Origin: Undaria pinnatifida
Lineage: Eukaryota > Sar > Phaeophyceae > Laminariales > Alariaceae
Direction of reading: 5' to 3'
NCBI GenBank assembly: GCA_012845835.1
Contig: JABAKD010000016.1
Location: 20,977,196 to 21,041,195 of the forward strand
DNA length: 64,000 nucleotides
Of the stretch, positions 1-64,000 are shown in pieces. Position numbers and translations under genes: made by a program. The notes under the pieces were generated by a model that saw only the letters and a list, made by a program, of their open reading frames with translations, made no database searches and was not told the origin of the DNA. Position 1 is the first letter of the stretch. Every line of letters begins with the position of its first letter.

Positions 1-2
1 CT

Positions 3-158
3 TCCTTCTGGAAGAGGGACACGCACGTGGAGAATGCCGAGGGCATGGAGACAGCTATGGGAATGTTTGGTGAGACCTCCCGCCCTGTTCACGACAAGCA
101 GACTGGCAAGGCTGTCAAGTCAGGCCTTGGCATGCTTTGTGGCGATGTGGAGGGCTAA
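3..158 (+). CDS. 3' terminal coding stretch of an unrecognised gene
   Basis: An open frame enters from the left edge and runs 51 codons to a TAA at 156-158. The peptide is hydrophilic, with no low-complexity run. It includes RDTHVENAEGMETAMG near its start and ends with CGDVEG. I do not recognise the family. The frame has no ATG near the edge and the sequence quickly becomes non-coding after the stop, so this looks like the last exon of a plus-strand gene whose body lies to the left. A chance open frame of this size is possible. Confidence 0.4.
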   Translation, partial: SFWKRDTHVENAEGMETAMGMFGETSRPVHDKQTGKAVKSGLGMLCGDVEG

Positions 159-3100
159 AGGGTGGCGCGCCCGCTCGGAACCGAGTTAAAGCAGCTATTT
201 GATCCGGAGGTTGGCTTGGAGAGGCAACGTCATCGTTGTTGTGCGCAAAAAGCAGTAATAAGGGGGGGGGGGGGGGGTGTACTCAATCCATGCATACCCG
301 TAGCTTTAATGCCATTGATACTCGCGCGCCTACAACGCCAGGACGCAGCACGTCCGGTTTTCATCGGCCATGCAGACATCCTGTGTACCAAGCGCGAAGC
401 TCCATGAAGCCTTCAGGGCGTCGCGTGAAGAGTGAGCAGCATCCTACATCGCAAGAACCTCTTACATGTTGTGAAGCGACCTCCGCCCCTTGTGCGTACT
501 TTCTTGCCTATCGGATGACAGCTTCGAAGTGATATGTTTGTTTTGTGGCAGGGCCACTTCCGGAGACAGCAGTGAGGATGCGATGCAATTGCCTCAGGGG
601 TGATTTATTTTGTGCACACTACGTGATATCATCCCTCTTCCGAGAGGTTTTGGTTCTGCACTCCGCACAATATGATCTAGCTCGACCGCTCTGCACCATA
701 TACGATCTAACTAGACAACCATCTCAGGGGGGAGGGGGGGGGGGGGCTAAGCTTTTTTTTTCCTCAGTCATTTGACTATTGACCACGCATCCTTTCGGAA
801 CGGAGCAGCAGCGAGAGGTAGAGTAAATACATCTCATCGCATTGAACCCCACGCCAGTGGGGCCAGTACGTGCGACGCTGTTGAGATGACGCTTGTTCTC
901 ACACCAGGTGTATAGTCAGGTATACAATACCTGGAATACAGAATGACAGCCCTCCTACACACCAGGCTCTGTCTTGTCGGCGAAAGCCCGACGCACTGTG
1001 TCGTGGCTTGGAAAGGATGCGAGGGTTTGTGATCGGACCGAGTACGGCAGTATATTGCGAGTAGTACGCCCCCCGCCCCCCCTGCTCTAGGCGAGGCTTC
1101 TATGGGAGAAGGTGGGGGCGTTAGAAAGTGAAGGCAATGCGTTTAGAGGCGGTTTAAAGAGAGAAATCTGGTTGTCAAGCAGATGGGGGGCAGTGTTTAT
1201 TCGGCGGCCCATCGTGAGTGGGACGAGCTGCGTAGATAGTAGATGTTCTATATAGTAGCGGTAGCGACCGCTGCCTCACACCGGCCACTTATGTGTGAGC
1301 ACATGTACTGGGGTGTGTTTGAGGTTCATGTGCGAGTTTGCGTTTTTGCCGGTCGATTCGATTGTACGGTGCCCACAGGGTGGAATAGATTCATGCGTAG
1401 TATCACCCAATGTCAGTTTGATTGTGGAGCCATTCTTTGCCTAGGAAACACGCCGGAATCCCCGCGAGCTACGGTATGAGCACGTATTTAAGCTGTAAAG
1501 TCGTCCTCGGCCCGATGACATGGTCTAGATTCATGCAAAGTTATTAATAGTAACAGAGTTTTTTGGTTGAGGACTTTAAACCAAATGGTGTGACGTGCGC
1601 GGTCACCACCACCAACGGTGTGCATAGTAAGCAGGAATGAACAAGTACGGCACGAGGTAAGTATATTCGGGGTTTTAGACACTGGAAGAGGCGCACGGCA
1701 ATGACGTCGAGCTAACCTGTGCGGTTGGCTGTACCATGTAGTAGACCAGTTACAGAGGGAGTTCTCAATAGTACCGCCATGTGCCAGTCGAACACTTCGA
1801 AGTATACCAGCACTGTTCAGGTCACCGGCACTATTCTGCAAATAATTACTATAGAGAAACAATACATAGGATTCCAGTAATGCCAAGCGATACTCGACAG
1901 ACACTACAATAGAGGGCAGTGGCATTAGTGAACCGGAACTATTACCCCCCAATTATTCCCCACTGTGCGTACCCCTAAAGGTTTTCCGCAACTGACTGGC
2001 TTTTAGGTTCACACCTCGAAAAGTGTCCCTCGGCTTCCTTGTTGTATGCCGAGTATCGTCAGCTCTTCAGACATCATTCACATGTATGTTGCCGTCGTTC
2101 ATAACCGGGTAGGGTTTTTACGGATGTGCGTACTGTAGCGCTCTTTGATTGGTTATCTTCAGAGACAATTCTGTTGGAAGCTGTGAAACGAACAAGGGGT
2201 CGTGTTTGATACAACCCCAGACGATGCCTCGAATACATATATTATTTCGATGTCGTCCGAAAACGATATGACCGCAGCGGGGAGGCATGTTGCAGAAGGG
2301 ACATTAGAAATTAGCGGCCATTGAAAGTATTCGTGATCTTATGATATGTAGAGGACAGTAGGTAAGTTCAACTGTCCGAAGGATTTATGCACTGGGCCCA
2401 CTTAGTTAGGAGGATAAATCCAGCTTTTAGGCGTTGTTGGACCATCGTTACACCCCCTTCCATGTCATTTTCAGAGGCCTCTACCGTCCCACGCTGTCTT
2501 GCCTTTGTCCGACTAAGGTCGATTATTCTATCAAAAGGTAGCAAAAGTGTTTGACCATAGGCGCCACTTCTCAACCTTTATATTTCCTGCTGTTTTCTTG
2601 CACATCCCAGGTGGTGTTTTTGGTGTATATTTTTACAGCCTCTGAGATAACCTCTCAGAGCTGAACGAATTTGAGATGTATGTCCCCAAAGACTAAGATG
2701 ATGCCGCAATGTGCTAACTTCAGGCAGATGCAGAAGTGTCTCGGCCGGGGTTTGTGCGTTAAAAACACCACAAACAAGCTGGGACACTTACACCTGGCCA
2801 TTGTGTCAACAACCCCGAACGCTTCGATATGTCGGTTAGTACATCATGTCCAACTTTTTCTCTGTACAGCAATATTTGTATTCGTACCTCACAGCCTCTA
2901 CACATTAGACATTCAAGGACAACTGTGTAACATTCGCTGTAGATTGCGGATTACAACGAGTAGTTATTGTAACGATCGCCCCCTTAGCCGGAAAAGAACG
3001 GTGTGAAGACAAACGTTGTGACATTCTTATCATTTAGAGCAGAAAACACTTGGTTAGCATGACTGTTAGCGTTGCTTCCTACGTTCTTTGGTGTTGAGGC

Positions 3101-6100
3101 TTCATCTCTAAGTATTTGTGTGCTGGTCAGACATGTGACTGCTGTAACGAACACTTACCAGGTATATTGCCTACTGGTACGTAGGCTGGAAGAAAATAAT
3201 CCACGTGAACAAAAACGGGGATTAAGGATACAACAGAAGAGAGAGAGTCGTCATGGAGGGCGAAACATTTCCTGCTCACCTCGGTAACAAAGCACAAGCG
3301 AAGGATATAGTCTAGACTATATGCTGTACGGATTGCTGCACTTACCGTCTGACCGCCTCACAGTAGCGTTGCCTGAGCTCGAAAACGTCAAAACGAACGA
3401 ATAGTACACCGAGTACCCACAACGAGTTAGTAAAGCCGTCGTATCGCTGTCTGTTGTATTGCCGAAGGCTCAAACTGCGATCCTCGTGGTCATGTGTAGC
3501 GGCTTTGGAACAACTGAATATGGAATTCATACATCAGATTCCAACGCGCCTCCTTCATGAAACGCAGTCCCTACAAAAACATTGGTGATGTTCGAAATTG
3601 CTAAACAGTACACTTCGACGCATACAACGCTACTTGTTGGGCTGCTACTCGACCAAGTGACCACCAACTGTCGGGTTTAGCATTTCCGTCCCCGTAAGCA
3701 AATCGTGTGTTTTTGACGTGTTCAGGTGGATAGTGACCGATGTCGTCCAGTCAGTCGCGATAGGCGTGCTTGTCCTCCGCTTCGAACGGCAATTGTTACC
3801 ACCATGTTGGTGCTCGTGCTGGTGCCTGCATGTTACAAAATCTCTTGAACTGTGCTATACATGGCGTTGACATGCTACAAAGTTCCGGATCCCGCCGATC
3901 TAAAAAATGTATTTGCTGCCCTAGCCGCCATATGCACGGATTCCTTAGCCACATTTGGTGCGCGTTTTCAAGCACGACTCTGTGAGCTTGAGACATTGCG
4001 AGTGCATTTACGACGTATGTACTTGCCGCACTTAGTGCGCGCTTCAGCCACACCTTTGTGTGTTTTGTCATACGTCAGCTTCATGATATGTGCTTGCTAT
4101 GATTGGTGCGAGATTCAGCCATGTATAGATGACCTTGAGATACCGCAACACCACGGGTTGTGGTTGCTGCAATTGGTGCTATACCTTGAGGAATAATGTT
4201 GTGGTCTTCTCGAGGCCATGCGCAGGTTCCAACTATAACGTCGACTTTAGCCGGTTTGTGACCCCCGACCCGTGGAAATGCCGACTCAGTTACTGGCGCC
4301 CTACACCGGTGATGAACCGACGCGCTGGTGAAAATGCTGCGTCGTACTTGGTACACACACTATTAATAGGCAATCGCGAAGTCGCCTCAACAACAGATGT
4401 ATTGTATTGCCACGCGGCCTTCAAGTCTAATGGCTTCCACTTTCCTCCGAATGCTTCTGACAATGGCGTCATCCAATGCAAGGGCCCTACTCGCAGCAGT
4501 CTGCAGCTAGCTGGATGCGCAGGTGAGACGCATGTCACGGTTGAGGTGGACCCAAATCTCCTGAGCTCCTTCACCTGAGGAACTCAAGATCTCACCCAAA
4601 AATCTGATTCCGAGAAAAACGTAAAAAAGCGCAACTCGATTAACAATCCCATGGCCTAAGCGGCACTCGAAAGTATCCACGATATCCCAACAATGTCTAG
4701 CATTGGATTATCAAGTGCGGGAAACCGTCATTGAAAAGGTATTTGACCATACAAACGCTACGACTATGGCCTATTGTAGCATGCTTTGAAAACACCGACC
4801 AGATGGCCCAGATACGCGCGCCACCCTTATTGAGGCTCACACCTATTCGGATTTCGCGTTGCCACACCATTGCAAAGCAGTCGCGGCGATGGTTTTAGGC
4901 ATTAACCAGCCTGAATTTCGCCGCCAACCCCTTAACCTCGAGAGTGCAAGACAGCCCCGAACGCTGCACAGCACTGGCATTTGAGCATACTGATGGAGAC
5001 TATGAAGCGGTGGTCGCGCTGTCACTTCTGCTTCTGTTAAGAAGGCCTTAGATTCCCGGGTCGTGAGGGACATCAACGGACTTTCTGTGAACACTATAAG
5101 CGGACGGCGCAATCCGTCTGAAGTTCGACCCTCCACAGAACGGAGCCACCCAATGAAAATATACAAAAGCATGAAGCAAATAGAGACCTTGCCCTTCTCT
5201 AACGTCAGGATTGAGAAGGAATTGCCGGTAGTATCCAACGACGAAGCCGACACACCTCTCACCACTGCACACCCAATTTGACACTAATCCCAAGAGTTTC
5301 CCCATAAGAACGTGTTTTTAGGTCCAAGTATTGACGGGGATACTGCGACGGCCGCGAAGCCGCAGAGAAGCATCGGCAGGCCAGACCAGTTTGTCGGGAC
5401 TCGTCTTGTCGGTATTTATAGGCGGGCGTGATATTAATCAAGACGCAAGGCTAAATGACCACCAACTTAAAAATGGGACAGATGATTTTTTTTTGGCTAA
5501 CGGCTTGTGGGAACCGATGCGATTTTGTCTCCTGACGAGGTAGTATGCGCTCTTGTTTGTCGGTTACACGCTTGCTGGGAGCATTTACAGCGGCAAGCGA
5601 CCGGTTAAACGCGGAAACCAACGAAAGACCGGAACACCAACAACGAACCACACATCAACAACAGCATCACGAACAGTGGTGACATGTTACCTGGAAATAG
5701 CGGACAGTGGTGACATGTTACCTGGAAATAGCGGAGCCCGCTAATCAGGCAGCTGCGAGGAGTCCAAGGATCAACGTGTTCTTCATCGAATGCAAAATAT
5801 ACGACACGCACGATGTAATAAGGCAGGTGCTCAGTTGGGAGTGACAAACGATTTTCTTTCTGCTTTGGAAAAAGTGAGTGTTTATCATTTGTTTTTGTGT
5901 GTAACAGGCACGAAAACGCTGACAATGTCAAACGACATCTTACATGGATAAAATAATCTTGCGGCGGTATGACTCAACACATAAACCATTCAATACAGCG
6001 CAAGCAAATGTCTCGATTTCACTTCCACCGCGCGTCGTTAAACAACATCAAAAGATGCATGCGCACACGGTACACACGGCAATAAAAAACGCAAGCAGAA

Positions 6101-7090
6101 ATAAAGGAAGAGCCAATGAGCACATCCCCGAGTTGGACGAATGCCTCCCTGGCGCGGACACGACACGTCGTGCATTCCTCGAGGCGACTACAAATAGACA
6201 ATGTCACACTAAACGTCCCAGGCGATATGGTAAAACTCATCGACACGAGGAGGTTCATATATGTGTGTACACGGTCTCGAATGTTGTATTTTACCTTCCA
6301 CTCGTTTAGAACTTCGCCCGCGGGCAAGGTATGCCCACTGATAACTACGATTGGCCATTTGGCGAAAACGTCGGAACTAACCTAAACCGCCTACTCAGGT
6401 TAATGTTCCTAGAAGAGAAGAACCTCCAGCCGTATAGTAACGGAAGCCAACTACCTGTTTCGCCTGTGCTACAATAAAACAAGCCTGTGTTGAAAAATCG
6501 AACACCGTTTCATTCATATCATGGCGTGGCAGCGATGCTCGAACTCCTAAAGACAATTTCTCCAGAACACCAACCCTGAAAAATATTTTCAAACAAGACA
6601 CACCCTGCTAGTTGCCAGTACATGCAACTGGCGGTTGCCCCCCCCCTCCGTACTCTACGTTAGCGGCCACCCTGGTGCAAGGCAGTCCATCGATTTACCT
6701 CCTTGACAGAATGTCTGTTTTGAGATACTACCGGTATTCTAAAGGGATCAAATCGACGTGCATTCATTCGCAGCATGCCCATACCGTTCCTTGCGTACTA
6801 GCAAAACCCAAAGCTCACACAACGCCGTAGATTTCAAAACAAATTTGTGGGGCTACTGCATTCCAAATTGTATAGTAGTACCCCCCTGTGGACCAGTTTC
6901 AGACTCAGCAGCCGAGTAACAGAGCAGGGGTGCTGTCTTCTGCGATATTGGTATATTGGTAAGCTGTTTTTTTTGCTATTCCACAATGTATCCCCTCCCT
7001 CGGATACAGAAACTAAACTACTAATGTTTACGCTCACACTGCTACTGGTATCCAAAACTATATGATAAGTGCATACCGGCGAAAAAACAT
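159..7090. other. long gene-free stretch
   Basis: No gene or recognisable transposon was found in about 6.9 kb. The longest open frames (1,488-1,952 minus, 4,129-4,578 plus, 4,843-5,265 minus) show no family motif, splice-consistent partner or compositional support. The stretch holds poly-G tracts at about 262-277 and 725-746 and a short tandem duplication listed separately. It lacks the MITE copies that fill the sequence to its right, so it is a contrasting low-repeat block. Confidence 0.5.
5673..5734. repeat. 31-bp exact tandem duplication
   Basis: Two head-to-tail copies of a 31-bp unit beginning ACAGTGGTGACATGTTACC. The two units read as identical, so the duplication is recent. Confidence 0.85.
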
Positions 7091-7098
7091 ACTGTTTT

Positions 7099-7250
7099 GG
7101 TCTCCCTCAGATGGCGGAAAAGAGCCCCCGCCACGTTTACTCCACCTCAGATAGCGGACCTCCGCCAGATGACGGAGAGCAATACCACCCCCCCCGCACG
7201 GCTTCGTCCGCCTCAGATGGCGAGCATCAATTTCTTACCCCCCTGCCCCC
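7099..7250. repeat. CCTCAGATGGCGGA-type imperfect repeats
   Basis: The motif CCTCAGAT(G/A)GCGG recurs three to four times at irregular spacing in a C-rich context. No element ends were found. Confidence 0.4.
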
Positions 7251-7375
7251 TCAGTACGTTTACATGGTCGGTAGACGCCCACGTACTCCGTCCCGACATC
7301 GTGAGGATGCCGGAGTTTTTCACGCCATACGGGCTACGGCCATTCCTCATACGACGATTCCTCCCCCCTAGCGCG

Positions 7376-8170
7376 TAATACCGGCACCATTCCTACCGCC
7401 GTACACTCGAGGCTAGCAAGTCCTCTGGTACACTGGCCAAGATCTCCGGAAGGCTTCATAACCCGAAATTCAGTGAGAAGTTTCCCCTGCAAGGAAAAAC
7501 ATCAGACTTGATCGCTTTGCTCTCTCGTTCTTGCCTCAAAATCTTACGCCCCCCCCTGCCTCCCCTCCCACAGAACGTTCGGCAGACCAATCAAGATAGC
7601 ACAGTAAAACCTTGGACGGAATTCCATGCAAACGACAACGGCGAGAGTTCAAACGCCGATCGATGCGTCTATAAAGAATAATACCGACAAAATATTTCAT
7701 GGGCGATCGTTTTTTGTCGTGTTTGTCCCATTCCTCTTAGAGGAAATGGCTCGGAAACCCATCCCAGGGAGTGTTGTCATCATTCGTGTTATGCGGCGCA
7801 ATCGACACCACGTCTTCTACCGCTGCTTTCATATGTCGTTTGGGGCGCACCGATCGAGAGCTCCGGCGACTCCAGGATGCCCAAGATGCATATATTTGCA
7901 ATGTGAGGAAAACGACATCCTTGGTCGCTTCGTTCTTGCCTAATTGTAATGCCACCCCCCCTAGCACGTACTAACGGCACCACGTCTTCTACCGCTGATG
8001 AGACGTGGCCCAACATTCGTGTAGAGCACCGCTATTGAGTTCGGGCGACTCTAGGACGCCACAATAAACATGTGCATTGCCTTGTGAGAGCAAAAACAGC
8101 TGTGCTGCCCTGTGCAAGGCGGAAAAGAAAGAAACCTAGGCTGCCTCGCTCCTTCGGTCTTGTTTTCCAA
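7376..8170. repeat. three decayed direct repeats related to the 3' end of the glycosyltransferase gene
   Basis: Blocks at about 7,376-7,560, 7,790-7,970 and 7,975-8,170 share a head (ACCGGCACCATTCCTACCGC or close), a middle GCAAGGAAAA/GTGAGGAAAA and a C-rich end after CTCGTTCTTGCC. The first block's head also resembles 8,812-8,870, which covers the stop codon of the minus-strand glycosyltransferase. They look like old duplications of that gene's 3' border that then duplicated again. Alignment was by eye. Confidence 0.45.
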
Positions 8171-8486
8171 ATAAAATTACTTCACGATCACGATCCCGGA
8201 TGACGACACATTCATGTCGACCAAGGATTATGTCACCAACCAAAAATTCCAACAAAATATATATTTCCCAACCAGAAACCGCGGGCACGAAAAGTCTTTC
8301 TCAGCTCCCCTGAGCACGTCTGCACAGTTTGGGGAGCCACTCGTGCGAGACGTGAAAGTGGCCCCTCTGTCACATCCTTGGTCCGCGACCCCTCTACCTC
8401 TACCGTTGGTTGGGGGTACCAGGTGTGTCGTGGCCTTGGTCAGCAGTACCAGGTATGTCGAGTACTTTGGGTCAGCACCAGGTATT

Positions 8487-8769
8487 GGCCATGGCTACGG
8501 TATATAGGGGGAGCATAGCCTCTATTTCGCTGCCGGGTTGGGGCCACGCGTCCGAGCGATTCGGTACCTGACAGCTAAGAGTAATCAGGTGATTTGTTTG
8601 GCGCACCGTAGCTGCCATAACTATTCCATGGCGTTGTCATAGCGCAAAATGAAAAATGGCACAAAAATATACACAAAATGTGAAGACGGCACAAGGAACA
8701 GGGGGGGGGGGGGGAAGGGGGTCACTCGGGCAAGTGAGACCCACCGACTCCACGAATGTAGCCTGAGCC
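8487..8769 (-). mobile_element. MITE-1 copy (inverted-repeat element)
   Basis: The ends read GGCCATGGCTACGGTA (left) and GTAGCCTGAGCC (right), matching the MITE-1 terminal core. An inner TCACTCGGGCAAGTGA is a decayed form of the family's subterminal palindrome, beside a poly-G tract. It lies only about 60 bp beyond the stop codon of the minus-strand glycosyltransferase, so it probably sits in that gene's 3' UTR or terminator zone. No coding capacity. Confidence 0.7.
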
Positions 8770-8828
8770 TGTGCCGTGTCATTGGTCAGTACCATGTATA
8801 CCAGTGGTGAGTACTACCGGCGCCATTC

Positions 8829-9248
8829 CTACCGTTGCATGCGTGTGGCCAGCAAGTCATCCAGCGCGCCGCTCAGCAGCTCAGGCGACGCCAGGACGGG
8901 ATCGCGCCACGAGCCCGTAATAGGAACCCATAAATGGCCTCTCTCGGCTACCGCAAGGGGAGGGACAAGCTTGTACTGAGGTGGCGTACTCGATCCGTTG
9001 CATTCCGTCGAAAACAGCGAGATTCCCTTCGTTAACATTCCGGCGACCTGGCCAAACGTACTGCACCCCATCAAGACGGCGTCGGCTTGCACCATGCACG
9101 TCATGGCGTTTTGAACATCCGAGCCAACGTGGAGCACGATGGGCTGGTTGGAGACTCGGAACATGCCCGGCCGGATTGGGTTGCAGAATTTTCCAGCTTT
9201 TTTTTCGGGGCAGTCGGTGGGCGTTTCCACCTGTTCGCATGCTGGTAT
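8829..9248 (-). CDS. glycosyltransferase exon 4 (C-terminal domain)
   Basis: The acceptor GCTTACAG|ATA is at 9,249/9,248 and the stop TAG at 8,831-8,829. It encodes 139 residues, including a Cys-rich start, IVLHVGSDVQNAMTCMVQAD, VLMGCSTFGQVAGML and WVPITGSWRDP. The pattern of a short hydrophobic strand, then a Ser/Thr-containing loop, resembles the nucleotide-sugar pocket of GT-B fucosyltransferases. The frame upstream of the acceptor reads through a MITE-3 copy, which supports the acceptor as the true exon border. Confidence 0.75.
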   Translation of the reverse strand: MPACEQVETPTDCPEKKAGKFCNPIRPGMFRVSNQPIVLHVGSDVQNAMTCMVQADAVLMGCSTFGQVAGMLTKGISLFSTECNGSSTPPQYKLVPPLAVAERGHLWVPITGSWRDPVLASPELLSGALDDLLATRMQR

Positions 9249-12200
9249 CTGTAAGCACGAGAGGGTGGGTGTTCGTTGGAAGGAGCCAAAGCGAAACCTT
9301 TCGAGCTGCGTCGTGTGCTCATGAGAATGGAACAAGGAAGGAGTGCCTGTTGATCTAGTTACGTCACGAGTCGTTCTACGATAACCCCCCCCCAATTTTT
9401 CTTCGACAAAATGGCTGGTTATGAAAACCAGCTCCCGGCCGTACCTCCTGATATGCGTTGTCCTTTGCCACCTCGACGTCATCGTTTGATAGTCTTTTGC
9501 AAACAAGAATAAAATTTATCGAGATACTGTTTTTATAGAACACCTTTCCTCGGGTCTAGCAGCCATGCAACGTTCGTTACCGAAAATCGCTGGTTTGGGG
9601 GGGGGGGGGGGGGGGGGTTCGTGAAACCAGTCCCACACGACTGTTAACAATATTGTTGGAGAGACTACTGCATCTGTTGAGCTGCTTGAGTCGCGCGCGC
9701 GACCGTGAACATATGTTGCTTTATCGAAGGAACGCAATTTTTCCAAGTCGCATTTCGGGGCAGTCGGTCGGCGGGCGTTCCCGCCTAATCGAAGGTCGGT
9801 TAATCTTACGCGCATGAAACGGTGGGCAACATTGTCATGTGGGAAAATACAAGTTCCGTAGAAAAAAATCAGGGCACATGGTGAGGAGACATCCCGAAAA
9901 CAACAAGATGAAAGGCATTGAATCGCCACATGCAAGGGCAGCGGTGGATACATAGGGCACGGTAGCGGGGGGGCACTGTTGGGGGCAAACTTTGTTGTGC
10001 AGTGGCTCGGTTTCACTCGCGCCAGTGATCCCCACTTGCTCCTTTTGCAAGCCTTGAGCTTTCGCGCCGTTAAAATTCGCGATATATGAACCCGGTTAGC
10101 TACGCTGGGCCTAAAAAATGACCTATACGAGGTAGGTGTTTTTCCGTCAAGAGGTGTGTTAAGAGTCACTCGAGTGCGAGTGGTGAAAATCTGGTTGTCA
10201 GAAAAGGGGGGTAACCCTCCTGCCGTCCGTAGCCTCGGCCTGAACCACTTTGTTCCTACTCCTAAGGCTCTTATAAGTCTATTACTAGGATCATCACATG
10301 ACAACATTTGCGAACATGCTATTAATACGTACCCGATAAACAACCCCATGTCTTACCTAGGGATACCACGAATATCGTGCAGAAGAACAAAAATGAGTTT
10401 TCCGACGAATTTTGGGTTAGAGCGCCTTTACAACTGGAAACCCGTGTTTGGGGACAATATACTTGAAATTAGCATAGGCAGATATCTTGGGGATCTCAAG
10501 GGGTTAAGGAGACTCGGTGATTCAGAAACCGTTCCAGCCCCAAAGCGTCGCCTCTAATCGTAGCACGCGTCGACTACGTTTCGGTGGTCATATTCTTACT
10601 GCGTGTGCCATCTGAAACTATGCAACAAGAACTTCTAGGTCAATAATAGCCGACAGACAGTTCCAATAACGAAAGAACGAAAACAAAAACGAAGGAAAAC
10701 GGAAATAAACAAGCAGTGCTAACCACAACATCACGGACCTGATCGAGCTCAGCCGGCCACAACGGGAACTCATCGAACAATCCGGTTTCTCTCGAGGGGC
10801 ACGGCTGAACAGTCTCCGAAAAGATATGAAACATCGGCCGCTCGAGTCCTTTCCCCGCGGCTTCTCGCGAAAAGGTGTCCATGAACTGATTTAGCAGATT
10901 GAAGTAGTCCAGACTCCCATCCTGATACTCGCGTCTATCCCCCATTCGCACGTGCATGGCGACGTTTAAGCGGTTGGGTTCGAATTTGCACTCTGGGTTT
11001 TCCTCGTACCTTTAGGCAAGAAATAGAATGAGACGCGCAGGGATGTCTTGGGTGGGCGGGATTGACGTCAGCGTCCACCTAAATTTTGATTTTTGGGCGT
11101 TCTCAATTTCCGCAAGTTCGATTGAATGATACGAGGGTACCTTCAGCAAGGTACGTACCAAGGTATACCGGCGATGGTTTTCCCAATTAATACCCTACCG
11201 GAGTGATCGGAAATGTTCAGTATGTGGCAAGAATACCGGCACTCGACCCTTCGGGATGACTTCCATACCGGTACCCGATACATCGGCTAATTCGGTACGG
11301 TATCAACACTGGCACCAGACACTTCGAAAGTTCGAAACGAGCTCAAGCCTGGCACCCGACACTTCGGGAAATTTGGTACATAGTACGTCCTCAATATTTA
11401 CCGCTACCCCGACGCCTCAGAAAGTTGGGTACACACCGATCAAAACATCCTCGGTACCGGCATACCCTTGGTATGTATTAAATTTTACACGGGGCGCGAG
11501 TCAATGGACTCGTGCTACGATACAGGCGTCACTTTGATGCAATGGAGAGGTGCAGGCTTGGCCGGCCAAGAAACCGACAGTAACTCAGAAAGCTCTCCCG
11601 CCATCGCTTTTGACGAATTAGGACTCGAAAATTGGAAGCTCTACCCCTGACACCACATTGCACATGCCCAAAAAAATGTACATGAAAAATTCCAAGGCTA
11701 TATTTTTCCTGACTCAATCTCGTCGAGATTCCGCGAAAACTCAAAAGCACTAACTTTTCCAACCAAAAAATAAAACAAATCCGTTCAGAAAAAAAAATCC
11801 GATTAATGTGAAATTTGGTGGACACTGTGACGAAGACTCTGGAAGAACATCGATATAAGTTTCATTGCCCAATTTGCCATCCACGGAGAGATACTGCAAA
11901 AACATGATTCCATATATATACGTGTCCAGTGTTTTCGACAAAAAGTGAGAAAATTAAAATATCGCTGTGCCGCGCTCATTTTGTGGAGTTCGGATCTGAA
12001 AGATTGACACGTGATTTAGATCAAGCTTAAACAAACACTACGTGGAAATCGCAACAAGGAAAAAAATTGCCCACATACGGGCGGCCAAACAAAATCCATG
12101 ATCACAAAACGGACAAAAAAGTCAACATTTTTTTTTTTTTTTTTTTTGCGATTTCCAAGTAGTGTTTTGATGAGTGCGCTCTACAGTCACTTGTCAAAAT

Positions 12201-15200
12201 TTCAGGTCCGAACTCCAAAAACTGAGTGGGGCACAGCGATATTCGTGGATTCGCGGCGTCTTGGCCGGCCCAGCTTGTACACCATTTGTTTTGGCTGAAG
12301 CGTTCTTATGAATGACGGGGATATTCAACCTACTAATATCTAACCCAACATCGTCGGAATTTCGTTCTTGCTTTTGGCCAAGGGTACAGTGCTACTCTAG
12401 GGAGGATGTTATGACGATGTTATGATGATGTCAACACCCCTATTTTCACTTCCGGGGGGTTTGAGCTATCACATCGCACATACTATATCAGACTATCATA
12501 CTACCTTACTCGGACGTCTGACTCTATATGCCACCGACAATAAAACGAAGACATTTTGGGCGTTGATTTTGGTGCAGCGTAGCTTGAGGTCCCGTTACGG
12601 ATTTATATAGCCGGTCGCCCCGGTGGCGTATCAGGTTATCCTCGAGCATGGTATAGGTCAGTTTCGTGAGTTCGAATCCCCCCGCGTGCATACTCGTATA
12701 AATTCGTGTGGACTTATTCTTGCGCACAGATTGACTTGCGGAAAGCGCGGGAGCGTGGGTAAGCAACATGCGGTGAAAAAAAAATCGACGAGCAGTGGGA
12801 TTGCTGAACCCTATGCGCGATAAAACTGAAGGCAAGAATCGGGGGGGAAGAAGGGACGACACCTGTGACCACGGCTTGTCCAGAAGCTGGAAAGTAGAAG
12901 TGCGCGACAAAAAAAGTAAAGGAAGCTAACTAAATGAACAGCACGAAAGGTGAATAAGACCGCAAAAGGGACAGGAAGGAGTCCCTCGCCCGCAGCAGCA
13001 AAAAACGAAACGGCCCCAAACGCGACCCCCCTCTACCGCAACTTCAATATATATTTCGCGAGCTTTCGCTGAATATCCACAGGCCATAGGATGGTTCATC
13101 GGGCAGCACTGGCTGATTCGACCATAGCCCGCCGATTTTCTTCAACGAACGTTTCATTGCTGATCTACGCAAGGAAGGATAACACTATTGAAGACAAAGT
13201 ATCCCCGTATATTTTTATGCGCGCAAAGGTCTATCGATCGATGACGTCGGGGTCTCGAGGAACACCTTATTTGAGGCGAAACGCCCGGCGAGCTCGTAGC
13301 GGAGCCGGCTATTTCGTTCGACAATTGGCGGGCTCCACCGTAGAACGACTTATTTCACTTTCGTTTTCCCCCGAATCCGGTTCTTGGAGAGGTATAGAGC
13401 TCCATTCACAAGTGAAGAGCCTCAGAAAAAAATGGTGTGCCTTCATCGTGGCTTGGGAAGTTGAGGGTAAGTGTTAGGCGCTAGGCGGCTGGCTTGTTGC
13501 CCAGAAAATAGAGCTATGGTGACAACGAGCCAACGATAAGTACGACAGCAGTGCAACAACCCAACCCCGGCTGTATACAACGCTATGCAGCCCGGGACTC
13601 GGTCACGGTGGGTCACCCGAGAGCTGAAGAATGGAAAACCAAAACGCGGGGTGAGGACAGTGGAAGAGTCGATTGGCACAACATTTTTCAAAGCCGATCT
13701 TGATGCACAACAGGACAGCTACTAGGCCGCAGAATACTAGCGCCAGGCTGTGTATAATGTTCAAGAATATGAGTTTGAACTAACCATAGCAAGCAAATAA
13801 AACGGTTCTCGAATTTCTCACGTGCTCCTCCCAATATCAGCCTGCTTGTCTTGTAAACCTTATATATTTATAATTCACGCCCTGTGTACATCTCTTGCAC
13901 CGGTGTGAGTACAGCCTACCTAGTCTACCTTACAGCACGCACGAAACCACACCGCCAGCGGACGGTTTCTTTCTTGAATGGTTGTCTCAATCACACGCGG
14001 ACGATGCAAACGCCAAGCGGTGCCTGTATTCAGGGATCTCCAGGCTTTATGGGCACATGCTGTGGTGGAGATTTACTCCTAGTTTTCCGAGGTTGCAGAC
14101 CTGGAAAAAATACTCAATATATATATCACCTCGAAAAACAACAAACTGGAGAAAATTGAAAGTTCTTCTCGTTGAAAAATCCCACGGCCCCTAGGCGGGT
14201 ATGTTACGACACGTAAATAAACCCCAAGGCCGCGGTAAGGGGTAGGAGGGATGTCATCATGATGTTATCACCCTACTTTTTGCTCCTGGGTTTGAGCCAC
14301 TCGCACGAGTCACTCTGCTGTACCTCACTGACCAAAAATAAGCTATTACGATTTTCGTTTTCGCAAAATCGTTGCTTACCATTCTCTTGTGCGGACTGAC
14401 ATCGCAAAATTAACACGCCACGAAAGCTCAAGACCGCAAAAGGAACACGGCGGGGTGACTCGCGCGAGTGACTTCCAGTCGCTGCAGAAGAAGGCCGCCA
14501 GAGTGACTCCCCTGCCGTGTAGCCTCCGGCATTTTTCGAAATAAATTGCACATTTGGAAGGTACCGGGGTTAGGGAGCTCCGTCATTTCAGCAACCGTTT
14601 CAGCCGGAAAGCGCTACCTCTATCGAAGCACGCGTCTACGTCTGAAGCCGACATTTCCGCCGCGTGCGCCCCTCTGAATTCAGAGAAATACTCGCCTCGG
14701 TAGATCTACCGAGGGGGTGTGTGCCATCTTGCGTCATGGACGCATGATGATACACGAAAGAGGCATACCGTGTTTTTTTGGCCGAAAAGGTTTTTCAAAT
14801 TCGGGTCCCCTAAAGCCAAAATACATACAATGGTATGACAGAGGTAGCAGTTTTTGTCTAGAACGGTTTCAGAATGACACGGCTCCTTAGCCCAATATCG
14901 TCGGAAACGGGTAATTTGTTTGATGCATGATTCTCGATGTACACCTAGAGGCCATGGGATTTTTCGTCCCCGATAGCGGTATGTTTGTCTCCAAAACAGA
15001 CAGGTTTTGGGTCGAGACAGGTATTAAGCTCCCACAATTGGAAAACCTCAGAAAAAGTGGTGGGCACCTCTACCGTAGCATGCGTCAATCGACGGAATTT
15101 TATCATATTTTTCACATTTTTTTCTGTCGTACACCTATCTATTCATAATAGGCCATGGAGTTGGATTGGAATGGTAATCGGGTAGCACCAGTGTTTTTTT

Positions 15201-18200
15201 CCCAAATAATTTTTGTGGGGGAAGGGGGAGGAAAACCCAACCTCCTCAACCAAGGGGACTGCTACGAATAAATACGGTACACTTTGCCGTAGCCTTGGTC
15301 GTTACGCTGACTACCCCTACGACAGCCTCCCCCCCAAACCAGTGATTTTCTTCCAAGAACGTTTCATGGCTGCTCGACACGCGGGGAAGCATGATATCAA
15401 AATATGTTTTCACAAACTTTCTTGTTCTGCAAGGGACGATGGAACGATCATGTCGGGGTTGGCAAGGGGCACCGTTTTTCAGGAGATACGCCCGGGAGCT
15501 GGTCTCAAAACTGGGGATTTCGTTGAGGAAAAGTTGGGGGGGAAACCGTAGAAAGACTCCACTGGTACGACTAACTACCCACCATTGACGTGGATGCCGG
15601 TGAAAATTGTTCCTCGCCCGTTGGAGAACCGATCGCACGATACTCTTCCTGGGCCCGTCCCAGTTTCCGACAGTCACAAGCTGTTCCGCTGCGAAGCTAG
15701 GGTGAAAGGTAAACACTACGTTGTCATACGGTGTGTTTTCGAACCCGATGCTCTCGAGCTCCCTCTTCGCAATCTCGACCTCCTCCGTTGATCTCAGTTG
15801 CGGCTGTTGAGGACAAGAAGAGCACAACAACATGAACAGAGCGAGCACAGCAGCATGGAACATATGTATGTACATTGATAGAAATACACGTGTTGTTACA
15901 TGTGACGGGTGGCTTGCTAGCTACAGCTGCACACGAGCACCCAGCCTTTGCTGTACTGTTCGCGATCTCGAACCCTTTTGTTGATCTCAATTCAGGCTGT
16001 AGACAAGAGCCCAACAGCACGAACGGAGAGAGAACATAAACAATAAAACACGTCGATATCAAGACAAAAATCTACGTGATAAACGTGGTCGGTTGCTTGC
16101 TGTGGCTGCTTTTGCACGATCGAAGCTGGCTTCTACTGTATCGCCATCTCTATTCCCTGCGTTGATGTCAGAACTCAGGCAAGCGTCAGTGCGTAGACAG
16201 CACGCAGTAGCCCGAACAGAGCGCAGCCACAAGAAGAAAACAAGTCGACACTAATATATAAAAGACGTGTTGCGGTTGTATATCTCCGGTGGCTGCTACT
16301 GCAGCGCAAGCAAAGCGCGGTCTTGGGCTACTTCACGACGGTAAAAGCAACAAAACAGGGACTCCGTTCCGCTCTCGTGCGACTGAACTCTGTGACTTTG
16401 TGACCTTGCGACCTTGTGATAGTCGATACATGCCACGGTAGAGATGCAAACACTTACAGTAGTGCGTAAGGCCCCTTGCTCACTTTGCGAAGCGCTCTAT
16501 ACCTCTCCTAAAAAAAAATGGTGAGTTTTTTTTGGGGCGGTTGTTTGTTAGTTTGGTTGGTTGTTTGTTTGTTTGTTTGGGGGGGGGGTGCCGCACGATT
16601 AACAAAAATTATTTCGAAAAAATATATATACCCATCCCACGGTACGACGGAAGTTGCCGTTTTCGGGCCAAAACGTCCCTGGGCGATTTGGATTTTCATG
16701 TGAGGACCTGCCGGTTAATGAGGCAATTTCACGAGTACAATGCTTTTTTTTGGACTAAGGCATAGAAGCTCGGTCGGGTTGTGCGAGCGAATGCCTTGGA
16801 AATTGTTCTGCGAGTGAGATGCTGAGCTCCTCACGTGGGGACGTCAGGGAGGTTCTGATGCTGCACCCACCCCTACCGTGGGATGGCTGAAAAGGCGATT
16901 GCTTCAACCGATTTTTGATTAACGCTTTCACCACTGGAAACCCTTATCTTTTTACAAATTTGCTTGAAGCTGGTACATAGGGAGGGATTTCGGGGCTCTA
17001 CAGAGGTCAAGAACCTCTTGCTATCCAGAAAAAAAGCGATTCAGCCAAACATCGCTACGTGTTGTAAATACCCCTATATCGTAGCACGCGTCATCGTCTT
17101 CCAACGATGTCATGGCATTCACGAGATACCACAAACTTGGTTAGGGTAGGAACCGGAGGCAGGGACACATATACTAATAATGTCATTGAAACCGCGTCGA
17201 ACCTCGCATTCCAAGCCCAACCCAACCAACAACAGTCTGCCAAACAATAGAGTGTAGAAGCATGTTTTCCTACCCATTTTATTTTTCAACATGTTCTTGC
17301 CCGTGGAGTAGTTTGGTTGGCCTTAGGTCATGCATCGTTCGCTATTTTCAATGCTGCTGTATGTTTTCTAACCCAACATCGCTTGGATATCATCACAAAC
17401 GACCCATTGGGGGGTTTCATTGTTTAAGAACACCCCTCGTCGATCAGAAAGAGTTTAGATATAATATATATAATATATATATATATCGTACTGACAACAC
17501 GAGTCGCTCTTTCTTCTTCCGCTCGTCCACACGCAACTATCACCTCAATGGGACTCCATCTCTTCGCCCTGGCCACTCTCTCACGACTGATTCTACGATA
17601 GCCCCCCCCGAAACCAGAGATTTTCTTTAACGAACCTTGCATGGCTGCTCGACAAGAGGAAGAACGCTACGAAAAATAATTATTCGAATATTTTCTTGTT
17701 TGTAAAGGACTGTTGAACGATGACGTCGGCGTGGCAAGGGGCGCAGTGTTTGAGGACGTACGGCCGAGCGACTGGTTTCAAAACCGGCGATTTCATTGAA
17801 GAAAAGTTGGGGGGTCTACCGTAAAACGACTCTCACCCATTTCCACACGATTAAATGGGTCGATTGTACTTGTTTCACGCGAAACGGTATTCCGTACCAG
17901 AGTATTGGGTACTGATTTTCCTCAGTCCAGATCACGCTTTTTCAGCCGTCCACGGAAACAACTTTGCCGACAACGCTCCAATAATCATTACACGAGCTCT
18001 ATCGGCCCATCGCAACCCGCGATGAAAGCCAACACTACCGAGGACAATTTTCTCCTTTCCGCTCGAGTCAACGGTAGAGACCATCCTTTTGTTATTTGTG
18101 GGTCTGAGGCTCTTTCCCCACTTCAGGCGCAGGCGCACTTCAGGCGCTCCATACGATCGTATCTCACCCCAAGTCTCTGTCTGTGCAAAACTAAAAATGG

Positions 18201-20238
18201 CAGCCCGAATTGAACAAACACGTCTGGCCTGAAGTACACATAAATATCACATTCACAAAAATGACATTGTTGGACGATTGTTGGGGTTAAGGACTCCCCG
18301 TCTCCGGAAAATATTTTGCCTAACGTGCTGTACCTCTGTCGACCGTGGCTACGGATAGGGGGGAGGGAGGGGCGTACTTATTTGTTGCTTCTCTTAGTAC
18401 TGTGACCATTGACCACGTATCTCTTTCGGGACGAAGCACCGTTCCTAATCCTAATAGAGACCCCTTCCACGTTTGGGCGCTCAATGCGCTTTTACATATG
18501 TTACCTAAACACTCGGTTAGCTTATTCTACCCCCCGTCCTCTTTCGCCGTCTGTGGCCACCATCTATCTCGTAGGATGGCGGTTGTTTTCTCGCTACGGT
18601 CTAGCCTACCAATTTCTTCCATGTCACATTCGCCTATTTTCCTCATCTCTTCTAACACGTTCCGTTCCTCCTTGTATATTTTACATTCTCCTACTATGTG
18701 AGTCCACACGGGTACATATGCGTCACCACGTCCTCCTCCTCCCGACTACTGGTATATCTCTTTCTTCGTTGCGGTAGGTCCAGGTCCCCTTCACGAAATA
18801 TGAGTTCAAGTTTTTTCGCGTAGTCTATTGGGCCGTGAAAACATTTGTAAAATACGTTTTCATTCTAACATCTTCCGTCAACCCCCCGTACATCTCTTAA
18901 GTGTTTTCCCTCTTTCGCCGTTTTTCTTAGCGAGTCTTTGCCTTTCTTGTATGTTATTTTTTACGTCTGCCTTGTACCCGCCAAACTTATCTATAAACAG
19001 TATATCTTTTTGGTATCCTGCGACCTCCTTCCCTATTTTTTCGACTGCGTTATCCCATCTTTTTCCAGCTCTCGCCCTTGAGTTTTTTTTCCCATACAGC
19101 CCTATCAGCTATGGCTGGCAGCCTCTTTACTGGCATACTCCTTACTTAGTAATGGCATTTAAACTTTCTCACGTCTGTTATTTGTTGTATGTGGGTACAC
19201 TCCTAGTTTTGCTATTAGTACTATATATTTCGGGTAGGGGGTCACTTTGGGGCCTCTTTTTTTCAGTCGGCGTGGCTCACTTGTGCGAGTAACCCCCCTG
19301 TTCCTTTGCGGTCATAAGAGTCTTCCGTGTGAATTTTCGTTACACGACACCGCAATCGAATGGTTAAGTTACGCTGCGTTAAAACAAAACGCCTAAAAAA
19401 CTGTTTTCAAACCTGCGAGGTACGAGTGTCACGCGGGCGAGTGGCCCGAAGCCCGCAGTATAAAAGAGGGCATTTTCCCTCCCGTACCGTTGGTCTACCG
19501 TAGCCGGCGTCCACGCCTAACCCCCCATACCTTTATGAACTTCAACTCTCCCGTTTCGGGCTTATCCACCGACGGGACCCCGAACTGGAAATACGCCAGC
19601 CAATCAACGATCGAGCAGCGGCGCATCGCGTTCAGCTCGGCTCTAGGCTTGGACAGATCCAGCTCATCCGTCGTCGCGGTCCGATGACAATACATGACCG
19701 TCCCGTTCCCCCCGTCCACGTGATCCTTCCCCCAGTCGGGCGTTGCCCAATCACAGCCCATCTCTTCGGCAAAAATCCATGCCGCCACGTGCCGGATGGT
19801 CGAACTGCCGGCACCATCCGAGGTTGGCTCTGAGGCAACCAGACACGGGGACCCCACCCGGCGCAACTCCGAGGCTACAGGCCTCCAAATATCCGCGTGA
19901 AGTAGTCGCCGCTGCAAGCCGGGAGGGACGGACGCCGTGAATCGCTTCCAAACGTCGATGCAGGCGTCGAGCGTCCACGACGAGCCGGGGTATCGTCCGG
20001 TAGCCGCGAAATCCGCGCACGCTGCCTCTGGCAGGATTACAGGATTAGCTTCAAGCCCCGCCGATGGGGATGGTTGGAGGAGGACAAGGTGAAGGAGGAG
20101 GAGGCCGAGGGGCAACACCAAGAGGGTTGAAGGTCGGAAGCGCCCCATCCGGTCTGCCGTTTTTGTTCCTGTAAATCGAACTATAGAGTCTGATGGGGAA
20201 CGAGAAGAAGGTTTGTATGTGGAGAGGGCGGAAAGCAT
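8829..20238 (-). CDS. secreted/Golgi fucosyltransferase-like glycosyltransferase, four exons
   Basis: Minus-strand gene joined from 20238-19531, 15803-15583, 11009-10739 and 9248-8829. Junction phases agree (0/0, 2/1, 0/0) and every intron is GT-AG. The product is about 539 residues, or 509 if the internal Met at 20,148 is used. Residues about 37-55 are a leucine-rich hydrophobic segment, which acts as a type II Golgi anchor from the first Met or a signal peptide from the second. Exon 1 has RHVAAWIFAEEMGCDW, resembling the N-terminal helix of GT-B enzymes. Exon 3 has NVAMHVRMGDR, resembling the H-x-R-x-G-D motif of GDP-fucose-using enzymes (GT11/GT23/GT65 style). Exon 4 has QADAVLMGCSTFGQVAG, resembling the C-terminal nucleotide-sugar site. 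Fucosyl transfer is inferred from these motifs; donor and acceptor are unknown. An extra small exon in the 3.7-kb first intron cannot be excluded. Confidence 0.75.
9368..9625 (-). mobile_element. MITE-3 copy in intron 3 of the glycosyltransferase
   Basis: The left end reads GAGTCGTTCTACGATAACCC. The right part contains the family's GTTCG...AAAATCGCTGGTTT block followed by a 22-bp poly-G tract. It lies 120 bp upstream (in gene sense) of exon 4, close to the branch-point zone. Confidence 0.75.
9738..9815 (-). pseudogene. decayed duplicate of the exon 4 5' end
   Basis: This block resembles 9,185-9,260, the start of exon 4 and its acceptor. Both contain a CGGGGCAGTCGGT core, a GGGCGTT(T/C)CC(A/C)CCT segment and an end resembling the acceptor TTAC. 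In exon 4's frame it gives a peptide like exon 4's start (RPTAPKCDLEKL versus TPTDCPEKKAGK). No clean exon can be drawn, so it is read as an old local duplication separated from the real exon by the MITE-3 copy. Confidence 0.5.
9948..10240 (+). mobile_element. MITE-1 copy in intron 3
   Basis: The left end reads TAGGGCACGGTAGCGGGGGG and the right end GTCCGTAGCCTCGGCC. It contains CAGTGGCTCGG followed by a decayed TCACTCGCGCCAGTGA. It lies within intron 3 in the orientation opposite to the gene. Confidence 0.7.
10380..10571 (+). mobile_element. MITE-2 partial copy, right end
   Basis: It carries the MITE-2 right half: GACGAATTTTGGGTTAGAGC, GATTCAGAAACCGTT, then CTCTAATCGTAGCACGCGTC at the end. 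The left terminus was not found. Confidence 0.6.
10739..11009 (-). CDS. glycosyltransferase exon 3 (HVRMGDR motif)
   Basis: The acceptor CTAAAG|G is at 11,010/11,009 and the donor CAG|GTCCGT at 10,739/10,738. It carries the motif NVAMHVRMGDRREYQDG and a following amphipathic segment, then FHIFSETVQPCPS, a likely beta-strand region of the Rossmann fold. This is the exon that best identifies the family. Confidence 0.78.
11225..11450. repeat. imperfect GGCACCCGACACTTCGG repeats
   Basis: About four loose copies of a 50-odd-bp unit built on GGCACCCGACACTTCGG lie in intron 2 of the glycosyltransferase, upstream of exon 3. Units differ by several bases each. Confidence 0.5.
11551..12280. mobile_element. 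0.73-kb inverted-repeat element (GGCCGGCCAAGA family)
   Basis: The ends are inverted copies containing CTTGGCCGGCCAAGA (left) and CTTGGCCGGCCCAGCTTGT (right). The body is AT-rich with no protein. Towards the right end, two segments around GACACGTGATTTAGATCAAG and TCACTTGTCAAAATTTCAGG form an inner inverted pair about a poly-T tract. A relative lies at 38,738-39,453. It is a non-autonomous DNA element or MITE, within intron 2 of the glycosyltransferase. Confidence 0.75.
12400..12606 (-). mobile_element. MITE-1 partial copy
   Basis: It contains ACACCCCTATTTTCACTTCC, GGGTTTGAGCTATC and GGTGCAGCGTAGCTTGAG-like blocks in MITE-1 order. The CTATCATAC motif that expands elsewhere (60.5 kb) is present here as a seed. 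It ends where the SINE at 12,612 begins. Confidence 0.5.
12612..12895 (+). mobile_element. tRNA-derived SINE
   Basis: The head GTCGCCCCGGTGGCGTATC resembles a tRNA 5' part. A B-box-like GAGTTCGAATCCCC lies about 50 bp on. The body then shares with 40,450-40,770 the words ACGAGCAGTGG, CTGAACCCT and GACA(C/T)CTGTGACCA, and ends near TTGTCCAGAAGCTGG. No cloverleaf with a paired acceptor stem could be drawn, so it is not a functional tRNA gene. Confidence 0.65.
13114..13351 (+). mobile_element. MITE-3 copy in intron 2
   Basis: It starts GATTCGACCATAGCCCGCCG and ends CCACCGTAGAACGACTT. Inside are CGATTTTCTTCAACGAACGT, GATGACGTCGGGGT and the GGAGCCGGCTATTTCGTTCG region typical of the family. Confidence 0.75.
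13360..13455. mobile_element. MITE-2 fragment
   Basis: TAGAGCTCCATTCACAAGTG followed by GAGCCTCAGAAAAAAATGGT resembles the inner left end of MITE-2. No terminus is intact. Confidence 0.4.
14220..14526 (-). mobile_element. MITE-1 copy in intron 2
   Basis: The left end is ACCCCAAGGCCGCGGTAAGG and the right end CTGCCGTGTAGCCTCC. It contains GGGTTTGAGCCACTCGCACG and a clear GTGACTCGCGCGAGTGAC palindrome 60-odd bp from the right end. Confidence 0.75.
14555..14635 (+). mobile_element. MITE-2 right-end fragment
   Basis: GGGGTTAGGGAGCTCCGTCA runs into CTACCTCTATCGAAGCACGC, the family's right terminus. With the next, inverted copy it forms an inverted pair around about 200 bp. Confidence 0.65.
14830..15092 (-). 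mobile_element. MITE-2 copy
   Basis: The left end contains ATGACAGAGGTAGCAG and the right end CACCTCTACCGTAGCATGCG. Inside lie GGCTCCTTAGCCCAATATCG (the reverse of the family's GGGTTAAGGAGCC block) and GGAAAACCTCAGAAAAAGTG. Confidence 0.75.
15307..15560 (+). mobile_element. MITE-3 copy just inside intron 2
   Basis: It begins near CTACGACAGCCTCCCCCCCA and ends GAAACCGTAGAAAGACTCC. It contains CATGGCTGCTCGACACG and GATTTCGTTGAGGAAAAGTT. It starts about 22 bp after the exon 2 donor in gene sense, so the donor context is almost directly flanked by transposon sequence. Confidence 0.8.
15583..15803 (-). CDS. glycosyltransferase exon 2
   Basis: The acceptor CCTCAACAG|CCG lies at 15,804/15,803 and the donor TG|GTGGGT at 15,583/15,582. 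It starts in phase 0 and ends with two bases that complete a Trp codon with the first base of exon 3. Peptide features are PQLRSTEEVEIAKRELES at the start and FTFHPSFAAEQLV midway. Copies of its acceptor region are repeated upstream (15,774-16,320). A MITE-3 copy begins about 22 bp past the donor. Confidence 0.7.
15774..16320 (-). repeat. three tandem copies of the exon 2 splice-acceptor region
   Basis: Units of about 185 bp start near 15,774, 15,960 and 16,140. In gene sense each has a pyrimidine-rich run, an AG and then the exon-like start CTGAGATCAAC. The first is the real start of exon 2. The second keeps an in-frame AG|CCT and a peptide PELRSTKGFEIA resembling exon 2's PQLRSTEEVEIA. The third is decayed. 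The flanking words GCACAACAACATGAACAGAG and CGGTGGCTTGCT recur in each unit. Confidence 0.7.
16840..17093 (-). mobile_element. MITE-2 subfamily copy in intron 1
   Basis: The right end reads TATCGTAGCACGCGTC. Inside are GATTAACGCTTTCACCACTG, GAAACCCTTATC and GGGCTCTACAGAGGTCAAG, shared with copies at 10.4, 21.3 and 24.4 kb. The left terminus is degenerate, near CCTACCGTGGGATGG. Confidence 0.6.
17589..17832 (+). mobile_element. MITE-3 copy in intron 1 (well preserved)
   Basis: It runs from GATTCTACGATAGCCCCCCC to GGTCTACCGTAAAACGACTC. The body holds TTTTCTTTAACGAACC, CATGGCTGCTCGACAAGAGG, GATGACGTCGG and GATTTCATTGAAGAAAAGTT. It is among the best preserved copies here and useful as the family reference. 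Confidence 0.85.
17850..18300. other. unassigned intron 1 sequence with open frames on both strands
   Basis: A plus frame (17,905-18,213) and a minus frame (17,932-18,138) overlap. Neither shows a known motif, and neither provides a phase-0 GT-AG exon obviously fitting the glycosyltransferase. An additional exon of that gene hiding here is possible but not supported. Confidence 0.25.
18338..19495 (+). mobile_element. MITE-1 copy split by a LINE fragment
   Basis: The left terminus GACCGTGGCTACGGATAGGG is at 18,338. The element resumes at about 19,228 with GGTAGGGGGTCACTTTGGGG, then CACTTGTGCGAGTAACCCCC, and ends at CCCGTACCGTTGGTC. Between the parts lies a minus-strand LINE 3' fragment. The related words GGATAGGGGG and CGGGTAGGGGG at the break could be its target-site duplication. 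The right end stops about 35 bp inside the exon 1 donor of the glycosyltransferase. Confidence 0.6.
18378..19215 (-). mobile_element. 5'-truncated LINE, 3' end of ORF2
   Basis: In frames on the minus strand the C-terminal part of a non-LTR retrotransposon ORF2 is visible. RWDNAVEKIGKEVAGYQ lies near 19,060, RKRYTSSREEEDVVTHM near 18,750, then HIVGECKIYKEERNVLEEM (a Cys/His tail motif) and RDRWWPQTAK. The frame closes at TAA 18,380-18,378 after NGHSTKRSNK. Several frame changes show it is dead. It is a different LINE family from the one at 50-53.7 kb. Typical 5' truncation; the 5' break lies inside a MITE-1 copy. Confidence 0.7.
19531..20238 (-). CDS. glycosyltransferase exon 1 (anchor and N-terminal domain)
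   Basis: Open from the ATG at 20,238, with a second in-frame ATG at 20,148, to the donor AAG|GTATGG at 19,530, ending in phase 0. It encodes the hydrophobic anchor (LLVLPLGLLLLHLVLLQPS) and a cysteine-containing lumenal region. The second Met sits nearer the hydrophobic run and would make a classical signal peptide; the first would leave a 35-residue cytosolic tail as in Golgi type II enzymes. The frame remains open 36 bp past the donor, so splicing here rests on the match with exon 2. A TATA-like GCTATAAC lies at about 20,262-20,269 on the minus strand. Confidence 0.75.
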
Positions 20239-20579
20239 GGGGTCAGACTTGAGCGTTGCATGAAGTTATAGCGGTGTACGCGTAGGTACCGATTCAGCAC
20301 GCCAAAGAGACCGACCGAACACTCATCTCTTGACTATTTACAGGTGTGTTTGGTCAGGTTTATTATAGCCGAAGCGAAAACTGGTATGCAGACTAGGCAT
20401 TTTCGCAAGTTATTATTATCAATCCCAAACCAAAAATGCACACCGAAGAAACAAAACATCATCGCGCAGGAATACGAGCAAATAATGTACTACAAAAAAC
20501 ATTTGCATGGCATTTCGGCGATTCTTGTTATACACAAACAAACAATATACATTAAAAGCAACATTTGTTTGATATTTCG

Positions 20580-20662
20580 ACGATTTTGGGTTAAGAGCCC
20601 CGTCACTTCGAAAATAAGTAGCAAAAAAGTGTTATTAATACCTGTACCGTAGCACGCGCCTA
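20580..20662 (+). mobile_element. MITE-2 right-end fragment
   Basis: CGACGATTTTGGGTTAAGAG and CCCCGTCACTTCGAAAA lead into ACCTGTACCGTAGCACGCGC, the family terminus. The left part is missing or unrecognisable. Confidence 0.6.
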
Positions 20663-20667
20663 CTACA

Positions 20668-20944
20668 CACCATGGTTACGTTAGGGGAGCAACCCATTTT
20701 TAACCGATCTGTACCGTTTGAGCCACTCGCCCGATTGAGCCTATACCTCACTGACGGAAATACTTTGGACGATTCGCTTGGCGCACCGCAGCTACCCATT
20801 CCACTGCAGATTCATATCGTAAAATCAAAGCAAGCACGAAATCTTGAAAATACCGTAACGGAACAGGGGGGGTCACTCGCGCGAGAGAGCCCTAGACACT
20901 TGCAAAAAAAAAAAACTCAAGGGAACCCCCCTACCGTTTGGCTT
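20668..20944 (-). mobile_element. MITE-1 copy
   Basis: It starts CACCATGGTTACGTTAGGGG and ends CCCCCCTACCGTTTGGCT. Contains CGTTTGAGCCACTCGCCCGA, GGCGCACCGCAGCTACCC and GGTCACTCGCGCGAGAGAGC. It immediately follows the MITE-2 fragment, 5 bp away. Confidence 0.75.
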
Positions 20945-21262
20945 TCTTCCACAGGAAGACAGCACATATTCGTACAAGGTTTTGGCGTTGACGCGCATCG
21001 CTCACCACGGAGAGTGGTGAGGGCGGCCGTGACCATGGACTGACCACACGTAATGGGTAGATAACTCGAGTAAATGTTGCCCTGGCCGATTGTTCGTCCT
21101 ACAGAAACATGCCCGGGTGCTATTTACGACGGCAAGCCGGCTGCGCTGTTACAGGGAACACCTATTCATGCAAGATTTTTGCGCTGACGCGCGTCGCACT
21201 TTGCAAGCGATCCTAAGATGGGTGGTGAGGGTGGGCGCGAACATGGCCTGACCACCTCCGGG
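20945..21262. repeat. imperfect direct duplication, about 205-bp spacing
   Basis: GGAAGACAGCACATATTCGT...GGCGTTGACGCGCATCGC...GTGGTGAGGG recurs as GGAACACCTATTCATGCAAG...GCGCTGACGCGCGTCGC...GTGGTGAGGG. Both copies end in a (CAT)GG(A/C)CTGACCAC block. No coding function was seen. Confidence 0.5.
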
Positions 21263-21294
21263 GAAAATGCACGCACTGAGGATGCATGTGTTCT

Positions 21295-21480
21295 ACGGGC
21301 CGTCGCACTGAACGACAATCCGTCCTAGAGGGGACAATCCCTCTGGTTCTTAACGCCTTTACAGCTTGAAACCCGTTTATGGCACACATTTACTTGGAAT
21401 TAGTATATAATATGGTTTTAGGGCTCTAAAGGGGGTAAAAAATGGCGACAAGCTACTGACGCTGCTACTTGTAAGAAACA
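21295..21480 (-). mobile_element. MITE-2 subfamily fragment
   Basis: TTCTTAACGCCTTTACAGC, TTGAAACCCGTTTATGGCAC and GGTTTTAGGGCTCTAAAGGG match the inner part of the copies at 10.4 and 16.9 kb. Termini are absent. Confidence 0.45.
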
Positions 21481-21499
21481 TAGATTCATAGATCACCAA

Positions 21500-22233
21500 G
21501 TTGGAACTCGAGTGCGTCGATCATCTATTGTTTTGCGGAATTCCGTCTCCTTTTCACGAAAGACACGCCCGCCTTCCAATGCCGTTCACCGGCGAGTTTT
21601 GCTTATGGATCCGACTCCATTAAACTCTTGCCATTTTGCTTAGTTTCGGCTTACTTCGGACCTGATTTGGAATCGGTTTGGCCATTTTTGTGTGCCGTGT
21701 ATTATCAGCACGTCGTAGGACAACACTTCGTTGGCATCAAAGGCACAATCGCAAGCAGTCATGTCGGATCTCGGATCTCGGTTTATTTTTTTTTGTGATT
21801 TCGCGTGTTACGTACAACAAAATAAACATGTGAACTTCTTTCTCGCAGTTTCGGCGGTCGTTTAAAACACGTCCTTCTTTACGATCGAAGCGTACGCACA
21901 TGCTAAAATGTGCAAGACCCGTCCCATTTGTTTTGTTCTGAAATGTTTGTTGATACATATATTTGTTTTGGCTTTTGGTGTAGCTAACGCCCCGGCAGTG
22001 CTGGAACCCTCCGCCAGCACGACGCCAACAACGGGGGCCGGCGGAACCTTCGTATTCACTACCATCGGTGGGCAGATAGATTCTAAGAGGTACCACGAAA
22101 AGTCGATAGCCATCATGGTGACCGCCAAAAACAGGAACAAAAAAAAATCGGTACCGTCTGCCTCAGGCAGTGACTGGCTTGGCTTACAGCATCGATGCCA
22201 ACCAACACCAACCCCAATATCCATCCGATGGTT
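21500..22233. other. no supported gene; overlapping open frames
   Basis: A plus frame from 21,908 starts with a hydrophobic signal-like segment (CFVLKCLLIHIFVLAFGVAN) and then runs into the MITE-2 at 22,234. Minus frames overlap the same DNA. None has family motifs, so a real small gene here is unproven. Confidence 0.2.
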
Positions 22234-22503
22234 GACGCGTGCTACGATAGAGCAGAGGCGCACGGCGTTTTTTCTGAGGTTTCCTCAATTTTGGGAGCTC
22301 AGCACCTCTCCCAAAAACTGATTTCTTGGAGGAAAAAAAAAACTGCTGTGATACCGGATGATTCAAATCCCGTCAGCCCAGGTATAGGACGAGGATCATG
22401 CAACAACTAAAGGGGCGTATTTTCCGACGATTTTGGGTTAAGGAGCCCCGTCATTCAGAAAACATTTCGCACGAAAACTGCTACCTCTATCGAGGCACGC
22501 GTC
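22234..22503 (+). mobile_element. MITE-2 copy, complete (270 bp)
   Basis: The ends are GACGCGTGCTACGATAGAGC and TACCTCTATCGAGGCACGCG plus TC, clearly inverted. The body has TTTCTGAGGTTTCCTCAATT, CCAAAAACTGATTTCTTGG, CGATTTTGGGTTAAGGAGCC and CGTCATTCAGAAAAC. It is the best preserved copy here and serves as the family reference. Confidence 0.85.
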
Positions 22504-22594
22504 GTTCTACAGCGTCGGTGCCAACGGAGGCCAACCTACTGTATACACATATGCATATGAATAAATATTATACACATATACACATGTATATATT

Positions 22595-22942
22595 GACCTA
22601 CGGTATGCGGGAGAGGGGTCATTTTAGATACATCGTTTTGCAGTGGCTCGGGGTCATTCGCGCGAGTGACCCCCCTGTTCCGTTGCCGGTCTTAAGCTTT
22701 GGTGCTGTATATATTACTTCGCGATGTGAACCCGCAATGGAGCCGTCAGCTACGCTGCTCCTAGAAACCCGCCTCAAGTGGTTTTGCTGGTGAGGCTCAG
22801 AGTCACTCGTCCGAGTATGATAGTATATGATAGTATGACAGTATGTGTGATATGGCATGATATGATAGGTCAAAATCGGTAGTGAGATAGGGGGGTATAT
22901 CATAACATCGTCATAACATCCCCACCCCTTACCCTAGTCTTG
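22595..22942 (+). mobile_element. MITE-1 copy with a microsatellite seed
   Basis: The left end is GACCTACGGTATGCGGGAG; the right end near CCCTTACCCTAGTCTTG is decayed. It contains CAGTGGCTCGGGGTCATTCG and CGCGAGTGACCCCCC. Near the right subterminal site TATGATAGT repeats, the same motif that forms the long array at 60.5 kb on the other strand. Confidence 0.7.
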
Positions 22943-23139
22943 CTCCCGTTGCAGGTCTGGGCAGCTGTGCGACAGTTGCCGCGGGTGGAAACCGGTTACC
23001 CCGCGACGACATCCGCCTCCATATTGCCGATGGTGGTTGCGGTCGAACCTCATCCCGAACATATACGGCCCGGCTCAAGAGACTCGCGTGCCACGGATCC
23101 GAGTTCTGAGCGTCGAGTAGGACCTTTTGTCAACCGCCG

Positions 23140-23390
23140 TTGCAATCGCTATATTCCCTCTTCGGCATCTACGAGACTATGGCGTTTGACAAGAGGGTTT
23201 TCGACGGAGTGCAGGCGATGGTGTGGCCAGACTCTGTGGAGGTAGAACTTGAGTTCGGCACTGTACGCCCTTCGACCAGGGAATCGACGGACTCCAGTGG
23301 CCAGTTTTCCTTCAACAATTCATGTTGACGGCATTCTCAACCGCGAGTTGGGCACGGCAACCAACGTGGCCGAGCACTCCCGAGTGGATC
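23140..23390 (+). pseudogene. decayed FNIP/LRR-like repeat gene fragment
   Basis: Two plus frames show the tryptophan-proline repeat signature of FNIP-like leucine-rich repeats. FDKRVFDGVQAMVWPDSVEV lies near 23,185-23,245, and FDQGIDGLQWPVFLQQF follows in another frame near 23,273. The pattern FxxxIxGxxWPxxLQxLxF with about 22-residue spacing is the family hallmark. The frame change and a nearby stop show it is no longer intact. I recall such repeat proteins as expanded in brown algae; a real exon with an undetected splice is the alternative. Confidence 0.45.
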
Positions 23391-23399
23391 ATGGTGTCC

Positions 23400-24326
23400 G
23401 ATGATTTTCGAGCGCCCTGTTGTAGGAGCCACTTCTTCTAAAGGGCCGGGTGTGGACGTGTTAGCGCGTTACACGATTGAAAAATATCAAAACACCGCGA
23501 CCGTTCTTTTTCAGAACGTAAGCTGCCACGCGATTCAGGGTCAGATCGAACCCGTTCTGGCATGACTTGCAGGTGCCGTGCCAATTGTTGCGCCCGCCTC
23601 CTTAGCGACGTCGAGTGACCGGTCGAATTCTCGCGGACACCTTCGTGCTTCGACTTCTTTTGGCCATCCACGACGTCAGCAACATTGTAGCGGCAGTTCG
23701 CAGGGCCGCAGCGCAAGCTCGGAGTCCAAACATGGCGTCTGGCGAGTAGAGCATTGATGCAGCGTTTCAATATAAGAAATGCATGGCTTGTGCCGTCAGG
23801 GAATTTGCAGTCTCAAGTAATTGCGGCGGCCAAGCATGGTCCTTACGGCAAAATAGAGCGGGCGATGACCACGAAATTACGTAATCCAACATCACTGATT
23901 TGGAAGAGCCGTTGGGGAGATTCAGAAAACGAACTTCCGTTGTCTGAGAAATGTTGCGAAATCATCAGCTTTACCGTTCATAGTACAGAATAAACGTACA
24001 CGCTACATCTGTTTGAGATCAAGGGTGTCACCGAGCTCCTCTTCGCTAGCAGCGCGTGACGCCCCTATGGCGCGTGCTACTGGGTGTGTGTGTCCTCAGG
24101 ATATTGGTCGGAGACTCCCCTATGTTCTAGCTATTAACAGTACCAGGGTCAACAGGGCGATAGAAGGACGGTCAGAGTTTACCTGTTTCTTCATCCCTCA
24201 CGACCTTGACTACACGACGCTCCGCGACGTTCGGGATGATAAACAACCCGAGGATCAATCTGAACCGAGCCCGGCGTGAACGCTATTTTCTCGCAGCCTA
24301 GGGTTCGTTATTTGGTGAGTTTGAGG
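23400..24326. other. unassigned sequence with a coding-like open frame
   Basis: The plus frame 24,013-24,279 (88 codons) has a non-repetitive, polar composition including YVLAINSTRVNRAIEGR and DLDYTTLRDVRDDKQ. It could be an exon remnant of an unknown gene. No start context, splice partner or family is evident. A minus frame at 23,438-23,770 is also open but unremarkable. Confidence 0.25.
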
Positions 24327-24647
24327 ACGCATGGTGCGGTAGAGGTCCACCACTTTTTTCTGAGCCTCTTCAATTTAGGACCTCTTTAGAGCCCCACAAT
24401 CCCTCCCTATACTATCTTCAAATGAACGTATCCCCAAAATGGGTTTCCAGTAGTGGGGGCGTTAAGACCTCCCCCCAAAACTGATTTGGAGAGGGAAAAG
24501 AATGCTGCCGGATGAAAAGTCCCATGGTATAGGAATACAACGAAACTCTTGATATGTGAGAAAAAAAATGAACAAGCTTGGGTTAAGAAGCCCAGCCATT
24601 CAGAACTCGTGTCAGACAGAAAGCGTTACCTTTATCGTAGCCGCGTC
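24327..24647 (+). mobile_element. MITE-2 copy
   Basis: It starts GACGCATGGTGCGGTAGAGG and ends TTTATCGTAGCCGCGTC. It carries the subfamily insert GGGTTTCCAGTAGTGGGGGC and the usual CCAAAACTGATTTGGAGAGG and GGGTTAAGAAGCCC blocks. Confidence 0.75.
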
Positions 24648-25061
24648 TGCGCAAATCACAAGCTACGGGAAGAGGTTGCTTTCCGGGTCGCTATGATGTC
24701 TCCACCGTGCTTGATCCCCAGGGATCAAGCCGGGTCGGCATATATACTCATGCGCCTGTTGACTGCGGCAGCTTGCGTTGTCTGTACCACGCAAAAAGAC
24801 GGGCACGCCAGCTCCGTAGCGCTAGATTGCGCATGACATCGAGATAGATCGACACATGTGTGACTCTTGGAAGCGTGGTGAGGTGCGCATATTTTCGCTC
24901 ATCTGCCGGAAAAAGAGAAGAGAGAAAACCGTTCCGGGAACTCCATTATCCATGAAGAGATGCAAGGTATGTGGTCACAGGCTGCGAAAAAGGTGAAACC
25001 ACCATAATACCCGAAAACGAGCCCAAGACTGTGCCATAAAAAGTAAAAGCATTCAAACCGA

Positions 25062-25400
25062 GACGCACGCTGCGGTACAGGTGCACCACTTTGTTTCTGA
25101 GGCTCTTCGCTGAGCGACGCATGCCACGACAGAGGTAGCACTGTTGGTCTGAAATGGTTTCTCAATGACGGGGCGGGTCTCCTTAACCCCAAAAGCGCTG
25201 GAAATAGGCCATTTCTTTTTTCGCATGATTCTCGTTGTGTACCTAAGCCGAACGAGATTTTTCATCTGGTACCAAGCAGTTTTACTCTTCTCCAAATCGG
25301 TTTTAGCCTTAGAGAGGTCTTGAGCTCCCGAATTGAGGAACCTCCCAAATTGAGGAACCCCAGAAAAAAAGTGGTGGAATTCTATCGTGTGGCACGCGCC
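25062..25400 (-). mobile_element. MITE-2 copy abutting the left end of another
   Basis: 25,062-25,110 is a left end in plus sense (GACGCACGCTGCGGTACAGG, GTTTCTGAGGCTCTTCGC). It is cut at 25,116 by a full minus-sense copy running GACGCATGCCACGACAGAGG to TCTATCGTGTGGCACGCGCC. One copy inserted into or beside the other. The inner copy carries GGGTCTCCTTAACCCC and AATCGGTTTTAGCC. Confidence 0.7.
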
Positions 25401-25689
25401 GAGGCATCCCACGGCAGGGGTCCAGCAGGCTCATGAGAATTTTTCAGAGCTCTCCTAACATGAGGAGCTCACTAGCATCCTCTATCATGCATCATCCATC
25501 ATCACCCGAAACCATGACTGCCTCCGAAGGCATCCGTTTGCGCAACCCGGCCAAGCGCCCCAATGCCCTAGTCCTCAATAACAATTTATGTTCGTAGAAT
25601 TACGTGATCAGCGACTAACCGCTAGTTCCTCGCTCGAGTGTAGGTGAATCAAAACATGTAACGTGTAGCATGTAACATTACCCCGAACG

Positions 25690-25951
25690 TTTTGGTGAAA
25701 AAAAAGTGCAACCCCTACCGTGGTATGACTCCACCTTACAACAATAACACCTCACCCAAAAAATGACATTGGAGGGGGGGGGGGGGGGGGGGGGGGGATT
25801 GCTACCAGATGAAAAATCCCATCGTATAGGTATAGAACGAAAATTAGGTGAAGAAAAAATTACAAAAAATAAAAACGATTTTAGGTTGAGGAGCCCCGTC
25901 ATCCAGAAATCGTTTGAGACAAACAGTGCTTACCTCTTTCGCAGCACACGT
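25690..25951 (+). mobile_element. MITE-2 copy with a 21-bp poly-G tract
   Basis: The left terminus is decayed (CCCTACCGTGGTATGAC). The body has CACCCAAAAAATGACATTGG followed by a long G run, GATGAAAAATCCCATCGTAT and GGTTGAGGAGCCCCGTCATC. The right end is ACCTCTTTCGCAGCACACG. Confidence 0.65.
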
Positions 25952-26122
25952 AGTTCATACAGACTGGGGGTGGAGGGGAAGACACGCATGCACCTAGATG
26001 GGCCATGGCGGTGGCAACCGTCGTGGCTCATTTTGCCCTGTGACCACGGCTTTGCGCCGAAGGACGCTGGGTATAAATACCTTTCACTCGTAGTTGGGCT
26101 TGGAAGTGAGAGTGGCAGATTG

Positions 26123-26418
26123 GACGAAGGCTGCGTCAGGGGGGTCTCTGCTGGGATTGCCTTTGCAGTGGCCGGGTCACTCGCGCGAGAGGCCCCCGTT
26201 CCATTTTGCGGTCTTAGGCATTCTTGTTGCTGTCATCTTAAGCATTCTTGTTGTCATTATGCGGCAGGAATCCGGCACGGAGTGGCAAGCTACGCCGTGA
26301 CAATGAAAACATCTAAAAAACTATGTTCGTCGGTAAGGTACAGAGCACCCGTTCCAATGGTGATACCCCCGGAAGTGAATAACGGGGGTATCCCTCCCTA
26401 CCGTACGTAGCCTTGGCT
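26123..26418 (+). mobile_element. MITE-1 copy
   Basis: It starts GACGAAGGCTGCGTCAGGGG and ends CTACCGTACGTAGCCTTGGC. Contains GCAGTGGCCGGGTCACTCGC and a duplicated GCATTCTTGTTG block in the middle. Confidence 0.75.
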
Positions 26419-26649
26419 GATGAAGGGAAGACAACACAAGATAGAGGTCATCAGCGGTCCCACTCACTCCTCGTTCGAGATGTTCATGGTCATTCGAAAT
26501 TTGCACCGTTAAACTTCGCCTGCTGCGGTAGTCAAACACTCTGTCGTTTTGTTAGTTTCGATTGGTGTTATTCTGCGAAAGGGCGAAAAGGAAGCCTTAA
26601 TCTCCACGTCACAACGCTTTTACTTGGTGATGTATCGCGTGTCAATTCG

Positions 26650-27110
26650 ATTCTCGATCGCCGACGCAGCGTTGCCGTCGTGGCAAACGGCAGCGCAAGC
26701 TGCCAAGACATGGGGCGGCCGGGTGGCACCGGCAGCGCACAACGTAAATGTACGCGACCGTATGGGACTGGGAATAAGGAGGAGCAGCAGCGACCTTATG
26801 ATAATAAGGCACATCGCAGTATGGTCCTAATTCCCAACTACTAAAGCTGAAAAGGGGTGTTTCTAGCTCAGCGTTGGTCACTCACACGAGGGTGCTCGCA
26901 TTGCCAGTGCACATGGGAGTGCCGTGCATGTAGATCGTACGCCGGCACGCTATGTAAAGGCCCTTGGCAGCACGGACCTCGCGGCACCGGCAGCGCAAAA
27001 TACAGATACATGGCACAGTACGAAATAGGGCCCAATTGCTGCAAAAAAAGAGGCGTCTGTGATACGCCACTACAATAGTCACTTGCACAGAGGTGCTCGC
27101 AGCAATGCAT
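26650..27110. repeat. imperfect direct repeats around GCACCGGCAGCGCA
   Basis: 26,690-26,900 and 26,955-27,110 share GGCACCGGCAGCGCA, a tract rich in ATA/ACA, and an end GTCACT(C/T)(A/G)CAC...GGTGCTCGC. A third echo of the end lies at 28,290-28,320. No gene was recognised. Confidence 0.45.
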
Positions 27111-27521
27111 AGACACAGAGGGCAGTATCAATCTACACCCCAAGTACGACAAGAAAGGATTGCCTCTTGCACCGAACGCACCGACCACTCACAGGATATC
27201 GTGCTCTCAATTCGAAGACTTACATGATACCACTAGAATGGACCTAAATACCCACCTGCAGGAAACCCACGATCCGAAAAAAAAAATCTTATGACACAGG
27301 TAGGGCGTCTAAGTTGAGACAGGGTGTGCTGTGCATTGACTGGAGTATCACGGCTCCCATATTTCTTATGTATAAGCTCCTGAAAATATCAGGCTGCCTT
27401 TTTCTTTTCAACATTTTTCTTTTTTTCACGGTATCGTAGGCGTCCTGCCCCATACTGCAATATTTTGCTTCATTTGTCGCGGCCCTGAGAACAAGGGTTA
27501 GCCGTGAGCGCAATGCAGAAT

Positions 27522-27778
27522 GATTCATCGATGCCCCCCCCAAAAAAACAGCGATTTCCTTTTACGCACGTTTCATGGCTGCTCGACACGAGACAGGATG
27601 CCATGAAAACCATACGCTCACGCACATTGTTGCTTGCAAAGGACTATCGAACGATGGCGTGTACGATGACTTCGGGGTGGCAAGGAACGCCGTAATTAAT
27701 GAGATATGGTCGGGAGCAGGTTTCAGAACAGGAAAATTCATTGAAGAAAAGTTGGGGGGGCTACGGTAGAACGACTCC
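27522..27778 (+). mobile_element. MITE-3 copy
   Basis: It runs from GATTCATCGATGCCCCCCCC to GGGGGCTACGGTAGAACGAC. Contains TTCATGGCTGCTCGACACGA and AATTCATTGAAGAAAAGTTG. The right terminus is intact. Confidence 0.8.
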
Positions 27779-27867
27779 GCAATAGCACATGTTTAGTTTA
27801 TGTTTCAGGTACCCATCCCTCTTGTTTTCTTTGCACGTTCTCTTTCACATTCTCACAAGGGCTTCCT

Positions 27868-27950
27868 AGCTGTCACCCAGATCCGGGGCCACGAAGCAGG
27901 CTCTTCTCCCTTTTCCCCACTACGGTATGCGCCTTCATTAGCACGGCATA
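27868..27950 (-). mobile_element. SINE tail fragment
   Basis: On the minus strand, ATGAAGGCGCATACCGTAGT, GGGGAAAAGGGAGAAGAGCC and GATCTGGGTGACAG match the tail of the SINE at 40,090-40,386. No head is present. Confidence 0.5.
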
Positions 27951-27954
27951 ATAT

Positions 27955-28215
27955 ACCTTAAAAAAACGGGATATAGAGTTTACGCGAGCAGACCGATTAA
28001 CATCACCCCGTTGGCCCTGGTACAAGCACCCCGTTGGCCCTGGTACAAGCTACATTGTAGTTTCAAGAGATGTCAACCTATATCCTCAACGAGGAGGACA
28101 CACACTCAATAATACGAACGATCGGAGTATCACACACAGCTTGCAAATATGAGTTTCGACGAAATGTTCGATATCACACCTGGCGCGTTTTATTATTTTT
28201 ATAATGTGATAGCAC
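27955..28215 (+). mobile_element. F4 repeat unit (non-coding dispersed repeat)
   Basis: It shares with 57.4-59.0 kb the ordered words CAGACCGATTAACATCACCC, CTATATCCTCAACGAGGA, CGATCGGAGTATCACACACA and GCTTGCAAATATGAGTTTCG. An exact 23-bp duplication (CACCCCGTTGGCCCTGGTAC...) lies inside at about 28,004-28,050. The nature of the repeat is unknown. Confidence 0.6.
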
Positions 28216-28839
28216 GTACCCACTGCAGTACCCAACTAGAGTACAGTAGCAGTGGTCCAAAGGGGAAAGAGGTGCTTCATCTGGACGTGCACTGGTCACT
28301 CACACGCGGGTGTTCGACGAGTTGCTGGTTGCATTAACTCTTGGATGGGTTTCTAGACCAACAACGGCTCTCTGTTGCTTGGCTGCTCTTATCTCTTAAA
28401 ATACGTTCGTTCTTGCTGGAGCGGGCGATCGCGCCCTAAAAACAACACGCATGGCAACCTGACAACGCCTGCTGGCTACGAAGAGGGGACGCGTGCTACT
28501 AAGACAAATGAATGGAACACGTTTTAGGTAAATACTTTCCGACCGACGGGGTTGGTCACCATTCATGACACTAAAACCACCGTTCAATGTAAAACATAAT
28601 ATTCATCATTATTCATCGCCTCAGGAACGGCCCAATGATGCCATCGCTGGAACCATGTGTGCTCCACAGCGCTACGAGCACTCCTTAAATATTTTGGTCA
28701 CATTGATTTCTTCATCGGGTTGGGCTTTCATTTGTTTGGATCAAAGGCGAGAGATAACACCTGCCAGGCATGATGGCGGGACACCGTCTCACGCACGCTC
28801 GTGCTACGATCGAGGAAAAATGTTTTTGTTTCGCGCACA
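28216..28839. other. no gene seen
   Basis: Apart from a GTCACTCACACGCGGGTG echo of the 26.9-kb repeats near 28,300, nothing was recognised in this stretch. Confidence 0.4.
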
Positions 28840-29127
28840 GACCAAAACCGCTACGGCAGGGGGGTCACGGGTAGGCAAGTGTCTTTGATTTTGATGTTGA
28901 CCGGGGACACTCGTGCGAGCAACCCCTTCTTCCTATGTGGTCTTGGCTTTCGTACTGTTTTATTTTTGCGATATGAGTCCGCAATGGAATGGTTACGCGG
29001 CTACGCTGAGTCAAAAAAATCGTCAATCAATAATTTTCATCAGTGAGAGGTATGGAGTCACTCGTGAGAGTATCTCAAATACAGAAGTGATGCGGGGCCC
29101 CCCCCCCCCCCCCCCATATCCTTGATC
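28840..29127 (+). mobile_element. MITE-1 copy
   Basis: It starts GACCAAAACCGCTACGGCAG and ends in a C tract followed by ATATCCTTGATC. Contains GGGACACTCGTGCGAGCAAC and GTCACTCGTGAGAGTATC, decayed forms of both subterminal palindromes. Confidence 0.7.
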
Positions 29128-29429
29128 GCATCGCAACAATACTGCGGGATACAGCTGTGAATCACTATTTCAGACCCCTGCCGGAGTGGTGCTCCTTAAC
29201 CATTGTCGTCCAAAACCTTGACTCAGAAGCTGCGCTTTATCGTCGCAGCAGTACCATTTGTGCTACCGTAGAACGATTTGAGTAGGGGGGAAGAGGAGGG
29301 TGATAATGCCTGTCGACCATGATGATAGGACAACCACTTCACCCAACGAATTCTGAGAGACGGGCGCTTGTCAACTCAGGAACTCCGCTATGTCGTTAGT
29401 CGTTGCAATGCCATTTGTGTTATACAATT

Positions 29430-29708
29430 TGTTGACGATAAGGTGCGACTTTAAAAGGCCGGTAATTACCTGATGCAAAGGGGTAATTAGACGTTTTCGT
29501 AGATTAGGATGGCGTTATATATTCGGGGTATCCACGAGACGGAGAGATTCGTGTCTCCCGTCTCAGTGGTGGTCATGTTCGGTTCTAGTGGAAATAAGTT
29601 AAGCCGCTTCTCTCCCGCTTTGAGCTACGAAAGTGAGTAACACCGGGGACATGCCGACTTGGTCGACCTGTAGGGATACTCTTGTGTCTCACCCCTAGCA
29701 ACTTCACA
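29430..29708 (+). repeat. 5' LTR of element A
   Basis: Begins TGTTGACGATAAGG and ends AGCAACTTCACA. It shares CTCTCCCGCTTTGAGCTACG, GAGACTCGTGTCTCCCGTC-like and GGGATACTCT words with 37,352-37,615, and more weakly with 56,605-56,888. Confidence 0.75.
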
Positions 29709-29709
29709 A

Positions 29710-31640
29710 ATGGCGTCGACGGCAGGACTAGGATCAGTGGCATTCTCCCTCCTATGAGAGTTGCGTCGGCTGCGCCGGGAGCAAGCGCGCCCCCCTCGTC
29801 TTCGACGCGCACACATGGTGTCCCATCCCAGCGACCACGACCCGGGGACGACGCCTTTTTCAAGAGCAGCATTGAGTGCATGGCGTCTGATCCGAGGGTG
29901 GAGTTCTCCTCGGAGTTGGCGACCGCGGTGGTGAAAACACCGTCCGTCCTCCTCTCGTCAGAGTAGCAGGCATTGCTGCACGCGGACGCCCCTTTAAGGG
30001 AGGCAGCATGGGCTCGCATGGATTGTACCTCCTATGCCGGACAGACGAGAGCCACCCAGACCCTTGCCCTCGTCAAGGCCTTGAGAATGGCTCACGACGA
30101 GGCCGACGAACCCGTTTTATGGTCGACTCCGGAGGAGTTGGAAGAATGCCGCCGTGACAAAAAGCGACGCGGCGACAGTCGCTATTGCGAAGACCGCCAC
30201 CGTGGCGGTGGTGGATCCAGGTGTGGCAGCAAAAATGGAGGGGGTGGCGACCACCACCACCGTCGCATGGGTGGCAGTGGTGGTTGAGGCGGAGGACGCG
30301 CGTCGGGTGCTGGTGGTGGCTCAGGACGCCGCCAAGGGCAGAAACCAGGGTCGCACCAACGAGGCGGTGGCTCCAGCTCCGGGGGAGGCACCGGATGGCG
30401 GCGGAACAGCGCAAGCTGCCGTTCAGCGTGGAACGGCTCGTCCACCTCCCGCTCGTCTTCGGCCTTGAACACGAACCACGGCGAGGTGGCCGTGGAAGCA
30501 GGCAAGAGGTGTCAAGAGCTATGGCAGGAGGAGCATCTGCGCGTGATGCGTTCACCCTCCTGCTACGCCTGCTCGTGACGCACTTCGACCGGGTCCACAC
30601 GGGGGAGGGTTACACTAGGTTTCATTTTTTTGGAATGTGTAACGGCATGCCTTTTTCCGATTTCAGTTAGGAGTTTCGCGTACTTATGTCGACCACTACG
30701 GGGAGTGAGCGTGCTTTCTCTCCGGGGACGGACGGGGTGTTGGCGGGGTGGCGGTGAATGAGCAATTTCCGACGCTTATGGCTACGTTGCAACCTGGTTC
30801 GAAGGCAACGGACCCGCGGCCATACTCCTCGTTGGGTGCTACGTGGCGGGTTTTTAGTGACTTGGCGCACAATAAGACACCCGCGGTCAACGGCGAATTA
30901 TTGTTTTTCTGCCTGTTTCTTCGACGGGAGCGAGCTCACCCACCTCGTCGGGGCCCCGGCGCACCGATCGTGGACACGGCCAGGGTAGAGTGCCGTCCCA
31001 GTCGCTTTCGTGGCAGACGGGATCGTGCCACAATCTAACTCATGCCCATCGATTATTTACTTCACCCTTGCCTTGACCAGACATCGAGCTGCTGGACACT
31101 ACAAGAGCCTCATTATGCTGGAAGATTCGCCGTTAGCGCCTCGTTTAAGACAGACGACCCTCTCCTTTGGAGCGGCCTCCTTTCACTCTTCACTCGCGCT
31201 GCTGCCCTCCGAGAAATCCGGGGGCTCTGCCTCAACTGTCACGAAAACAACCATTTCTTCAAGCATTGTAGGCATCCTTTCATTAATGCGAGCGGTTGCT
31301 TGAACCCTGAACTTGGCCGGCTTGGCGACGATGATGCATACTAACGTCGGCAAGCACGCATTATCTGCTACCGCCGAGCCGGCAAATCTTCTCGTCCGAA
31401 CAACCACACGAAAAGTATTCGCCATCATTCACGTCAATCGCGAGTGTGCGACCAGAATCAGGGCCAGGTCAAATGTCACAACGGTATCATATACACGTCC
31501 GATCCCTATAGTGGTATCCCACCCTCGCCCGCCTCTTCTGCCCCCGCTCCCGCTCCTGGAATGCGCTCTGGAGCCGCCCATAACCGGGGTGAAATCCGAA
31601 CGCGCCAGCGTGGCACATTCCGTACCGGAAATTGACAGCT
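29710..31640 (+). pseudogene. gag region of element A with CCHC zinc knuckle (fossil)
   Basis: Fragments of a gag-like protein are spread over several frames. The clearest mark is CLNCHENNHFFKHC at about 31,231-31,272, spaced C-x2-C-x4-H-x4-C. Gly/Arg- and His-rich stretches (30,180-30,300) and a Pro/Ala-rich end (31,520-31,570) flank it. It resembles the gag of LTR elements I associate with brown algae. Broken, with many breaks. Confidence 0.7.
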
Positions 31641-31809
31641 CGACGGGGGTGCGGCACACCTGGCCTGTCCGTCGATGGCACTGTCGGGGAGAGCTCTTGT
31701 GGTTTCAGAAGATACCCGTGCACCTGTCGCAATACTGTCCAATAACAGCACAAATTGCCTCTGTCAAAAGCCCACGGGCTCCTACACCGTGTGTTGACTA
31801 TTCTCACAG

Positions 31810-32060
31810 CGTAGTATCAGCGGCGGGAACTAGAGCGTTGAGCGTGGTTCCCCTCAACCAAGTAATTGTTTCGACGGCGAAAACGCGCGCTTTAAGCGCT
31901 GCTCCCTTCGGTCATGGTCTGAGTTCGGCGACGGGAAACCGCGCTTCCAGCGCCGTTCCCCTCGGCAGGCGGCATAAACTCGGCAATGAGGGTGCGCGCT
32001 CAAACCGGCGCCCCCCTCAACCATGGCACGTGAGCATGCGCTTTGCGCGCTCCCCCTAGC
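31810..32060 (+). repeat. in-frame 54-bp repeats in element A
   Basis: Three clear and one decayed copy of an 18-residue unit of the type TRALSAVPLG...S. The units lie in one frame and differ by several residues. Confidence 0.65.
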
Positions 32061-32539
32061 CACCCGTCGCGCAGCCATGAGGCTGCGGTGACGGCGCGTC
32101 GCCTGTTTCGGCGAACGTGTTCATCCCCCCCTCTCCCTGACCATGTGGTGGCGGTCGTTTGAGATGTGGGAAGGCCAACACTTGAAACAGCGAGATAGGT
32201 TTCGAGGCTCAATCTGGTGTTTGTCCGTGATAGCAGCGGGACCTTTGTCTGTTTTTCCACCCAGGAAGAGTCCACAAGATTAGCCGCCTCGTCTCCCTTC
32301 TTCAAGAAGCCTAACAAGAAAAGAGCCTCCTCGGGTAAAAAAGTTATTGCCACCTGCCCGAGCCCTGCTTCGTCTTCTAGCACGCTAACCAACGTGCTTC
32401 AGGCTTCGTCTGCCCCGGTGGTACAGGAAACCAATCCGACACTGCGCGACGGGCCAGTGGTGGCGTCACGGCCTCCAGCCTGATCAGCCGGAAGCTATTC
32501 CCGTAAATTTACGGAAGAATCGCGCCTCTCGTCAAACAG

Positions 32540-33165
32540 AAACAGCTCTGAGCCCCCGAACCTTCAGACGGATTTAGAGCAGTTTCTTGCGCATTTACAC
32601 CAAAGAGCAAAGAGGCCACGACGTGAGAAACCGCTGGTTCGGATGCGCGTCGTGCTCCCGAGACCTGGTGTTTCTAGACGGGGGCACACTACAGGCCGAA
32701 AGTGCCGAGAACTGGTGTTCCCAGAGGGGGACATTGCAGACCACCATGCCTAACGAGGCTACCGACGGACTGGCACCGTCGGTGTTGGACTATTTCTTCG
32801 GGTGCAGTACGCATGGCTTCTTACGAGTTTCCGCGGGCGAAAGAGGAGGAACCACGGGTTCATACTCGCATTGTGTTCCCGAGGCCTTGTGTTGCCGTAA
32901 GGGAACAATGCAAGCCCAAGGAGGCGTGGACTGGTGTTCCCCGAAGGGGACATTGCACACTTAAAGTTCCAACGAGGTTTTACCTACGGATTGACACCGT
33001 CGGAATTTTAGGCATTTTCGGGCGCAGTTGGAGCGGATTCTTGCGTTTTCCCGCCGACGCGCGAAGAGGACCCGAGGAGACAAACCGCGGCTTCGGATTC
33101 GCGTCGTGCTCCCGCGGCCTGGTGTTCCCGGACGGAGACATTGCAGGCCCCAATTTCAACACGGC
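32540..33165 (+). repeat. three imperfect 215-bp repeats in element A
   Basis: Copies start near 32,560, 32,760 and 32,985. Each contains a CACCGTCGG(A/T)(A/G)TT-type start, AGAGGA/AGAGGC, CGCGTCGTGCTCCCG(A/C)G or a close variant, CCTGGTGTT and GGGACATTGCA. They lie just before the NADAR-like domain. Confidence 0.6.
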
Positions 33166-33169
33166 TTTT

Positions 33170-34020
33170 GATCCTTATCTCAAATACCCCACGGAAAAAG
33201 TGGCGGTGTTCTGGCAGCCCCCATCCTATTTGTCATCTTGGTCCCCATCGACGTTTGCCGTCGACGACGTGTCGTATCTCGCGTGGAGCAGTATATGATG
33301 GCCGAAAAGACCAGTCGTTTTCAAGACCATCGAGAAGTAGAGCTTATCACGCCGTCGACTAACCCAAGCACACACACGCATCGGTTGACGCGTGCGCAAC
33401 TTTGACTTCTCTGTTAGGGACAGGGAGAAGCAAAACGCCGTGTTATCTGGCCCCCACAAACTGATCTGTAGGGGGGGGGGGCTTCTGATTGTTTCGGCGC
33501 GAAGACCAATGGTACGGTAGGGGGGGTCCCTTTTGGGCATTTGCTTTTCAGTGGCTCGGTGTCACTCGCGCGAGTGACCCCCCTGTTTCTTGCGGTCACA
33601 TGATTTTGCGCTGTTTTAACATTCTCGATAAATATACGATAAGGGGTGGTTACAGCTACGGTGCACCAAAGAAATCGCCGAACGTGTTTTTTTGAGTGAA
33701 GTACAGAGTCATTCGCGCGATTATGACCGTATGTATGGGTGTGTTAGCTCAGACCCAGTAGTGAAACTTGGGGGTACCCCGCTACCATAGCCTTGATCAT
33801 AAACTAAATCCGCGCAAAATGCAGCAATGAAAAATCACCGTTTTAGCTCTGGAAACAAGCTTCTGGCTTAAGCCAGCCCTCTGGACCCAGTGTGGGGCAT
33901 TGGTCTCCGGGCGGATAATCCCAGGTCCAACAAGACATGCCAGTGGAGAGGAGAACCTCTGCTCGGTGAGGCAATTTCTGCCGTTCACGAAGCAATTCGC
34001 CACAGTGAGACCGGGTGGGC
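33170..34020 (+). pseudogene. NADAR (YbiA/DUF1768-like) domain carried in element A (fossil)
   Basis: Plus-strand fragments match the NADAR fold signature in order: VAVFWQPPSYLSSWSPSTF near 33,200, EQYMMAEK near 33,286, then, after a MITE-1 insertion, SGNKLLA and VWGIGLRADNPRSN near 33,890, and CQWRGEPLLGEAISAV near 33,935. In known proteins this family binds ADP-ribose-type nucleotides, and some members remove ADP-ribose from nucleobases. It lies between gag and RNase H of the LTR fossil in the same direction. It is broken, partly by the inserted MITE (33,504-33,798). Whether it was expressed as element cargo or captured from the host is unknown. Confidence 0.75.
33504..33798 (+). mobile_element. 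MITE-1 copy inserted in the NADAR-like region
   Basis: It starts GACCAATGGTACGGTAGGGG and ends CTACCATAGCCTTGATC. Both subterminal sites are visible; the left one reads GTCACTCGCGCGAGTGAC. NADAR-like coding similarity stops before it and resumes after it, so it arrived after the domain was in place. Confidence 0.85.
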
Positions 34021-34309
34021 GCACCCGACTCCCCTAGTCGATTCCGCACTTAAAACTGCGACTGCAGGAATCAAGAAGTGTCGTCCGCGCCGCGGCCGGG
34101 CCGATAACAGCAGCCAGCCCCCGCAGATGTTCTCCTTCGGATATGTCGGCCTATTTCTCGGACGCGCTGGTCTATTAAAAGCCGTGAATGTTTTTGGACA
34201 TAGCTCTGGCGTCGGCCCTGACCTTGCTCTATCAGAACATGGTCCCTGCTTCGTCGGGGGTACTGTGACGCTGGACGACGTTTTGTTCACTATCACAATC
34301 GCGTATATC

Positions 34310-34620
34310 AGTCAAGCAACGCTTGACTCGGAGAGGCGCTGGACTCCTCTAGATATGGAGACCGGCCGTATTGTTGCGCTCCCAAATACCTCCGAGGGTA
34401 CTTTGTTAGGGAACAAAGTTCCGCATATCCTCCGGATACAAGACACGGGAAAGCATTGGCAAAGGGGGGACCCACAACGTACGAGTCCCGCGGCAGCTTT
34501 TAGAGTGCTTCACCGCGTTCGATTGCACACTCGAATACCGTAAAGGCAGCGCCAACGGCCACGCCGATTTTCTGCCCCCCTCACCAGAGCCTGCTACAGA
34601 GCACGACCGCAGTAGGGCGA
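34310..34620 (+). pseudogene. RNase H C-terminal part of element A (fossil)
   Basis: Fragments such as ISQATLDSERRWTPLDMETG and LEYRKGSANGHADF match the end of a Ty3/gypsy RNase H domain (kin of the usual YRKGxxNxxADxLSR motif). The same region is present at 54,400-54,700 in element B. Broken. Confidence 0.7.
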
Positions 34621-34694
34621 CAAGCTTCAACCCCGTGGGAGATAGCGGTATCAACCTCCTACGGATCTGCGGGCTGCGTACTCCCTCCTCGCCG

Positions 34695-34820
34695 ATCTCA
34701 GGGGTCGGTTTGGGTGGGTTCTTGCCATGCACCGGAAGCACTGCCTTAGGTGGGCTGGCGCCCCGCACCCTTCACCAGAAGCACTGCCTTGGATGGGCTC
34801 GTGCCCCCCACTGAGCATGG
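34695..34820 (+). repeat. 39-bp-type GGTGGGCTCGTGCCCCGCAC repeats in element A
   Basis: About three copies; the equivalent place in element B (54,825-55,035) has about five. The repeats encode a GLGGLVPRTE-like unit, so copy number has changed between the two elements. Confidence 0.65.
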
Positions 34821-35439
34821 TTTCTTGGGTGGACTCCTCCTCGCCTCCCGATTTTCACGATTTTTGCCCACATAAGCCACGTATGAAGATTGGCGGCATT
34901 TCTACCCCCCCGGGGAGATTCGTCGCTCGTGTTTGTGCCTCCATCGTCACTGCCGAAGGCTGTACCAGCCGCTGTTCGAATTCGCCTGCCGCTGATACCG
35001 TTGTCTCTTCGGTTTTTTCCATGCACATCGAGGGCGGCACGGGCCCCGCAGAAGCCCTGGCTGCAGCGACGACCATCGCACATCCGACTCCTCTATTGAG
35101 GAGCTCTACACAGGAAACCGACTCTACCGCAACCACCGGTTCGATCAAGTCCGTCTCTGCCTTGCTTGGCACTCCAGCCCTTCCGTCGGCGACGACGCGC
35201 CGACGAACAGCGACAGCAATCGGTAATGCACCCCCGCTGCATATTATGGATTCTGGCCCAGCGGGGCCCCTCGACCATCTGGCCGGAGTGTCTACACCGC
35301 CGCGAGTCCCACGGGCTCGGCCGATCCCGTCGACCGCCGCGACTCCTCCCCTCCGGTCCCCACGGTACCGACCCCGTCTGAGCGTGACCGCTCGCAACCT
35401 ATTGGCACTCCAATATGACGATCTCCGTCCACTCCTGGT

Positions 35440-36240
35440 GACACGCCAACTGCACCCACAAAGTTAGACGCCCTTGACGCTGATGAACTGCAGTTCGCTG
35501 ATTCCGTTGCGCGATTTTCGCATGCCGACTGTGAGCGAGAACACCAGATTGCACCGATGCGCCATGCCGAGGTGCGCTACGCCACCATCGTCCGGCCGCC
35601 GGCACAGTCACCCGAGTTCTTGTCGGGTTACCCTTTGCACAAGCGTTCCTTTCGGACACGCCGGAGCCGACAAATAAAGACCACCTACGTACAATCGAAT
35701 ACCACTCGTCCGTGACCTGCGGTGGCTTCACCTCGGTGATATACAAGACGCATTTGCTGAGACTCTCTCAACAATTCCGGGGTCGGGAAATGGACCCCCA
35801 ACACTCTTGAACCCCCATCTTACGTTCTTCGGCTGTCACCCGGACCAACACCGCTAAACCAACCGCTTTCCCGCCGAATGCGCATCGGTGCGGTACAGCG
35901 TGAGCTTTCACCGGGCAAAGGCGAAATATTTGGGGGCCCAGTTACGCTCGCGTCACGCGCATAGAGTGGATTCGCCACCTCCGCGACACAGTACTCCATC
36001 AGAGAAACCACGTTTGGTATAAAACCGTCGATGGGATGTGGTGGCTTGAGACAATCAGTGCGAGTATGACTGAAGGCGGGCTATGTCTGGTCCGATTTTA
36101 GGTCGACCGGAGGCTGATTGAACTCCTTCACCCTCCGGCGCGCTACACTGCTTCGACGGATACCGCACGAGGCTCTTGGTATCTTCAGGTTTACGTCGGC
36201 AACGCCTTCCCGCGGGGGATTCAACGTAATATAAATGACC
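35440..36240 (+). pseudogene. C-terminal pol-like segment of element A (fossil)
   Basis: Fragments such as LDADELQFADSVARFSHAD (about 35,480-35,540) and, further on, pieces resembling the post-integrase tail of gypsy-like pol in algal elements. Only part is shared with element B. Broken. Confidence 0.5.
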
Positions 36241-36609
36241 CTCAAGGCGCGGCCGTGGGTAGTCAACTTTCAAGCCGTTGCCGCTCCTCGAAAGCTTTTT
36301 TTCCGGGTTAAGAGGTTTCTAGTTCTCGACGTTTGTTTCTTTGTGGGATTTCGACCTTTTTGTTTGGATGTGGGGTGGTTCTTCCCATTTTATTTTCGCC
36401 TTCCGGACAACCCTGTTCAGTGTCGGGCACGGTCTGGGCGATAAGGTCGCTATTTGAAGCACAGGCCCATCGGTTTTTCGTGTTGGTTCAAATTTGCCCT
36501 GCCGACCACTTCCTCAGACCAGAGCCGGGCGGCGACCGGGGTATCCTGTTTACGCATAACGTGGTACGGGGCTGTGTTAGATCGTGTGTTACTTTTTTGT
36601 GCTGGATGT

Positions 36610-36878
36610 GACCCAGGCTACGGTAGGGGGGTCCCCTTTTGGGCCTTTTATTTCAGTGGCTAGGCGTCACTCGCGCGAGTAACCCCTTTGTTCCTATGCA
36701 ATCTTACGTTTTCTTTATGTTTCACATTGACGAAATCAATCCCCAATGCAAAGGTGATCTAAGCTGCGCGAAACCAAGTATCTAGACCATCTTCGTCCGT
36801 GGGGTACAGAGCTACTCGTGCGAGTGGCTCAAACACACCAGTGAAAATGGGGGTACCCCCCCTACCGTAGCCTTGGTC
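36610..36878 (+). mobile_element. MITE-1 copy (269 bp) in the 3' region of element A
   Basis: It runs from GACCCAGGCTACGGTAGGGG to CCCTACCGTAGCCTTGGTC. It is very close to the inverted copy at 44,329-44,597, which is also 269 bp, so both are recent. Element B lacks it at the matching site. Confidence 0.9.
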
Positions 36879-37351
36879 ATTGTGTTCTACATCTTTCGGC
36901 AAAACACTTCTCCCCCTCGCGGGTTTGTCGATCGTGCCACCTTTCGTTTACGGTATTCGTTGTTTCCTTATCTCCCTCCCCGCCGTGCCGGTGGGGCTGT
37001 GGCTTTTTTGTTGCTTGACCTCTGCCTCGTATAAGCGCCTGTGCTCCCCTTCATTTAGACGAGGGTTGTATCTTTTCCTGTGGTTTGTTTGCCGTGGGCT
37101 TTTCCTGTCTCGCCCCCTCCCGCCACACCGGCCGTACGCGGCTTGGGTTCGATTGGTTGTTTGCCTTGTTGTAGGGTCTGCGTTTCTTTCAAATGCTTTA
37201 CTCCGCGTGTTCCTTGCTTTATAGCCAGGCCGTTTAGAGGTGTCGCAGTGTTTTAAGGAGCCACATCTTCGTCTCATCGTATGGTTCGTAGAACCGGAGC
37301 TTATCCGAATTTCGCATAATTCTGCTGATGCGACTCATCAGGGTGGGCTAT

Positions 37352-37615
37352 TGTTAAGGTACGGCATTGAACGACCGGTAATTACCTGATTTAAATAGGT
37401 AATTGGTCTTTTTCGTGCGATATGACGGCGTTTTATATTCGAGGTAGTCAGGGGACGGAGAGACTCGTGTCTCCCGTCAGGACTCGTCATCTTCGGTTCT
37501 AATAATCGAAGCTGCTTCTCTCCCGCTTTGAGCTACGTAAGTGAGTAACTCCGGGGACATGCCCACATGGTTGACCTGAAGGGATACTCTTTGTTTCACC
37601 CTTAGCAACTTGACA
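37352..37615 (+). repeat. 3' LTR of element A
   Basis: Begins TGTTAAGGTACGGCATTGAA and ends GCAACTTGACA. Preceded by CATCAGGGTGGGCTA, also present before the element B LTR. Confidence 0.75.
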
Positions 37616-37756
37616 TGATATTCATAGGATACCTGATACAGATTCATAGGCAATGATGGGATTGCTCGTCGCGCTAGACTTTCATTTTGTTTCGCTCAGA
37701 GGATGCTGCTAGGAGGGTGTTAACGCCTGTCAGCTATGATGAGGGGACACCTGTTG

Positions 37757-37915
37757 ACCCGTGTGTGTTTGCGTGTGAGTTCCACACATTAAAACGGATA
37801 TTGCCACCCGTATAGATCAAACCAGTGTCCGTGCCGATGCCTCCCCCTGCGTAGATAGAGAGAATATCTCTGCAGACAGAATCTACAAGACACAGAGATG
37901 CACATTGCGAAGGCA
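37757..37915 (+). repeat. F5 repeat copy
   Basis: It contains GTTCCACACATTAAAACGGA, AACCAGTGTCCGTGCCGATG, TAGATAGAGAGAATATCTCT and ACACAGAGATGCACATTG, matching F5 copies at 39.6, 42.2, 45.7 and 48.5 kb. Confidence 0.6.
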
Positions 37916-38216
37916 GCAGTAACATGTGGTTTAGTCATATGGCATGCAATACCAAACAAAGGAGGCAGTGTAGCAAAGATAAACGTCATCACACCAGATA
38001 GCTCGGAAGGAAGAACGAAAAAAAACTGAGCAAGAAAACGAAAAGAGAAATAAATAGGGAGAATGATAAACAGTAGTAACGCCGGGGGCGGCGGGGTGGG
38101 GGAAGGGTGGGGGAAGGGGGGTACGACAGAGGAAACCCATGAGAAAGTGCCCTATCACACATACAAAATACATAGATGTACATAAATACGTACGTATTGC
38201 CATTCACTTACGTCAT

Positions 38217-38690
38217 GGTTTCTATCGCTGCACGGACGTTACGAGCGCGGCCCCTACTCCAGACGGCAAGTGTTGGAGTATCCGCGTGAAAAGATGCTCA
38301 TTTCGTGCGAGCTCAGTCGAAGCTCGGACAACATGGCAGGACACGACGATGAGCTCGTGATGTTCACCACGCGATCCATGAACATCTCTGTCTGCGGACT
38401 GAGTTTCACGATGTTACTCAACCATTGAAATGTTACTTCATCATTTCAACACGTCACAAATAAATGATGGAGTAACATCGTGAACCTCAGCCCTCGAACG
38501 GAGATGCTCATGGATCGTCTGGTGAGCATCACGAGCTCTTTGTCGTGTCCTCTCTCCTTTGTCCGAGCTTCCACTGAGCTCGCGCAAAGTGAGTATGTTT
38601 TCACGCGGATGCTCCGACGCTTACCGTCTGGAGTAGGGGCCGCGATCGTAACATCAGTGCGGCGATTGGAACCAAGCAAATAACAATATA
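38217..38690. repeat. foldback with arms of about 220 bp
   Basis: 38,217-38,434 is the imperfect reverse complement of 38,467-38,690, with a loop of about 32 bp. Arm words include GAGTAACATCGTGAA, CATGGATCG, GAGCATCACGAGCTC and GGAGTAGGGGCCGCG. By eye about 85 percent of positions pair in the inner part. The minus strand of the right arm has a 77-codon open frame (CTC-rich start, KELVMLTRRSM). Related words recur at 61,835-62,320. A transcript would fold into a long hairpin. Confidence 0.8.
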
Positions 38691-38737
38691 CATCTTATAC
38701 GATATCGTTGGAGATTTGTGTTGCAAAGCAAAGTAGC

Positions 38738-39453
38738 TACGAGCTGGGCCGGCCAAGAAACCCCCTCATCCGTCAGTCGGGCATATCTTTTGACAGACCG
38801 TGACCCACTGCAAACTGAGCATATCCTCGTAATCAGCTAGACACGGTGGTCATTTTAAGCCCTCCAGCTTAAGAATCTGCCAAGTTGGTGCCGAAAAAAG
38901 TGTTTGCCACTCACGTCTCCTAGTTTGAGCATTTTTTTTCATGACTTGTTTGTGTTGCCTTTTCTAAAATTGTTCGAAATACAACGTGGATGGAATTGGC
39001 TCAATTTTTCTGGGCATGTACATCTTGGGACGAGGAGTAGAGACATGCGTTTCCTTTCATGGGTCACTTTCGTTCGAAAGTTATGAACGAATTCCTGGAT
39101 ATATATGTAAATTAGTATGCAGAGGCACTTCGGTGGAAACTTGGCCCGCCCCTCTCGAGTTTTGAAGTTAGGACCTGAAATTTTGACACGTGATTTGAAT
39201 CAAGCTAAAAAAAAAGTGGAAGTAAGATGCAAAAAAAAAAAAAAAATCGATGCACTTTTCCCCGCCTCAAGCTTCAGCAGAAATTTTGGGCGACCGTAAG
39301 AGGACAATTGTTTTTGTTTTGTTTTCATCCGACTTTGAATGTGTTGCTTAGCTGTAAAATCACGTGTAACAATTTCGGATCCAAACTCCAACAGTTGGGT
39401 GTGATGTTGCGATATTGTCCCCATGAGGACCTCTTGTCCCGCCCAGCTCGTAC
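38738..39453. mobile_element. 0.72-kb inverted-repeat element (GGCCGGCCAAGA family)
   Basis: It starts TACGAGCTGGGCCGGCCAAG and ends TTGTCCCGCCCAGCTCGTA. Shares GACACGTGATTTGAATCAAG followed by an A-rich tract with the copy at 11,551-12,280. No protein encoded. Confidence 0.75.
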
Positions 39454-39574
39454 TACGTACTGTAAATAAGAAAGTATCTATTGACAGGCCTTGGTGGCAT
39501 TGTGCATCTGGTCAAACATGATTTGTGTCTCAACCCGACCGAGGAACGTCCTGCTATGGTGTCATCGTAAAAGT

Positions 39575-39800
39575 ACCGTTTGTGTGTGTTCTTCACATTA
39601 AACTGATCTTTCCATCCGTCTGCATCCTGCAAAAACAGCCTCCGTGCCGATGCCTCATCTATCTGTGGAAGAGAAACAATGTTTGTGTGTGTTCTTCACA
39701 TAAACTGATACTCCCACCCATCTGTATTCAACACAACCAGTGTCCGTGATGATGCATGATACATACGTAGATGCTTACAAACTCCGTGGTTATAGCCCAT
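39575..39800 (+). repeat. two tandem F5 head units
   Basis: TTTGTGTGTGTTCTTCACAT recurs about 100 bp apart. Each copy is followed by TAAACTGAT, a CCATC-rich stretch and GTCCGTG.GATG (or CTCCGTGCCGATG). Confidence 0.65.
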
Positions 39801-40089
39801 GTATAGTATAGCCTATAACGTTTGTATTCTACAAAAGAAAATTGTTCGTCAAATATATTTTGAGGACATGGGGTTGGTCCTCGGGTCGAGTGGACATCAT
39901 TATTATTTTAGACATGAGATTGGGCTATCAGATGGATTTTTATTATTGATAGTTTTACTCACGGTCGATTTTTTGTGCTGAGGTGCAGGGCCTCTCCAGG
40001 AAAGAACATCAGAAAAAGCAAGGGCACCCCTTCCTCTTTTTTTTTTTTTTTGTTTCTTCGTCCCATTAGACTACTATCCTCGCACTGAT

Positions 40090-40386
40090 CTCGCGCTTCT
40101 CCCCAGTAGTAACTCAGATCTGGGGTCACATAGCGGACCCTTCCGCCACTCCCCACTACGTTACGTGCCTTCATTTTTGTCGCGAGTAAATTGCAGCATT
40201 TTCTTCCCTCGTCGCCTGTCGTCGATTTGTGCCTACCGACGCTGCTAGGCGCTCTCAGCAGCTAGTTGATCCCTTTTTTTCCAAATATCACCACCACCGT
40301 GGGAATCGAACTCAAGGACTAACGCTAATAATAATAGTATTCGAGGGTAACCACTAGAACACCGGGGCGACCGGTACACGTAGCAA
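40090..40386 (-). mobile_element. tRNA-derived SINE
   Basis: In minus sense the head is GTCGCCCCGGTGTTCTAGTG with an A-box-like TTCTAGTGGTTA. Then come a (TAT)n stretch and a B-box-like GAGTTCGATTCCC. The tail contains ATGAAGGCACGTAACGTAGT and GATCTGAGTTACTACTGGGG. No acceptor-stem pairing was found. Confidence 0.65.
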
Positions 40387-40449
40387 ATAAATGTTTGTGA
40401 AACAACTAGCAACTCCGCAGCGGGGGGATAGGGGATGACAGCCGGCGTC

Positions 40450-40770
40450 CCCGGGGCATCTGCCGTGGTTCAATGGTAATCCGCGTAACTACTACTACTA
40501 CTACTGTGTGGGTTGTTTCGTGGGGTTAAATTTCGCCAGTGAAAGGAGTTTCCAAAAACACTTACTGACATGCCGGAGGCGCGACAGCGCGAGTTGGCAA
40601 AATCCGATGCAAAGCAACGAGCAGTGGCAAAGTGGTACTGACTGAACCCTGCTTGCGAGAAAAATGCAGGCATGTAGCAGCCGCGGGGGAGAAAGAATGA
40701 CATCTGTGACCATACATAGAGCGATAGTATACCAGGTATAATAGCTTATCCAGAAGATGAAGGAGCCAAA
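40450..40770 (+). mobile_element. tRNA-derived SINE, second subtype
   Basis: The head GGCATCTGCCGTGGTTCAAT and GGTAATCCGCGTAAC is followed by an ACT repeat. The body shares ACGAGCAGTGGC, CTGAACCCTGC, GACATCTGTGACCA and TATCCAGAAG with the SINE at 12,612. Confidence 0.6.
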
Positions 40771-40834
40771 GAAAACTTCCTAAAATTACGGTTACACGAG
40801 CTGACTGAGCGGAAAATAGAAGCAACGATGCCAA

Positions 40835-42160
40835 ATGAAGTACACCAGGTACCTTATACCAGGTAGGTGTTCAACAACAGCGGATGCCGCCGTGGCCTCG
40901 CCATCCCAAGCTCCCGTGTCCTGCGGACGCATGTGCGTCGACTGTCCACTAACTATCCCAATATTTGTTAAAATGTTAGAGGTTAGGAAGCGCCTCGCTC
41001 GGAGTACTCTTCGGGACCCTGATACTCCGGAGTAAACGGCCCTCTCATTCAAACAAAAATGCGAACAACGCCCCTGTGACACATGGTACACGCCCCCGCG
41101 CCCCCCCCCCCCCCCCGCGCGCGCCCATCCAAACAGTTGGGGCAAACGCCCCGGGGTGGAGCTGGCAAGGCGCGAGGGGATGGAGCATAGGAATGTCGAC
41201 ATACATATCAACGGGCAGGTACATGCCTTGCTCAACAGCTAAAAAACAGTCGGCAGAGGACAGACAACTACTGAACTGTACGTACCTGCTACAGCAGCAG
41301 CCAGCAGCAGAGGTATTGCTTCTACTCTGTTGTACGAAGACATACACGATTGAAGATTCGTGAAAAACTTATTTCAGAATAATGCGTAACTTTGTAATCT
41401 AATTCGCTCAATGTGAAGTTCAACACATAACATTAGAATATGGAGTATGCATTACCCCTGGATCAAAACCGGAAAACGATCGCACACCGGAAGAAAATGC
41501 ACACGATAGTACCAGGTCCATGAGAGCACGGAGGACACCTACCGATACTAATAGTATTGTAGTATTGTAAGTAACAAACAGAAATCCTGGTCCAGGCTGG
41601 GTTTCTTATTTGGGAGAGGACGTGATCTACACAAGCTGAAGTATCTCAGCTCACGAATTTCTTACTATCTCGTACAGATCGGGCCGTCTTTCTTCGCCGT
41701 TTGGTATTGGGATAGCGTCTTTCTCACTATTATTAATACGTGTCCTGTACAGAGGATAGTAATACCAAAAAACGGGAAGAAAACCGATCGGTTCTATATT
41801 GGCCATGGTTGAACTGGGTCGTCGAGGGTCGTAGCGGGTACTGGAAAAAGACGTCAAAATGTGAACATATCGTCGGAGCGAACGGTTCAAGGGCCACATT
41901 CTTATTGAAGCAATCGCCCTGCCGAAATAAATTTGCAAAATTCCCATGAAAACTGAAACCAACCTCTTGATCGCCTTCGAAGCGAAAACAACCCTATTAA
42001 TAGTGCAAGGCTCGACCCGACTGCAGCCGGCTTTTGGTCGGGGCACGCAACCTGAACAAAACCTCGCGGATAGCACCGCGATATCGTATACCATGACTGA
42101 CCATGGTGTATTCTTCAGCTGATATTTCTGGTCCAACATCTGGTAGGGCTCGTGTTTCAA
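40835..42160. other. no gene seen
   Basis: About 1.3 kb with a 16-bp poly-C tract at 41,101-41,116 and minus-strand open frames (for example 41,651-42,160) that show no recognisable motif. Confidence 0.4.
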
Positions 42161-42164
42161 GAGC

Positions 42165-42310
42165 GCGGTGTGTGTTATTCATATTAAACTTGTTATTTCC
42201 CCACATCTTCATCAAGCACATCCGGTCAGCGTCCGCGTTGATTGATGGCTTAGACTAAACTATAGTCTAGAGAGGCGATCCCTGTGGTCATAAACTACAA
42301 GGAACAAGAA
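42165..42310 (+). repeat. F5 repeat copy with TATAGTCTAG palindrome
   Basis: GTGTTATTCATATTAAACTT, ATCAAGCACATCCGGTCAGC and CCTGTGGTCATAAACTAC follow F5 order. ACTATAGTCTAGAGAG is inserted near the middle. Confidence 0.5.
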
Positions 42311-42894
42311 ACACACAATCCAAATACAGCAAGGCGACTTGGATGTGCAAAACCGACCGCAAATGAGCACGAGGGCAAAAGGTGAAATATGCGAGCCAGC
42401 ACACCAGACAGATTTCAGCGAATCAAGAAATGACTAAAAACAAAAAAAAACAGGTCGGCACGACAAAAATGAATGACAAAGCACAACAGAGAACGGAGGG
42501 CCAGCAACCACACAGCAGATTCCGCCATCCAACCACCATCGGGGGCAGCAGGCATAGTGGGTTTCGAATGACCCTGCTGTGCAGGAGTAGGAGCATTGCC
42601 GCCGCATGGTCTATCGCCGGCGCATTGCTGTGTTTCTGACGACCTGCGACAGCGGCCTCGTTGCCCCTCTGTAGTACCAAATACCCAAACGAAGCCTACG
42701 ATAATTTTCACGCTCAAAAACAGCAACAGAGCAATGACGCCACCCACCTATTCGGTGCTGGGGCAGCATCCAGAGAATCATGAGTTAGAATCGTTTCTAA
42801 CGAACGCGAAAATATCAGGAATCCTGACAATAGGCCAAGATTCCTGACATTTTGAAAATCTGGAATATCACGTTAAAAACAAAAAATCGCGTTT

Positions 42895-43175
42895 TATTTG
42901 TGAGGAATCCTGACGTCACAGAAGTTCCGGGTTAGGGTAGGTACGGGGGTCTTACAGAACTTACACAAGTTCCGGGTACGGTATGGGAGTGATATAGAAC
43001 TACCAAGAATTCCGGGTATTGTGGCACGGGCGTACAGATCTCACGTAAGTTATGAAAATGATATAGGTATTTGAGGCACTGGCGTGCAGAACTTCCAGAA
43101 GTTCCGGGTATGTCGTACAGAACTTCCAGAAGTTCCGGGTACGGGTATGAATGTCCTACAGAACTTACAGAAGTT
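42895..43175. repeat. minisatellite with a palindromic unit GAACTTCCAGAAGTTC
   Basis: About six imperfect units of 45-60 bp are built on CAGAACTTcCAGAAGTTCCG followed by GGGTA. The centre is a near-perfect inverted repeat in each unit. The surrounding sequence has GGTA/GGGTA words. Confidence 0.7.
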
Positions 43176-43179
43176 CTTT

Positions 43180-44328
43180 GTAGGGTATTACCCGGGGTAA
43201 ACAGCCCGGGTATAGTTTGTGCGTACCCTAAAGAGCACGATCTTGAAACATTGTTGTTGTTGCTTTTGTCACATTAACTTGCAAAACGTTGAGTGAAACA
43301 AGCAGGCAAAACTGGTGTTAGATTTCATATTTCATGAAAGGGTTCGCCCGTGCGCCCTACGTACGCTGTACGGTCTAACCACAATGAGTGTTCCAGCTGT
43401 CGAACCCCCAAAATGGTACGAAGAGTAGGCAAATTTGTATTTTGCTGATATATCTGATAATTTTCGTCTTGGTCAAAACCCAAAGTTTGAGAAACAAAAT
43501 GTCTACCCGTGCGTACCGACCCGTACCGCATTTTCGTAAAAAAAACGAAAAAAAAAAAAACGGATCAGTACCACAGCTGTCATTCGTGTCTGGAACCAAA
43601 ACGAACATGAGTAACCACAGCAGGAACTACGTAAGCACTCTGCAAGGCCGATCGCGGGCAACTGAAGGCACTTAGCGACAAATTAGGTCCCACGCGTTAG
43701 CGTAGCAAGCTTTTCAGCTCTGTATGCCCGGTCGGTTGAACTCGGTTACGTACTGGTACCATCGAACATTTGTACAGGACTGCCGCTGCTACCAACAGCC
43801 TACGAGACACGTGAATACTGGTGTAAAGTGTGCGCAACGATAAAAAAATCGTGCACATCAGGTGTTACATTAGCACCGTATAACACGAAAAAAGGCACAC
43901 CCCGTGGACAACAGTAGTTAAAGGTTAAAAATTATTATTATCGGGTGTGCTGTTGTAGGGATGTGTGGTATCTAACGCATGCCCGGCGAAAGCAACCACG
44001 CACGGTAGCCCCGCAGCCGGGGGGTGTGGTAAGGAGGGGGTGTGGTACTTATTGGGTGTGCTGTCGTTAATAACGGGGTATCGGTAGCGCCAGCACCAGT
44101 AATGGTAAGCGGGCGGATCCCGGAGAAAAACGATGTGATCGTCGCTCGAGGCGCGGAAGCAGCAGCAGGTACCGGGGTGTGTGTGATCTAAAGGGCGTGT
44201 GCTTTCTTCCGTGTTGTTGTTGTTGTCTCACATCAAATCTTCTTGTCAAACATGTAGCGTCCGTGATACCACGAAGGTGCTGGAGCCTTAAGAAGATCCG
44301 AAAAACCAAATGAAACATATATTGTAAA
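43180..44328. other. no gene seen
   Basis: Open frames at 43,388-43,675 and 44,067-44,318 have no family motif. The stretch contains an A-rich tract near 43,540 and GGTGTGGTA repeats near 44,020-44,060. Confidence 0.4.
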
Positions 44329-44597
44329 GACCAAGGCTACGGTAGGGGGGGTACCCCCATTTTCACTGGTGTGTTTGAGCCACTCGCACGAGTAGCTCTG
44401 TACCCTACGGATGAAGATGGTTTAGGAACTTGGTTTGCCGCAGCTTAGATCACCTTTGCATTGCGGATTGATTTCGTCAATGTGAAATATAAAGAAAACG
44501 TAAGATTGCATAGGAACAAAGGGGTTACTCGCGCGAGTGACCCCTAGCCACTGAAATAAAAGGCCCAAAAGGGGACCCCCCTACCGTAGCCTGGGTC
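44329..44597 (-). mobile_element. MITE-1 copy, best preserved (269 bp)
   Basis: It runs from GACCAAGGCTACGGTAGGGG to CCCCTACCGTAGCCTGGGTC. Subterminal sites CACTCGCACGAGTAGC and TTACTCGCGCGAGTGACC lie at similar distances from the two ends. It is flanked by TAAA on both sides, a possible 4-bp target duplication. Use it as the reference copy of the family. Confidence 0.9.
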
Positions 44598-44599
44598 TA

Positions 44600-45320
44600 A
44601 AAATGAAATGCACTCACATTTCGGGAGCTTGTGTGTGGAGCCCGGGAAATAAACGGAAAAACCAAAATGAAAAATACAACCGAAAAGTATGCACAAAAAC
44701 GAAAAACGAAACTAGGAGCGGGTTTGCTGACCACTTGAAAAATATAGACTAAATCCATCTAGGTCGCTTGTGTCAGAGATCGGAGAGTTCGGAGAGTTGG
44801 GGCACGGAGTTCCGTCCTCACGATGATGGGGATCAGGTACCACACCGCTCCACCTCCGGCGTGTTATGTCTTTCGCCGGAGTCAGCCTGTCGTCAAGTAT
44901 GCCAGGGAGACAGCAGTACCTCACCGCTTCAAATACAGCGATAAAAAAAAATAAACGATATGGAGATTTTCTCCAGACTAAGCTACTAAGCAGTAATTTG
45001 ACGTCCGTAATTACTCTAGTCCCCCAGCCTCACTGCTCAGAAACGTGGACGCAGCTTTAAATGGGGTATCTCGCGCTGTCGTTTGCCACGGAAACTGAAG
45101 GATGTGCCAGCTTATAGCGCTTTAATGTGAATGCAATTGGGGTAAGTTGTGGTGTATGCAAGAAGTGGAAATGTGGTGAGCTTGAGCTTTTTTTTTCTCC
45201 CAATCAGTCGGAGGATACCGTAAAAGGTAACATGCCTCTCACAAGGATTTTCTATACTGAAACCAAGTGATTTGTTCCCGAAAATTCAGTTTTAGAAGAA
45301 TTGCGTCGCCTTTAGACTGA
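44600..45320. other. no gene seen
   Basis: No conserved protein or repeat was recognised. A short minus frame at 44,712-44,924 is unremarkable. Confidence 0.4.
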
Positions 45321-45324
45321 TACA

Positions 45325-45470
45325 AAGTTAAAGCATGCGGTTTAGTCTAAAGTTAGTTTAGTATGCGGTTAAAGCATGCGGTTTAGTAAATTTGTAAGTT
45401 TAATGTTTAAAGCATGCTAATGTTTTAACCGCGGTTTAGTAAATTTTTACCCGCATGCTTTTAACTTACG
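45325..45470. repeat. AAAGCATGCGGTTTAG repeat cluster
   Basis: AAAGCATG(C)GGTTTAGT recurs three times within 100 bp, followed by inverted forms (ACCCGCATGCTTTTAAC). AT-rich and hairpin-forming. Confidence 0.6.
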
Positions 45471-45714
45471 TTCAGTATTTTAGTATTTTCTATTTTCGGC
45501 ACTAAAAGGAAAATATTACAAAATTTCCCGTTATAGGTAGGCGCAGTTTTTTTCCCAAGGGGGTTACTTCGCCTTTTGACTCGTCTCAAACAACTGGGTT
45601 CTAAAGAGACCCTGCACACCCTTGACCCTTGACTTGACAGCGTGCGTTTTCTCTTGGCTGGCACCATCAGCCATGTCGGCCTCCTGACACATTTCTGAAC
45701 ATTTCTGAACAATG

Positions 45715-46930
45715 TGTGTGTGTGTTCTTCACATTAAACCGTTCTTCTACTCGTCGACATCCAGCAAACCCAGTGTCCGTACTGATTCTTCACTCTAGAA
45801 AGATCAGCTCTGTGGTCACAAGCCACGACACAGAGATAATGCATCGTAATGCATTCGACAACGCAATGTCATGCCCTAGTACTGGGTACGACAGGCACAA
45901 CATACATACGTCAGCAACAGAAATACATTGGAAGAGAGAAATACGAAATAAACAAAAACAAAAACAAAAACAAAAAACAAAAAACAAAATAAGAAAACAA
46001 ATAAAAACAAAGATAAAAATGAAAAAAAAATGAAACAAACAAAATGAAGGGGAAATCGAAGAAACAACCCAACGGCAAAGGAGAGCCAAAGCTCGGAAAA
46101 GAAACATAATAAAATGAAATAAAATAAAGTAAAGTAAAACCAAAATAAGATAATCCGAACACGAGCCAAAAAACCTGGACACGCAAGGAGGGAACAAAGG
46201 GGAAAAAAATACCCCAGAGAAAGACGAAAAGTGCTATGTACCTACTAGTCGGCCTGGTACCTTGCTACCCTGTCTGCCATCTCCTTCCTGCCTTCGTCCA
46301 CCGCGGTCTCCCTTCTATTCCTCCTGTTGCCCCCCCTGCCCCCATTCCCTTGGACGGCTTTCCTTCTACTCCTCCTGTTTCCCCCCCTTCCCCCTTTGTG
46401 TTCTTCTCATTAAACCAAAATACCTTGTAAAAGAGAGAAACAACGAAAGAAACCAAGACAAAATAAATAAATAAATAAATAAAAAGGGGAGCCAAAGCAC
46501 GGGAGATAGAAACATACCCCGAGCATGAGCCAAAATGGACATGCAAGGGGGAAAGAAAGGGAAAGGGAAAAAATACCCCGGAAAAAAGAAACAAGTAGAA
46601 GAAGGAAGACTGGGAGGGCCAAATAAAACAGGCTCGTCACCTACCCACCATGCAAGACTCCCTTCATAAGGATAAGAAGGGGGAAGAAAAAAAATAAAAT
46701 AAAATAAAATAAATAAATTCACGGAAAAATCAAAGTACCAAGACATCACATTCCGAGCAGCCGCAGCAGTTGGCGGTACGAGTGGCATAGCTAGAAAGGT
46801 TCCACCTACTAGTCGGCCTGGTACCTTGCTACCCTGTCTGCGGTCTCCTTCCTACTTTCATCTACCGCGGTTTCCCTTCTACTCCTCCTGTCCCCCCCCC
46901 TGCCCCCATACCCTTGGACAATAATAGAGA
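45715..46930 (+). repeat. F5 element, two nested direct copies
   Basis: Heads (TGTGTTCTTC.CATTAAACC) are at 45,715 and 46,397. GGAGAGCCAAAGCTCGG at 46,080 and GGGGAGCCAAAGCACGG at 46,487 are followed by CATGAGCCAAAA-type and ATACCCC(A/G)GA words. CTACTAGTCGGCCTGGTACC ends the copies at 46,240 and 46,806, each followed by a C/T-rich tract. A-rich (AAAAC)n and (AAAT)n runs fill the middle. The order head, A-rich body, CTACTAGTCGG tail suggests the full F5 unit is about 0.6-0.7 kb. Confidence 0.65.
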
Positions 46931-47460
46931 GTCAAACTCGAGCCGGGAATGCCATGTTTTTGATGCTGCATTTTCATCATCACTGACGTATTACTGTTCA
47001 GCATAATTCGTGGGAAATTTGAAGTTTTGCCCTCGGCAACCTCATGCACAAGCGGCGGCTACAGGTATGCAGGCCTTCTCCACCCTGTTACGAGCACCAT
47101 ATTTTTTTCGTGTGGAGGATCGGCATCCCCACTGCTCGTCGACTTTCTTTCATCTACACCAGGTAAACAAAAGCACACAGACCACCGCAATTCGCATAAA
47201 TTTCTAGCCCCGTGGTGCAATTCGATCTCTGCCTACGAAGGGTAGTGGCAGCTCGCGTTTTCCTGCGTCTGTTGCTACACGTATCTCACGATCTCCTCTA
47301 GTATTGATGGTAGAGTCATCCGACACCTTTGGCCCATAGTCTATATCATATATCACCAGAGAAGCGTAAAACTGAGCTCGGCATTTATTTGACATGAGGT
47401 ACAAATATGTAGTTGTATCATAGTATAAATAACCCTCGATAACCCAAATGATGACGGCAT

Positions 47461-47997
47461 CTATCGCTTGTCGCGCGTCTCGGCCACCAAAGTCAGTGAC
47501 CTACCCCTAGCCCGAGCGCCAACCTTGGGCCGAAATACTGCTGCTGTTAAATAATCTGAAAGCAACAACTTGGCCTGCTTCTGATATCGTCTGTGCGTCT
47601 TTGTCTTGTCGCGCGACACACTCGATCTGCTCCTACACAGGTAGTAGTCTACGACGTCTTCTCCTGTAGTACCCATCCATGCTCTCACCTCCTGGGCGTA
47701 ACAGACTTCCGAATTCTCGTCGCTTCCTCCCCTTCTTTTGTGCGGGGAAAATCCACTACCGATCCAGGCCCCTTTCCGTGTTATAGATCCAACCCAGGCC
47801 GTTATTGTGCGATACGGCAGGGTAGCACCGCGCTCGGTCGCACGTGGGCGGTGTGGTGCAAAGGCGCTCCCGAGGTCACAGAACAAAGAGCAACTTGCTG
47901 ATGGGCGTCTGCAGCTCCTTTCCCAACAATATCGTATATGTATTGAGACGACAAAGACCACAATTATACGTGGTACAGACGGGTAATGGTATCGCAA
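47461..47997 (-). CDS. hypothetical open frame, 178 codons
   Basis: This is one of the longest repeat-free frames outside named elements. The product is basic and polar, with GSGFSPHKRRGGSDENSEV and EDVVDYYLCRSRSSVSRDKT in its middle and a basic end (ARARGRSLTLVAETRDKR). There is no signal peptide beyond a weak hydrophobic start, and no domain I recognise. It could be an exon or a transposon remnant; a chance frame is equally likely. Confidence 0.2.
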   Translation of the reverse strand: MRYHYPSVPRIIVVFVVSIHIRYCWERSCRRPSASCSLFCDLGSAFAPHRPRATERGATLPYRTITAWVGSITRKGAWIGSGFSPHKRRGGSDENSEVCYAQEVRAWMGTTGEDVVDYYLCRSRSSVSRDKTKTHRRYQKQAKLLLSDYLTAAVFRPKVGARARGRSLTLVAETRDKR

Positions 47998-48379
47998 TGG
48001 CGTCAGAAGAAGTACTACTGCTGTAGTGCCTATATTTGTTTATTACCATCCCAAAGAAACGAGAAACCGCAGTGTGTTGCTTCTTCTTTCTTCTTGGGAG
48101 GCCATACTTCAATTCGAGAGAGGGTGTGTCGTCGACTAGCTTCAGGTGGGTTGCGAGTTTCATGTGTTTCAACAAAACTTTAGGTCAAATATCTTTTTAT
48201 AATGACTAGTGTGGGTGTTATGTTGTGAATAAAATGAAAAACGTCGGCTAATGAGTACGACCGATTGAACGGTTGAAACAATAAATATTATAATAGATGA
48301 ATAGGATGGCTCTTTCTTATCAGAGGCTCAGACGTGTACACGCCCGTCGTTCCATTCTACGTATTATCACGTATTATAC

Positions 48380-48620
48380 TTACTACTTGTGTGTGCTGGT
48401 CTTTACACGTTTAAGTGATCTTTCCACCCATCTACATCGAATACAACCGGTGTCCACTTGGATCTGTGCTACGAATGTGGAGCTAGCTGTCTGTGTGTTG
48501 GCTCCACATTAAACCGTTCTTTCTACCCAAGGAGAGCAGTACACCCACCAGTCAGAGTGCGTGCTGATTCTTCATCGTAGAGAGATACCTGGTACAAACT
48601 TTGTGGTCACAGACTGTGAA
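48380..48620 (+). repeat. F5 repeat copies
   Basis: A partial head at about 48,385-48,460 (GTGTGTGCTGGTCTTTACAC, ACAACCGGTGTCCAC) is followed by a longer copy at 48,487-48,620. The longer copy has TGGCTCCACATTAAACCGTT, AGAGATACCTGGTACAAAC and TTGTGGTCACAGACTGTGAA. Confidence 0.6.
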
Positions 48621-49510
48621 ACAAAGTAACCCAAACAGTCGCGCAATATTCATCAAGGTAACGCAAGTGAAACGCTACCGTACCGGGTACGAGAACAGCA
48701 CAAAACAAGCAAGACCTTACAAAAAGAAAACAGAGAAAATATTAATCTAGTCTATACAAAAAGAAAAACAATACAAAGAAAACGAAGCAAAAACAAACGA
48801 CAGGGTACCAGGTACGGACGGTACTTACTTGTAGCTACTACTCGTAGGTGTTCTAAAGAAAAAGGTGATGCAAGAAGATCGGAAAGGAGAGGCTGCAAGG
48901 AGAACAACATACGTGCTGAAGAGGAACAACAGATACCTGTTGCACGGATAAACAACAAGCGGAAGAGAACTGCTTTTGCACGAACAAAAAACAACACCTA
49001 CCTACTGACACGAAGGAGAAACGTAACTAACTGCTGTAGACTAGACTATAAAACGGACAGCATGTAAGATTGAACGTAAGAAATGTGGAGTTTGTGGAGC
49101 GGGAACGAATCTAAAACATGTTTAGAAGGCGTGTGTATGAGGGGATATTATAGTACAACATATATCCAGTTGGTTGAGACGACCTCGACCATTCAGAAGA
49201 GAAGGAAGGATACGGAAGGTAGCACAAAAACAAAGCAGATAAAGCAGGGTGTACAGGGAACTGGACGGTGTTTGATTAGCACGTACGGAACCGTTGCTGT
49301 TGTGGTGTGTTGTTGTGGTGTGTGTGGGAGATTGGAGACGGAAGCTTGGAAGATTATTGGGGGTTAAGTTGAAGTGACAGCCTGTGCTCTGGCAAGGATT
49401 GGAGGGTTGAATATTAAGAGCGTTGAAGATTTTGTGCCTTGGCTATTAATAGGAGCAAAACCATGTTTTGTTGGTTATGTAGCACTGCCCACTGGCGCAC
49501 GTAGTAACAG
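48621..49510. other. no gene seen
   Basis: A-rich and G-rich sequence with short open frames (48,752-48,997 minus, 49,083-49,367 plus) lacking motifs. TAGACTAGACTATA occurs near 49,038. Confidence 0.35.
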
Positions 49511-49512
49511 AT

Positions 49513-49850
49513 TTTTAGAGTAGGGTAGTGTGATTGGATGCAGAATAAAGGACAACATTCAATCGATAATAATACCAAATTCATGAAGCATCGCAAAAAG
49601 AAACAAAACACGAAGAGGAAGAAGATACCGGCATAGACTAGTCTAATAATGCTATTAGTCTAGACTAGACTAGTCTAGTCTTTTAGAGTAGGGTAGTGTG
49701 ATTGGATGTAGAATAAAGGACAACATTCAATCGATAATAATACCAAATTCATGAAGCATCGCAAAAAGAAACAAAACACGACGAAGAGGGAGAAGATACC
49801 GGCAAGGACTAGTCTAATGCTATTAGTCTAGACTAGACTAGTCTAGTCTA
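49513..49850. repeat. 168-bp tandem duplication ending in a CTAGACTAGTCTAG palindrome
   Basis: TTTTAGAGTAGGGTAGTGTG starts at 49,513 and again at 49,681. Each copy ends with TATTAGTCTAGACTAGACTA followed by GTCTAGTC, a self-complementary tract. The two copies are nearly identical, so the duplication is recent. Confidence 0.85.
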
Positions 49851-50788
49851 TACTTGTAAGGCCGGTGGAAATAAGAGGGCAAACTTCGAGCAAACAAACA
49901 GAAAGGAAGAGAAAAAGGAAGGACGACAGCAAGTCGTGACCGTCGCTTTCGCACTCCCCCCATTGAACTGAACGAAAACAAAGCAGAAACTGCCGCTCGC
50001 TGTAGAGGGTTCAGGACTATAGTCTAGTAGCGCACGCTCCACGTATTATTTTAGTTGAACTGGTACCTTGCCACACGCGGTCTACCATTTCATTTCTGTA
50101 TTAATCTACAGCTAGCTGTAGTCTATCAGTATGGCTGCTCCCCCCCCCGAATCCCCCTGGTTTCCCTTGGTTGCTGCTCTTGGCGTCCTCTGCTATGAGG
50201 CGTTGCCACATTTTCTCCACATCACCCCTGTGCCACCTCGTCATGAATCGGTCCGCCGCGTCGAACGATTCATCGATGCCAGTTCCCACTCTTCTTGGCC
50301 GCCCTGGGCCATAGCACAGTCTCTTCTCTGGACAGTAAAGGGGGTTTATCCATGGACCTCTCGGTTGCTTCGAATACCCTGATGTCGTCTCCCCTACACT
50401 GGGCCCAGTTACTTTCTGGTCATCCTCGTCCCGGGTCGACCCCGCCAGGCATCGTCCTGAGCATCACGCGATGGGCCAGTCGCTCACTTCCCGTCCGTGG
50501 TACGGACCCCGCAAATAGGGGGCGTCGTTTGCGGATAGTCGTCTCAACGCTCTCGCATTGTGCCTTCTTGAGAGCTTTGGCATACGATATGCTGTGGTCG
50601 GTGCCTTGTCGGCGCCGAGGGCCCATGATCCATAGGAGGGGGTTGTGCTATGCCGTTCGGAGTTTAGCGAAGTGTCCCAGGCCGAGAGCCCATATCGCAC
50701 CCCCGTACAGCAGGGTATCCATCACCTCAGTCTTTAGCAGGCGCACCTTCGAGATGAACTGGGCATCCTCCATATCGTACTGCTCGCG

Positions 50789-51130
50789 CTAGAAACGATC
50801 GTAGCATGCCCACGCGAGTCGGATCCGTCGTTTGATCTCCGACATGATGTCGGTGTTTGCGTCGATAAGACAGATCGCGCAGGTGCAGAAACTGCATCGT
50901 GTGCATAATCTATACCTCTGGCCCGCTGCTTCGGCAACGAGCAGTGAGGTCGGGAGCACCTGGTTGAGTGTGCGCAGCAGCATTGTGTCCGCTTTCGTTT
51001 CGGACACGGTGAGTCCTGCTGCTTCAAAAACGGCCCCAATGACGGTCATCATTTTCGCAAGACCTTCCGCCTTCCTAGACATGATACCTGCATCGTCGGC
51101 GTACAGCATGCCCCAAACTGACCTCTGCAC
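50789..51130 (-). pseudogene. LINE reverse transcriptase fragment, YADD and thumb
   Basis: Begins with MLYADDAGIMSRKAEGLAKM, the catalytic YADD box, continues with FEAAGLTVSETKADTMLL, and ends KRRIRLAWACYDRF. It directly follows the previous fragment in gene order. Confidence 0.8.
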
Positions 51131-51215
51131 ACATGGTAGACTAGTGGATCAACTTCCACTCTGTTCACCCCAAGGTCCTCCTCGAGGTGAACCAGGTCCT
51201 TCAAATATTGGGTCC

Positions 51216-51554
51216 TCACTGAAGCGTACCAGGACGGCATGTATCGCAGCGTCGATAAATACATTGACAAGTACGAGGCAACAATACACATCCTTGCCGC
51301 AGTTCCTGTGTGGCGTCAAACCATCCAGATTGCTCACCGTCATCCGCACGCATGCGAGCTCGCATGCCTTCGTGAAACTGGTGGACATTGGTCGGCATCA
51401 ACTCTGGTAAGCCAAGGCGTGCGAGCACCACCCGGAGCAGCTCTCGGTCGACGGGGTCATGTGCTATCTGGAGATCGATGGAGCACATGTACAGAGGGAT
51501 TCTCCTAGCTCGTCCGAGTTCTTGCAGTTGGCGCGCGACGAACAGCATGTCCAC
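51216..51554 (-). pseudogene. LINE reverse transcriptase fragment, fingers and palm
   Basis: Encodes MDMLFVARQLQELGRAR, IPLYMCSIDLQIAHDPVDRE (the first catalytic Asp is in this motif) and the RQGC block near its end. The usual FIDLQKAYDSVDRE shows substitutions at the K and Y/S positions. Confidence 0.8.
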
Positions 51555-52975
51555 TGTTGATCGCGCAGGACAAACGCTGCCCTACTGTTTTTCGGGGAAT
51601 ATCCCTTGGGTCTCATAGTAGTTGATGAGGCGGGACGCGACCATTTCTTATAATACTTTGCATTAATGGGCAACGAGCGAAATCCCTCGGTAATTGTTGC
51701 AATCACATCAATCTTTCTGGTTGTGAAAGACCTTAATGGCAGCATTTTTCCACTGCTGGGGGGATGTCTCCCGTCCTCCTTACATTGACAAGTAGGTTGT
51801 GGAAAAAGCGGACAAATTCGGGGTGGTCCATTTGCAGCACCTCGGACGGTAGAGAGTCTGGTCCCACTGCTTTCCAGTTTGGCATACCCCGTATTTCGGC
51901 AGTCATTTCATCGATATAGTCAGTTCATCTCCAAGCGATGGCGCTAAAGGCTGTTGTGGGAACAGGTGGCTGATTGCGCCTAGTTTGGTATTAAGGAGGG
52001 TACCGAAATCCCCCGCCTATCATTCAAGAATGAGCACCTTGTCCTTTAGCAGCGTATCATCCTCGTCTACGATGAACTGTATTCGCTTCTCACCTTTCTA
52101 CCGCCCAACCCAACCGTGCTCTTCAGGTGCTTGTAGAAACCCTGTTGGTCGTTGTCAGCGAGAAGTCTTTCCATTTCAGGAACGTACTCTTCTAAATAGG
52201 CCTGTATTCCTGCGTCGATCACCCCTCGCAGGTTCGCGCATGCCGTCCTCAGCGTCTTTCACGCAGGTTTGTACCTCTTAATGCGTATGGATCGTCGTGC
52301 ATCCTCCGTCGCATCCCATGCTACTTTGAAGGCGGCTGAGGTTTCTGCGGACTCGTACCAACGGCGTTTGTGTGAGAACGACTCTGGCAAGGGATTCGGC
52401 CTTCTCGGAGATACTATTGGGCTGGGAGAGAAGGGAAGGAAACTTGGAGAGGATCTGCTCAACTACTCGCTGCCTGCAATCTCCGTCGGGTCTAAACTTC
52501 TGCCGATCGAAAACCCGTATTTGGTTTTTCGTTCGCACGTGCGTCGTGTCTGTTGGGCGCGAAACGGCCGCTGATAAGAACCATCGCGCATACAATGTTT
52601 TCATCTGAGTCCGCCTTGGCTGGGGGTGGAGGCTGGGGGTGCACCTTTACATCATACACGGGAGATCGGTGTGCTTGTCGGGTTACGATGTAGTCAATGT
52701 GTGTTTGGTCGTTGCGGGTGCTAATGCCATTGAACGTACGAGATACTCCACGATTCCGTGTGTTACAAAGCGTGTTCGTGAGAGCAAGCTTTGTGTCTTA
52801 GCAAATATCAGCAGGTGTCGCCGTTGTTGTTGAGCTCATCACGTCCGTGCGCTCCAAACACCTTGCCGTCATCACGTACTTCCATCTTTTTTCTAGTCCA
52901 CGCCTTTGCGTCTGTCACTACGAACAGACATTCCTCAGTTGGAATATGCTCAACCGTGTGCCCCAATTTCCTCCA

Positions 52976-53311
52976 TTACTCATATTTCAGCTGTGTGTTG
53001 GGGTTGGCTTCCGTTGAGGCATAGGCAACAACTAGGCTGATCGCAACGCTTTCACCAGCCAACTCGGGGTGCATGGATATATGTCGTCCGTCAATCAACT
53101 GGTGGATATACAGGGACTTACGGCAAACCGTTTCCCTAACAGCCAAACCAACTCCATACAGGCCTTTTTCCTGATTTCCGTTCCTCTTGGCCAGAGCAGA
53201 AAACTCGGTATCCTGCCACAGAAAACTCTGTTTTCCCATCTCTTCTTGTTTCCTGCAGGACGACGAAGTCACAGCCAAGTTGTAGGGCCTGTACGCACTC
53301 GGCGTGACCAT
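52976..53311 (-). pseudogene. LINE endonuclease domain fragment
   Basis: An open stretch encodes the second half of an exonuclease-endonuclease-phosphatase fold (YGVGLAVRETVCRKSLYIH, then VVAYASTEANPNTQLK). The N-terminal half, with the catalytic-Glu motif LQETR, is in a different frame. Family-known role: target nicking for target-primed reverse transcription. Confidence 0.75.
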
Positions 53312-53720
53312 ACCCTTATCCCCCCTTCACAGCTAGGATGCGTACATTGCAGGTTGCTACCGCCGCAAGTGCCTTCCTTCTCTGTCTCGCTCCGGCCTCG
53401 CGTGCTGCAAACCTTGCCAGCCAAGTTTGTTCCGAACCCTCCGTTTCTTTTTTTCTCTCCCTTCATATTTTTTCTTTCACGCTGTAGGCTTTCTGATTCC
53501 TAGCCCGGCGCATGCCTTCATATACAATGACTGGGTTTAGCCGTCCCAGCCCATCCCAACCCCGACACTCTCGTCCTCGCTGTCGAGGTGTTGGCCTTCA
53601 TTTTCCCAGGCAATGCCTAAGCTCTCCTCTCCCCAGGCTGCACCCATTAGGCTCTCCACTGCGGCGGTGTTCCTCCTCTGCTATTGGGATGCCTCGGCAT
53701 TTGGGTTGAAAAAACAAATT

Positions 53721-54184
53721 CACCATCAGCCCACGCAGACAATAGTACACCTACCAAGCTGCGCAGGGTTCTTCTCTAGCTAGGCTGGGGCTCGTATGAC
53801 CACTGGTGGACCGTGGTAGGTTCCGAAGGGCCTCTGCCCACATCCCGAGATCGGGGCCGGCCAAGGCGAGCGATATATACGATGATATACAGAGAGACGA
53901 GTTTTTCTTCGGTGTGGGTCACAATCTACGAGATTAGAGAGACACATCAGAAACAGCAAGATCAAGGTGGTTTCACCGTGCACTGCCCATCGCAATGAAT
54001 ACGAGGAAATATCCAATACCATAGCACAATAATTCCACCTACCTATCGTATGTATACGAGTAAGGCAAAGCCATCAGCCAAAAATGCACCATATGTTTAT
54101 GGCATTGATTTTTTTATTTTAGTTCATTAGTTGTTTATTTCCAGATAAACTCGTATTATTAATACGGCATTTACCCTCAGTTAC
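53721..54184. other. no gene seen
   Basis: An AT-rich stretch between the LINE 5' side and the SINE tail. No motif was recognised. Confidence 0.4.
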
Positions 54185-54262
54185 CTCTTCTGGACAAACC
54201 GTGGATACAGGTGACACCCCTTCTCTCCCCTGCTACGTGCCTTCATTTTCACCACAATAAAT
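54185..54262 (-). mobile_element. SINE tail fragment beside element B
   Basis: In minus sense ATGAAGGCACGTAGC, GTGTCACCTGTATCCACGG and TTTGTCCAGAAGAGG match the SINE tails at 12.88 and 40.75 kb. It ends exactly where element B sequence begins. Confidence 0.6.
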
Positions 54263-54824
54263 CGGACGCGTTGGCTGACTCAAAGCCGTGAAGGTTTAGA
54301 GATAGCTTCTGGCGTCGGCCCTGACCTTGCGCTGTCAGAACACGGCCCCTGTTTCGTCGAGGGTACTGTAAAGTTGGACGACGTCTCGTTCACCATCAAA
54401 ATCGTGCATATCAGTCAAGCAACGGTCGACTCGGAGAGGCGCTGAACTCCTCTAGATTTGGAGACTGGCCGCGTTGTTTGGGCTGCCAAACGCCTCCGAG
54501 GGTGTACTTTGGGAGCAAAGTTCCACCTATCCTCCAGCCACATGGCACAGGAGAGCATTGGCAAAGTGGGGACCCTCAACGCACGAGTCCAGCGATAGCT
54601 TGAGTTCGTCACCGCGTTCGATTGCGCACTCAAGTATCGCAAAGGCAGCGCCAACGGTAACGCCGATTCTTCTGGCCCGCTTGTTAGAGCTCGCTACGGA
54701 GTACGACCGCAGTGAGTTGACAAGCTTCAATGCCGTGGGTTTGACAAGCGCCAATCCTGTCGGAGATTCCGGTATCTACCTACTACGGACCTGCGGCCTG
54801 CGCGCTATGTCCTCGCCGATCCCT

Positions 54825-55035
54825 GGCGTCGGTTTGGGTGGGATCGTGCCCCGCACCGAAAACACTGCTTTGGGTGGGCTCGTGCTCGGCACCGAAAGCA
54901 CTGCCTTGGGTGGGCTCGAGCCCCGCACCGGAAAACAGTGCCTTGGGTGGGCTCGTGCCCCGCGCCCCGCGCCGAAAGCACTGCCTTGGGTGGGCTCGTG
55001 CCCCGCACTGAACCTGCTGTCTTGGATGGGCTCCA
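54825..55035 (+). repeat. 39-bp-type tandem repeats in element B
   Basis: About five units of GGGTGGGCTCGTGCCCCGCA plus CCGAAAGCACTGCCTT (variants). The spacing is near 39 bp with one expanded unit. Confidence 0.75.
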
Positions 55036-56004
55036 CCTCACCTCTACCGATTTTCACGATTTTCGCACGCACGGGCCACGTATAAGGGTTGCCGGCCTTT
55101 CTGCTCCCCCGAGAAGATTCGTCGCTTGTGTATCCACCTCCGTCGCCACTGCCGAAGGCTGTGTCGACAGTCGGTCAATTTCACCTGCCACCGACCCCGT
55201 TTCCGCTTCGGTTATTGCCGTACCCATCGAGGGCGTCACGGGCTCCGCAGAAGCCCTGGCCGCAGCGAACGACCATCGCACTGTCGACTCTTCTATCAAA
55301 GAGTTCTACACAAGACATGGACTCCACCGCGACCACCGGTTCAACCGTGTCCGCCTCTGCCTCGCTTGGTACTCCAGCGCCCCCGTCGGCGACGCCGCTT
55401 TCGGACCGCATCTTAACTCGGACGCGCCGACGGACAGCGACAACAACTGGCAATGCACCCCTGCTGTAGTTCTTTGGACGACCCGGGGCCGATTAAACTT
55501 CTTCTCCCTCTGGCGCCCCAGATGATTTCGACGATGACCGTACAAGGTTCTTGGTATCTTCCGGTCTACGTCGATAGCGCCTTCCCGCAGGGAATGCAAC
55601 GTAGCCTAGATTAATGTCGAGGTGCGGCCGTGGCTGGTTGATTTTGAAGCCGCCGCCGCTCTTTGAGTGTTTTCCCTGTTTTTCAATATTATGAGGTTTG
55701 GGGTTCTTGTCCTTGGATTGTTTGTGGAGTTTCGAGCGTTTGAACTGGTTGTGGGGCGGTGCTTACCGCTTGTGTTTAGTCCTGCCGACCCCCCTGTCAG
55801 TGTCGGGCCAGGGTCCGGATAATCCCGCCGCTATTGGAGGCACAGGACTGCCGTGTTTTTTCGTGTTCTTTCAAATTCGCCCTGTTGACGCTCTTCTCAG
55901 CCCAGAGCCGGGGGGCGATCAGGGTACCCTGTTCGTCCATAATGCGGTACGGGGTTGTACGGGACTCTGTATTTATTTTTTACTTTTTTGTGTTGTATAA
56001 ATAT

Positions 56005-56244
56005 TTGTTCCACTTTTGCGGCTAAATACTTCACCCCCTCTCGGGGCTGTAGGCGGTGTCAGCTTCCATTCAACGTCTTTTTTGTTGCCTTATCTCTTCC
56101 CCCTCACCATTCCAGTCCTCCGCGTTGTTCCACTTTTGCGGCTAAATACTTCACCCCCTCGCGGGGCTGTAGGCGGTGTCAGCTTCCATTCAACGTCTTT
56201 TTTGTTGCCTTATCTCTTCCCCCTCACCATTCCAGTCCTCCGCG
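56005..56244 (+). repeat. 120-bp near-exact tandem duplication in element B
   Basis: Units 56,005-56,124 and 56,125-56,244 start TTGTTCCACTTTTGCGGC and end GTCCTCCGCG. I see one clear difference (CTCTCGGGGC versus CTCGCGGGGC). Element A has a single, more diverged unit in this place, so the duplication is specific to B and recent. Confidence 0.9.
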
Positions 56245-56604
56245 GGAGGGTTTTGGCTCGACTTCCCCCTTGTATTGACGTCTGTGTTCCCCTTCGCTTC
56301 GACAAGGGTTAGCCTTGCCATTGTTCCTTTTTCTGTGGTTTGTGTGCCGTAGAGCCTTCTCTGTCTCGCCCACCCCCCGCCACACCGGCGGTACGCGGCA
56401 GGCTTCCGATGGGTGGCTTGCCTTATTGTAGATCTGAGGTTCTTCCAGTTGCTATTCTTCGCGCTTTGCTGGCTTCATAGCCAGGCCGTTTCGAGGTGTG
56501 GGAGTGGGTGTTGAGGAGCCGCATCTTCGACCCATGGTTTAGAAGAACTGGAGTTTCTCCGAATGTCCCATATTTCTGCATATGCGGCTCCTCAGGGTGG
56601 GCTA

Positions 56605-56888
56605 GTGGTAAGGTACGGCCTTGAAAGGCCTCTATTTACCTGATTCGATAGGTAATTATGGGGGTTCGTATGGTAGGTTGGCGTTTTCTAATGAGGATAG
56701 TCAGGAAATGAAACCGAGGCATTGCGACTCGGTTCTCAGATGCGTTCCGGGCTCTGGCGGAACAAATAAAAACTGCTTCTCTACTACGTCTCAAGAGGCT
56801 AAGAAAGTTAGAAATCATCGAAGACTTGCTTAAAAGGCAGACCCGTAGGGGACACTCTGTGTCCCCGCCCCAATAACTTAACCGTTCA
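56605..56888 (+). repeat. 3' LTR of element B
   Basis: Follows CCTCAGGGTGGGCTA. Shares GGTAAGGTACGGC, TTTACCTGATTCGATAGGT and the CTGCTTCTCT block with the LTRs of element A, but is more diverged. Confidence 0.6.
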
Positions 56889-56989
56889 GCATTCACTCTC
56901 GCTTTTCGGCATTTTTTGCTCGTCGATTAGCATCGAATTTCACCACCTCGCGCTCTTCCGCTTTCGGCTGTCGGTTTTGACTAAAGATG

Positions 56990-57075
56990 CCTTTGTGGGG
57001 CTCGAACGTACTACCTCGACCTCAATAGTTACGCGGCATACTATTGAACCACCGGGGATGCCGGCTATGTCTGCA
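56990..57075 (-). mobile_element. tRNA-like SINE head
   Basis: In minus sense GGCATCCCCGGTGGTTCAAT and GTATGCCGCGTAACTATTG match the head of the SINE at 40,450, then a B-box-like GTTCGAGCCCC. The stems do not pair as in a true tRNA. Confidence 0.5.
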
Positions 57076-57159
57076 TCATGAGCAAAACATATAATGCTTT
57101 TTGGCAATACGCTAGGTATGAATTCCCGCATCTTTTGCGTGTACGATGATCCCTATACA

Positions 57160-60110
57160 TAACTTTATGTTTAAATTGACCTTCCCCACCCACCCTCTCT
57201 TTCCCCGCCACCCCCACCATCGCCTAGATCTATTATAGCATCACGCGCGTACAGTATGCTCCTATGTACGTATATGCGACCTAAAATTTTGGAAATTCCC
57301 CCGCTTTACCATCCAGCTCTCCTCCCACCGGTTACTTTACAACTTAGATTATATACATGATAAAGCAAGGCATTCCACAGCCGTCAAATCTTGTTCCCCT
57401 CAAAAACGGGTTTTTATAGTTTCCGTACACAGATTGATTAGCATCACCCTGTCGACCCTGGTACATACTACAGCAGTTCTAAGGGGAGTCGCCGACCTAT
57501 ATCCTCAATAAGGATACACAACCAGTAATACGCGCGATCGGAGTAACACAGATACGAAGTAGTTTGCTAATATGAGTCTGGAAAAAATCTTCGATCTCGC
57601 AGCTGGTTGGAGTGTGTATTTTACTATAAAAATTCAAGTGACGCCCCCTCCTTCCCCACACCCCACACGATCGCCTAGACCAAGCACCGCGCGGATAGCA
57701 AGCCCCCACATATGTGATTAATACGCGCGATCGGAGTATCACACGCAATGTTGCTTAGATGAGTTTCGACCAAATCCTTGATCTCATACTATACGTAGAT
57801 GGATGTATTTTAATATTGTATGTGACCAAAACCTCTTGAAAACCCTTTCCGCTTCCCCCCCCCCGCCCCCCTTTCCTTTATTTTTCCTCGTTCTCTCTTG
57901 CTCAAACGCCCCACCTAATATCGATATCCGCCGCAGTAATAAACACTCCCACGCCCTGGATATCGCCTCATCATCGTTTTAGAGCCGTCAATGCCGCTGC
58001 TGCAATTCCCATCCCCCCCCCGCCCCCAACGCCCCCTCGTTCCCCACCACCCGCACCATCGTCTAGACCCAGAACCACGCGCATAGCAAAACCCCTACAT
58101 CTACGCGACCTAAAGCCCCCCCCCCCCCCCCCGGCCACATTCCCCCCCCCCCTCCCCCACAAGAAGGAGTTATAGTTTCCACGCGCGAACTGAGCTGCCC
58201 CACCTGTCCCTGCCCCCCTTGTCCCCCTTCCGACCCCCTTGTGATCAAAATCAAGCCCCCACGTCCTCGAAGTCTCCGCCCTCCCCTCGCCGATTATTCG
58301 AGTTACAGGATTCACTTGATAAACAGGTACACTTCCCTCCACAGCTGTCAGATTTTTGTCCCCCTCAGAAACGAGTTTTATAGTTTCCGAGCACAGACTG
58401 CCTAACATCATCCTGTTGACCCTGATAGCTACACTGTAGTTGCAAGGGGAATCGCCGACTTATATCCTTAATGAGGACACGCAACTCGTAATACGCGCGA
58501 TCGGAGTATCACGCGCAGCTTGCAAATATGAGTTTCTACAAATTATTCGATCTCACAGCTGGAGTGTATTTTAATTTATTTTTTTGTCGAAACTCATATT
58601 TGCAAGCTGTGTGTGATACTCCGATCGCGCGTATTACGGGTTGTGTGTCCTCATTAAGGATATAGGTAAACCTTTATATTTCGATATTATTGCGACCTAT
58701 TGACCAGGGCCACAGTATTTCAAAAACTGAACATACACTCCAGCTGTGACATCGAATATTTTGTCGAAACTTATCTTTGCAAGCTCCGCGTGATGCTCCG
58801 ATCGCGCGTATTACGGGTTGTGTGTCCTCATTAAGGATATAGGTCAGCGACTCCCCTTGAAACTACAGTGTAGCTATCAGGGTCAACAGGGTGATGTTAG
58901 GCAGTCTGTGCGCGGAAACTATAAAACCCGTTTCTGAGGGGGACAAAAATCTGACAGCTGTGGAGGGAAATGTATCCGTTTATCAAGTGAATCCTGTAAG
59001 TCGCATAACCGGTGAGGGGAGGGCGGGGTTTTGAAGGACGTGGGGGCCTGGTTTTGATCAAAAGCGAGCGGGGTTGGAGGGGGGGGGGGGAGGGGGGGGG
59101 GGGCGGACGTGGCGGGCAATTTGCGCGTGGAAGCTATAAGTCCTTCAAAGGGATAAATCTGACGGTTTTGGGAGATAAAAAAAATGCACCCGTTTATCAT
59201 AGGGGGGGGGGATTGGGGCGGGGGTGGTGCGTGTGGGGCAGCTCAATCTGTGCGTGGAAACTATTCATCCTTTTAAGGGGATAAATGTGACCGTTTTGAA
59301 AAAAATGCATCAGTTTATCATGTATACCCTGGGGTAAGTCGTACAATCAGTGAATAGAGGGCGGAGTGTTCGAGGGGGTGGGGGTGGGATGGGGTGGGGG
59401 GGTGGGGAGGTGGGGGTTGGGGGCGGGGGGGAGGGGGGTGGGAGGGGTGAGGGGGGGGGGAGGGAAGGGCTTTAGGTGGAATAGATGTAGGGGTTCGTTA
59501 TACGTGTGGTGCTAGGTCTAGGCGATGGTGCGGGTGGTGGGGAAGAAGGGGGCGTTCGGGGCTGGGGGGGGGGGGGGGGGGAAGCAGCGGCATGGATGGC
59601 TCTAGAATGATAATGAGGTGATATACAGTGCGTAAGGTGTTTATTAATCTGGCGGATTTCGATATTGGGTGGGGCGTTTGAGGAAGGGAGAGCGAGAATG
59701 AGGGGGGGGGGGGGGTGACAGATTTTTTAGGAGTTTAGGTCACAAATAATATTCAAATACACTCTGGCTGTGAGATTAAAGATATGTAAGGGCTTGTTAT
59801 ACGCGTGGTGCTAGGTCTAGACGATCGTGCGGGTGGTGGGAAAAGACGGGGCGTTGAAGACGGGGGTTGAGGGGGGTGGGGGGAGAGAATGAAGACTACG
59901 TCATGGATGGTCAGACAGAAAATGACGTGATATCAACTGCGTAGAGGTGATTATTACTCTGGCCGATTTCGATTGTAAGTGGGTCGTTTGAACAAACTAG
60001 GTGGAAAAAAACAGAAAAAGGGGGGGGGGGGGGGAAGGGATTGGGGGAGGGGGGGGGGGGGAAGGGGTGCAGGTGTTTTGAACAAGAGGGGTCGGCTTAT
60101 TTGTAGTTGC
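57160..60110. repeat. 2.9-kb strand-asymmetric palindrome of F4 units
   Basis: Left of about 58,575 the plus strand is C-rich and F4 words run forward (CGCGCGATCGGAGTATCAC near 57,530, 57,730 and 58,500). To the right the strand is G-rich and the same words are inverted (GTGATACTCCGATCGCGCG near 58,615, a variant near 58,795). Outer words also mirror: ACCATCGTCTAGACCCAG...CACGCGC at 58,056 against GTGGTGCTAGGTCTAGGCGA at 59,507 and GTGGTGCTAGGTCTAGACGA at 59,807. Arms differ in length and spacing, so it grew by nested insertions or duplications. No coding potential; the glycine- or proline-rich frames are artefacts. Confidence 0.75.
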
Positions 60111-60120
60111 CATTATTTTC

Positions 60121-60276
60121 TGACATCTCTAATTAGAAGAAAGATATACGTATTGCCAAATACAGCAGGCGAGGTGATGTGGCCATTATGTAGTTAACAT
60201 CTTTTTCTTACATCGCTAGTTATATGAAAGAGATACGTATTGCCAAATACAACATGCGAGGTGATGTGGTCATTCG
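60121..60276. repeat. tandem duplication, about 87-bp period
   Basis: ACGTATTGCCAAATACA followed by GCGAGGTGATGTGG.CATT occurs twice, each preceded by ACATC.CTA.TTA and a GAAAGA stretch. Confidence 0.75.
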
Positions 60277-60449
60277 ATGTCACCGATATTGAGCACGAGA
60301 GGGAGAAATGCGAATCGTCAGTGTTTTGAAAGGAACGCTTGGTGTACACACGCTCCATTACGTTACCTCGTTAGTCATACTTCGTTTGGCATAGGTTGGG
60401 AGGCGATCATGCAGACAGACGTTATGTACGAAATCCCTTACGTAATGGG

Positions 60450-61090
60450 TTGTATTGTAGTATCATACTGTGTCACACCCCCATTCTCACTCCGTGTTTG
60501 AGCTATCGTATCATAGCATATCTTACAAACATACTATCATACTATCATACTAACGTACTAACATACTATCATACTATCATACTATCATACGATCATACTA
60601 TAACATTATCATACTATCATACTATCATAATATCATACTATCATACTATCATACTATCACACTATCATACTCTCATACTATCACACTATCATACTATCAT
60701 ACTATCACACTATCATACTATCATACTATCATACTCTCATACTAACACACTACCATACTATCATACTAACATGCTATCATGCTATCATACAAACATACTA
60801 CCATACTCTCGTATCATACTAACATGCTATCATACAAACATACTAACATACTACCATACTATTATACAAACATACTACCATACCAACATATTATCGTTCT
60901 AACATGCTATCATACTCACACGAATGACACTGTACCTCACGGCCGAAGATAATCTAGCAGTGTTTTGGCGCATCGCAGCTCATCGTCCCATTGCGGATGA
61001 ATATCGCAACATTAGAACTGCACGAGAGCTCAAGGTCGCAAAGGATCACGGGGGAGGTCACTCGACGAGTTGACACGAGCCACTGCCACT
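60450..61090 (-). mobile_element. MITE-1 copy expanded by a microsatellite
   Basis: Left inner words CACCCCCATTCTCACTCCGT and GTTTGAGCTATCG, and right inner words TGTTTTGGCGCATCGCAGCT, CATTGCGGATGAATATCG and GGTCACTCGACGAGTTGAC, match MITE-1 order. Between the subterminal site and the middle lies the octanucleotide array. Outer termini are decayed. Confidence 0.65.
60525..60915. repeat. (ACTATCAT)n microsatellite, about 390 bp
   Basis: An 8-bp unit ACTATCAT repeats with interruptions (ACTAACAT, ACTACCAT, ACTCTCAT). It starts in the GAGCTATCGTATCATAGC part of the host MITE-1. The 168-codon open frame through it (60,396-60,902) arises from the 8-bp period and is not a gene. Confidence 0.9.
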
Positions 61091-61542
61091 GCCAAAACAG
61101 TACCCCGAGGCGACAACCCGTGCAGCGCCCTTGACGTACTCTCGACCTACATTACTCGCAGAGGCACAGCCGATTATGCCTTTCGGATAAACATGCAAAT
61201 ATATATACGTATATGTATATCTGGTAGTTGTGTAAAGGACCAGGTTCCCAACAACACCGACATGCTCACTACGTGTTCACGGAAACCCCTCGGCGACGTG
61301 TCCCCTGGACATCGAGGAAGTCCAACATTTCCGCGTGATCTTCGATGACGTTACCCCGCCACCGAGAGATATAACAGTCCGGGGTATCCGTCTGGAAGTT
61401 GAGCTTAGGACCCCTCACGTGGGTGGACCTCCAGCGGTAGGACGGGCTGTACCAGCCCATGTACCCGCCGCTCTTATTTCGTCGCGTCTTGCTGTGTGAG
61501 CTAACTACCGAGCTCGCCCCGACTGAGGGTGTTTTCACATGG

Positions 61543-61829
61543 GACCATGGCTACGGTAGGGGGGGTACCCCCATTGTCACTACCGAGCTGGAGCCATTAC
61601 AACAGCTCGCGCGAGTGACTCGGTAAACTTCACTGAAAAAATACACACTAGGCGGTTGTTTCGGCGCAGTGTTGATGACAACTCCGTTGCGGATCGAGAT
61701 CGTCAAATTAAACAGTAAAAAAAAATCAAGACGGCAAGGAATAGAGGGGTTACTCGCGCGACTGACTCCGAGCCACTGCAAAAATATGCCACAAAAAAAA
61801 CAAACCCTTACGGTACCGTAGCCTGGGCC
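61543..61829 (-). mobile_element. MITE-1 copy
   Basis: It starts GACCATGGCTACGGTAGGGG and ends TACGGTACCGTAGCCTGGGC. Contains CAGCTCGCGCGAGTGACTCG and GGGTTACTCGCGCGACTGAC. Confidence 0.85.
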
Positions 61830-61834
61830 CATAG

Positions 61835-62320
61835 ATGGATACTCCGGCGCTTACCTTCTGCAGTAGGGGCGCCCGTAACGTCCGTGCAACAATTGGAACA
61901 TAGTGAATATCTTTTTGGTGTCGAGGCAGTTGATTCTTGTGAGGGGTTTGACATTAGACCTGTCGGGTCCGGCGCACCAATGTCTGAAAACGGTTCCCCT
62001 CCTGACTCCCCAGCATACGATGGGGGCGTGGAAGAAACTAAACTTTTTTTTCCACCACACAACAACAATGACACCCAAGACATGGAGTACGGAAAGTCTC
62101 CTCCTTCGGAGCAGCTATATCGGGGGCCGGAGTATCGTGGTCCTCGCGTCGACCACAACACGGCTCAAGGAAATCGTCGACCACCAGCCAGACTTGCCGA
62201 TGTCGGGCGCCATCACCTCGACTATCGGCTCGAACCGAGCTAATCATGGACCGTTTGGTGAGCATCACGAGTTTTGTGTCGAGTTCTGGGTCCGTTAACC
62301 AAGCTCCTCGTTTGTACACC
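61835..62320 (-). repeat. relative of the 38.2-kb foldback arm, interrupted
   Basis: Words GGCGCTTACCTTCTGCAGTA at 61,845 and CATGGACCGTTTGGTGAGCA at 62,245 match the two sides of the 38,467-38,690 arm (CGACGCTTACCGTCTGGAGT; CATGGATCGTCTGGTGAGCA), but the sequence between differs. The minus strand shares the peptide KLVMLTKRSM with KELVMLTRRSM there, so the repeat may derive from an unknown coding sequence. Confidence 0.45.
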
Positions 62321-62950
62321 ACTTTTTCTGCGCAAGCATCAGCTACCTCAGAGTCTACAGTTCCGGCTACGACCGATGTACGCCGTCTACCTTGTCTTTA
62401 CGTTGGCGCCGACGTCGAGATCGCGGAGATTCTTGCGCAGTATGGTCTTGTCGCTGGCGTGAAAACCAAAACACGTTAGTCCCAATGATGCAAAGAATGG
62501 TGACGCTCTAGCGTTCATATGTTTGTCTCTAAAATCTGCGATTACTCTGCCGTCATGCTGTACTTGGCAATCATCCGCTGGTACTATTAAATGGCGTGTA
62601 GCTCTAGCTGTTGCCTCAGACGAGACTTCTCGTGCTGTCGGAGATTTCTCCCCCTCGCAAAACTGAACAGAGCTCGGCGCGGCCCTCGATCTGCTGATGC
62701 CCTTACCTCTGTACAGGAATGCGCGACTAAAGTAACTACCGTCAAGCAGCGATCAAGCGAACCTGTCTCCGAATGCTCCCTGCGCTTGTGGACACTCAAT
62801 AACGTTTAGAGTCGGCGGTTGGACGCCAAACGAAGTGCTGTCTACCCTGGGCAGTGTTCTCTGTCACATTGGTTCAGCACGACCTTATATTCTGCATAAC
62901 CAGTGTCTCCAATTGCCCGATTAGCCGATCATTTCCTTCCGCGAAGACGG
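62321..62950. other. unassigned sequence left of the Copia fossil
   Basis: A plus frame (62,246-62,479) continues from the foldback-arm repeat. No family motif is visible, so it may be the 5' part of the Copia fossil or unrelated DNA. Confidence 0.25.
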
Positions 62951-64000
62951 CGTCCGCAACTGTCGCTATGATGGCGCTAGCCTCGCTAGAGGCACGGTCA
63001 GCGCATTGGTATTATTAGCCATCCCAACCGCCGCTCCGATGAACAGTTCCATCAAGCTGCCAACAAGAGGGGCAACCGCTCAACCCCCGGCACGCGCAGC
63101 CGGGGGCGCAGTGGTCGCGGTGCTCGGGGAGGCCGCGGCGGTGGTACTTGTGGAGGTGATCGTAGCGGCGGCGGTCGGGGTGACGGGTTCGTTGTGGGCG
63201 GGTCAGTGAACGCCGTCGCGCCGGCAACGCCGATGTTCAACCACCAGTGAACACCGCCGCGCCGGCAACGCCGATGTTCAACATCAGCTACGTGCCGCCA
63301 CCACCACAGATTCGGTCATCAGAGCTACAGCCACTGCCGCCGTCGCTTCAGCCCCCGCCGCCACCGTTACCGCCGTCTCAGAGCTCACCGATATCTTCAG
63401 CCGTCGCCCTGCCGCGACCGCACACGGAGCCGCAGCGGATGTCCGACCGTACCCGCTCGAAGACTGTGAAACCAAGCGACCAGGGGCTTCATCATAACGT
63501 CGGGCTCCGGTCCAGGATGAGCAAGAATGCGCCGCTGTCGATGGTGACTACGAATGGAGCCGTCGACGCCGGCCGCCGCAACAAGCCGCCGAGTTTTGGA
63601 GCCCACGGGCATCCGTCATTTTCCGTTGGGGACCGCGATGAGGCACCACCGGTTGGGGGGAACAGGGGGATCCCATGCGCTAAGGCGGCAATGCTCCCCA
63701 CTCGGGAGGACATCGAAGCGACCTTGGGCGACCAACGGCCGCCATACACACCGCCGGACTTGCCACACTGTTACGCCTCTGACCTCAAGGTACCAAGGAG
63801 CCACAAGGAGGCTACGCGATCGGAGCACGCTCATCTTTGGAAGGATTCGGCGGGGCGGGAATTTTATGGGCTGCTAGATGCGGGGACTTTTGAGCCGGCG
63901 TAGCAATCAGTGGAAAGCTACATCAATGCAATGTGGGTTTTTGATTGGAAAGCCGATGAGTACGGCTGGCCCACGAAAACCAAAGCGAGACTTGTAGCGC
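62950..64000 (+). mobile_element. Ty1/Copia LTR element fossil (element C), runs off the right edge
   Basis: A Gly/Arg-rich gag-like stretch (about 63,040-63,210) is followed by a Pro-rich linker (63,247-63,700). Then comes the segment just before Copia reverse transcriptase (SEHAHLWKDSAGREFYGLLD near 63,810-63,870) and the start of RT itself (INAMWVFDWKADEYGWPTKT near 63,925-63,985). A 44-bp-type near repeat (GCGCCGGCAACGCCGATGTT) occurs at about 63,220 and 63,260. It is broken; the rest lies outside the window, so ends and age cannot be judged. Confidence 0.8.

Follow-up and report, generated by a model that had tools for sequence, protein, structure and literature searches.

The window, that is, the whole 64-kb stretch of DNA analysed here, very probably holds a decayed and internally deleted Ty3/Gypsy retrotransposon of a lineage in which a NADAR domain of the YbiA type forms the N-terminal part of Pol. 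As this domain combination has been published, the kind of element is already known, and what the window contributes is one more, decayed, member of it. The best explanation as a whole, which joins this identity to a deletion shared among copies, an inferred function and the capture of the domain, is held with moderate confidence.

Layout and state of the element

Paired LTRs in direct orientation, a Ty3/Gypsy trait, enclose a gag zinc knuckle, a spacer, a NADAR domain and an RNase H remnant, all on the + strand. The sequence-only reading had described such a domain lying in the same direction between a zinc-knuckle gag and an RNase H end within an LTR element, and the LTR pair, the order and the direction are all recovered, with the knuckle at 31228–31269, NADAR at 33188–34000 and RNase H from 34298. 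This copy lacks protease, reverse transcriptase and the first part of RNase H. Outer LTR ends and target-site duplications were looked for at the element and not found. The features are as follows.

29439–29708, + strand: 5′ LTR, alignable part, 83% identical (217/261) to 37355–37615 in the same direction
31228–31269, + strand: gag zinc knuckle (CX2CX4HX4C), read from the ORF at 31039–31344
31971–32519, + strand: Ser/Pro-rich spacer from gag knuckle to NADAR (tblastn with P0073 residues 14–207, 44% identity)
32563–33149, + strand: diverged tandem repeats directly upstream of NADAR (direct repeat family D2 and blastn self matches)
33188–33454, + strand: N-terminal NADAR part with frame changes and stops (custom profile 43.6 bits, positions 2–91; in a second frame 19.9 bits at 33283–33381, positions 34–66; Pfam E 2.5e-4 for the EQYMMAEK piece, profile 40–71)
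about 33504–33799, no strand assigned: nested inverted-repeat element (MITE-like), ~300 bp, within the NADAR coding region (inverted-repeat ends, 27 columns, 74%)
33797–34000, + strand: C-terminal NADAR part with VWGIGL and WRG..LLGEA (custom profile 62.9 bits, positions 91–158; Pfam E 4.1e-6, profile 122–163)
34001–34297, + strand: linker 3′ of NADAR, aligned with P0006, P0034, P0046 and P0050; a DTGS/P protease motif comes next in relatives
34298–34736, + strand: deletion junction, then broken C-terminal RNase H and further Pol (tblastn with P0154 residues 478–517 and 515–624)
35949–36272, + strand: C-terminal Pol remnant (tblastn with the C-terminus of P0156, an Ectocarpus NADAR-Pol protein, residues 653–760, 37% identity)
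36610–36881, no strand assigned: second nested inverted-repeat element (blastn, 96% identical to 44326–44597)
37355–37615, + strand: 3′ LTR, alignable part, aligned to the 5′ LTR at 29439–29708
54262–56882, + strand: second, 5′-truncated element of the same kind with linker, junction, RNase H remnant and 3′ end (blastn, 72–79% to 34158–37452)

The NADAR domain, first recognized from its ordered motifs, is confirmed by profiles. Pfam PF08719 matches it in two pieces, neither of which singly reaches the 35.1-bit gathering cut-off. A custom profile of 158 positions, built from 28 relatives with the window sequence left out and run on the six-frame translation of the window, spans positions 2–158 of 158 at 33188–34000 (+) with its pieces together; the runner-up in the 64-kb window scores −5.3 bits and the top score in 50 dinucleotide-shuffled windows is 1.8 bits, against which a chance motif match is rejected. 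The outline of the domain is complete but split by frame changes, stops and the nested inverted-repeat element, so that the window copy is unable to make the enzyme. The position of catalytic residue E125 is unreadable here, as the frame is broken at that point, and TIGR02464, the NCBIfam model for riboflavin biosynthesis intermediates N-glycosidase, gives the window NADAR piece alone 21.3 bits, below its cut-off of 73.7 bits.

Other scans of the window returned little. The ORF holding the gag knuckle has zero Pfam matches at E up to 10, eight other window ORFs have none, and tRNA and Rfam scans of the 64 kb give 0 matches. The name chromodomain region for 35949–36272 is borrowed from the layout described in excerpts of PMC12477816, and a chromodomain profile gave no match there.

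The element within the NADAR coding region aligns with a window copy at 36610–36904 at 64%. By blastn, likeness to it or to its relative at 36610–36881 is also met at 9956–10033, 19233–19314, 20669–20937, 22637–22826, 26139–26213, 44326–44597 and 61543–61796, and from these many sites the small inverted-repeat family appears to be frequent in the window. Just right of the Gypsy element, foldback-type nested inverted repeats occupy 38216–38674, with arms at 38216–38331/38559–38674 (86%) and 38338–38436/38453–38551 (82%). Further along, at 50100–53330 (−), broken ORFs look by eye as if they once encoded a non-LTR retrotransposon's endonuclease and reverse transcriptase (for example YADDAG, ORF 50789–51148).

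Relatives and the origin of the domain

A literature search found only one paper, PMC12477816 (Genome Biology 2025), that pairs a NADAR domain with Gypsy. In its excerpted text, an Ectocarpus Gypsy lineage (Gypsy-12_Ec32 and relatives) is described with NADAR at the Pol N-terminus and a C-terminal chromodomain, and many of the described Ectocarpus copies are young; the same excerpts propose an RNA-processing role and a possible horizontal, bacterial acquisition of NADAR, and state that Ectocarpus was excluded from the search made there. The relatives collected here come from the best 120 of 543 matches, of which not all were used, and motif counts refer to 173 proteins. Relatives are taken to run in the order gag, spacer, NADAR, protease, reverse transcriptase, RNase H, integrase and a C-terminal reader domain. 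NADAR stands ahead of RVT_1 in all six Ectocarpus proteins scanned (P0075, P0154, P0156, P0158, P0159 and P0160). Ectocarpus relatives follow the expected Pol order up to RNase H, and rve is matched weakly in P0154 (E 0.014). The protease motif DTGS/P occurs in 7/173 database proteins, in five of the seven following a linker of the pattern family that the window shows. Pfam protease matches are below cut-off (E 0.11–0.33), and a structure model of P0155, of low confidence in that part, does not show the protease fold.

By precomputed Pfam annotation, NADAR and reverse transcriptase occur together in 8 of 22 database proteins listed. All are from Ectocarpus sp. CCAP 1310/34, on eight contigs that every one differ in length, which gives the several independent copies that had been looked for as support for true cargo and is contrary to a NADAR gene confined to host loci. 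Going by these matches, the window itself probably comes from a brown alga. The sequence-only reading had, however, regarded the domain as unexpected cargo between gag and RNase H, and this does not hold, as NADAR is a regular Pol domain of a published Gypsy lineage and its closeness to RNase H is the result of deletion.

A host NADAR gene or pseudogene could also lie here by chance, with an LTR element that landed around it or next to it; in favour are the decay of the domain and the existence of standalone NADAR genes in brown algae (P0040, P0062, P0066 and P0067). Such a coincidence is very improbable, however. The window spacer upstream of NADAR is common to P0073 and P0044 by tblastn, database proteins that continue into NADAR, P0073 running from the Ser/Pro-rich spacer into the domain, and spacer and linker on the two flanks are conserved in the Gypsy-type proteins P0073, P0044, P0046 and P0071, by which a host gene beside the element is largely refuted. 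Moreover, the same order is found in Ectocarpus Pol proteins, and the zinc-finger pattern of three standalone genes, present in 4/173 proteins, occurs in none of the Gypsy-labelled rows.

The origin of the domain was approached with a 58-row tree that includes 22 Gypsy-labelled rows, the group names being assigned in the present analysis. Eight of these rows bear direct marks, namely protease motif, reverse transcriptase or junction (P0050, P0059, P0155; P0075, P0154, P0156, P0159; P0071), and the others owe their name to a similar spacer or linker or to general resemblance, least securely in P0069 and P0093. P0054, chosen as a 23rd row, has an incomplete domain and was left out. The 22 rows form one group (support 87/53), which joins five standalone NADAR genes (96/81) from Pylaiella, Ectocarpus (two) and Scytosiphon, by name or close grouping, and one from EukProt. 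Next to them come YbiA proteins of Myxococcota, together with two further rows of eukaryotic origin. In a 94-row quick tree, support for Gypsy with standalone genes and for Gypsy alone is 84 and 70, respectively. Approximately-unbiased tests do not reject either a grouping of Gypsy with Myxococcota without the algal genes (p 0.101) or one of algal genes with Myxococcota and the two eukaryotic rows without Gypsy (p 0.438).

The zinc-finger pattern ahead of NADAR belongs to three standalone algal genes and the eukaryote-like P0080; in full form it is absent from all Gypsy-labelled rows and from the standalone P0067 and P0039. From its presence in standalone genes and in no Gypsy-labelled row, the host gene may be the older form. 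By sequence comparison, the tree favours host-gene capture over direct bacterial transfer, with topology tests rejecting neither alternative tried, and the chances are about even that NADAR was captured once, from a host NADAR gene. The earlier suggestion of a captured host gene is therefore upheld in part: the nearest non-Gypsy relatives are indeed standalone brown-algal genes, but the alternative topologies stay within what the tests allow. As a separate observation, in two Nannocystis loci, L003 and L004, a shorter classical YbiA-like frame lies directly upstream of a NADAR gene from the group that stands closest to the algal and Gypsy NADARs.

The deletion junction and copies probably moved in trans

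NADAR adjoins RNase H in the window only through loss of what lies between them in relatives: protease, reverse transcriptase and the first part of RNase H have been deleted, and the linker passes directly into the later part of RNase H. The second element has its junction at 54295–54520, where 188 of 215 bases are identical, and its 3′ end also aligns; neither window copy retains reverse transcriptase. A NADAR part was not found in the second element, at which the custom profile offers nothing above the −5.3 bits of the window runner-up. Among the 173 database proteins, 13 reach the linker by the pattern used and two, P0001 and P0071, both from other assemblies, have the same junction. Its occurrence in the second window element and in these two proteins suggests a non-autonomous subfamily. 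Since the deletion is common to at least one other copy, the event most likely took place in a parent copy that was later mobilised in trans, and the simplest reading is that the offspring of this parent depended on enzymes from others in order to move.

DNA duplication of one copy, instead of transposition in trans, would also leave two elements with one deletion, and both do lie within 64 kb in the same direction. It is nevertheless unlikely, as blastn of 29000–38000 shows the right flank (37616–38000) to be without similarity near 56.9 kb, the two copies differ by 13–28%, and the junction is also present in P0001 and P0071. Six of the 173 database proteins (P0049, P0056, P0057, P0061, P0063 and P0071) read into the same alternative frame after the NADAR WRG motif, suggesting that copies multiplied with NADAR already broken.

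Catalytic residues, possible role and known systems

Catalytic positions were taken from mutation and structure data in the excerpted PMC11543638, with an offset of 2 for 8bau numbering inferred from the motif. Gypsy-labelled rows keep E43 and K50 in 22/22, R79, E125 and D130 in 21/22, W133 and K75 in 19/22 and W89 in 17/22; for comparison, the most common residue of a column has a mean frequency of 0.686 across 156 columns. These counts overstate conservation, since rows were gathered through exact matches of 5-residue words, some of them from the motif regions themselves. Two other residues that contact ADP-ribose, D86 and R93, are variable. In the five standalone rows, E43, K50, E125, D130 and W133 are each 5/5. 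The residue at E125 is E rather than D or H, a trait of the YbiA subfamily, in 21 of the 22 Gypsy-labelled rows. A structure model of P0046, a Gypsy NADAR relative, is matched by Foldseek to 8bau, a NADAR with bound ADP-ribose (E 1.9e-12), and to YbiA 2b3w (E 2.8e-7), with no further match below 0.001. PADLOC assigns PDC-M42C, an unnamed candidate, to all four proteins tried, three of them strongly.

In intact relatives, NADAR would be made within Pol, close to the protease, would travel with the replication complex, and would hydrolyse ADP-ribose from guanine bases of element RNA or cDNA, thereby reversing what ADP-ribosyltransferases of the host, or those induced by stress, had done to them. 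The sequence-only reading had likewise proposed that the domain could have countered host ADP-ribosylation or NAD-based signals. The mammalian PARP-family protein ZAP reportedly restricts retrotransposition. Such protection of element RNA or cDNA is proposed tentatively, at somewhat below even chances, by analogy, from the kept residues, the 8bau-like model, the known activity of NADARs and the proposals made for viral NADARs. In the excerpted accounts available, NADARs hydrolyse guanine ADP-ribosylation on DNA (PMC11543638) and on RNA (PMC11833690), and those in polyproteins of positive-strand RNA viruses have been proposed to counter host ADP-ribosylation or to aid RNA processing (PMC9503650).

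Two other roles are to be weighed. The domain may be a metabolic N-glycosidase of the riboflavin-intermediate type, or general stress housekeeping, that aids host tolerance of the element or of stress with no ADP-ribosylation conflict: TIGR02464 scores 130.2 bits for P0046 and 146.8 for P0155, over 73.7, and the Ectocarpus host NADAR gene Esi0017_0056 is stress-induced according to excerpts of PMC7922944. This is unlikely, as the TIGR02464 name covers many YbiA-like proteins, the NADARs assayed in print act on guanine ADP-ribose (PMC11543638, in excerpt; PMC11125620), and fusion to Pol would then bring no obvious benefit. Still less probable is a NADAR that is now a non-catalytic nucleic-acid-binding or structural part of Pol. 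Contacts do vary among the Gypsy rows (W89 in 5/22 and W133 in 3/22, R93 and D86 often), though several of the rows concerned are visibly decayed copies, and E43 and K50 persist in 22/22 and E125 in 21/22, subject to the collection bias.

If the enzyme protects element nucleic acid, as tentatively proposed, this would suggest that brown algae use ADP-ribosylation against retroelements. A joint reading can be drawn, in which a brown-algal Gypsy lineage captured the enzyme domain of a host zinc-finger NADAR gene once, lost the zinc finger, and kept the catalytic residues owing to a host that attacks by ADP-ribosylating guanines in the RNA or cDNA of retroelements, after which offspring lacking protease and reverse transcriptase spread at the expense of intact elements. 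All of this together is rather doubtful; if true, it would imply that brown algae defend themselves against retroelements by ADP-ribosylation.

To the account in PMC12477816, the present analysis adds that the nearest non-Gypsy relatives are standalone brown-algal genes, in contrast to the bacterial transfer suggested in its excerpts, that ADP-ribose-hydrolysis residues are mostly kept across diverged Gypsy NADARs, and that a deletion subfamily seemingly moved without its own protease and reverse transcriptase. As far as the excerpted description goes, the window element resembles the Gypsy-12_Ec32 lineage in being Ty3/Gypsy, in having a YbiA-type NADAR between gag and the Pol enzymes and in a C-terminal Pol region that matches Ectocarpus NADAR-Pol proteins, and differs in being decayed, without protease, reverse transcriptase and part of RNase H. 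With the YbiA subfamily (E. coli YbiA, 2b3w; Phytophthora nicotianae NADAR, 8bau), the relatives share E43, K50 and E125 and P0046 shares the predicted fold, whereas the Gypsy NADAR is fused into a retrotransposon polyprotein and the window copy cannot make an enzyme. The remaining comparisons with replicating elements are by description, from excerpts. RNA-virus polyproteins (PMC9503650) likewise hold NADAR within a replication polyprotein, but Gypsy is a reverse-transcribing element with no known extracellular phase; the Tx1 LINE ORF1 of Crassostrea gigas (PMC12477816) is another retrotransposon with an acquired NADAR, but Tx1 is a non-LTR element and its NADAR is described as divergent. The DarT-NADAR and YarT-YbiA toxin-antitoxin pairs (PMC11543638, in excerpt; PMC11125620) use the same enzyme family, though a partner ADP-ribosyltransferase has not been noticed in the Gypsy element, and the Myxococcota YbiA proteins that neighbour the Gypsy and algal group in the tree are a further likeness to this toxin-antitoxin NADAR family.
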